From: Candidatus Omnitrophota bacterium
GTDB lineage: Bacteria > Omnitrophota > Gorgyraeia > Zapsychrales > Zapsychraceae
Direction: 5' to 3'
NCBI GenBank assembly: GCA_015233195.1
Contig: JADFYE010000020.1
Location: 1 to 35,860, forward strand
Length of the DNA: 35,860 nucleotides
In this document: one piece after another, positions 1 through 35,860 of the stretch
Position numbering within the stretch: position 1 is the stretch's first letter
Layout: every line of letters starts with the position of its first letter
The notes under the pieces: generated by a model
Told to the model about the DNA's origin: nothing
Database searches by the model: none
The model's input: the letters and a program-made list of their open reading frames with translations, nothing else
Position numbers and translations under genes: made by a program

Positions 1-2
1 TA

Positions 3-812
3 TATTTACAGATACTTTCTCAAGCTATTGAGGAAACTATTTTTAACCGTTGGGGAGTCATCAGCCGTCATTTTGAACTTATCGTCAATGAATTATGCAA
101 TGATAAACTTCGACCAATGGTATCCGCGTTGTTGATCGCTATAGCGCACGGTAAAAACAAGGTTCAGGATATGGCAGATGAGACTGGTTTTTCCAAAGCT
201 CAGATAAGTTTAAAATTGACCCGGTTGATGGAGCAAGGAGTAGTACATAAAAATGGTAACTATTATTATTTTCAGGATAAACTGCTGAAATATTGGATCA
301 AATATATGTTTGAGCGTCGACAGAAAGACGTGGCAATATTCCCGGATAAACAGCGCAAAGCTTTTAAAGAAGAATTTAAGTCTATGATCGAGGAGTTTAA
401 ACTTTGCACCCGTAAGACTCTGCCTGATCGTATTGGTGAATTGCTGATGTGTTTTGATAATGAGTCATTTGATCTTAACGGGCGTAAATATAAATTACCA
501 GTGTTCTCTAAAGTTGAGACAGTAAAATTACGTAATGATGCTGGTGGGATGTTTGAAGCGATCGCAGCTAAAACGGATGAACAACAGTGGTTTATTATTA
601 CTAAAAAAGATCATTTGATGGAGAGTGATGTTAACGCGATTTTATCTGTTGCTCAAAAAATACCGAAACCAGAGCGGTGTGTTATTATAGCTTTAGCTAA
701 TATCGAGGATAATGTTCGTATCCGGGCGTTGCAAGAACATGTTTGGATCTGGAATACAAATGAACTGAACACTCTATTATCACTTTTTGATAAACCATTT
801 ATATCGTTATGA
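3..812 (+). CDS. C-terminal part of an ATPase-like protein with winged helix (5' end outside window)
   Basis: The reading frame is open from the first bases of the window, so the true start lies upstream; the first internal ATG is at 117. The visible part has a winged-helix-like stretch (around the SKAQISLKLTRL segment), then a segment with LLKYWIKYMFERR, then a region that ends without further motifs. A winged helix followed by a 'D/K-LLKYWxxY' segment is typical of the C-terminal half of archaeal-type P-loop ATPases (DUF234-like). The P-loop itself would be upstream and is not visible. The next gene overlaps its stop by 4 bases (ATGA), suggesting co-transcription. Family assignment is tentative. 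Confidence 0.5.
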   Translation, partial: YLQILSQAIEETIFNRWGVISRHFELIVNELCNDKLRPMVSALLIAIAHGKNKVQDMADETGFSKAQISLKLTRLMEQGVVHKNGNYYYFQDKLLKYWIKYMFERRQKDVAIFPDKQRKAFKEEFKSMIEEFKLCTRKTLPDRIGELLMCFDNESFDLNGRKYKLPVFSKVETVKLRNDAGGMFEAIAAKTDEQQWFIITKKDHLMESDVNAILSVAQKIPKPERCVIIALANIEDNVRIRALQEHVWIWNTNELNTLLSLFDKPFISL

Positions 813-1291
813 AAATTGGCGTATTATCTGACACACATTCAAACGCTTTACCAAAACAATTGCTTGAAGATTTTAAAAGTGTTGATCTTATTGTGCATGC
901 CGGAGATATTTGTTCGATCGGGGATTTGAAGGTTTTACAAGGGCTGGCAGATGTTGCGGCAGTACAAGGCAACATGGATGAGGAATCGATCCGAAGCGTT
1001 TTTCCAAAAAAAAAGTTTATAAATATCGAAGATAAAGTATTAGCAATATATCATGGCGAGGGTCCTTCTGCGAAGGTGGTGGATTTTGTAAAACACGAAT
1101 TTGATAAGGAAAAAGTGGATGTAGTAGTATTTGGTCATTCCCATCGTCCCTATAATGAAGAGTTTAATGGAGTGTTGTATTTTAATCCAGGCAGTCCTAA
1201 TGACCAGGTGTGTTCACCGTATTGTTCGTATGGGATTCTAGAAATTACAAAAGATAAGATATCAGGGAGAATAATTAAAATTGAAAACTGA
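809..1291 (+). CDS. YfcE/MJ0936-type metallophosphoesterase
   Basis: A 160-residue calcineurin-like phosphodiesterase. The dimetal ligand motifs appear in order: DTH (8-10), GD (32-33), GNMD (54-57), a histidine in YHGEG (82) and GHSH (109-112), then NPGSP. Length and motif spacing fit the YfcE/MJ0936 family of small Mn-dependent phosphodiesterases, whose physiological substrates are poorly defined. It is cytosolic, with no signal peptide. It starts inside the stop codon of the preceding gene, and the next gene (TTG start) overlaps its 3' end by 11 bases, so these genes form a tight transcription unit. Family is secure; substrate is unknown. Confidence 0.88.
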   Translation: MKIGVLSDTHSNALPKQLLEDFKSVDLIVHAGDICSIGDLKVLQGLADVAAVQGNMDEESIRSVFPKKKFINIEDKVLAIYHGEGPSAKVVDFVKHEFDKEKVDVVVFGHSHRPYNEEFNGVLYFNPGSPNDQVCSPYCSYGILEITKDKISGRIIKIEN

Positions 1292-1793
1292 AAATAAAAG
1301 ATTATGGGCGCCCTGGCGGGATAAGTACATCACTCAAGACATTCGAGAGAATAAAGGTTGTGTATTTTGTAAAATGCTGCAGGAAAAAACTGACGCAAAA
1401 AACTTTATTGTCACGCGTTCTAAGCATTGTTTTGTGGTCTTGAATTTATATCCATATAATAACGGTCATTTATTGATCATGCCTAAACGCCATGTCAGTG
1501 ATCTTGAAAAAATGACTAAAATTGAAAAAGAAGAAATGTATGGCTTATTGGAATCATTTAAGTCTATTTTAGACGAGGTTTTGGTTCCCGGCGGGTATAA
1601 TATTGGTATCAATCTTGGTCATATTGCAGGCGCTGGAGTGCCGGGACATTTACATATTCATATAGTGCCTCGTTGGCGCGGGGATGTTAATTTTATGCCG
1701 GTAATAAGCGGCACAAAAGTAATATCGCAATCTTTAAAAACTTTACATAAAATGTTGATAGATGCGTACCAGAGAAGAAATAGAAAAGTTTGA
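1281..1793 (+). CDS. HIT-family nucleotide hydrolase/phosphorylase
   Basis: A 170-residue HIT (histidine triad) protein. The catalytic triad motif HLHIHIVPRW is at about 123-132, and an N-terminal CVFC pair (27, 30) with later histidines could bind zinc. The opening LWAPWRDKYI is typical of the branch that includes Ap4A phosphorylases/hydrolases of the mycobacterial Rv2613c type. The likely role is cleavage of dinucleoside polyphosphates or AMP conjugates in the cytosol. The start is TTG at 1281, with AGGGAGA about 10 bases upstream; it lies inside the 3' end of the phosphodiesterase gene. The 3' end overlaps dgt by 32 bases. Exact substrate is not determinable. Confidence 0.88.
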   Translation: MKTENKRLWAPWRDKYITQDIRENKGCVFCKMLQEKTDAKNFIVTRSKHCFVVLNLYPYNNGHLLIMPKRHVSDLEKMTKIEKEEMYGLLESFKSILDEVLVPGGYNIGINLGHIAGAGVPGHLHIHIVPRWRGDVNFMPVISGTKVISQSLKTLHKMLIDAYQRRNRKV

Positions 1794-2940
1794 AGGTGTT
1801 GTTTTAGCCTCTTACGCTATGCTTAGTAAAGATAGTGCTGGTCGGGAGTATCAGGAACCTGCCAGTAATAATCGAACTTGTTATCAGCGGGATCGTGACC
1901 GCGTTGTACACAGCGAGGCTTTCCGTAAACTCGAATATAAAACTCAAGTATTCGTAATATTTGAGGGGGATTATTATCGTACTCGTCTAACCCATACCAT
2001 TGAAGTTGCGCAGATCGCGCGTACTATTGGACGTAATTTGGGGTTAAATGAAGATTTGATCGAGGCGATTGCGCTCGCGCATGATCTGGGACATTCGCCT
2101 TTTGGTCATGCGGGTGAATCAGCTTTGGACGATATTATGACTGAGGCTGGATTGGGTTTTGATCATAATTTCCGCAGTTTTGAAATAGTATCCCGTCTAG
2201 AAAAACGTTATCCGCAGTTTGATGGTTTGAATTTGACGGAAGAAGTTCTCGTCGGTATATTAAAACATGAAACCGGATATGATCATCAGGGCGTAGTTTC
2301 TAAATATCGGGATAAAGGACCTACTTTGGAAGCTAAGGTCGTGGATATCGCGGATGCTTTGGCTTATCTGTCGCATGATATCGACGATGGTTTAACTTCA
2401 GGGTGTTTACGACCGGATGATATGAGAGTTTGCGCGTTATGGCAGGAAGCTAGTTCACGCCTATCTGGACAGTCTTTTGCTGAGAATAAAGAAATGTTTA
2501 AATATCAAGCGGTTAGGTTTTTGATTGATATGCAGATCCGAGACCTTTTAGAAGCATCGCAAAGCCGGTTATTAAAATTGGATTTTAAGTCGTCTAAAGA
2601 AGTTAAAGATTATAATTTGAAACACATTAATGAACCAGTCATCTCATTTAGCGACGGAATGAAAAAAGAACGGGATAATTTGCAAAAATGTGTTGAAGAA
2701 AAGTTTTACCGCCATTATCGTATCGTAAGTATGACGGAACAAGCTCAGCGGGTGATTCGGACGTTATTTTCAACTTATTTGAAAAACCCGATGCAGTTAC
2801 CTTATGAGATTTATCCGCGTAATCGTAAGATCGACAAGAAAGAACAGCACGAAATAATTTGTAATTATATTGCCGCAATGACGGACAGGATGGCACTTAA
2901 TGAGTACAGGAAAATCTTTGAGCCCTATCAAAAAATATAA
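1762..2940 (+). CDS. dgt: dGTPase-like deoxynucleotide triphosphohydrolase
   Basis: A 392-residue HD-domain triphosphohydrolase. It opens with the conserved N-terminus of the bacterial dGTPase-like family (TREE, then YQEP, then QRDRDRVVHSEAFRKLEYKTQVF). The HD metal site is visible: H78 in RLTHTIEV, and H107-D108 followed by H111 in AHDLGHSPFGH. The family hydrolyses dNTPs to deoxynucleoside plus tripolyphosphate and helps balance dNTP pools. It begins 32 bases inside the HIT gene and its end overlaps the next frame by 41 bases. Length is normal for the family. Confidence 0.92.
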   Translation: MRTREEIEKFEGVVLASYAMLSKDSAGREYQEPASNNRTCYQRDRDRVVHSEAFRKLEYKTQVFVIFEGDYYRTRLTHTIEVAQIARTIGRNLGLNEDLIEAIALAHDLGHSPFGHAGESALDDIMTEAGLGFDHNFRSFEIVSRLEKRYPQFDGLNLTEEVLVGILKHETGYDHQGVVSKYRDKGPTLEAKVVDIADALAYLSHDIDDGLTSGCLRPDDMRVCALWQEASSRLSGQSFAENKEMFKYQAVRFLIDMQIRDLLEASQSRLLKLDFKSSKEVKDYNLKHINEPVISFSDGMKKERDNLQKCVEEKFYRHYRIVSMTEQAQRVIRTLFSTYLKNPMQLPYEIYPRNRKIDKKEQHEIICNYIAAMTDRMALNEYRKIFEPYQKI

Positions 2941-3970
2941 GCGGCTGCTTTCAGCAGTCCATATGGTTTACCGTTTGGTTAACTCAACTTATAACCTACG
3001 GGAACTCACTCTTCGTATGACGCGTTTATTGTGTCAGTTTATCGACGCTAGTTATGCTTCAGTTCATATTATTAATAGTGAAAATGGAAAAGTAGAATTA
3101 GTGGCGGTGTTCAATAATAAGATCAATATTTTACTCAATAAGAAAAAAGATCTCAAATTTATATCGGCTAAAGAAAAAAAGGTGGCAAAAGGTTTTGTTA
3201 TATGCGAGGATAATTTTATTGGTTTGCCTTTAGTTGCAGACGATAATATCGGCGCGATATTTGTAAAACGCGAAAAGCATGAGGGGGCGTTCACTGAGGC
3301 TGACCTAGAAATGTTAAAAGTGGTCGCCGAGCAATCGGTTACTGCTATCCGTAATATTCAATTAAGTGAAGAGCAGCAGAAAATAATTTTAAGCAGTGTT
3401 AAATTTATTGGTCAGCTTTTGGAAAAGCATGGTCATTCGTTCGCTAATCCGCATACGCCAGTATATTTTAAAATCATCGAAGTGCTGGCGAGGAAAATGA
3501 ATGTTGGGCAAGACGGGCTGGACGCTTTATATTACGCGAGCGTTCTGCGCGACGCCGGAGCAGTTGATGTTCCATATGATATTCTATCTAAACGCAGTCA
3601 ATTAACAGCTCAGGAATTTAAAGTAATCCGGGAACAGCCGACGAAGTGCGCGGAGCTGATCCGTCCAGTGGAATTTTTAAAACCAGTGTTGCCGATTGTG
3701 CTTTATCGCCATGAAAAGTATGACGGGTCAGGTTATCCGTCGGGATTGAAGAAGGAGCAGATACCTTTAGGTGCTAGTATCATGGCTGTCGTCGATGCTT
3801 TTGAGGCTATGACTACAGAACGTCCGTATAAAAAATCTTTATCCGTCGAGTCAGCTATTCTCGAATTGAAAGCTAACAGCGGAACTCAGTTTAATCCGGA
3901 AGTGGTTAACGCGTTTGTTGATTTGGCTAAACAAAAAAAAATAAGAAAGTACTTGAGTTTTAAGCAGTAA
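2900..3970 (+). CDS. GAF plus degenerate HD-GYP domain protein
   Basis: A 356-residue soluble protein with a GAF-like domain (about 25-155) and an HD-GYP domain (about 165-350). HD-GYP enzymes degrade cyclic di-GMP. The GYP signature is intact (YRHEKYDGSGYP, 269-280), but the HDxGK motif reads RDAGA (217-221) and the usual 'HP' metal histidine reads QP (246-247). The dimetal site therefore looks incomplete. It may act as a c-di-GMP or protein-interaction module rather than a phosphodiesterase. The start at 2900 overlaps dgt by 41 bases; TTG 2918 is an alternative. Confidence 0.85.
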   Translation: MSTGKSLSPIKKYKRLLSAVHMVYRLVNSTYNLRELTLRMTRLLCQFIDASYASVHIINSENGKVELVAVFNNKINILLNKKKDLKFISAKEKKVAKGFVICEDNFIGLPLVADDNIGAIFVKREKHEGAFTEADLEMLKVVAEQSVTAIRNIQLSEEQQKIILSSVKFIGQLLEKHGHSFANPHTPVYFKIIEVLARKMNVGQDGLDALYYASVLRDAGAVDVPYDILSKRSQLTAQEFKVIREQPTKCAELIRPVEFLKPVLPIVLYRHEKYDGSGYPSGLKKEQIPLGASIMAVVDAFEAMTTERPYKKSLSVESAILELKANSGTQFNPEVVNAFVDLAKQKKIRKYLSFKQ

Positions 3971-4000
3971 ACAAAATATAATGATCTCTGGGGGGAGAAG

Positions 4001-4597
4001 ATGGTACAAGAATCGCAATTCGAATTATTTCCAGATTCGACTAAACCTGCTTTTCAGGTTGTCGAAAACCGGTATCAATTAAAAAGCTTGACAGTTTCTG
4101 CGGAAAACATTATTGTCTTATGCATTATTTCCGTGGTAATTGGGGTTATTTGTTTCTCAGTAGGAGTTGAGCGCGGGAAAAACGTTGCTGTTCAGGATTA
4201 TATTACTAGTGCGTCTCCCAAAGAGATAGCAGTTCCGGTAATTAAAAAGACTGATCAGGCAAATACGGATAATTTAGAACTTTTAGCTGCTAGCCGCGGT
4301 CCAGTTGTTTCGCCAAAAACAATGGTAAATGCGGATAAAACTCAAGTTCCTATTAAACTCGCTCAAGCTAATTTAGAAAATTTTTACACGATTCAGGTTG
4401 GTTCTTATAAACAGGAAGGACCAGCACAAAAAGCTGCTTCAGCTTTAAAAGGTAGCATGGGTCATGAGACCTTTGTGATGACTAAGGGTAAACACGTTAT
4501 TGTGTGCGTTGGAAAATTTGATGAGAAGCAGGACGCGCAGCAGTTTACTTCGAAGTTGAAAAAGAAGTATAAAGATTGTTTAGTAAGGAGAATTTAA
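4001..4597 (+). CDS. Single-pass membrane protein with C-terminal SPOR domain
   Basis: A 198-residue protein with one transmembrane helix (about 31-54), a low-complexity linker, and a C-terminal SPOR domain (about 125-198, starting FYTIQVGSYKQ). SPOR domains bind denuded peptidoglycan at division sites, so the C-terminus should be extracytoplasmic. A purine-rich Shine-Dalgarno sequence (ggggggagaag) ends just before the ATG. It precedes the small basic protein by 3 bases. The exact cell-wall role is unknown. Confidence 0.85.
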   Translation: MVQESQFELFPDSTKPAFQVVENRYQLKSLTVSAENIIVLCIISVVIGVICFSVGVERGKNVAVQDYITSASPKEIAVPVIKKTDQANTDNLELLAASRGPVVSPKTMVNADKTQVPIKLAQANLENFYTIQVGSYKQEGPAQKAASALKGSMGHETFVMTKGKHVIVCVGKFDEKQDAQQFTSKLKKKYKDCLVRRI

Positions 4598-4600
4598 AAA

Positions 4601-4876
4601 ATGTCGTTACACCCATCATTAAAAGTTTCATTGGCAGGTTCGCAACAGCGCTCTGTCATGACCCGTATTGAACGTATCAAAGATATGATGAAAAAAGGTA
4701 CTTGGAAAGAAGATCAAGATGTGACCGCTCTTCCAAAGACCAAGTCTGTTCGGGTTAAAGCAAGACGTAAAGCAGCTAAAGCTGAAGAAGCAGATACAAA
4801 AGCAGCGGCTGGTGCTCCGGCAAAAGCAGCTCCTGCTGCAAAAGCAGCTCCGAAAAAAGAAGCTCCGAAGAAATAA
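4601..4876 (+). CDS. PVC-type small basic protein
   Basis: A 91-residue very basic protein. Its N-terminus (MSLHPSLK, then RSVMTRIERIKDMMKKGTW, then LPKTKSVRVKA) matches what I recall of the small basic protein family of Chlamydiae/Verrucomicrobia/Planctomycetes relatives, thought to be nucleic-acid or ribosome associated. The C-terminal third is a lysine/alanine/proline-rich tail with AAPKKEAPKK-like repeats, probably disordered. A strong ribosome site (AAGGAG) lies about 10 bases upstream. It is the best single taxonomic pointer in the window, to the PVC superphylum. Molecular function is not established. Confidence 0.75.
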   Translation: MSLHPSLKVSLAGSQQRSVMTRIERIKDMMKKGTWKEDQDVTALPKTKSVRVKARRKAAKAEEADTKAAAGAPAKAAPAAKAAPKKEAPKK

Positions 4877-4902
4877 TTTTCTTTTGTTCTATCTTGGTTC
4901 GT

Positions 4903-5496
4903 ATGTTTTTAAAAACAATATCAGTTGTATTTTGGTGCTTAATCGCACTGCTATTATTACAGTCAGACCTGGTCTCTGCCGAAGAACAATTTCCTTTCGT
5001 AGCAGAGACCGTTTCTGACCTTGTCAATGTTAGGGCGAGTCAAAGCCCTGATTTCGAATCTCTCTATCAAGCCCGTATTGGTACAAAATTTGTGGTAGTT
5101 GGCAAACTTTATTCTTGGTATAAGGTTGAGCTGCCTATGGATGCTGTGGTCTATGTAGCTGCTAAATATGTGCAATTATGTTCAGATAACACCGAAGGCG
5201 TGATAACTGGTGATAAAGTGAATGTTCGGGCTAAGCAGGATGTTGACGGGACTGCTGTTGGAAGAGTTTTAAAAGGGGATAAAATATCAGTATTAAAGGT
5301 GGCACTGGATTGGCTGTCTATCCGTCCGCCGTCAGGCAGCTTTGGTTGGGTAAAAATAGATTCCTTAAAATTTATTTCTCAAGATGTTGAAGGCTACAAA
5401 AAAACTTTAAGTCCAGTGCTAAAAATAGCTCCGGAAGAATTAAAATCACCACTATTCTGTCCTTTGCCTGAAAAACCCGAACCCACAGTAAAATAA
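4903..5496 (+). CDS. Secreted protein with two bacterial SH3 domains
   Basis: About 197 residues with a signal peptide (FLKTISVVFWCLIALLLL, then VSAEE), followed by two SH3b-type repeats: one starting near VSDLVNVRAS and a second near GDKVNVRAKQDVDGTAVG. Each carries the 'LNVRxxP/Q..ss..' opening typical of bacterial SH3 domains, which bind cell-wall peptides. It is probably periplasmic. A TTG at 4894 could add three residues; I chose ATG 4903 because the hydrophobic signal then starts properly. No clear Shine-Dalgarno is visible. Together with the SPOR protein it suggests an envelope-related gene pair. Confidence 0.8.
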   Translation: MFLKTISVVFWCLIALLLLQSDLVSAEEQFPFVAETVSDLVNVRASQSPDFESLYQARIGTKFVVVGKLYSWYKVELPMDAVVYVAAKYVQLCSDNTEGVITGDKVNVRAKQDVDGTAVGRVLKGDKISVLKVALDWLSIRPPSGSFGWVKIDSLKFISQDVEGYKKTLSPVLKIAPEELKSPLFCPLPEKPEPTVK

Positions 5497-5510
5497 TAAT
5501 TGGAGAAAAT

Positions 5511-6131
5511 ATGTTTTGGGAATATGTAGCAGTTATTGGAATGTTTTTTTGTGCTATGGTGGTCCACGAATACGCGCATGGGTGGGTGGCTTATAAACGC
5601 GGAGACACGACTGCCAAAGATATGGGCAGGCTGACTTTGAACCCGTTAAAACACATCGATCCGTTTGGTACGATTTTATTACCAGGTATATTGATGTATT
5701 TACAGCATCTGGGCGTGAATATTTTTGTATTTGGTTATGCTAAACCTGTGCCGGTAAATTTTATGCGTCTAAAAAACCCCAGGCGTGATGTGATTTGGGT
5801 GGGAATTGCTGGTCCAGCCGCTAATGTATTATTTGCCGCAGCTTTGATATTTGCTCGTCAGTTTTTTCCTTTAGGTTTGCCGCAAGAGGGAATGGGAATA
5901 TTTATAATTATCAATTTAGGATTCGCCGCTTTTAATATGATTCCGATACCGCCTTTAGACGGATCACGGGTAGTGATGGGGTTGCTTCCGGATAAAATGG
6001 CAATGCAATATGTGAAACTTGAACGATATGGATTCCTGATAATCCTTGTGTTATTGTATTTAGGATTAATTGATCGGGTAGTTTGGCCGTTTGTGGATAT
6101 TTTGGCAAAATTGCTTAATGTACAGTTGTAA
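5511..6131 (+). CDS. M50 (site-2 protease type) membrane metalloprotease
   Basis: A 206-residue multi-pass membrane protein of peptidase family M50. The zinc motif HEYAH is at 19-23 in the first membrane helix, and the second motif lies in FNMIPIPPLDGSR (about 141-153), with D150 as the third ligand. It lacks PDZ or CBS domains, like the short Rip-type M50B proteases. The likely role is intramembrane cleavage of a regulatory protein; the substrate is unknown. The Shine-Dalgarno GGAG lies shortly before the ATG. The 44 bases after it hold no recognisable terminator. Confidence 0.9.
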   Translation: MFWEYVAVIGMFFCAMVVHEYAHGWVAYKRGDTTAKDMGRLTLNPLKHIDPFGTILLPGILMYLQHLGVNIFVFGYAKPVPVNFMRLKNPRRDVIWVGIAGPAANVLFAAALIFARQFFPLGLPQEGMGIFIIINLGFAAFNMIPIPPLDGSRVVMGLLPDKMAMQYVKLERYGFLIILVLLYLGLIDRVVWPFVDILAKLLNVQL

Positions 6132-6175
6132 TTTTAAAAGAAAATTAAGGTTAAATTGAAGTAAAGGTTTCGGAA

Positions 6176-7189
6176 ATGAAATTAAATAAACGAGTTGATC
6201 GTCAATTTTTCGAAGTAATTAAAATGATCCGTGATGCTCAGTATAATGCTATCAAGAGCGTTAATGCTGAACTTGTAAAACTGTATTGGGGCGTTGGGGA
6301 GTATATCAGTAAGAAGCTTGTTTCTGCAGAGTGGGGAGATTCTGTTGTTGATAATTTGGCAGATTATATTCAGGCTAATTATCCTGAATTTAAGGGTTTT
6401 ACTCGTCGAGGTCTTTATCGGATGCGGCAGTTTTATGAAACATATCGAAATCATAAGTTTGTGTCACCACTGGTGACACAAATTAGCTGGACCAATCATT
6501 TATTGATTCTTTCGAAGACAAAAACAGATAGTGAGAAAGAATTTTACCTTCGTTTATGTGTTAAAGAAAACTATAGTAAAAGGGAGCTTGCGAGACAGAT
6601 TGATAGCTGTTATTACGAGAGGGTGATGATCTCAAAGAAAAAAGTGTCACCACTGGTGACACAAATTAGTCCGGATGCTGGTGAAATATTTAAAGATACT
6701 TATATCCTGGATTTCCTTAATCTTCCTGAAATTCACAGTGAAAATGATTTGCAAAATGGTATTGTCAATAACCTTAAAGGGTTTATTTTGGAGTTTGGTA
6801 AAGATTTTGCTTTTATCGGTCAAGAATATCGTTTGCAAGTCGGTAAGAAAGATTATTTTATTGATCTTTTATTTTTTCATCGCGGATTACATTGTCTGGT
6901 TTTATTTGAATTAAAAATTGATGATTTTAAGCCGGAGCATATTGGTCAATTGAATTTTTATCTTGAAGCGCTCGACCGTGATTTAAAAAAGCCAGATGAA
7001 AATCCTAGTGTGGGCATAATTCTTTGTAAATCAAAAGATGAGGAAGTTGTAGAATATGCTTTAAGCCGTAATCTTTCTCCCGCACTAGTTTCCGAGTATA
7101 AAACAAAACTTATTCCTAAAAGGATCTTAGAAAAGAAGTTACATGAGTATTATTTGTTAGGGGAGTCTGCGATAGAAAAGAAAAAATAA
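6176..7189 (+). CDS. YhcG/DUF1016-type PDDEXK nuclease
   Basis: A 337-residue protein with an N-terminal DUF1016 helical domain (about 8-115) and a C-terminal PDDEXK nuclease-like domain (about 170-330). Catalytic candidates are D230 (YFIDLLFFHR), E245 and K247 (FELK). YhcG-like proteins occur scattered in genomes, often near restriction or mobile genes; function is unproven. The peptide VSPLVTQIS occurs twice (96-104 and 157-165), encoded by a repeated 26-base sequence containing a 19-base palindrome. It sits alone between the M50 protease and aroB, so acquisition by transfer is possible. Confidence 0.85.
   Translation: MKLNKRVDRQFFEVIKMIRDAQYNAIKSVNAELVKLYWGVGEYISKKLVSAEWGDSVVDNLADYIQANYPEFKGFTRRGLYRMRQFYETYRNHKFVSPLVTQISWTNHLLILSKTKTDSEKEFYLRLCVKENYSKRELARQIDSCYYERVMISKKKVSPLVTQISPDAGEIFKDTYILDFLNLPEIHSENDLQNGIVNNLKGFILEFGKDFAFIGQEYRLQVGKKDYFIDLLFFHRGLHCLVLFELKIDDFKPEHIGQLNFYLEALDRDLKKPDENPSVGIILCKSKDEEVVEYALSRNLSPALVSEYKTKLIPKRILEKKLHEYYLLGESAIEKKK
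6461..6486 (+). repeat. Palindromic direct repeat, copy 1 (inside YhcG-type gene)
   Basis: A 26-base unit whose first 19 bases form a perfect palindrome, GTGTCACCACTGGTGACAC (arms GTGTCACCA/TGGTGACAC around a central C). It encodes VSPLVTQIS in frame. An identical copy lies 183 bases downstream at 6644-6669, again in frame. Confidence 0.95.
6644..6669 (+). repeat. Palindromic direct repeat, copy 2 (inside YhcG-type gene)
   Basis: This is identical over 26 bases to 6461-6486, including the 19-base palindrome. The spacing of 183 bases (61 codons) keeps the same reading frame, so the peptide VSPLVTQIS recurs in the protein. Confidence 0.95.
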
Positions 7190-7213
7190 ATTTTAAATAT
7201 TTTGGAGTGATAT

Positions 7214-8299
7214 ATGAAAATAATTGATGTTAAGTTAAAAATGAATTCGTATTCGATCGTCGTTGGTAACGGGATATTGAAGGATATTGGACGATATGTT
7301 AAAGCGCTTAAATGCGGTACGGACGCGATTATTATTACGAATCCGGGCATAAATAAGTTATATGGTTCAGTTATTGCTAAGAGTTTAAAAGCGCAAGGGC
7401 TTTCGTCTAAGGTTGTTGAGGTGGCTGACGGTGAAAAAAGCAAACAGTTCAAAGTCGCGTTTGATGTTATTCAACAAATTGCACAGTATGATGTTTTTAA
7501 GAAACCCTTTGTTGTCGCCTTGGGCGGCGGCGTAGTCGGTGATCTCGCGGGTTTTGTCGCATCCATTTATAAACGCGGAATTCCTTATATTCAAATTCCT
7601 ACTACATTATTAGCGCAAATAGATTCCGCTATTGGAGGTAAAACTGCGATTGATCTTCCGGTTGGTAAAAATCTGGTAGGCGCTTTTTATCAGCCGCGTA
7701 TGGTGTTTTCAGATGTTGCGCTGCTGCGTTCACTTGACCAAAGACAAATATTGAATGGTTTCGCTGAAGCTGTTAAGTATGGTGTGATCTGTGATGTTGC
7801 TTTATTTACATTCTTAGAGAAAAATTATCAGAAGCTTCTAAGTGGTGATCTTAAAGTTTTGGAACTGGTTGTTGCTGAGTGTAGTAAGATTAAGGCTGCA
7901 GTGGTGGCTATTGACGAGAAAGAAACCATAGGTTTACGGACGATCTTGAATTTTGGTCATACGATTGGGCATGCAATAGAGGCGGCAAATAAATTCGGAT
8001 ATTATCAGCATGGCGAAGCTGTAGCTTTAGGTATGCGTTGCGCCGCTGAAATATCTGTTATAAAGAAATTATGTTCTCCAAAGGATGCCGTGCGCCTGAA
8101 CGCATTGCTGGACGATATGGGTTTGCCTAAAAAGATCGGCAAAACAAAACTCTCTGATATCCTGTCCTTAATGAAGCGCGATAAAAAATTCATATCAGGT
8201 AAAAATCGCTTTGTTCTCATGCGTAAGATCGGCATAGTCGATGTTATTGAAGGTGTGCCTGAAGAAGTTATAAAAGAAGTAATAGGTAAAAATATATGA
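7214..8299 (+). CDS. aroB: 3-dehydroquinate synthase
   Basis: A 361-residue enzyme that converts DAHP to 3-dehydroquinate, step two of the shikimate pathway. The NAD-binding segment ALGGGVVGDLAGFVA is present, followed by QIPTTLLAQIDSAIGGKTAID, GFAEAVKYG, the metal-ligand motif NFGHTIGHAIE, and YYQHGEAVALGM. Length is normal and the protein is cytosolic. A Shine-Dalgarno (GGAG) lies before the ATG. Its last codons overlap the next gene (ATGA), suggesting translational coupling to the PCP_red-like protein, which has no obvious link to aromatic synthesis. Confidence 0.97.
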   Translation: MKIIDVKLKMNSYSIVVGNGILKDIGRYVKALKCGTDAIIITNPGINKLYGSVIAKSLKAQGLSSKVVEVADGEKSKQFKVAFDVIQQIAQYDVFKKPFVVALGGGVVGDLAGFVASIYKRGIPYIQIPTTLLAQIDSAIGGKTAIDLPVGKNLVGAFYQPRMVFSDVALLRSLDQRQILNGFAEAVKYGVICDVALFTFLEKNYQKLLSGDLKVLELVVAECSKIKAAVVAIDEKETIGLRTILNFGHTIGHAIEAANKFGYYQHGEAVALGMRCAAEISVIKKLCSPKDAVRLNALLDDMGLPKKIGKTKLSDILSLMKRDKKFISGKNRFVLMRKIGIVDVIEGVPEEVIKEVIGKNI

Positions 8300-8547
8300 C
8301 GTGGGATAAATCAGTAGAAATAAAATTTAAAGAAATCATTGCTAAAATTCCGATTTTTATGCGGGACATAGCAGAGAAAAAAGTTCTGCGCAGGATAGAA
8401 AAGATTTTAAGCGAAGGAACCCGTTCCATAGTTACTGAAAAAGATATGATCGACGCGTTTTTTAAAGAAACCCCGTTTGGCTTCCATGGTCCAATGAAAA
8501 CCGATATGGATTTATTGGGCATTGATTATAAAAAATATGGATATTAA
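8296..8547 (+). CDS. Stand-alone PCP_red-like domain protein
   Basis: An 83-residue protein resembling the small C-terminal domain of light-independent protochlorophyllide reductase subunit B (PCP_red family): a KIPIFMRDIAEKKV core, a spacer, then IVTEKDMIDAFF. In that enzyme the domain helps bind substrate. Here it is free-standing, and no bchB/bchN/bchL genes are visible. Stand-alone copies are known in non-photosynthetic bacteria, with unknown function. The start codon overlaps the aroB stop. Confidence 0.65.
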   Translation: MTWDKSVEIKFKEIIAKIPIFMRDIAEKKVLRRIEKILSEGTRSIVTEKDMIDAFFKETPFGFHGPMKTDMDLLGIDYKKYGY

Positions 8548-8548
8548 T

Positions 8549-8580
8549 AAATAAAGTTCTACCCTATTTATTTTTTTTCT
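8549..8580 (+). terminator. Weak intrinsic terminator-like structure after the aroB unit
   Basis: An all-AT stem AAATAAA (8549-8555) pairs with TTTATTT (8567-8573), followed by a run of eight or more T residues. The stem has no GC pairs, so it would be weak. Its position, just after the stop at 8547 and directly before a good promoter, fits a transcription-unit boundary. Confidence 0.45.
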
Positions 8581-8631
8581 TGACAAGGTTTCTCAAAACC
8601 TATATAACCTGTAGGTTTACTGGAAAACCTT
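8580..8631 (+). promoter_or_regulatory. Sigma-70-type promoter with two AGGTTT/AAACCT operator-like repeats
   Basis: TTGACA (8580-8585) is followed after 17 bases by TATAAC (8603-8608). Two inverted repeats of the same half-site overlap it: AGGTTT-N4-AAACCT at 8586-8601, between the -35 and -10 boxes, and AGGTTT-N6-AAACCT at 8613-8630, ending one base before the ATG of the Rrf2 gene. The first would block polymerase and the second would sit on the start region. Autoregulation by the Rrf2 protein is the simplest reading. The 5' leader would be very short. Confidence 0.75.
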
Positions 8632-9033
8632 ATGAAACTTACAACTCAAAGTGAATACTCATTGTTAGCGCTTTTATACCTTGCCCGCCACGGCGAAGAT
8701 GGTTATATTCCCCTCACAAATATTGCCAAAGACCAGGAATTACCTTTTAAATATTTGGAACATCTCATGCGTACTTTAATCAGGGCTGGAATTGTTCGTG
8801 GTCTTAAAGGTCAGCATGGGGGATATCAATTAGCACATAAGCCCGAAGAAATAACTATCGCGCAAATAATCCGTCTTTTAGACGGAGCGCTAGCTCCGAT
8901 CGGATCAGTCAGCCGTTATTTTTATAAACCATCGCTTATTGAAAAAGAAAAAAAATTAAGTAGAGCGATGAAAGAGATTAGGGATTATGTCTCTGCTAAA
9001 ATGGAAGCTTTAACTTTAAAAGATTTAGTATGA
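8632..9033 (+). CDS. Rrf2-family transcriptional regulator without Fe-S cysteines
   Basis: A 133-residue DNA-binding protein of the Rrf2/IscR/CymR family: MKLTTQSEYSLLALLYLA opening, winged helix to about 65, wing with GLKGQHGGYQLA. The region that carries three [2Fe-2S] ligands in IscR or NsrR contains no cysteine here, nor does the rest of the protein. This favours a CymR-like mode using protein partners or small ligands. CymR controls sulfur metabolism in Firmicutes, and this gene heads a unit encoding a sulfate importer. That functional link is inferred. Two operator-like palindromes sit in its own promoter. Confidence 0.88.
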   Translation: MKLTTQSEYSLLALLYLARHGEDGYIPLTNIAKDQELPFKYLEHLMRTLIRAGIVRGLKGQHGGYQLAHKPEEITIAQIIRLLDGALAPIGSVSRYFYKPSLIEKEKKLSRAMKEIRDYVSAKMEALTLKDLV

Positions 9034-9071
9034 TTTTAAAGTATGCTAACTAGTATTAGGAAGAAAAAAAT

Positions 9072-11642
9072 ATGGAAGAATGGATAAATAAGCTTGATGA
9101 ATTAAAGTCGATCATAAATAAGACTGAAAAAGCCCAGCAGGAACGCGAAGCTAATCTTATTGAGGCGCAAGGACTGGCGCATATTGGCAGCTGGCTTTTT
9201 GATCCTGAAACTCAACAGCCTACATGGTCGACAGAAATGTTTAGGATCTGGGGTTTGGACCCTAAACTTGGTCCACCGAAATATGCTGAGCATTCTAAGT
9301 ATATTCATCCAGATGATTTTAAGCGTTTTGATGATGCTGTCAGAGGAGCGGTTGAATCAGGTAAGTCTTATAATTTGGAACTACGGATTTGTCGTCCAGA
9401 CGGCTTGATAAGGGAAATTGTTACAATCTGTGACCCCCAGTGTGATGATAATGGAAAAGTATTACGTTTGATGGGTACTTGTCAGGATATTACTGAACGG
9501 AAAGAAATTGAACGCCGCCAGTATCTGGTGTCTCAAGTATTGCATATTTTTCTGGGGCAGGCTGATTTGGCATATACGCTCAGTGATGTTAATACTGTAA
9601 TTAAACAGATAACTGGGTTTGACGCTGTGGGAATCAGGCTGCGCAGCGGAGATGATTATCCGTATTTTGTTCATAATGGATTTTCTGATGAATTTCTTCT
9701 TAAAGAAAATACTTTGATCACGCGGGATCAGGATGATAGTTTTTGTAGAGACAACGAAGGCAATATTAGTTTGGAATGTACTTGTGGTTTGGTTATTTCA
9801 GGAAAAGCTGATCCAGCTAATCCTTTTTTTACTAGGGGTGGAAGTTTTTGGACAAATAATTCAATGCCGCTGTTAGACTTGCCAGTTGACCAGGATCCTC
9901 GACTTCATCCGAGGAATCGTTGTATACACGAAGGTTTTTGCTCTGTGGCATTAGTTCCTATTCGCGCTAATGATAAAATAATTGGTTTATTACAACTTAA
10001 TGACCGGAGAAAAAATTGTTTTAGCCTAGAGATGATCCAGAATTTTGAACATATTGGTTCGATTATAGGTTTACAAGTTATGCGTAAAGGAGCTGAGGAA
10101 GCTTTAAATTTTAACATGGCAAAACTCGGTCTTGCGCTTAAATCCGCCCAAATGGGAGCGTGGCAATTAAATATAGTTCAAGGGAAACGTTTTTTTGATG
10201 ATCAGGTTTGTTATCTTCTTGGAATAGATCCCAGCACTTTTAAAGGAACTGCTGATGAATTTTTTGGGGCAGTACATCCAGAAGATCGGGAAAAGATTAA
10301 AACCGCTTTGGCTAATACGATTAATACTGGCGCATCATATGAAATTGATTATAGAGTTATTTGGTCGGATAAAAGTATACATTATATTAATGCTCGAGGA
10401 GAATTAATTCGTGATGTTAATGGTATTCCTGAAAAGCTTAGTGGAATATTATGGGAGATCACAGCGCGCAAGCAAGTGGAAGAAGCTTTGCGTAAAAGTG
10501 AAGAGGAATATCGGAGCATTGTAGACAATATTGGTATTGGCGTAGCATTGATAAGTCCGGATATGGAAATTTTATCTTTAAATAATCAAATGAAAAAATG
10601 GAATCCGCATATTGATCTTAAAGAAAAGCATATTTGTTATCGTTCTTTTAATAAACCGCCGAGAGAAGAAATTTGTTCTTACTGCCCGACAGCTAAGACT
10701 TTGCAGGATGGGTTAGTACATGAGTCTGTAACAGAAACTCCGATGGGCGGTCAAATATTTAATTATCGTGTTGTATCTTCGCCTATAAAAGATGGCACTG
10801 GTAAAGTTGTAGCTGCAGTTGAAATGGTCGAAGATATAACTGCACGGATGCGGGCGGAAAAGGCAATGCAAACTATGCATGTTCAGCTAGTGCATGCCGA
10901 AAAACTTGCGACACTTGGAGAAATGGCTACAGGATTGGCGCATGAAATTAATCAGCCGCTGGGAGGGATTTCTTTGGTGGTGACTTTTTTACGGAAGTTT
11001 ATGGAAAAGAAAATTTTAACTGATAAAGAATTAGGATCAAGTCTTAAAGATATTGATGATTGCGTTAATAGGATGGCGCATGTTGTCCAGCATATGCGTA
11101 TTTTTGCTCATCAAAAATCTTTGCCTTTTCAGCCTATGGTAGTTGAAGAAACTATTGACGCAGCCTTGAGTTTATTGGGTTCTCAGCTTAGGAACCATAA
11201 TATAGAGGTGAGTAAGACTATAGAATCTAATTTACCTCAGATTATCGGAGAGCCGCATCAGCTGGAACAGGTTTGGATTAATTTTATTTCTAATGCCCGC
11301 GATGCTATGGATGAAAAACAAAAGCAGATTAAAGAGGGGAAATTATTTCTGGATGGATATAAAAAACAGCTTAATATCACAATATCACATGAAAAAGATT
11401 CTAATAAATTACTTGTAGTTTTTACTGATAATGGGGTTGGCGTAGGCGAGGAAGAAAAGGATAAAGTTTTTGATCCGCTGTTTACCACAAAAGAAGTTGG
11501 GAAAGGAACCGGATTAGGTTTATCTATCAGTCGCGAAATCGTGGGATCTCATAATGGTAAGATCGAGATAGAAAGTAAAAAGGGAGAAGGCGCGAGTTTA
11601 AAGGTTTATTTACCTATTATTAACAAAGGAGAACAGGCATGA
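9072..11642 (+). CDS. Soluble PAS-GAF-PAS-PAS sensor histidine kinase
   Basis: An 856-residue kinase without transmembrane segments. Apparent domains: a short N-terminal coiled coil, PAS (about 35-145), GAF (about 150-335), PAS (about 350-470), PAS (about 475-600), dimerisation/phosphoacceptor domain with H624 ([12 protein letters not shown]), and a HATPase domain with N box ([10 protein letters not shown]), DNGVGV and KGTGLGLSI. The GAF region is rich in cysteines (ECTCGLVIS, then [10 protein letters not shown]), which may sense redox state or bind a metal. No response regulator is encoded nearby. It overlaps the sulfate-binding-protein gene by 4 bases, which suggests a role in sulfate or redox sensing; this is an inference. 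Confidence 0.92.
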
Positions 11643-12679
11643 AAAAGAGTTGGTTGATGGGTTGTATAACAATTTTAATTTTTGGGCTGGCTTTTATATT
11701 ACCGGCTTCAGCACAAAATGCTACACAAAATATTCCGCAAACTAAAATAACTTTATTGAATGTTTCTTATGATCCGACCCGTGAATTGTATCAGGCGTTT
11801 AATAAGGCGTTTGCTGATAATTGGCTTACAAAAACTGGTAATACAGTTGAAATTAATCAATCTCATGGCGGAAGCGGTAAACAGGCTCGGGCGGTTATCG
11901 ACGGGCTCGAAGCTGATGTAGTAACTTTAGCTTTGGCTTATGATATTGATTCAATCGCGAATTTAACGGATCTCATTCCTAAAGATTGGCAGAAGCGGCT
12001 TCTTCATAATAGCGCGCCGTACACTTCTACGATTGTTTTTTTGGTACGCAAAGGTAATCCTAAAAACATTAAAGATTGGGATGATCTGGCTAAACATGGG
12101 GTTAGTGTTATTACTCCTAATCCGAAAACGTCAGGTGGTGCGCGCTGGAATTATCTGGCAGCTTGGGGTTATGCGCTCAAAAAATTTGGAAATGAAGAAA
12201 ATAAGGTTAAAGAATTTGTGTCTGAAATTTATAAGAATGTACCAGTTCTAGATTCTGGTGCGCGAGGTTCTACCACTACATTTGTTGAAAGAAAGATTGG
12301 TGATGTGTTAATTGCTTGGGAGAATGAAGCGTATTTGGTGGTGAATCAATTAGGCAAAGGTGAATACGAGATTGTTATGCCGTCTATGAGTATTTTGGCA
12401 GAGCCGTCAGTGGCTTTGGTAGACAAGAATGTTGATCGTCATGGTACTCGTGAGGTTGCTAAAGCGTATTTGGAATATTTATATTCAGAAGCAGGTCAGG
12501 AGATAGCTGCAAAAAATTATTATCGTCCACGTTTGGAATCAGTTATGGCTAAGTATGCATCAAAATTTCAGAAAGTTGAATTAATCACTATAGACGAGGT
12601 TTTTGGCGGATGGGCTAACGCGCAGAAAACGCATTTTGCGGATAAAGGCACGTTCGACCAAATCTACCAAGTAAAATAA
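11639..12679 (+). CDS. sbp: Sulfate ABC transporter substrate-binding protein
   Basis: A 346-residue exported binding protein with a signal peptide (hydrophobic core, then PASAQ at about 22-26). Family motifs include [40 protein letters not shown], and [21 protein letters not shown], which line the oxyanion pocket in Sbp/CysP. It captures sulfate or thiosulfate in the periplasm and delivers it to CysT/CysW. Translation is probably coupled to the upstream kinase (ATGA overlap), and cysT begins 7 bases later. Confidence 0.95.
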
Positions 12680-12686
12680 GGATTTT

Positions 12687-13523
12687 ATGTCAGGACCATT
12701 TGTTAGAAAAAGTATATTGCCGGGATTTTCTTTGTCTTTGGGGTTCACGATATTTTATCTGAGCCTTATTGTATTGATTCCGCTATCTATGCTTTTTTTA
12801 AAAACTGCTTCTTTAGGTTTTAAAGAATTTTTAGAGGTTATCATGGAACCCAGAACTTTGGCTGCATATCGTCTGAGTTTCGGTACAGCATTTGTTAGCG
12901 CTGGCATTAACGCGGTATTTGGATTTATTGTGGCTTGGGTTTTGGTAAGGTATTCTTTTCCGGGAAAGCGGATAGTAGATGCTCTGGTCGATTTTCCTCT
13001 TGCGCTTCCCACAGCTGTTGCGGGTATTGCGTTAACTGAACTTTATACTCCTACGGGATGGGTAGGACAATTTTTACAGTCATGGGGCATTAAAGGCGCG
13101 TTTAGTCCTTTTGGGATTACGATAGCTTTAACTTTTATTGGTTTGCCGTTTGTGGTTAGGACTATACAGCCGGTGTTGGAGGATTTGGATCCTCAAATCG
13201 AAGAGGCTGCTGCGTCTTTAGGCGCTAACCGTTGGCAAACTTTGACTGGAGTTATTTTTCCGATAATTTTTCCCGCGCTCTTGGCTGGAGTAACTTTAGC
13301 CTTGGCTCGGGCGATCGGAGAATATGGTTCAGTTATATTTATCGCTGGTAATATGCCTATGAAGACGGAGATTGCTCCGCTTTTGATCATGACCAAGCTG
13401 GAACAGTACGATTACACGGGCGCCACGGCGATCGCGGTGGGGATGCTTTTGATCTCGTTTTTGCTCCTTGCCACAGCCAATTTCTTTCAGTGGCTTACGT
13501 CGAAGAATTTAGGAAAAACATAA
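12687..13523 (+). CDS. cysT: Sulfate ABC transporter permease CysT
   Basis: A 278-residue inner-membrane permease with about six helices. It carries the CysT-type segments DFPLALPTAVAGIAL and the cytoplasmic EAA loop EEAAASLGANRWQTL, the coupling site for the CysA ATPase, followed by ARAIGEYGSVIFIAGN. It pairs with CysW as a heterodimer. A short spacer follows sbp. The stop codon overlaps the probable cysW start (TAATG). Confidence 0.95.
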   Translation: MSGPFVRKSILPGFSLSLGFTIFYLSLIVLIPLSMLFLKTASLGFKEFLEVIMEPRTLAAYRLSFGTAFVSAGINAVFGFIVAWVLVRYSFPGKRIVDALVDFPLALPTAVAGIALTELYTPTGWVGQFLQSWGIKGAFSPFGITIALTFIGLPFVVRTIQPVLEDLDPQIEEAAASLGANRWQTLTGVIFPIIFPALLAGVTLALARAIGEYGSVIFIAGNMPMKTEIAPLLIMTKLEQYDYTGATAIAVGMLLISFLLLATANFFQWLTSKNLGKT

Positions 13524-14344
13524 TGGGCGCGAGGACTGAACCAAAAATAATTCAATATTTGCTGATATTTCTTGCTCTGGCATTTTTTAGTCTGTTTATT
13601 GTTTTGCCTTTGGTTTGTGTTTTTCATAATGCTTTAGCCAAAGGCTGGTCAATCTATCTCACAACTTTGCAGGATAAGGATGCTATATCCGCGATGAAAT
13701 TGACCATGATTACTGCATTGGTTGCTGTGCCGTTAAATTTAGTTTTCGGAGTAGTGGCATCTTGGGCAATCGCGAAATTTGATTTTAGAGGCAAGAATTT
13801 TCTTTTAACGTTAATTGATTTGCCGCTTTCAGTTTCGCCGGTAATTGCTGGTCTTATTTTTATTTTATTATTTGGAGCGCAGGGTTTGTTAGGTCCGTGG
13901 CTTATGGCGCATAATATTAAAATTGTTTTTGCGATGCCTGCGGTAATTTTAGTAACTATCTTTGTTACGTTTCCGATTGTTGCGCGCGAACTAATTCCGA
14001 TTATGAAATCGCAAGGGAATGAGGAAGAAGAAGCTGCTATAACTTTAGGAGCAAGTGGATGGAAAACATTTTGGCTAGTTTCAGTCCCAAATATTCGCTG
14101 GGGAATTCTTTATGGAATTATTTTGTGTAATGCCCGGGCTATGGGCGAGTTTGGCGCAGTTTCAGTAGTTTCTGGGCATATTAGGGGATTGACTAACACT
14201 TTGCCTTTGCATGTTGAGATTTTGTATAACGAATACCAGTCAGTCGCGGCGTTTGCAGCAGCGTCGATTTTGGCACTGTTGGCAATTTTTACTTTAATCG
14301 CGAAAAGTATAGTAGAAACAGTTATTGTAAGAAAAAGTATTTAG
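13523..14344 (+). CDS. cysW: Sulfate ABC transporter permease CysW
   Basis: The second permease subunit, about 273 residues, with DLPLSVSPVIAGLIF and the EAA loop EEEEAAITLGASGWKTFW, followed by NARAMGEFGAVSVVSGH. I chose ATG 13523, which overlaps the cysT stop and has AGGA about 8 bases upstream. A GTG at 13490 inside cysT would add 11 residues with no family support. The expected next gene, cysA, is displaced by an unrelated 1.4-kb gene. Confidence 0.93.
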   Translation: MGARTEPKIIQYLLIFLALAFFSLFIVLPLVCVFHNALAKGWSIYLTTLQDKDAISAMKLTMITALVAVPLNLVFGVVASWAIAKFDFRGKNFLLTLIDLPLSVSPVIAGLIFILLFGAQGLLGPWLMAHNIKIVFAMPAVILVTIFVTFPIVARELIPIMKSQGNEEEEAAITLGASGWKTFWLVSVPNIRWGILYGIILCNARAMGEFGAVSVVSGHIRGLTNTLPLHVEILYNEYQSVAAFAAASILALLAIFTLIAKSIVETVIVRKSI

Positions 14345-14353
14345 GAAAAAATC

Positions 14354-15739
14354 ATGAGTGAACATCAAAATATAGAATATAAACAAATTTGGCATGATGA
14401 TTATTTAAAATGGGTTTGTGGTTTTGCTAATGCGCAAGGTGGGTTAATTTATATTGGTAAAGATGATAATGGTAAGGTGGTTGGTGTTGAAAATTATAAA
14501 AAATTAATGGAAGAAATTCCTAATAAGATTCATGATTTGCTTGGTCTTATTGTAGAGGTGAATCTAAAGAAAAGTAATTCACTTAATTTTATTGAAATTA
14601 TAGTCCCGGAGTATTCAGTGCCTATTTCATGCCGTGGGAGATATTATTATCGAAGTGGAAGCACAAAACGAGAATTAACGGGTAGCGCGCTTAATGAATT
14701 TTTACTTAAAAAAATGGGTAAAACTTGGGATGAGGTTATTGAATCTAGGGCAAAATTATCTGATATTGATAAGAAAAGTATTGAGATATTTTTGAAGGCT
14801 GCAGCTAAAGCTAAAAGATTTCCCGTTGATGAAACGCTATCGTTAAAGGATTTACTTGTAAAATTACAGTTAATTGATAAGGGAAAATTAAAACGCGCTG
14901 CTGTTGTTTTATTTGCTAAGGAGCCGATGAAGTTTTTTCCTTCGATGTGTGTACGGATAGGTCGTTTTGGAGAATCAAAAGTTGATTTGAGATTTCAGGA
15001 ATCTATTGAAGGTAATTTGATCCATTGTTTACAAGAAACAATCGAATTACTCGACCATAAATTTTTGATCAGTCCAATTTCTTTTGAAGGTATTCATAGG
15101 ATCGAGAAATGGCAATATCCGCTTCCGGCATTGCGCGAGGTATTACTTAACGCGCTTATTCATAAAAATTATATGGGAGCGCATATTCAGATTGAAGTTT
15201 ATGACGACAAAATTTGTTTTTGGAATAGTGGAGGATTGCCGGAAGATTTAAGTATTGAACAGTTAAAAAAGCAGCATTCTTCAAATCCGCGAAATCCTTT
15301 TATTGCTGATGTATGTTTTAAAGGCGGGTATATTGACGCTTGGGGACGAGGGATTGAGAAAATCATTAACGCGTGCAAGGAAGCCAATCTTCCTGCTCCT
15401 GAATTTGAAGAAAACAGTGGGGGCATGTTAGTTACGCTTTTTTATAGCAGGTCTAAAAAAGATAGATCGGGACAAGAGCCAGAGTCGCAGCCAGAGTTGC
15501 AGCCAGACTCACAGCCAGAGTCATTAAGAATGCGTGTTTTAGGGTTATTGGGAAAAAGTGAGTTAAGTAAATCCGGTATTTCTATACAGCTTGGTCAGAA
15601 GAAAATTTCTGGGCAGTTAAATGTGGTAATTCGTAAGTTATTAGAACAAAAATTTGTTGAGTTAACCATCCCTGGTAAATTAATAAGCCGCAATCAAAAA
15701 TATCGTTTAACAGAAAAAGGTAAATTATTAATAAAGTAA
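14354..15739 (+). CDS. AlbA_2/Schlafen-type putative DNA-binding protein with HATPase-like domain
   Basis: A 461-residue protein. An AlbA_2 (Schlafen-like) domain spans about 5-115 (IEYKQIWHDDYLKWVCGFANAQGGLIYIG), then a HATPase_c_4-type domain with ALREVLLNALIHKNY and GGYIDAWGRGIEKI (about 255-350), then a linker of QPES-type repeats, then a C-terminal winged helix. These proteins are usually annotated as putative transcriptional regulators or RecG-like; function is not settled. It sits between cysW and cysA, where no such gene is expected, with 9 and 10 base spacers. That suggests insertion into an existing operon without breaking it. Confidence 0.85.
   Translation: MSEHQNIEYKQIWHDDYLKWVCGFANAQGGLIYIGKDDNGKVVGVENYKKLMEEIPNKIHDLLGLIVEVNLKKSNSLNFIEIIVPEYSVPISCRGRYYYRSGSTKRELTGSALNEFLLKKMGKTWDEVIESRAKLSDIDKKSIEIFLKAAAKAKRFPVDETLSLKDLLVKLQLIDKGKLKRAAVVLFAKEPMKFFPSMCVRIGRFGESKVDLRFQESIEGNLIHCLQETIELLDHKFLISPISFEGIHRIEKWQYPLPALREVLLNALIHKNYMGAHIQIEVYDDKICFWNSGGLPEDLSIEQLKKQHSSNPRNPFIADVCFKGGYIDAWGRGIEKIINACKEANLPAPEFEENSGGMLVTLFYSRSKKDRSGQEPESQPELQPDSQPESLRMRVLGLLGKSELSKSGISIQLGQKKISGQLNVVIRKLLEQKFVELTIPGKLISRNQKYRLTEKGKLLIK
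15476..15523 (+). repeat. Four-unit 12-base in-frame tandem repeat (QPES linker)
   Basis: Four imperfect copies of a 12-base unit close to CAGCCAGAGTCG, at 15476-15487, 15488-15499, 15500-15511 and 15512-15523. Each encodes a four-residue variant of QPES. The repeat lies in the linker between the HATPase-like domain and the winged helix of the AlbA_2-type protein. Copy-number change would lengthen the linker without shifting frame. Confidence 0.9.
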
Positions 15740-15749
15740 GGTTTGAGAT

Positions 15750-16808
15750 ATGAGTATTGAAGTCAAAAATATACGCAAAAATTTTGGAGATTTTCAGGCT
15801 TTGCAGGATCTCAGTTTAAAAGTTGAGTCAGGCGAGCTTTTAGCGCTTTTAGGTCCTTCTGGTTCAGGAAAAACTACTTTGCTAAGAATTGTAGCAGGGC
15901 TGGATTCAGTTGATCAGGGACAAGTGCTTTTCGAAGAGCAGGACGCTCAGCACCAAAAAGCTAGAGAACGCGGAGTGGGATTTGTTTTTCAGCATTACGC
16001 GTTATTTAGGAACATGACAGTTTTTGATAATATCGCATTTGGTCTGAAAGTACAGCCTCGACGGATACGCCCTACAAAAGCTAAGATCCGGCAAAAAGTT
16101 CTTGAATTGTTGAATTTGGTTCAGTTAGAATGGCTGGCTGATCGTTATCCATGGCAATTATCCGGAGGACAGAGGCAGCGTATTGCTTTGGCGCGTGCGC
16201 TTGCAGTCCGTCCTAAAGTTTTACTTTTGGATGAGCCGTTTGGTTCGCTCGACGCTCAGGTCAGAAAGGAACTTAGGCTTTGGCTGAGACGTTTTCATGA
16301 CGAGTTTCATATAACCACTCTTTTTGTGACACATGATCAGGAGGAGGCTTTGGAAGTTGCTGACCGGATAGTAGTCATGAATAAAGGTAGGATCGAGCAA
16401 GTAGGAACACCTGAAGATGTTTATCATAATCCAGCAAATCCGTTTGTTCTTAGTTTCTTAGGTAACGTAAATTTATTCCATTGCCGTTTGGCAGAGGGAA
16501 AAGCTTTTATCGGAGATTCTGCGTTGGATGTTCCAGGTTTAGTATTAGATCAACCTAAGACGGCAAAATTATATGTGCGTCCTAATCAGTTTAAGATTTC
16601 CCGTGGTCCGGGTAAAGGCGACGCTTTAAAAGCAATGGTTGAATATGTTAATCCTGCAGGAATTGTAGTTAAAGTGAATTTGAAGACTGAGAATGGCGAA
16701 CGGATTTATGTTGAGATTTCGCACGATGAATTTAATCACCTCAGGCTCATGAAATCGCAACAGGTGTATGTGAGTTTAAAAGACGTCACGTATTCGGAAT
16801 ATGTATAA
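15750..16808 (+). CDS. cysA: Sulfate ABC transporter ATPase CysA
   Basis: A 352-residue ATPase of the CysA/PotA type. Walker [10 protein letters not shown] is at 35-43, the Q-loop is VFQHYALF, signature LSGGQ at 137-141, Walker B LLLDEP at 158-163, and the switch histidine is in [11 protein letters not shown]-terminal TOBE-like domain follows (from about 240). It powers sulfate import through CysT/CysW. The 3' end overlaps the next gene by 8 bases, so the partner-switching genes may be partly co-transcribed with the transporter. Confidence 0.95.
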
Positions 16809-18717
16809 GACAGTATTAAAAAATATTTTAGGCGCTTTAATTCTGTTAGGCATAACCTTCCTGCTTTTCTGCGGTTCTTACTTTCATGTTTTTGAAAAAA
16901 ATGAGCTGGATACGCTGGATCTTAGATTTCGTTTTCGTCCGTCGATAGCTAGGACGGATAAAGTAGTCATCATTGAGATTGATAATGAGACCATTAAAAA
17001 ATTCGGACGTTTTCCTTTAGACCGCAGTTATCACGCGAAACTGATTAATGCTCTTTCTAAATTTGGCGCTAAGGCGGTAGTGTTTGATATTTTTTTCAGT
17101 GAACCGCAAAGAGGAGACAGCGAATTAAGAGACGCGATGCGTTTTGCAGGGAATGTTTATTTGCCTTATGTTTTTGAAGTCAGGGAAAAGCCTCAAAATA
17201 AAATAATTTGGGCAATTAATTATTCAACTCAAAATTTAGCCCAGTTAGCGAATGCGGCAAAAGGAACCGGCTACATTAATGTTATGCCTGATCCTGACGG
17301 TAAATTCAGGCGTGCTCCGCTTTATATCCGGTATAATGACAACATGTATCCTTCAGCTGCTTTTTTAGTAGCTTGTGATTTTTTAGGAATAGACCCTAAT
17401 AATCGTTATATGATGCCTGGAGAATATTTGGCATATGATGCGTCGCATAAAATACCATTGGATGAAAATTCCAATATCATTATTAATTATTCTGGGAAAT
17501 GGGCGCAGTCGTTTCAACATTATTCTTACGCAGACATTATTCAGTCGTATAAAGCGCATGCCTCAGGTGAAAAGCCTATACTGGATTTGAATATTTTTAA
17601 AGGAAAGGTTTGTTTGGTTGGATTTACCGCAGATGGTACAACAGATCTGCATCCAACGCCGCTGGAATCGCTTTATCCTGCAGTCGGTATACACGCGGAA
17701 ATTTTTAATTCTTTAATAAATCAGAATTTTATTACCCGAGCATCAAAAGTCCAGAATTTGTGGGTGCTGTTTGTATTATTCTTTATTGTTTTTGTGTCGT
17801 CGGTTACTGCTGCGCCTTTTAGAGCATTCATGATTCTCTTGGAAGTTAACGCTATTTTTATTTTTGTCAGTGTGATGTTGTTTAATTTAAAGGGTATTTG
17901 GATTGATACTTTTTATCCGCTTGCGATTTCTGGTCTGGTTTATTTATTGTGCACGGTTTACCGTTATATCGCTCAGTTTAAGGAACGAATCATAATTGAA
18001 AATGAATTAAAGATCGCCAGACAGATTCAGGAAAGTTTTTTACCTGAAAACTTACCTGATGTTGAGGGGTTGGATATGGCTGTAACTATGATTACAGCTC
18101 GTCAGGTTGGAGGCGATCTTTATGATGTAATTAAATTCGAGGATGATAAAGTCGGCATTATGATAGGCGATGTAACTGGCAAAGGTATTCCAGCCAGTCT
18201 TTTTATGGCTATGGCAGCCAGCTCTTTTAAATTTTATGCTTTGCCGGATATTAGTCCGGAAAAAACTTTGTTGGATCTAAATGAAAAAATTATTAGAGAT
18301 TTTTCTTCCAATCGTTTCGTGACTGTGTTTTACTCTATTTTTGATCTTAAAAAGCGGATAGTGTCATGTGCGAATGGCGGGCATTTGCCGGTTTTGTATT
18401 TTCCGAATGGTAAAAAAGTGGTTTCTTTAGACGCTGCAGAAGGATTGCCTTTGGGTATGATCAAAGGCAAGTATTCAAATAAACAGATAAAATTTGACGA
18501 AAAAGATATCTTTATCTATTATACGGACGGCATAATTGAGGCTGTAAACTCTAAAGGCGAGATGTATGGCATAGAAAGACTGACCGCTCTAATTGAACAA
18601 AATCGAAATTTGCCTGCTCTTGAAATATGCGCGGCAGTTGAAAATGATGTAATAAATTTCAGGTCTAAACGCAAACAACAGGACGACATTACATTGATCG
18701 TTATTAAGGTGAATTAA
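16801..18717 (+). CDS. CHASE2 sensor with SpoIIE-type protein phosphatase
   Basis: A 638-residue membrane protein. After an N-terminal helix (about 9-27) comes an extracytoplasmic CHASE2 domain ([14 protein letters not shown], then [20 protein letters not shown], then [10 protein letters not shown]), three transmembrane helices (about 318-390), and a PP2C/SpoIIE phosphatase (about 415-638) with [25 protein letters not shown] and YYTDGIIEA metal/active-site motifs. It should dephosphorylate a STAS protein when the CHASE2 domain is signalled. The RsbW-like kinase and STAS protein follow immediately, as expected for a partner switch. Confidence 0.93.
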
Positions 18718-18719
18718 GC

Positions 18720-19133
18720 ATGACAATTGTTGATGAAATTATTCCTTCAGACATGGCTTTAGCGTCTGATTTTGTTTCTGGAGTTTTTGAAAAATTATTG
18801 TTTTTGTCGTTGGATGATGCTACTGTGTTCAATTTAAAGCTTTGTCTGCATGAAGCAGTAGTTAATGCGATTAAGCATGGGAACAAATTAAACAACGCTT
18901 TGCGCGTCCATATTATAATTAATAATGAAACGAATAAATTGATCATGGAAGTTACTGATCAGGGTGCAGGGTTTGATCATAATGCTTTGCCTGATCCGAC
19001 GGATGAAAAAAATATCATGAAGTACAGCGGTCGCGGGGTTTATTTGATAAAAAATATTATGGACGATGTGAAATTTATTAATAATGGACAAACTATAAAA
19101 ATGGTTAAGGTTTTAAAGAAGGAGGAAGGTTAA
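18720..19133 (+). CDS. RsbW-like serine kinase / anti-sigma factor
   Basis: A 137-residue HATPase_c_2 protein. The N box is LCLHEAVVNAIKHGNK, and the ATP site is EVTDQGAGFDHNALPDP followed by SGRGVYLIKNIMDDV. Family members phosphorylate a STAS antagonist and bind a sigma factor or other output protein. No sigma factor gene is nearby, so the output target is unknown. It begins 2 bases after the phosphatase and is followed directly by the STAS gene. Confidence 0.9.
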   Translation: MTIVDEIIPSDMALASDFVSGVFEKLLFLSLDDATVFNLKLCLHEAVVNAIKHGNKLNNALRVHIIINNETNKLIMEVTDQGAGFDHNALPDPTDEKNIMKYSGRGVYLIKNIMDDVKFINNGQTIKMVKVLKKEEG

Positions 19134-19134
19134 C

Positions 19135-19467
19135 GTGGACATAAAACTTGAGAACATAAAAGATGTTGCTCTGGTTGTTGTAGGCGGCAAGATCAACATG
19201 GATAACTGCAATGAATTGCGGGATGCGTTTAAAAAAATTCTTAAAGAAGGCAAGACTAAAGTTTTGATCGATTTTAATAAGGTGGATTTTATTGACAGCT
19301 CAGGGATTGCTTCATTGATCGAAATGTTCCAAAATTTGGAAAAAGTGGGCGGACAAATGCGTTTATGTCATGTGAATAAGAATATTATTGGTTTATTTGA
19401 AATCACAAAAGTACATAAATTATTCGGCATGTTTGAAAATCGGGAAGAGGCGTTAAAGGAGTTTTAA
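19135..19467 (+). CDS. STAS-domain anti-sigma factor antagonist
   Basis: A 110-residue STAS protein. The phosphorylation loop is VDFIDSSGIASLIEM (serines in DSSG), followed by LFEITKVHKLFGMFEN. It is the expected substrate of both the upstream RsbW-like kinase and the SpoIIE-type phosphatase. The start is GTG at 19135, supported by a strong AAGGAGG about 10 bases upstream; there is one base after the kinase stop. Confidence 0.93.
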   Translation: MDIKLENIKDVALVVVGGKINMDNCNELRDAFKKILKEGKTKVLIDFNKVDFIDSSGIASLIEMFQNLEKVGGQMRLCHVNKNIIGLFEITKVHKLFGMFENREEALKEF

Positions 19468-19468
19468 A

Positions 19469-20242
19469 ATGGTGGTAGAAGATATAACTGCAATTGAGCA
19501 AAAAGCTCATTTATTGATTGGTGAACATAAATATCAGGACGCCGGAGAGTTGTATTATCAGGCAGCTAAAGTGCTTCAAAAAGAAGGAAAGCATGACCGG
19601 GCTGCGATTTGTTTGGCTGCCTCTGCCAGCAGTTTGGCTTTGATATTTGGGGAACGGACTTTTCATAGGATAGCTTCTCTTTATGAAGAGGCAGCAGAAG
19701 AGGCAGAGAATTCTAAAGATTTTGAATACGCGTCTATGCTCTTTAAGCACGCGGCGATTGCTTATGAACGCGATCATGATAACAATGCATTTTCTGAATG
19801 TTTTTATAAGTCTAAAGAAGCTTACCGTAAATTTTTGGTTTTTGATCTTTTTCAAACGCAAAAAAAAGATGAAAATGTTGAAATTAAGTTTAATCTTAAA
19901 ATGATCCGCAGGCGGATAATACCATTGTTTAGTATTACGTTTGCGTCTCTTTTGTGGGGGCATGGAGAACGTCCGCACCGGACTGTGCTGTTTGGTTTTG
20001 TACTGATACTTTTATGCGCGGTTTTGTATACTCATGGTCATTTTCATAAAGATAATGTGATCGTTAATCCGAATTTATTCCAGGCTACATATTTCAGTTT
20101 TACCAACTTCACTAAAGTCGGCGCTGAAAGTTTGAATCCTATTGGATTTAATAAAGCTATTGCTGTTATTGAAGCTTTCAGCGGGATTTTTATCATTCCA
20201 CTTTTTCTCACAGGTCTTTGCCGTAAATATTTAAGGTTTTAA
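19469..20242 (+). CDS. TPR/SNAP-like helical protein fused to a degenerate K+-channel pore
   Basis: A 257-residue protein. Residues 1-130 form helical repeats of TPR/SNAP type (YQDAGELYYQAAKVLQKEGKHDRAA, then EYASMLFKHAAIAYERD). A membrane helix lies at about 172-189, a pore-helix-like segment at 203-215, and a second helix at 229-250, as in two-helix potassium channels (Ion_trans_2). The selectivity-filter position reads TKVGAE (215-220) instead of TxVGYG or TxVGFG, so potassium selectivity is doubtful. It follows the STAS gene by 1 base and is a candidate output of the partner switch. Confidence 0.7.
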   Translation: MVVEDITAIEQKAHLLIGEHKYQDAGELYYQAAKVLQKEGKHDRAAICLAASASSLALIFGERTFHRIASLYEEAAEEAENSKDFEYASMLFKHAAIAYERDHDNNAFSECFYKSKEAYRKFLVFDLFQTQKKDENVEIKFNLKMIRRRIIPLFSITFASLLWGHGERPHRTVLFGFVLILLCAVLYTHGHFHKDNVIVNPNLFQATYFSFTNFTKVGAESLNPIGFNKAIAVIEAFSGIFIIPLFLTGLCRKYLRF

Positions 20243-20292
20243 AATTCAACAATTTCAACAATTTTTTATTCCAGGTTAAAGGTTAAATTTTC

Positions 20293-21300
20293 ATGAAAAA
20301 TTTATTTGTTTGTTTGGGATTGGTTGGTGTGTTGGTTTTGTCTGGTTGCGACCATCCAAAAGCGCAGGTTTTAAAAGAATATTATGAGGTTCGGAATTAT
20401 TTTGGAACTGCAGTTTCTATTCACGCGTTTTTTGATCCTAAAATTGATATTGCAAAAGCTGCTAAAGCCTGTTGGGAAAAAGCAGACCAGATACAGTTTA
20501 ATATGAACATTTATGGTGATCCTAAAGACGGAGATTTAAGTCGGCTTAACGCATCAGGATTGAATGGCGCTCAGGTCGGGGAAGATGTTTATACTGTTTT
20601 AAAACATTCAGTTGAATATTCAAAGATTACAGGTGGTGCGTATGATGTGACAGTGTTACCGCTAATAAAATTGTGGAAAAATGCCGCGAAACAAGGGCGA
20701 CTTCCAGAAAAAGAAGAATTAGAATCGGCTAAGGCTAAAGTTGGTTATCAAAATTTACGGCTTGAAGAACCGAATAAAGTTTTTTTTATGAAACCAGGGA
20801 TGATGGTTGATCTAGGTTCTCCGGCATCAGGATATTTTTGTGATGCTTTGGCTAAGATATTAGAGGCACATAACATTAAGAATTTTTTAGTTGATGGAGG
20901 CGGTGAAATATATTACAAAGGGAAAAATAAAGGCAATACGCCTTGGCGGATTGGGATTGAGGATCCGTTTCATAAAGATAAGATTTTAGCTGTTATAGAA
21001 TTACAGGATAAAGGTGTATCAACTTCAGGTAATTATGAGAAATTTGTTACGATTGGAAATGAGAGGTTTTCTCATATTATAGATCCAATCAGCGGTTACC
21101 CTCAAAAAGATACAGTAAGTGTAACTGTGATTGCTGATACAGCAGAAGTAGCTAATGAGCTGTCTACTGGCATTTGTGTTATGGGAGGCAAAAAGGGTAT
21201 TGAACTTGTCCGTTCGCTTAAAAATGTTGAAGCGTTGATTGTAGAGAATAAAAATGGGGTTATTAGCCAGTATCAGACTGATGGGTTTCAACAATTTTAA
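20293..21300 (+). CDS. apbE: ApbE-type FAD:protein FMN transferase lipoprotein
   Basis: A 335-residue lipoprotein with signal peptide and lipobox LSGC (C19). ApbE motifs are visible: NIYGDPKDGDLSRLNASG, VDLGSPASGYFCDAL, FLVDGGGEIYYKG, VSTSGNYEKF and HIIDPISGYPQ. ApbE covalently attaches FMN to threonine or serine of secreted or membrane redox proteins. The usual DLGGIAKGYA segment reads DLGSPASGYF, a modest deviation. No partner with a clear flavinylation motif is found in the window. It lies between the partner-switch unit and the magnetosome-type operon. Confidence 0.93.
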   Translation: MKNLFVCLGLVGVLVLSGCDHPKAQVLKEYYEVRNYFGTAVSIHAFFDPKIDIAKAAKACWEKADQIQFNMNIYGDPKDGDLSRLNASGLNGAQVGEDVYTVLKHSVEYSKITGGAYDVTVLPLIKLWKNAAKQGRLPEKEELESAKAKVGYQNLRLEEPNKVFFMKPGMMVDLGSPASGYFCDALAKILEAHNIKNFLVDGGGEIYYKGKNKGNTPWRIGIEDPFHKDKILAVIELQDKGVSTSGNYEKFVTIGNERFSHIIDPISGYPQKDTVSVTVIADTAEVANELSTGICVMGGKKGIELVRSLKNVEALIVENKNGVISQYQTDGFQQF

Positions 21301-21349
21301 CATTTATTTATCTTCAGTTTTTTTCAATTTCCTACCAGGAAAATACTCC

Positions 21350-21377
21350 TTGACAAGGATAGACCGGTTGATATAAT
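21350..21377 (+). promoter_or_regulatory. Near-consensus sigma-70 promoter of the magnetosome-type operon
   Basis: TTGACA (21350-21355) and TATAAT (21372-21377) are separated by 16 bases, both perfect matches to consensus. The -35 box lies inside the palindrome TCCTTGACAAGGA (21347-21359), a possible operator. Transcription would start near 21384, giving a leader of about 60 bases before the GTG at 21444. The promoter at 8580 shares CTTGACAAGG. Confidence 0.8.
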
Positions 21378-21443
21378 TTACCAAATCATAAATACTGTAA
21401 AATTTTATTAGGATTCTAATTTGTTATTTTAGAAAGGGATAGT

Positions 21444-21842
21444 GTGATCTCTGAGTATTTGACCACTTCACAAACCGCCAGACTTTTTCATGTCACACGA
21501 TTTACTATCCTAAACTGGATAAAGCAGCAAAAACTACAAGCTGTTACCACTCTTGGCGGGCACCAAAGAATACCTCAAAAAGCCATAGAAGCGCTTCTCA
21601 AGCAAAAACAACAGGTTAAGAAAACACCGATTGAACCTATTGTTTTGAAATCAAATATCGAAGTAAAAGAAATTGCACCAGCAGTAAAAGAAGTTGCGCC
21701 AGTTCAGGTTAAGCAGTTAAGAACGGTTAGACCTCCGCAAGCAAAGCAGGCAGAGATCTCGCGCATTATGCGGAAAAGTTCATATGTTTCCGGAAAGTTT
21801 TTTGCGGCAATCAAAAATGAATTTTCAGGAATTTTGAGATAA
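21444..21842 (+). CDS. Small HTH (MerR/excisionase-type) DNA-binding protein
   Basis: A 132-residue protein. The first 55 residues form a MerR/excisionase-like helix-turn-helix (LTTSQTARLFHVTRFTILNWIKQQ, then TTLGGHQRIPQKAIEALL). The rest is a lysine/valine/proline-rich linker and a basic C-terminal helix. The start is GTG at 21444, with AAAGGGAT upstream. It is the first gene after the promoter at 21350 and is followed after 6 bases by the FixC-like gene, so it may regulate its own operon. No effector domain is visible. Confidence 0.8.
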   Translation: MISEYLTTSQTARLFHVTRFTILNWIKQQKLQAVTTLGGHQRIPQKAIEALLKQKQQVKKTPIEPIVLKSNIEVKEIAPAVKEVAPVQVKQLRTVRPPQAKQAEISRIMRKSSYVSGKFFAAIKNEFSGILR

Positions 21843-21848
21843 AATTTT

Positions 21849-23162
21849 ATGAAGCAATCTGATAAAATTGAAGTCATTGTGGTTGGTGCAGGACCGGCAG
21901 GTTTGGCTTGTGCGTACACTTTGGCTAAAGCCGGAGTTGAAGTTTTAGTGTTGGAACGGGGAGAACATCCTGGCGCGAAAAATATGTTTGGCGGGATATT
22001 TTTTTCCAGTATCATGGAAAAGTTTTTTCCGGATTTTTTATCTGATGCTCCTTGGGAACGTTTTGTGGGTAAAAGAAAATTCGCGCTTCTGACTGGTGAC
22101 AGTGAGATGACGTTTGAAATGAGTCCGAGTACTTTTAATCGTCCGCCGTTTAATCATTCTTTTATCGCTAAGCGCGGTCAGATGGACCAGTGGTTCGCTA
22201 AAAAAGTTGAAGAGGCTGGCGCTAGTATTATACCGAATTATTGTGTGCGGGATTTTTTGTACGAGCATGGAAAAGTGGTTGGGATTACCAGCGGCGGTGA
22301 TGATGATAGTTTTTTAGCAGATTGTATTGTATGCGCCGAGGGTGCTAATTCGCTTTTAACTGAAAGAGCAGGGATGCGTGAAAAGATCGGACCAGATTAT
22401 CGGTCGATCGCGGTTAAAGAAAATATTCGTTTTACGCAAAGTGTTATTGAAGATCGTTTTGGCGTGACTGGACAGCAAGGTGCTGCTTATGAATATTTCG
22501 GATCATCAGTTAAAGGGCTGTTAGGGAATGGCTTTATTTATACCAATCGTGACAGCATTTCTGTAGGCGTGGGATTTTCGATTAATGATTTTATAAATCT
22601 TGGCAACAAAAAAACGCCGAATGATATTTTGGATGAATTTAAAGCGCACCCATCCATAGCGCCTTTGGTACGCGGCGGTGAAACTGTGGAATATATGGCG
22701 CATATGATACCGTCTGACGGATATACCCGTTTGCCTAAATTTTATCGAGATGGATTGCTTATTGTCGGAGACGCGGCTGGTCTGATTAACGCATCGTTTT
22801 TTCATGAAGGGGTTAATTTGGCTATGGCATCAGGGATTGCGGCAGCTGAGACTATTATTGAAGCGCGGAAACAAAAGGATTATTCTTCTGAGAATTTATC
22901 TTGTTATGAAGACAAACTGAATGCGAGTTTTATTTTGCAGGACTTGAAAAATTCTAAGAATTTCCTTGGGTTCTTAAAAACGCATAAAGCGATCATCAAT
23001 GAATATCCGGCGATGATGAATGATATTTTGGTCGAGTATTTCACTGTTTCTGAAAAACCTAAGACCATGATTAAAAAAGAAATTTTTAATCGGGTTAGAA
23101 AAACTGTGAATATTCCGAAAATGGCAGGTGATATGTGGGGAGCTTGGAGTAATTTGATATGA
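21849..23162 (+). CDS. fixC: FixC/ETF-quinone-oxidoreductase-like flavoprotein
   Basis: A 437-residue FAD protein of the FixC/geranylgeranyl-reductase superfamily. The dinucleotide-binding GAGPAGLACAYTLAKAG is near the N-terminus, followed by VLERGEHPGAKNMFGGIF, typical of FixC, and the second FAD motif GLLIVGDAAGLINASFFHEGVNLAM. FixC passes electrons between an electron-transfer flavoprotein and quinone, with FixX. FixA and FixB are not encoded nearby. Its stop overlaps the fixX-like start (ATGA). It is co-oriented with the magnetosome-type genes downstream. Confidence 0.88.
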   Translation: MKQSDKIEVIVVGAGPAGLACAYTLAKAGVEVLVLERGEHPGAKNMFGGIFFSSIMEKFFPDFLSDAPWERFVGKRKFALLTGDSEMTFEMSPSTFNRPPFNHSFIAKRGQMDQWFAKKVEEAGASIIPNYCVRDFLYEHGKVVGITSGGDDDSFLADCIVCAEGANSLLTERAGMREKIGPDYRSIAVKENIRFTQSVIEDRFGVTGQQGAAYEYFGSSVKGLLGNGFIYTNRDSISVGVGFSINDFINLGNKKTPNDILDEFKAHPSIAPLVRGGETVEYMAHMIPSDGYTRLPKFYRDGLLIVGDAAGLINASFFHEGVNLAMASGIAAAETIIEARKQKDYSSENLSCYEDKLNASFILQDLKNSKNFLGFLKTHKAIINEYPAMMNDILVEYFTVSEKPKTMIKKEIFNRVRKTVNIPKMAGDMWGAWSNLI

Positions 23163-23476
23163 CAGCTGATACATTAGTTAAGAATGTTACTCATGGGTCA
23201 AAAAAACTTTCTTTGGAAGATAAACTTTTTTTGGTTAAGACCAAAAAAGATAGTATTAGTCATATTACGATCAAGCATAAAAAATGTCAGAGCTGTTCTA
23301 ATAAGGTGTGTTTGAGGATTTGTCCGGCAAATACTTATGAAGAACGCGACGGTAAGATCGAAGCTGCTTATGAAAATTGTTTGGAATGCGGCAGTTGTAA
23401 AGTAGCTTGTCCGCATGGAGCGATAATTTGGGAAAATCCTCGAGGAGGTTTCGGGATAACATTTTTAAACGGATAA
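23159..23476 (+). CDS. fixX: FixX-like ferredoxin
   Basis: A 105-residue ferredoxin-like protein. Cysteines lie in CQSCSNKVCLRICPANTY and CLECGSCKVACPHGAIIW; the second CxxCxxCxxxCP run is a standard [4Fe-4S] ligand set, while the first is altered as in FixX. It ends with ENPRGGFGITF, typical of the family. It would transfer electrons to or from the FixC-like protein. It is translationally coupled to fixC and lies 19 bases before mamI. Confidence 0.88.
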   Translation: MTADTLVKNVTHGSKKLSLEDKLFLVKTKKDSISHITIKHKKCQSCSNKVCLRICPANTYEERDGKIEAAYENCLECGSCKVACPHGAIIWENPRGGFGITFLNG

Positions 23477-23495
23477 CAAAAGAAGGAGATTTTAA

Positions 23496-23666
23496 ATGGC
23501 ACATGTAATAGGCGGGGCGATCGCAGTAGTTTTAGGAGTTACAGGAATTATTGGTTGGTGGGATAATTTTGGCGATTTTTTACGTGGAGGAATTCCTCTC
23601 GCGCTTTTTATCGGTGGTCTTATTGCGGTTAATACTGGTCTGAAATTTTTAAAAGAAAAGAAATAA
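23496..23666 (+). CDS. mamI: MamI-like magnetosome membrane protein
   Basis: A 56-residue protein with a good Shine-Dalgarno (AAGGAG) and two transmembrane helices (about 2-20 and 31-49). The pattern of a glycine-rich first helix, WW, a short loop ending in FLRGGIPLALFIGGLIAVNTG, closely follows MamI of magnetotactic bacteria (WWW, then FLRGAVPVALLIFGLVA as I recall it). MamI is needed for magnetosome membrane formation or crystal nucleation, depending on the species. It lies directly upstream of a MamE homologue, which supports the identification. Confidence 0.85.
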   Translation: MAHVIGGAIAVVLGVTGIIGWWDNFGDFLRGGIPLALFIGGLIAVNTGLKFLKEKK

Positions 23667-23669
23667 TTT

Positions 23670-23903
23670 ATGAAGCGTTTTGTAAAAGCTAAAAAAGAAA
23701 CTTGTTTCAGTCCTTGGCTGGGCTTCTTGGTTATTATCGCGGTATGTGTTATCATTGCCGGAGCGATTTTTGTTGAATCAAATACGCATCCGCGCAGACA
23801 CAGAGTGCATGCAAAACCTGCTCCTCAGCCAGTAACTGTGCAAGCAGCTTTTCCGGCGCAGGGCGGCGCGCCAGATGCGCCAGACGGCAAGTTTGTATTT
23901 TAA
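23670..23903 (+). CDS. Small single-pass membrane protein of the magnetosome-type cluster
   Basis: A 77-residue protein I do not recognise. It has one transmembrane helix (about 16-35: LGFLVIIAVCVIIAGAIF), a histidine/arginine-rich juxtamembrane segment (NTHPRRHRVHAKP) and a proline/alanine/glycine-rich tail with negative residues near the end. The tail would be extracytoplasmic if oriented like MamE. It starts 3 bases after mamI and ends 21 bases before mamE, so it belongs to the same operon. Confidence 0.75.
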   Translation: MKRFVKAKKETCFSPWLGFLVIIAVCVIIAGAIFVESNTHPRRHRVHAKPAPQPVTVQAAFPAQGGAPDAPDGKFVF

Positions 23904-23924
23904 AGTTTAAGGATGGAATAAATA

Positions 23925-25301
23925 ATGTTAGACGAAAATAGAGATGACTTTTGTAATCAGCCGATAGGTCCATGGATCATTGGGATTATTGTCCTTTCAA
24001 TCATGCTGGTCTTTTGGATCGTAATGAAACGCGAAGATATTATGCAGAGCGTTGAAATGGAACAACCTGCTCCTCCTAAAATTAAAATGCCTATTCCAGG
24101 AGAACCTATTTTTCCAAAAGGGGTAACGCCTGCTGCTTACCGTGCTCCGGTTGATACGAATTATAAAGTCGCTGCTATCACTAAAGCAACTCCGAACGGC
24201 GGCATGCAGTTGGTGGCTAATCAAACCAATGGCGGCGGATTTCAAAACTCTTTAAAAGATGCAGTTAATATTATTATTCCTTCAGTATGCGACGTGCATG
24301 CCCGCAGAGTGGTTCGTGCTGTAAATAAAAAAGCGGTTGACGCCCAGAATTTAAAATTTGTTCCGCCTTTTGATGGAGTCATAGATAAATTTGTTGCGAA
24401 TAAAGGGTATGAGAATATTGGTGCAGGGATTTTTGTTGACCAACGCGGGTATGTGTTGACTAATTATCATGTGACTCAGGAAGCAACAGATATTGTGGTA
24501 ACAGTTTTTGGTCCGCCTTCGCAAGATTATCCGGCTGAAATTGTTGCCAGCGACCCGGTAAATGATTTAGCGATAATTAAAATCAAAGGTGATGGTAATT
24601 TTCCTGAAGTGCAGATTGGTGATTCCAGTTTTACTCAGGTCGGTGATTATGTAGTAGCAGTGGGAAGTCCTTTTGGTATTGAGCAGACTGTGACCAGCGG
24701 GATTATAAGCGGGATCCGTAAATCTATTGTTATCGAGGGTGTACGTTATCAAAATTTGTTTCAGACTGATACTCCGATTAACCGTGGTTCATCCGGCGGT
24801 CCTTTAGTTAATTTAAAAGGCGAGGTTATTGGTATAAATACTGCGATTTACGCTCCAACTGGAGTTTTCAGCGGTACTGGGTTTGCGATACCGATCAATG
24901 ACTGCAAAGATTTTTTGGCTGCAAATCTTGGAAAAAATTATTCTGTTCCAGTTGATCAAAGGGGTATGATTGCGCCTAACGTGATGGATTTAACTAAAAC
25001 TCCAAAAGGACCGATCCCGATACATTTTGGTCTTGAAGTTATGCCGGTTAATGATGTTATTGCAAAACAGTTTGGTATAAGCGAGCATCAAGGGGTTTTG
25101 GTTAATCGGGTTTTGGACGGTGCTTCAGCAGATGTGGCAGGTATTCAGCGAGGAGATATCGTAGTAGCTGTAGCAGGCGTGCCGGTAAAAGGAATGGATG
25201 ATATTCCTAAAATTGTCGCGCATTTTAAAACTGGTGACAGTGTTAATGTCCGTATTTTGCGTAATGGTAAAACCGACGAGATTTTAGTGAGATTGCAATG
25301 A
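23925..25301 (+). CDS. mamE: MamE-like membrane-anchored trypsin-type protease with PDZ domain
   Basis: A 458-residue HtrA-type protease. A transmembrane anchor (16-34) precedes a long proline-rich linker, a trypsin-like domain with intact triad H182 (TNYHV), D214 (NDLAII) and S290 (NRGSSGGPLVN), and one C-terminal PDZ domain (about 365-458). MamE is a magnetosome HtrA protease that processes other Mam proteins and promotes crystal maturation; in several species it also carries magnetochrome CxxCH motifs. None is present here (CDVH at 122-125 is not one). Context with mamI and magnetochrome proteins favours MamE over plain DegP. Confidence 0.82.
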   Translation: MLDENRDDFCNQPIGPWIIGIIVLSIMLVFWIVMKREDIMQSVEMEQPAPPKIKMPIPGEPIFPKGVTPAAYRAPVDTNYKVAAITKATPNGGMQLVANQTNGGGFQNSLKDAVNIIIPSVCDVHARRVVRAVNKKAVDAQNLKFVPPFDGVIDKFVANKGYENIGAGIFVDQRGYVLTNYHVTQEATDIVVTVFGPPSQDYPAEIVASDPVNDLAIIKIKGDGNFPEVQIGDSSFTQVGDYVVAVGSPFGIEQTVTSGIISGIRKSIVIEGVRYQNLFQTDTPINRGSSGGPLVNLKGEVIGINTAIYAPTGVFSGTGFAIPINDCKDFLAANLGKNYSVPVDQRGMIAPNVMDLTKTPKGPIPIHFGLEVMPVNDVIAKQFGISEHQGVLVNRVLDGASADVAGIQRGDIVVAVAGVPVKGMDDIPKIVAHFKTGDSVNVRILRNGKTDEILVRLQ

Positions 25302-25894
25302 AAGCAAAAGTGAATTCAAAACTTACGTTTAAACAAATCCAAAGGCAAATTAATGATTTTGCTAATAATAAGCCTTGGCATTTAGCTGGTATTGGCGCAG
25401 CAGTATTTATTGGTTTATATTTGATATTATCATTTTTATCAGCTGCAGAATTTTTTCCTGAACCTCAAAAGCAGCCAGTGCAAAGGGCTATGGTTTTTGA
25501 AAAAGGCGACAGCATGATGTGGATCGATATGGAACTGGCTCCTGTTTCAAGGAGTATCAGAAAATCGTTTAAGATCCCAGGTAATATTAAGGGAATATTC
25601 GTCATTGATGAAGGTAAATCATCAGCGCAACAATATGGAGTAAAGACTGGGGATGTGATTGTTTCTATTGGACGTAAACCAGTTCCTTCTGCACGTGAAT
25701 TTATTAAAGTGGCTAACCGTGTGCAATATTCAGACGGAATTCTTTTAGATATTTATCGCGATGGTAATCAGTTGTATATAACCATTCCATTTGCGTATCA
25801 ATATGGTCCGCTTATGGGACCGAATAAGGGAAGTTGGCAGCTTGGTTCACCGGTGGTCGGACAAGCGTTTAGATATGGTCCAATAGTCAGATAA
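25298..25894 (+). CDS. Membrane-anchored PDZ protein of the magnetosome-type cluster
   Basis: A 198-residue protein with one transmembrane helix (about 29-48) and a single PDZ domain (about 72-170). The domain opens with WIDMELAPVSRSIRKSFKIPGNIKGIFVIDEG, the same layout as the PDZ domains of the MamE-like and MamP-like proteins in this cluster. There is no protease domain and no CxxCH heme motif. It resembles a MamP without its hemes and may be a scaffold for redox partners. It overlaps mamE by 4 bases (ATGA). Confidence 0.8.
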   Translation: MKAKVNSKLTFKQIQRQINDFANNKPWHLAGIGAAVFIGLYLILSFLSAAEFFPEPQKQPVQRAMVFEKGDSMMWIDMELAPVSRSIRKSFKIPGNIKGIFVIDEGKSSAQQYGVKTGDVIVSIGRKPVPSAREFIKVANRVQYSDGILLDIYRDGNQLYITIPFAYQYGPLMGPNKGSWQLGSPVVGQAFRYGPIVR

Positions 25895-25903
25895 AGGAAA
25901 AAT

Positions 25904-27493
25904 ATGGTAATACGTACTCACATAAAAAAACATACGCCTACTTTTGAAGAGATCTCTACAAAAGTAAAAAATGCTGATTTAAATACTTACTTTATTTTTG
26001 GCGCTATTATTATTGTTTTAATAACTGGTGTGTACGCATTATTCGCTCCTGAATCTTCTAATCCAGTTGTTGGAAATCCGGCATGCGGAAAAATCGTAGT
26101 TGCAACTAATGGTCCATCTTTGGCTTCAAAAGTTTCTGCTACTCTACCTGAAGCAAGTTATTTTTTGGTAGTAAATCCTTTATCAAAAAGGTTGGTTGAA
26201 TCAATTCAGAATCCTTATCGTGGTAAAGTTCCGAATCCGCAAATTGCTTATTTGATTGCAGGTAAAGGAGAAGAAGCAGTTATTGTCGGAAGTATTGACC
26301 AGCAAAGTTATAACATTTTTAATCAATTTAGTATTCGGGTGTTTGGCGGATATCAAGGTCAGGCAAAAAAAGTTGTTAGTCTTTATCGTAAAGCCCGGAT
26401 TGGGCAAATGGCTCGTCCAACTCCGACTACAGTAAATGTTTTGCCAGGTGCTCAAATGGGACAAGGTCATGCGCAAGTTGCTTTTGGTCAGGCAAGATTT
26501 AATTATGCTTGTCCAAGATGCGGGCAAGCTGCTACTAGCCAAAATTATAATGGAGTAGGTTGTCCGGTTTGTCCTAATTGCGCGATCCAAATGACACAAC
26601 GAGATATAACCCAGCAAACTATGATTTTAGGACAGCAAAATCGTCAAGGTATGCGGGTAAATCAGCCATATTGTCCGCTTCCAAATGTAATGGACGGTGG
26701 TTTACTGCAAAATGGTATGGGTCTTCAGGCTGGCGCGCCGCAGCAACAGGTTGGCACTCAGGGTGGAGTGCAGGCTGGTGTAGCAATTCAGGAAGTTTAT
26801 GCTAAGGGTGTTATGGATGGACTTAGTATGCGAAATAATTTTAATGGTGGTATGCAGGCGGCTTTTGGTTTTGGTCCACAAAAGCAGGCTTTTGTTTGTC
26901 CGGTTTGTAATTGGAGGATGAAAGCTGAACGTCAGGGAAATAATTTTCCAGCTTGTCCGAATTGCGGATCACCAATGGCTTTAGATATGTCGAAACAAAA
27001 TCAAGAAGCTGCTACGCCTTTGGCTGAAGGATTGTTTGCTGCAAATACAGTGCCGATGAATCAGCAGGTTAATCCTATAAATAATCAAGTGAATAATCAG
27101 TTGCAGGTTTTTCCGGGACGAGAAATAACGCAAGGTTTCCAATGTCCGAATTGTAACTGGCGGATATATTCAAAACAAGGGGCTAATGATTTTCCTCAAT
27201 GTCCTAATTGCGGACAAATTATGGCGCGTGCCGGAAAGAATTTTCAAACACAAAATACTCAAAATGGCGTGTTCGCGAATCAAGTAGCGTTGCAGCAAAA
27301 TTATCAAACAGCACCTGCACAGGGGAATGTAAATGCTGCGCCTCCGATATCTCCGGATGCTCCAATGCCTCACGAATATCGAGGAGAATGTTCAAATTGT
27401 CATCAGTTTTTATCGCCAGCAGCTGGACAGGTTCAGAATAACGCGGTCGCAGATCAAGGCGTCGCGCATGTAGGGATAGGAAACAATAAATGA
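25904..27493 (+). CDS. Membrane protein with NifX/NafY-like domain, three CxxC-pair ribbons and one magnetochrome motif
   Basis: A 529-residue protein of unusual architecture. One transmembrane helix (29-47) is followed by a domain (61-165) resembling the NifX/NafY/NifB-C-terminal cofactor-binding fold (CGKIVVATNGPSLASKV, then ASYFLVVNP). Then come three ribbon modules with paired CPxC motifs (C203/C206-C223/C226, C332/C335-C351/C354, C414/C417-C433/C436), like zinc ribbons or rubredoxin knuckles, separated by glutamine/asparagine/glycine-rich linkers. Near the C-terminus lies a magnetochrome-type heme site (DAPMPHEYRGECSNCH, CxxCH at 496-500). I infer an iron-handling or electron-transfer role outside the cytoplasm. 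No named family covers the whole protein to my knowledge. Confidence 0.8.
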   Translation: MVIRTHIKKHTPTFEEISTKVKNADLNTYFIFGAIIIVLITGVYALFAPESSNPVVGNPACGKIVVATNGPSLASKVSATLPEASYFLVVNPLSKRLVESIQNPYRGKVPNPQIAYLIAGKGEEAVIVGSIDQQSYNIFNQFSIRVFGGYQGQAKKVVSLYRKARIGQMARPTPTTVNVLPGAQMGQGHAQVAFGQARFNYACPRCGQAATSQNYNGVGCPVCPNCAIQMTQRDITQQTMILGQQNRQGMRVNQPYCPLPNVMDGGLLQNGMGLQAGAPQQQVGTQGGVQAGVAIQEVYAKGVMDGLSMRNNFNGGMQAAFGFGPQKQAFVCPVCNWRMKAERQGNNFPACPNCGSPMALDMSKQNQEAATPLAEGLFAANTVPMNQQVNPINNQVNNQLQVFPGREITQGFQCPNCNWRIYSKQGANDFPQCPNCGQIMARAGKNFQTQNTQNGVFANQVALQQNYQTAPAQGNVNAAPPISPDAPMPHEYRGECSNCHQFLSPAAGQVQNNAVADQGVAHVGIGNNK

Positions 27494-27580
27494 GCACATC
27501 ACTTACGGAACATAGTGAACGTAAGTGATCTGTGCGAATTTAGTTCCGTGCAAAGCATCGGAACTTCCAAAAGTTTTTTA
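27494..27580 (+). promoter_or_regulatory. Tandem hairpins with a possible attenuator
   Basis: Hairpin 1 begins right after the stop codon: GCACA-TCACTTACG (27494-27507) pairs with CGTAAGTGA-(TC bulge)-TGTGC (27520-27535). Hairpin 2 pairs AGTTCCG-TGC (27542-27551) with GCA-(T bulge)-CGGAACT (27555-27565). A third, weaker stem AACTT/AAGTT (27562-27566/27571-27575) runs into six T residues (27574-27579) and shares bases with hairpin 2, so the two are mutually exclusive. This could limit read-through from the 529-residue protein gene into the genes downstream. Confidence 0.6.
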
Positions 27581-27600
27581 TAACTAGATCAGGAGGGGAT

Positions 27601-27834
27601 ATGGAACCATTTTCAATGTTAGGAGTTGTGTTGTTGTCAGTAGCAGCAGGGGCGATGTTGTCAATGGTTTCTAAGAAACCCAATGCGCCTGATAGTCAAG
27701 CACCAAATAATGTTGCGCCTGAAGAGCAGCCGCAGCAGCAAGAAATGATTTCCGAATATATTGAAGAAAAAACGCCTGGAGTTATAGACGCTGAAAAAGA
27801 AAAAGCAATTGACGAATTAATTTCCGGCAATTAA
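27601..27834 (+). CDS. Small membrane protein with acidic tail
   Basis: A 77-residue protein I do not recognise. A single N-terminal helix (about 5-23, MLGVVLLSVAAGAMLSMVS) is followed by an acidic, glutamine-rich tail (EEQPQQQEMISEYIEEKTPG). Acidic tails on small magnetosome membrane proteins are known to interact with iron or crystal surfaces, for example Mms6; similarity to those is only in general character. An exceptional Shine-Dalgarno (AGGAGGGGAT) adjoins the ATG. It sits between the hairpin region and the zinc-ribbon membrane protein. Confidence 0.75.
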   Translation: MEPFSMLGVVLLSVAAGAMLSMVSKKPNAPDSQAPNNVAPEEQPQQQEMISEYIEEKTPGVIDAEKEKAIDELISGN

Positions 27835-27850
27835 ATAAAGAGGAATGAAT

Positions 27851-28117
27851 ATGGCAATTACTAAACCAATAATTTGTACACTTTGTAACGGCGAGATGCA
27901 GCTTTATACTGGACCACGTTATAATAAAAAAGTCAGCGGAGGTATGATCATTGGCGGTATTTTCGCTACTTGCTTTTGGATTGGCGCGGTTTTAGGAATC
28001 CCGTTAATTATTGCTGGTTTATATATGACTGGTTCTAAACGGCATTTGTGGGTTTGTAAAGATTGTAATACTGCGATTGAACGTGTTGAAATTAACCCTG
28101 AAAAATTGTCAAAATAA
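27851..28117 (+). CDS. Two-helix membrane protein with split zinc ribbon
   Basis: An 88-residue protein with CTLC (C9, C12) at the N-terminus and CKDC (C69, C72) near the C-terminus, bracketing two transmembrane helices (about 31-61). The two CxxC pairs would meet on the same membrane face to form a zinc-ribbon or rubredoxin-like metal site. ATG 27845 is possible, but it lies only 1 base from the GAGG ribosome site, whereas ATG 27851 has a 7-base spacing, so I chose the latter. Function is unknown; it is embedded in the magnetosome-type operon. Confidence 0.78.
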   Translation: MAITKPIICTLCNGEMQLYTGPRYNKKVSGGMIIGGIFATCFWIGAVLGIPLIIAGLYMTGSKRHLWVCKDCNTAIERVEINPEKLSK

Positions 28118-28128
28118 TTTAAGGTTTT

Positions 28129-29295
28129 ATGCCAAATCAAATTAAAAAATATCATCAACAGCGGATGCAGAGATTTCTGCTGGTCATTACGCTTTTCATT
28201 ATCGGCATTTTCTTTTTAGCTGCCTTAATGCATGTAGGCGCTGGCGATGCTGAATGGGGCGGGATGTCTGTATCTAATGCTACACCAATGATGATGATGG
28301 AACATAATATTCCAAAAGATGAACAGGGTGTGGTCGTGGACTGGTGCGAAGATCCGGCTTATTCCGCAGGTGTTCGAGCAGGTGATCTTTTAAAAGCTAT
28401 CAATAATAAACGGATTAAAAATTTATCGGATTTTTTAAAAGTTACTAAAGCAACTAATTTAAAACCAGGCGCGCTTTTAGATATTTTACGTAATGGTCAG
28501 CCGCTTTATATTACGATGGAAAATAAAGTTGGTATTCATGACCAGCTTAAAAAATCGTTGAATATTGATATGGGAGTAACTGGCACAGAAGGAACAGCCA
28601 GTATTCCTGCAAAAGTATCTTCAACTGCTCATAATCAAATGACACCGGTTGCTTTTGCGAATCGCTCACCTGCAGAAACTGCTGAAGCCGGAGTAATTGG
28701 CGCAGCTCCTAATAATCCCAACATGTCTTTGCCTACGCCTAAAGAACAGGGCGCAGCTACCAAAGAATTGATTGAAGGGCATTGGCTTGGTATAGAACTT
28801 ATTCCGTCAACGCCTGAATTAGCAAAAGAATATCAGATACCGCCTGACATTAAAGGGCTTTTGGTGGATGAAATTTCTCTTGAGTCAGCAGAATCAGGAA
28901 TATTGGCAGGAGATATGGTCGTAGCAGTTGATGGTGTTTCTACGCCGGACTTGGTCGCGTTTACTGAAGCTACGAGATTAGTTAAGAATAATTATAAAGC
29001 TAAGATTTTAGTTTCCCGTAGAGGCAAATTAATGGAATTTACGATTTCTTCTACCCGGACTATAGGATTTTCACAAAATGAGGCAGCTCAACCGATTACT
29101 CCAGGGGCGTTAAGCCCGCATCGCAGCAGGAATAAGCCTTGTACTACTTGCCATATTATTATGCTGACCGGCGGTCAGCTTCCCACAGATGCGGGAGATA
29201 TTTTACCAAATCCGCCGCCGATAGTTAAAGGCGCGGTTGCTCCTCATGAATACCGAGGGAAATGCAAAACGTGTCACCTTATCTTGAAAAAGTAA
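28129..29295 (+). CDS. mamP: MamP-like protein with two PDZ domains and two magnetochrome motifs
   Basis: A 388-residue membrane-anchored c-type cytochrome. A transmembrane helix (15-36) is followed by PDZ 1 (about 42-132), an alanine/proline linker, PDZ 2 (about 216-308), and two magnetochrome modules: PITPGALSPHRSRNKPCTTCH (heme ligands at 338-342) and KGAVAPHEYRGKCKTCH (379-383). MamP of cultured magnetotactic bacteria has one PDZ and two magnetochromes and acts as an iron oxidase that tunes the Fe(II)/Fe(III) ratio. The duplicated PDZ is unusual. Covalent heme attachment requires cytochrome c maturation, and tetrapyrrole genes follow directly. Confidence 0.82.
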   Translation: MPNQIKKYHQQRMQRFLLVITLFIIGIFFLAALMHVGAGDAEWGGMSVSNATPMMMMEHNIPKDEQGVVVDWCEDPAYSAGVRAGDLLKAINNKRIKNLSDFLKVTKATNLKPGALLDILRNGQPLYITMENKVGIHDQLKKSLNIDMGVTGTEGTASIPAKVSSTAHNQMTPVAFANRSPAETAEAGVIGAAPNNPNMSLPTPKEQGAATKELIEGHWLGIELIPSTPELAKEYQIPPDIKGLLVDEISLESAESGILAGDMVVAVDGVSTPDLVAFTEATRLVKNNYKAKILVSRRGKLMEFTISSTRTIGFSQNEAAQPITPGALSPHRSRNKPCTTCHIIMLTGGQLPTDAGDILPNPPPIVKGAVAPHEYRGKCKTCHLILKK

Positions 29296-29297
29296 AA

Positions 29298-29774
29298 ATG
29301 ACTTCAAAAATTAATAAGCAAGCGGATGCTGCATACTTGCCGATCTGTATTGATATAAAAGGAAAAGAGTGTTTGGTTGTAGGCGGTGGTAATGTAGCAT
29401 TAAGGAAAATCACAGTATTAAGGAAATTCGGGGCAGCAGTAACATGCATGAGCCCCTTTTTTGTTAAACAGTTGGAACGTCTTGCGGATTTGGAAAAGAT
29501 CAAATGTATTAAACGGGTTTATCCGTTGACATTATCGTTAAAAAAATACGCGTTGGTTATTGCTGCTACTGATGATTCGGATGTAAATAAACAGGTAGTT
29601 CGAGATGCTGTACGGGATAAAATTTTGGTGAATGTGGTTGATAAAAGCGCTCCGGGCAATGTTATTATGCCAGCGATTTTGAAACGTAAAGGTTTTACTA
29701 TTAGTGTGTCTACTGGGGGACGCAGCCCAAGTCAGGCAAAAAAAATAAGGGATACTTTGAACCATGCTTTATAA
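29298..29774 (+). CDS. Met8/CysG-N-type precorrin-2 dehydrogenase / sirohydrochlorin ferrochelatase
   Basis: About 158 residues. The opening YLPICIDIKGKECLVVGGGNVALRKI holds the NAD-binding site, followed by VIAATDDSDVNKQV and NVVDKSAPGNVIMPAILKRKGFTISVSTGGRSP, all typical of siroheme synthase. It oxidises precorrin-2 and may insert iron to give siroheme. It is a short form, similar in length to YlnF-type enzymes. I prefer ATG 29298, just after the mamP stop; an upstream in-frame ATG at 29262 would overlap mamP by 34 bases and add 12 residues not seen in the family. It supplies siroheme and, with Ahb-type steps, heme. Confidence 0.9.
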   Translation: MTSKINKQADAAYLPICIDIKGKECLVVGGGNVALRKITVLRKFGAAVTCMSPFFVKQLERLADLEKIKCIKRVYPLTLSLKKYALVIAATDDSDVNKQVVRDAVRDKILVNVVDKSAPGNVIMPAILKRKGFTISVSTGGRSPSQAKKIRDTLNHAL

Positions 29775-30549
29775 TTTAATGTTTTTTTATGTTTGCATGT
29801 TTCTTTATCTGGTAGGAACAGTGTTGTCTGTCATGTCTTTTTTAAAGAATGATAACGCTTTGTTTGGTTTTGCAAAACAATGGTTTATAGTTGCGATAAT
29901 TTGCGGTGTGTTTTTCTTTTTTATCCGTTATCGGGAATTTGCGTATGTTCCAATGGTATCACTTTTTGAAATCACGTTTTTTTATGCCTGGCTTTTGAGT
30001 GTGGCGTATGTTTTATTCGTTAAGGAGTCTGCTGGACGGATAATTCAGGGTTTAGCACTGGTGATTTTTGACAGCCTTTTGGTTTGGAATATGTTTATGG
30101 ATAAAATATATCATCCAATAAATCCGTTGTTGAGAAGTTTCTGGCTAGTGATCCATGTGCCTTCGATAATATTAAGTTACAGCGCGTTTGGAATATCTTT
30201 TGCAGTCAGCGTTTATTACATTTTTGCGGATATAAATAAAAAAACTGTTAGTCATTTGGATAAATTTAATAGCGGACTTATTCTGGTCGGAACAATATTG
30301 TTGGGATTTGGAATTGTAACTGGTTCGATTTGGGCGCATTCAGCGTGGGGAAATTATTGGAGCTGGGATCCTAAGGAAACTTGGGCGCTGATAACGTTTA
30401 TCATTTACGGTGTTGCAGTATTGCTACGAAAAATTTTTAAAATAAAACCGTTTTGGGAAGCAGTTGTTTCAGTCTGTGGATTTTTAGCCATGCTGTTTAC
30501 ATTTTTTGGTGTGAGTTTATTAATGGTCAGTCATCATGCGTATAAATAA
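29764..30549 (+). CDS. CcsA/HemX-like cytochrome c assembly membrane protein
   Basis: A 261-residue protein with about eight transmembrane helices and a clear tryptophan-rich WWD motif (AHSAWGNYWSWDPKETWAL, about 190-208), the heme-handling signature of CcsA/ResC. Family members export heme and attach it to CxxCH cytochromes together with CcsB/ResB, which is not seen here. HemX, a relative found next to hemA in other bacteria, is the alternative. The position between mamP, a c-type cytochrome, and hemA fits either role. It overlaps the previous gene by 11 bases. Confidence 0.88.
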   Translation: MLYNLMFFYVCMFLYLVGTVLSVMSFLKNDNALFGFAKQWFIVAIICGVFFFFIRYREFAYVPMVSLFEITFFYAWLLSVAYVLFVKESAGRIIQGLALVIFDSLLVWNMFMDKIYHPINPLLRSFWLVIHVPSIILSYSAFGISFAVSVYYIFADINKKTVSHLDKFNSGLILVGTILLGFGIVTGSIWAHSAWGNYWSWDPKETWALITFIIYGVAVLLRKIFKIKPFWEAVVSVCGFLAMLFTFFGVSLLMVSHHAYK

Positions 30550-30558
30550 GAGGTAAAT

Positions 30559-31554
30559 ATGCAGTTAGTTTTGATCGGAACCAGTCATAAAAAAGCGCCG
30601 CTTGCCATGCGGGAGAAATTTAGTTTTTGCGGCGAGAAGCTTGAGCAATATTATGCCCGGCTTAAGGCTTATCCTGAGGTGAGTGAAGTATTTCTTTTAT
30701 CTACTTGCAACCGGGTCGAACTTTATGCAGTAGGGTCGGATCCTTTAATTGTGGCAGAACGGCTTAAAGAATTTTTAAATGAAGTTCATGGGATACATTC
30801 AGCAGCTTGGGACGAGCATTTTTATACTCGTATAGATAAAGAAGCTTTGGGGCATCTTTTAAGAGTTGCGAGCGGTTTAGATTCAATGGTTATTGGAGAA
30901 TCAGAAATCATTGGTCAGATCAGAAAAGCATATGATCAAGCTTGCGCTTCTGGAGCTATCGGTACATATCTGCATAAAACTATTCAGGATTGTCTTCAGA
31001 TCGGGAAAAAAGTAAGAAGTTTAACTGGTATTTCTCGTGGCGTAACTTCGCTTTCAGGTGTGGTCGTGGAATTGGTTAAAAAACAATCTGACCTTAAAGA
31101 TAAAAAAGTTTTGGTTATAGGCGCAGGAAAGATCGGCGCTATGACAGTTGTTAAATTAGCTGACTTGCCTATTGGTGAAATTATAGTTATGAACCGCGAT
31201 ATGGCTCGTGCGGCAGAATTGGAAAATATCTCTAATGTGCGGGTTGCGGATATTCAAAAACTTTATAATGAAATTTTTTACGCGGATATTGTTATTGCTG
31301 CAACAGCTGCATCTGAATATCTTTTAGACCGCGCTTTGATTGAACAATTGTTTCTTACCAGAAAAAATAATTTACTTTTGGTTGATCTTGGCGTTCCCCG
31401 CAATATTGAAGAAACTACTCGTGATATCCCCGGAGTCTGCCTTTATAACATTGATGATTTAGCGCCGATAGTTGATGAGACGATCCGTAACCGGACTTTG
31501 GAAGCTGAAAAAGCTGAAGAAATCATTCAAGGCAAATTGGCATCTGGCATGTAG
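30559..31554 (+). CDS. hemA: Glutamyl-tRNA reductase, short form lacking the C-terminal dimerisation domain
   Basis: A 331-residue enzyme that reduces glutamyl-tRNA to glutamate-1-semialdehyde, the first committed step of heme synthesis. The catalytic cysteine C50 lies in LLSTCNRVELY, followed by ASGLDSMVIGESEIIGQIRKAY and the NADPH site VIGAGKIGAM. HemA is normally about 410-450 residues. Here the frame stops after AEEIIQGKLASGM, just where the C-terminal dimerisation helices should begin. Catalytic and NADPH domains are complete. The stop lies about 50 bases before a structured repeat. It may be a natural short form or a 3' truncation. Confidence 0.9.
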   Translation: MQLVLIGTSHKKAPLAMREKFSFCGEKLEQYYARLKAYPEVSEVFLLSTCNRVELYAVGSDPLIVAERLKEFLNEVHGIHSAAWDEHFYTRIDKEALGHLLRVASGLDSMVIGESEIIGQIRKAYDQACASGAIGTYLHKTIQDCLQIGKKVRSLTGISRGVTSLSGVVVELVKKQSDLKDKKVLVIGAGKIGAMTVVKLADLPIGEIIVMNRDMARAAELENISNVRVADIQKLYNEIFYADIVIAATAASEYLLDRALIEQLFLTRKNNLLLVDLGVPRNIEETTRDIPGVCLYNIDDLAPIVDETIRNRTLEAEKAEEIIQGKLASGM

Positions 31555-31606
31555 CATGTGGTATGTATGGGTAGAGAAAATAGCAAATTTTTAAATGAAA
31601 AGTCGT

Positions 31607-31753
31607 AGGTATTGAAGCGGACGTTGATAATTCGAGCGGGCATGGTTCGTGCGCGAAGCGAACGAGAGCGAGAATTATCTTCGAGCGCAGTTTAACTCGC
31701 AGGGGTAAACAAGAGTTCCGCGAAATGCCGAAGACTTTTAATAAAAATTTGCC
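31607..31753 (+). repeat. Structured intergenic repeat, copy 1 (upstream of hemC)
   Basis: A 147-base element repeated at 35295-35441. Predicted stems: GCGGA (31617-31621) with TCCGC (31717-31721); GATAATTC (31626-31633) with GAATTATC (31672-31679); an inner hairpin TCGT-g-CGC-GAA-GCG-a-ACGA (31647-31665); and GTTTA (31690-31694) with TAAAC (31706-31710). It ends 26 bases before the hemC ATG. It may be a leader RNA or a dispersed palindromic element. No protein assignment is made for the antisense frames. Confidence 0.85.
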
Positions 31754-31779
31754 AACTATATTAGGACAAGACATAAAAC

Positions 31780-32670
31780 ATGCGAAAAATAGTTTTTGGT
31801 ATACGAAAAAGTACTTTAGCTCGCAAGCAATTAGATGAGTTCATCACCTATCTCGTAAAGAATAAAATAATTTTTGACTACTCGATAAAAACTATTCAGA
31901 CCGCAGGTGATAAAGATCAAAAGTCTTCGGTCACCCAAATGGGTCAGGGGATATTTACTAAAGAGATTGAACGCGCGATTTTAAATAAAGAGATTGATTG
32001 CGCGGTGCATAGTTTGAAAGATATGCCGGTCAAAACTGAAAAAGGAACTGTGCTGACGTTTTGCGGCTCTAGGGAAGACGCGCGGGATTGTCTGGTCGCG
32101 CGGGAAGGTATTTCTGCAAATGATTTGAAAGGTTTACGGATTGGTACAGGCAGTCCGCGGAGGAATGCATTTTTAAAAGAGCTAGAACCTACAGTTAAAA
32201 TATTACAGATCAGAGGGAATGTTGATACCCGCTTGCGTAAATTGTATCAAGGCGAATATGACGGCATTGTTCTTGCAGCTTGCGGTTTAAAACGTTTGGG
32301 TTATGCGGATCGGATCAGCTGTTATTTTGATGCTGATACATTTATTCCTGCTGCAGGGCAGGGTGTGGTTTGTAGTCAGACCAGAGATAATGATACAGAA
32401 TTGAATGAGGTACTCAAGCATAGTGTTTCGTCTATAACTGAACAAGTTGTATTTGCGGAAAGAAAAGTTTTGGAAGCTTTGCAAGTCGGGTGTCAAACTC
32501 CGTTTGGCGTGTATGCGCGTTTTGAAGATGATACTTTTATAATAACTGCCAAGCTATTTGTAGAGAGTAGCCAGACTTTTATATCCGAACGTCGAACGTC
32601 TAATAAAAGTGATTTCTTAAAAGCAACTGATCAATTGATTAGTAGTATGAAAAGTAAAATTCATGTCTAA
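31780..32670 (+). CDS. hemC: Hydroxymethylbilane synthase (porphobilinogen deaminase)
   Basis: A 296-residue cytosolic enzyme that polymerises four porphobilinogens into hydroxymethylbilane. Motifs are QGIFTKEIERAIL, CAVHSLKDMPVK, IGTGSPRRNAFL, IRGNVDTRLRKL and GQGVVCSQTR. The dipyrromethane cofactor cysteine is C238 in VGCQTPFGVYA. Length is normal. Its leader carries the structured repeat ending 26 bases upstream. The 3' end overlaps the CobA-HemD gene by 8 bases. Confidence 0.96.
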   Translation: MRKIVFGIRKSTLARKQLDEFITYLVKNKIIFDYSIKTIQTAGDKDQKSSVTQMGQGIFTKEIERAILNKEIDCAVHSLKDMPVKTEKGTVLTFCGSREDARDCLVAREGISANDLKGLRIGTGSPRRNAFLKELEPTVKILQIRGNVDTRLRKLYQGEYDGIVLAACGLKRLGYADRISCYFDADTFIPAAGQGVVCSQTRDNDTELNEVLKHSVSSITEQVVFAERKVLEALQVGCQTPFGVYARFEDDTFIITAKLFVESSQTFISERRTSNKSDFLKATDQLISSMKSKIHV

Positions 32671-34165
32671 TAAAAACAAATTCGGAAAAGTATTTTTGGT
32701 TGGTGCGGGACCAGGAGACATCGGACTCATCACTGCCAAGGCGATAGCTTGCGTTCAGGCTGCAGATATTATTTTGTACGATAAGCTGATTGATAAAGAT
32801 ATATTAAAATATCGCAAATCCGGCAGCATCATAGAATACGTTGGAAAAGAAAAAGGCAAAATGTTTCAGCAAGAAGGGATCAATGATCTACTTCTGGAAT
32901 ACGCGCGTACTGGTAAAACTGTGGCACGGCTCAAAGGCGGCGATCCATTTATTTTTGGTCGCGGTCAGGAAGAAATGCTTTTTTTGAAAGAACACGGTAT
33001 TGACTGTGAAGTCATTCCAGGCGTAAGTTCGTTTTACGCTGTGCCAGAATTGTGCGGCATTCCGCTTACACATCGGGATATATCAAGTGGATTTATGGTC
33101 TTAACCGGACACGAAAATCCAAATAAAATTGTTGAAAATGTTGAATGGAAGCATGCAGCTAAATTTAATGGCACAATCGTGATTATGATGGGGCTTTCTA
33201 ATTTAGCAGAGCTTACAGGCAAACTTATCAAATACGGCAAAAGCGCTAAAACTTTGGCTGCTGTGATCGCGCATGGGGTAACACCAAAACAAAAAATTGT
33301 CATTGGTACTATGGGTGATATTGCGAAAAAATCCTGTGAGCTTACTTCACCGGCTATATGTGTAATCGGAGATGTAGTTAAGGTGGGTTTTTCGTTAAAT
33401 CCTGACTTAAAACCGCTTTTAAATAAACATTATCTTTCTACAGCCAGTGAAGATCTTAACCGCGATATGAATGCGATTTTAAAACAATGGGGTGCAACAC
33501 TTGACTGTTTGCCTATGATACGCATTGAAGAAAATAAAGATACTGTTTTATTGGATCAAATTATTTCTGATGTGAAGAAATTTGATTGGTTGGTTTTTAC
33601 GTCAAGGCATGGGGTTCAATATTTTTTGAAGCGATTTGCAGCGTTAAAAGGGAAAATGAATGCGCTTAATGGGCGGTTGGCTTGCGTAGGTACTGGTACA
33701 GCTCGTGAATTTACAAAATGCGGAATACAGCCTGATTTAATGCCTGCGATATTCACGACCAAAGATTTAGGTTTAGCGCTTTTAAAACAAGGTATATCTG
33801 GAAAAAAACTTGCTTTGATCCGAACCAAAATGGATACAGATCCATTAAAGAAAATGTTGAAAAAATCTGGTGCAGATATTACAGATTGTTTTGCATACAA
33901 TGTTGCGGATACGAATGATACTGTTGCGCTTAAAAAAGCAGTTACAAGAAAATTAGACGGTATTTTCTTTTTAAGTCCAAGATCAGTTAGAGTGTTTTTT
34001 GAACTTATGCCGGAAAAAGATTTGAAGCGTGTAAAAAAAGAAATTTCATTTTTTTCAATTGGCACAGTCACGACCCAGGCTTTAAAAAAGCAGGGCGTTA
34101 AAATAGTCAAAGCTCCAAAAGAACATACAGTGCAGGGATTGGTAAACTTATGTTTAGGGGAATAA
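32663..34165 (+). CDS. cobA-hemD: Uroporphyrinogen-III methyltransferase / uroporphyrinogen-III synthase fusion
   Basis: A 500-residue bifunctional protein. The N-terminal half (about 5-250) is a SUMT-type methyltransferase with VGAGPGDIGLIT, GKTVARLKGGDPFIFGRGQEE, VIPGVSSFYAVPELCGIPLTHRD and MVLTGHE. The C-terminal half (about 258-500) is a HemD-type synthase (WLVFTSRHGVQYF, then GRLACVGTGTAREF, then FLSPRSVRVFF). It converts hydroxymethylbilane to uroporphyrinogen III and methylates it to precorrin-2, the substrate of the Met8-type enzyme encoded upstream. This fusion is well known in Firmicutes and other phyla. Confidence 0.95.
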   Translation: MSNKNKFGKVFLVGAGPGDIGLITAKAIACVQAADIILYDKLIDKDILKYRKSGSIIEYVGKEKGKMFQQEGINDLLLEYARTGKTVARLKGGDPFIFGRGQEEMLFLKEHGIDCEVIPGVSSFYAVPELCGIPLTHRDISSGFMVLTGHENPNKIVENVEWKHAAKFNGTIVIMMGLSNLAELTGKLIKYGKSAKTLAAVIAHGVTPKQKIVIGTMGDIAKKSCELTSPAICVIGDVVKVGFSLNPDLKPLLNKHYLSTASEDLNRDMNAILKQWGATLDCLPMIRIEENKDTVLLDQIISDVKKFDWLVFTSRHGVQYFLKRFAALKGKMNALNGRLACVGTGTAREFTKCGIQPDLMPAIFTTKDLGLALLKQGISGKKLALIRTKMDTDPLKKMLKKSGADITDCFAYNVADTNDTVALKKAVTRKLDGIFFLSPRSVRVFFELMPEKDLKRVKKEISFFSIGTVTTQALKKQGVKIVKAPKEHTVQGLVNLCLGE

Positions 34166-34166
34166 A

Positions 34167-35282
34167 ATGATACCTTGTTCAAAAATAATGAGGGGGGAGC
34201 GCAGCGTCCACAATGAACGTAAAACTGGACCGCTTTTTGTCTGGAACATTATAAGCAGGTGTAATCTTTTATGCAGTCATTGTTACCGTGATTCACAAGC
34301 CGGAATGCAAGTAGAAGATTTATCTGATAAAAAATGTTTGGAATTAGTCAGCCAGATCAAAGCAGTTAATCCGCCTATAGTTCTTTTGACCGGAGGTGAA
34401 CCTTTACTTAGGAAAAACATTTTTGAAATTATTAAAGAATGTAAAAAACAAGACCTTCGCGTCGGACTTTCTACCAATGGCACATTGATCAATCAAGCTA
34501 TGGCGCAAAAGATAAAAGCAGCAGATGTGGACTATGTTGGCATCAGTATTGACGGTAAAAAAGAGCATCATGATAAATTTCGCGGTGCTGTTGGCGCTTA
34601 TGATTCCAGCTGGGCAGGACTTAAAATATTAAATGAATTAGGCGTGAAAACCGGCGTGCGTTTTACTTTGACTGCACAAAACAGCGTTGATCTCATGGAT
34701 ATCTTGGATAAAACTGTGGCGAGCGGATGCAAGCGTTTTTGTTTATATCATTTGGTTTATGCTGGTCGCGCGTCTAAAGATCTGGATATGAAAGTCGAAG
34801 ATAAACGTAAAATTTTAAGCACTTTTTTCAAGAAGGTTAAAGTGCTGTCTAAAAAAGACCCAAGTTTTGATGTGCTGACTACAGATAATCCTGCAGACGG
34901 TATTTTCATGTCAACCATCATTGACGACGGAAAAGACGCGATGGATTGTATTATGGCGCATGGCGGTTGCTCAGCCGGCGATCGTGTGGTATATCTTGAC
35001 TCAACGGGCGATGTTTATCCGTGCCAATTTTTACGTGATCATTCTTTAGGAAACGTGAAAGATAAAACTTTTATGGAAATTTGGGAAGACCACAGTAATG
35101 AATTTTTACAGCAATTGAGAAATAAACAAGGTCTTTTGCAAGGCGTTTGCGGCGAATGCGCTCACAAAGGCATATGCGGCGGCTGCCGCGCCCGCGCCAA
35201 AGCATTTTACGGCTCATTATGGGCGCAAGACCCGGGATGCTACTTAAAAGAAATAGAGGTAAGACCGAAGCAAATTTTGTAA
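34167..35282 (+). CDS. Radical SAM/SPASM protein of the AhbC/AhbD/NirJ heme-synthesis type
   Basis: A 371-residue radical SAM enzyme. The cluster motif is CNLLCSHC (C32, C36, C39), followed by LLTGGEPLLR, GLSTNGTLI and ISIDGKKEHHDKFRG. The C-terminal SPASM region carries many cysteines (CIMAHGGCSAGD, YPCQFLRDHSLGNV, VCGECAHKGICGGCRARAK). AhbC, AhbD and NirJ share this layout and remove acetate or propionate side chains on the siroheme-to-heme or heme d1 routes. Placement in a heme cluster with a Met8-type enzyme and CobA favours alternative heme synthesis. Which Ahb step it performs cannot be told from the sequence alone. Confidence 0.85.
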   Translation: MIPCSKIMRGERSVHNERKTGPLFVWNIISRCNLLCSHCYRDSQAGMQVEDLSDKKCLELVSQIKAVNPPIVLLTGGEPLLRKNIFEIIKECKKQDLRVGLSTNGTLINQAMAQKIKAADVDYVGISIDGKKEHHDKFRGAVGAYDSSWAGLKILNELGVKTGVRFTLTAQNSVDLMDILDKTVASGCKRFCLYHLVYAGRASKDLDMKVEDKRKILSTFFKKVKVLSKKDPSFDVLTTDNPADGIFMSTIIDDGKDAMDCIMAHGGCSAGDRVVYLDSTGDVYPCQFLRDHSLGNVKDKTFMEIWEDHSNEFLQQLRNKQGLLQGVCGECAHKGICGGCRARAKAFYGSLWAQDPGCYLKEIEVRPKQIL

Positions 35283-35294
35283 GTTAAAAACTGC

Positions 35295-35441
35295 AGGTAT
35301 TGAGCGGACGTTGATAATTCGAGCGGGCACGGTTCGTACGCGAAGCGTATGAGAACGAGAATTATCGCCGAGCGTAGGTTGCCTCGCAGGGGCAAACAAG
35401 CGTTCCGCGAAATAACGAAGGTTTTTATCAAAAAATTTGCG
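35295..35441 (+). repeat. Structured intergenic repeat, copy 2 (upstream of hemB)
   Basis: The second copy of the 147-base element at 31607-31753. The inner hairpin TCGTACGC-GAA-GCGTATGA (35334-35352) and the stem around GGTTGCC (35377-35383)/GGGCAAAC (35390-35397) are kept although bases differ. For example, an A-T pair in copy 1 (31694/31706) is a G-C pair here (35381/35393). It ends 36 bases before the hemB ATG. Confidence 0.85.
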
Positions 35442-35477
35442 CAATTTCATATTTGCTATTTTATAGGATAAAACAAT

Positions 35478-35860
35478 ATGCCAATATCTAAGCCTACTCG
35501 TTTAAGAAAAAGTTTATCAATCCGCGACATGGTCCGTGAGACCAGAGTTACTAAAGATAATCTGGTTATGCCGTTGTTTTTTAAAGAAGGCAAAGGAATC
35601 GAACCCATAGAATCCATGCCTGGCATTGCTAAACTTCCGCAAGATGCTTTGTTAAAAGAAATTGAAAAACTACAAAAGCTGGGCATAAAATCTGTTCTGC
35701 TTTTTAGTTCAACCTCACATAAAGATGCTCTTGGTACGCACAGTTACGACGAGAAAAGTCCTTTTCATTCAGCTTTGCGCGCTATAAAAAAAGCCAGTGA
35801 TATGGTCATTATCGCGGACGTGTGTTTATGTGCTTATACAGACCATGGACATTGCGGAGT
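35478..35860 (+). CDS. hemB: Porphobilinogen synthase (3' end outside window)
   Basis: The first 127 residues of delta-aminolevulinate dehydratase, which condenses two ALA molecules to porphobilinogen. The opening PTRLRKSLSIRDMVRET, LVMPLFFKEG and ESMPGIAKLP match HemB. The zinc-type metal segment DVCLCAYTDHGHCG is visible, with three cysteines, indicating a zinc-dependent rather than magnesium-only enzyme. The start is ATG 35478, with AGGA about 9 bases upstream. The gene runs off the window end. The structured repeat lies in its leader. Confidence 0.95.
   Translation, partial: MPISKPTRLRKSLSIRDMVRETRVTKDNLVMPLFFKEGKGIEPIESMPGIAKLPQDALLKEIEKLQKLGIKSVLLFSSTSHKDALGTHSYDEKSPFHSALRAIKKASDMVIIADVCLCAYTDHGHCG

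Follow-up and report, generated by a model that had tools for sequence, protein, structure and literature searches.

FmpB of Desulfovibrio magneticus RS-1 (first named MamP*, DMR_41100) and its homologue in BW-1 were described in 2014 as proteins of the order MCR1-MCR2-PDZ-NitroFeMoCo, where MCR denotes a magnetochrome (PMC3971196); MamP* was renamed FmpB in 2015 and has been studied genetically since (PMC4287615, PMC12748827). In 2025, fmpA and fmpB mutants with a predicted loss of the Fe-Mo domain were reported to have fewer, smaller and mislocalised crystals (PMC12748827); FmpA and FmpB were each found enriched on early magnetosomes (PMC12748827, PMC4287615). Magnetochromes are also found in the magnetosome proteins MamP (4jj0/4jj3), MamE, MamT and MamX, usually in tandem, either alone or with PDZ, protease or DUF domains (PMC3971196).

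The window analyzed here, a complete contig of 35,860 nucleotides from an Omnitrophota assembly of 1.98 Mb (77.6% complete), encodes a fusion protein, FUS, that is likewise a magnetosome-cluster protein with magnetochrome and NitroFeMoCo/NifX domains. An earlier note on this DNA knew of no characterised protein with this architecture, a statement that has to be corrected in view of RS-1 FmpB (PMC3971196, PMC4287615, PMC12748827). The comparative analysis described below indicates in which respects FUS departs from this relative.

Results

FUS occupies a conserved position between mamE and mamP

FUS is encoded within the following run of genes.

23496-23666, plus strand: mamI-like gene (NF040963, E=2e-13, under its 80-bit cutoff)
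23925-25301, plus strand: MamE-like HtrA protease with one PDZ domain and the motifs TNYHV/NDLA/GSSGGP, without CxxCH
25298-25894, plus strand: membrane-anchored single-PDZ protein, immediately 5' of FUS
25904-27493, plus strand: FUS (529 aa), between mamI-mamE-PDZ and mamP
27601-27834, plus strand: small membrane protein, kept in many loci
27845-28117, plus strand: 90-aa protein with CxxC knuckles flanking a hydrophobic hairpin, weakly LITAF-like, kept in nearly all loci
28129-29295, plus strand: MamP-like protein with an anchor, two PDZ domains and two magnetochromes (NF040965, E=5.5e-62, under its cutoff)

The order mamI, small gene, mamE, PDZ gene, FUS, small genes, mamP recurs in 16 of 16 named Omnitrophota loci, occasional small genes being undetected, with 579-708 bp from the end of mamE to FUS and 293-694 bp from FUS to the start of mamP. 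In 16 named Omnitrophota MAGs and on one Planctomycetota contig, a homologue lies at this position; some of the MAGs (for example nDJH6bin5, nHLHbin2 and MBPbin6) bear names of the kind used in published surveys of magnetotactic bacteria (PMC7602337, PMC5955933). FUS is present in 11 of 384 Omnitrophota genomes (in one of them at a contig end and cut), all within the 12 that contain a magnetochrome, two counts that are not independent, as FUS has a magnetochrome itself, although MamP carries others. For this reason, a Fisher value computed on the co-occurrence is not taken as proof. In L044 and L048, the cluster extends into relatives of MamM, MamB, MamA, MamQ and MamN.

Neither mamM nor mamQ was found in the window genome, which at 77.6% completeness might be taken to mean that FUS lacks a magnetosome role and has its neighborhood by chance. 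However, their absence is probably due to the contig ends and the incomplete genome, and in the same-genus genome G164 mamQ lies on the same contig. Given also the synteny in 16 loci and the restriction of FUS to genomes with magnetochromes, a chance neighborhood is so improbable that it hardly calls for consideration.

In 17 of 17 loci (L043-L059 among them), MamE retains the HtrA serine motif and is devoid of CxxCH, unlike canonical MamE with its magnetochrome pair (PMC3971196). Directly 3' of mamP, positions 29262-35282 encode CysG-N, HemA, HemC, CobA-HemD, an AhbC/NirJ-like radical SAM protein and CcsB. The presence of heme synthesis and cytochrome c assembly (CcsB) genes beside mamP is consistent with a local demand for c-type heme. 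This siroheme-dependent heme synthesis block, again with CcsB, also lies 3' of mamP in several family relatives.

Other features of the region were recorded as well. A FixC/FixX-like flavoprotein and a ferredoxin are encoded 5' of mamI (21849-23476); they are present in L033-L036 and L047 and undetected in other loci. Sulfate ABC transporter genes (substrate-binding protein, CysT, CysW-like and CysA-like) occupy 11639-16808, where an unrelated ORF (14354-15739) separates the second permease from the ATPase. The 90-aa, weakly LITAF-like knuckle protein (27845-28117) has a counterpart in the Planctomycetota locus L142 at 6909-7250.

Architecture and membrane anchor of FUS

The FUS reading frame (25904-27493) starts with ATG and encodes an anchor, a NifX-like domain, three ribbons within Q/N-rich linkers and one magnetochrome, in that order. 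This composition, proposed in the earlier note from the translation, was confirmed by Pfam, AF2 and alignments.

25904-25981, plus strand: N-terminal tail, residues 1-26, with five K/R, inferred to be cytoplasmic
25982-26047, plus strand: transmembrane helix, residues about 27-48 (hydrophobicity, AF2)
26084-26407, plus strand: NifX/NafY-like domain (PF02579), residues 61-168, with invariant NPACG, KGEEA and IRxF
26510-26581, plus strand: ribbon 1, residues 203-226 (CPRC...CPVCPNC)
26897-26965, plus strand: ribbon 2, residues 332-354 (CPVCNWR...CPNC)
27143-27211, plus strand: ribbon 3, residues 414-436 (CPNCNWR...CPNC)
27341-27415, plus strand: magnetochrome domain (PF18509), residues 480-504, with the heme motif CSNCH at residues 496-500 (27389-27403)

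The anchor has a Kyte-Doolittle value of 2.6 at residue 30 and is modeled by AF2 as a helix at 26-47. Because a short K/R-containing N-terminus is followed by a single helix and then by a c-type heme motif, the soluble part very probably lies outside the cytoplasm, as had been considered before; a c-type heme motif has to be loaded there. C-terminal to the core, the chain is rich in Q, N, G and A (13.9% Q, 11.1% N). In the full-length AF2 model, the anchor helix, NifX core and hairpins of the ribbons are modeled with confidence, while linkers and C-terminus mostly have pLDDT <50, a value range that covers about half of the protein; as the model is of low confidence elsewhere than in the NifX domain and the ribbons, no interdomain geometry is claimed from it. 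CPLP/CPIPN motifs recur in the Q/N-rich linkers (26672-26683; L053 and L054), ribbon-less homologues included.

The NifX/NafY-like domain retains the fold of its relatives and lacks their loops

PF02579 matches FUS at residues 75-162 with E=5.4e-5 and 23.9 bits, just under the 26.3-bit gathering cutoff, and is matched by 10 of 10 homologues of alignment A1 at E<=0.01. An AF2 model of the core, computed with 18 sequences, reached a pLDDT of 84.5 and a pTM of 0.79. Its best 15 PDB matches all belong to the NifX/NafY family, as had been predicted for residues 61-165; the matches include TM1290, TM1816, ORP (TM 0.77), PH0822, NifX bound to NifEN, MJ0327, the NafY core, Ta1041m and MTH1175, the last of which was also retrieved by a family profile search (E=1.5e-6). 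Residues 61-168 thus share the fold of NifX, NafY, ORP and small PF02579 proteins, but those proteins are soluble, whereas FUS is membrane-anchored and without the loops of its stand-alone relatives.

Free-standing NifX relatives in Omnitrophota share FGRC, GGAG and GNVGPNA loops. In the alignment, FUS carries LPEA, PNPQ and GSIDQQS in their place, and its core contains no conserved histidine and one conserved cysteine. With the loops replaced and the histidine missing, the domain therefore keeps the fold of its relatives and not their surface. Loop loss is specific to the FUS family, because a Planctomycetota NifX-ribbon protein (L144) retains FGR and a His-containing loop. Other positions are fixed: NPACG (58-62), KGEEA (121-125) and IRxF (144-147) are invariant in alignments of 10 and 18 homologues, and Cys61, just N-terminal to the first strand, is invariant across 18. 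This invariant alternative surface suggests a binding partner.

A fold shared with known or putative cofactor binders, the invariance of Cys61 and KGEEA in 18 homologues, and the magnetosome setting would all suit an iron-cofactor carrier, in which the NifX domain binds iron or an iron-sulfur cluster outside the cytoplasm and delivers iron or electrons to the crystal as it grows, the ribbons providing additional iron sites. Cys61 or the Glu pair could serve as an iron ligand. However, the replaced loops and the missing histidine, a loss peculiar to the FUS family, make cofactor carriage by this domain doubtful, and three homologues have no ribbons at all, so that we consider such a carrier unlikely.

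The CPxC ribbons resemble zinc ribbons and vary in number

Each ribbon comprises two CxxC knuckles over 23-24 residues (C203..C226, C332..C354, C414..C436) and forms a ribbon hairpin, the two features by which zinc ribbons are recognized. Profile matches include the acetyl-CoA carboxylase type zinc ribbon (E=1.7e-6), TiaS and HVO_2753, and Pfam lists a number of zinc-ribbon families with weak scores for the window protein. The rubrerythrin-type family RUBY_RBDX matches ribbon 3 weakly (E=0.0093, under cutoff), and structural matches to desulfoferrodoxin are short and non-significant.

Two candidate identities were rejected. A rubredoxin identity of the ribbons lacks profile support, as no rubredoxin family is among the matches listed and RUBY_RBDX on ribbon 3 stays under its cutoff. 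Ribbon 1 is also matched by HypA (E=1.2e-5, under cutoff), but only the ribbon is common to both, and the match is not read as a sign of a nickel chaperone.

Ribbon number, counted as CxxC pairs in 18 homologues, is three in the window protein, L043, L047, L049, L050, L051 and L052 (the last with a different arrangement), two in six homologues, one in L058 and L059, and zero in L053, L054 and L056; at least one is thus present in 15 of 18. Ribbon 1 is the least conserved, with a ribbon at the equivalent position in only six of the 18 (about a third).

The ribbons could alternatively hold Fe(SCys)4 sites in the manner of rubredoxin and relay electrons along the chain to the terminal heme. Two CxxC knuckles per ribbon, together with the weak RUBY_RBDX and desulfoferrodoxin matches, are compatible with such a wire. 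Against it, zinc ribbons match better, the knuckle spacing is shorter than that of rubredoxin, the linkers are disordered, and the number of ribbons ranges from zero to three while the heme stays, all of which makes an electron wire improbable. Of the two metals suggested previously for these sites, zinc is therefore favored by the family matches, and rubredoxin-like iron retains the weak rubrerythrin-type match of ribbon 3. The broader claim that each part of the protein points to iron was too strong, considering the zinc families and the lost NifX loops with their missing histidine.

The terminal magnetochrome is retained in nearly all homologues

PF18509 matches FUS with E=4.6e-9 and 36.1 bits (cutoff 30.4), the site fits the published magnetochrome pattern (PMC3971196), and a family profile search matches it to MamP 4jj0 (E=2.7e-8). 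AF2 confidence is low here (pLDDT about 35-50), as expected because heme is absent from the model. Naming FUS after MamP or MamT was rejected: it scores 26.5 of 300 bits for MamP and 24.7 of 200 for MamT, in the magnetochrome region only.

Magnetochromes are present in 17 of 18 homologues: L043 and L048 have a pair, L059 lacks the motif and every other homologue has one. L043 has its two at residues 466-513, in the repeat PHEYRGVC..PHPYRGIC, compared to one in the window (27341-27415). Judged from its sequence, this repeat would allow the loss of one unit, and since a same-genus homologue has two, the single magnetochrome of the window protein represents a local state. The Planctomycetota member L059 adjoins mamI-mamE and lacks CxxCH, which shows that a relative can do without heme. 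The expectation that homologues would carry CxxCH and lie beside mam genes thus holds for Omnitrophota, and this protein departs from it in the missing CxxCH.

The anchor and the NifX domain form the invariant core of the family. Across the aligned sequences, the conservation pattern (NifX core in 18 of 18, magnetochrome in 17, ribbon in 15) is not the product of chance.

Disorder in about half of FUS, the Q/N/G/A-rich composition after the core and the persistence of long repetitive linkers in ribbon-less homologues would also accommodate a structural or mineral-surface role, in which the tether, together with the ribbons, would build a matrix or a crowding layer on the crystal or among magnetosome proteins and the heme is of minor importance. 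Such a role is quite improbable in light of a magnetochrome that is retained in all but one homologue and doubled in two, and of the adjoining heme synthesis and CcsB genes.

The same modules occur in other combinations in Planctomycetota

Magnetochromes were detected in four of 392 Planctomycetota genomes searched, and in the loci examined from these no chain combining NifX, ribbon and magnetochrome was found. L144 encodes a transmembrane-NifX-ribbon protein (5608-6354, minus strand). In L142, a MamE-like gene is followed by a PDZ-ribbon protein and a protein with a transmembrane segment, two ribbons and one magnetochrome (8390-10031 together; the last at 9328-10031). PDZ-ribbon proteins are encoded near mam-like genes in both loci. 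Because these clusters combine the parts as transmembrane-NifX-ribbon, ribbon-ribbon-magnetochrome and PDZ-ribbon, the NifX, ribbon, PDZ and magnetochrome modules seem to belong to a single toolkit whose parts can be exchanged.

The L144 cluster (1-8505) comprises TauE-like, PDZ-ribbon, NifX-ribbon and small ribbon proteins, as well as a NapH-like (Mad6-like) protein, a triple-magnetochrome protein and two CDF-like proteins; the same genome holds the FUS relative L059. A second ribbon-magnetochrome protein is encoded in the Omnitrophota locus L040 (16848-17672, minus strand; 274 aa) with CATCP motifs, one ribbon, two magnetochromes and no NifX domain. ORFs of similar length with magnetochrome pairs are present in several other Omnitrophota.

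Discussion

The comparison of FUS with FmpB rests on the published description of FmpB, on fold and on gene context. FUS shares with FmpB the NifX domain, the magnetochrome and the location in a magnetosome cluster, and just as RS-1 fmpB adjoins the PDZ gene fmpA (DMR_41090; consecutive locus tags), FUS follows a PDZ gene. In contrast to FmpB, which contains a PDZ domain and has the order MCR-MCR-PDZ-NifX, FUS runs from anchor to NifX to ribbons (zero to three) to magnetochrome (one or two), and no PDZ match was obtained in its chain. FUS is not classed as FmpB, since the two were compared in domain order and PDZ content and differ in both. FmpA resembles FUS in its transmembrane anchor and Fe-Mo domain (PMC12748827), but contains three PDZ domains and lacks a heme site (PMC4287615), whereas the Omnitrophota PDZ protein is the product of a separate gene 5' of FUS. 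MamP, MamE, MamT and MamX share the magnetochromes, which FUS instead joins to NifX and ribbons, and the Planctomycetota proteins of L142 and L144 contain the modules without joining all three. Compared with FmpB, the novelty lies in the order of the domains and the presence of ribbons, in a PDZ protein that has its own gene, and in a MamE devoid of magnetochromes in every locus. FUS is a real and conserved new arrangement of an FmpB-like protein, and by analogy it may well work like FmpB.

The reading that we favor, at somewhat better than even odds, is that FUS is an Omnitrophota magnetosome component that acts like FmpB, as a redox or scaffold protein, in early magnetite formation, with a NifX domain for docking, zinc ribbons as spacers and a magnetochrome for redox chemistry. 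Synteny, architecture, fold, conservation, the heme-less MamE and the restriction to magnetochrome genomes form the observed layer of this explanation. That FUS takes part in forming the crystal and is redox-active is inferred from FmpB and MamP; the docking partners, the zinc in the ribbons and the reach of the tether are speculative.

In such a model, FUS would span the magnetosome (or cytoplasmic) membrane once, with its soluble part in the lumen or periplasm, and would be required for efficient early magnetite formation, by analogy with FmpB in RS-1. The NifX-like domain, about ten residues above the membrane, would most likely be a docking module, probably for the neighboring MamE and PDZ proteins, given that it has lost the glycine-rich and GPNA loops while a different surface (NPACG, KGEEA, IRxF) is fixed. 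The ribbons would act as small metal-stabilized spacers, probably with zinc, along a tether of about 330 residues that is disordered and Q/N-rich; ribbon number would be free to change while the rest of FUS is retained. The terminal magnetochrome would present one exposed c-type heme, which the tether could bring to the heme pair of MamP or to the crystal surface. By exchanging electrons, this heme would determine the ratio of Fe(II) to Fe(III) and would provide the heme sites missing from MamE in these loci. Following the analogy, FUS probably helps to control the oxidation state of iron during crystal formation.

A very improbable but more far-reaching variant would have the displaced NifX domain use Cys61 and the KGEEA face to bind an iron cofactor, with iron ribbons relaying electrons and the magnetochrome passing them to magnetite. 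If true, this combination of an iron-cofactor NifX domain, iron ribbons and a tethered magnetochrome would represent nitrogenase-cofactor machinery redeployed in biomineralization.

In RS-1, the role of the Fe-Mo/NifX domain rests on fmpA and fmpB mutants predicted to lose it. In the FUS family, from a phylum that branches deeply, the NifX domain is the part of a magnetosome-cluster protein that never varies, and PDZ, heme and ribbons are separable from it. Natural variants without ribbons (L053, L054 and L056) or without heme (L059) represent ready material for domain swaps. More generally, a MamE devoid of CxxCH in 17 of 17 loci indicates that magnetochromes can leave MamE altogether.
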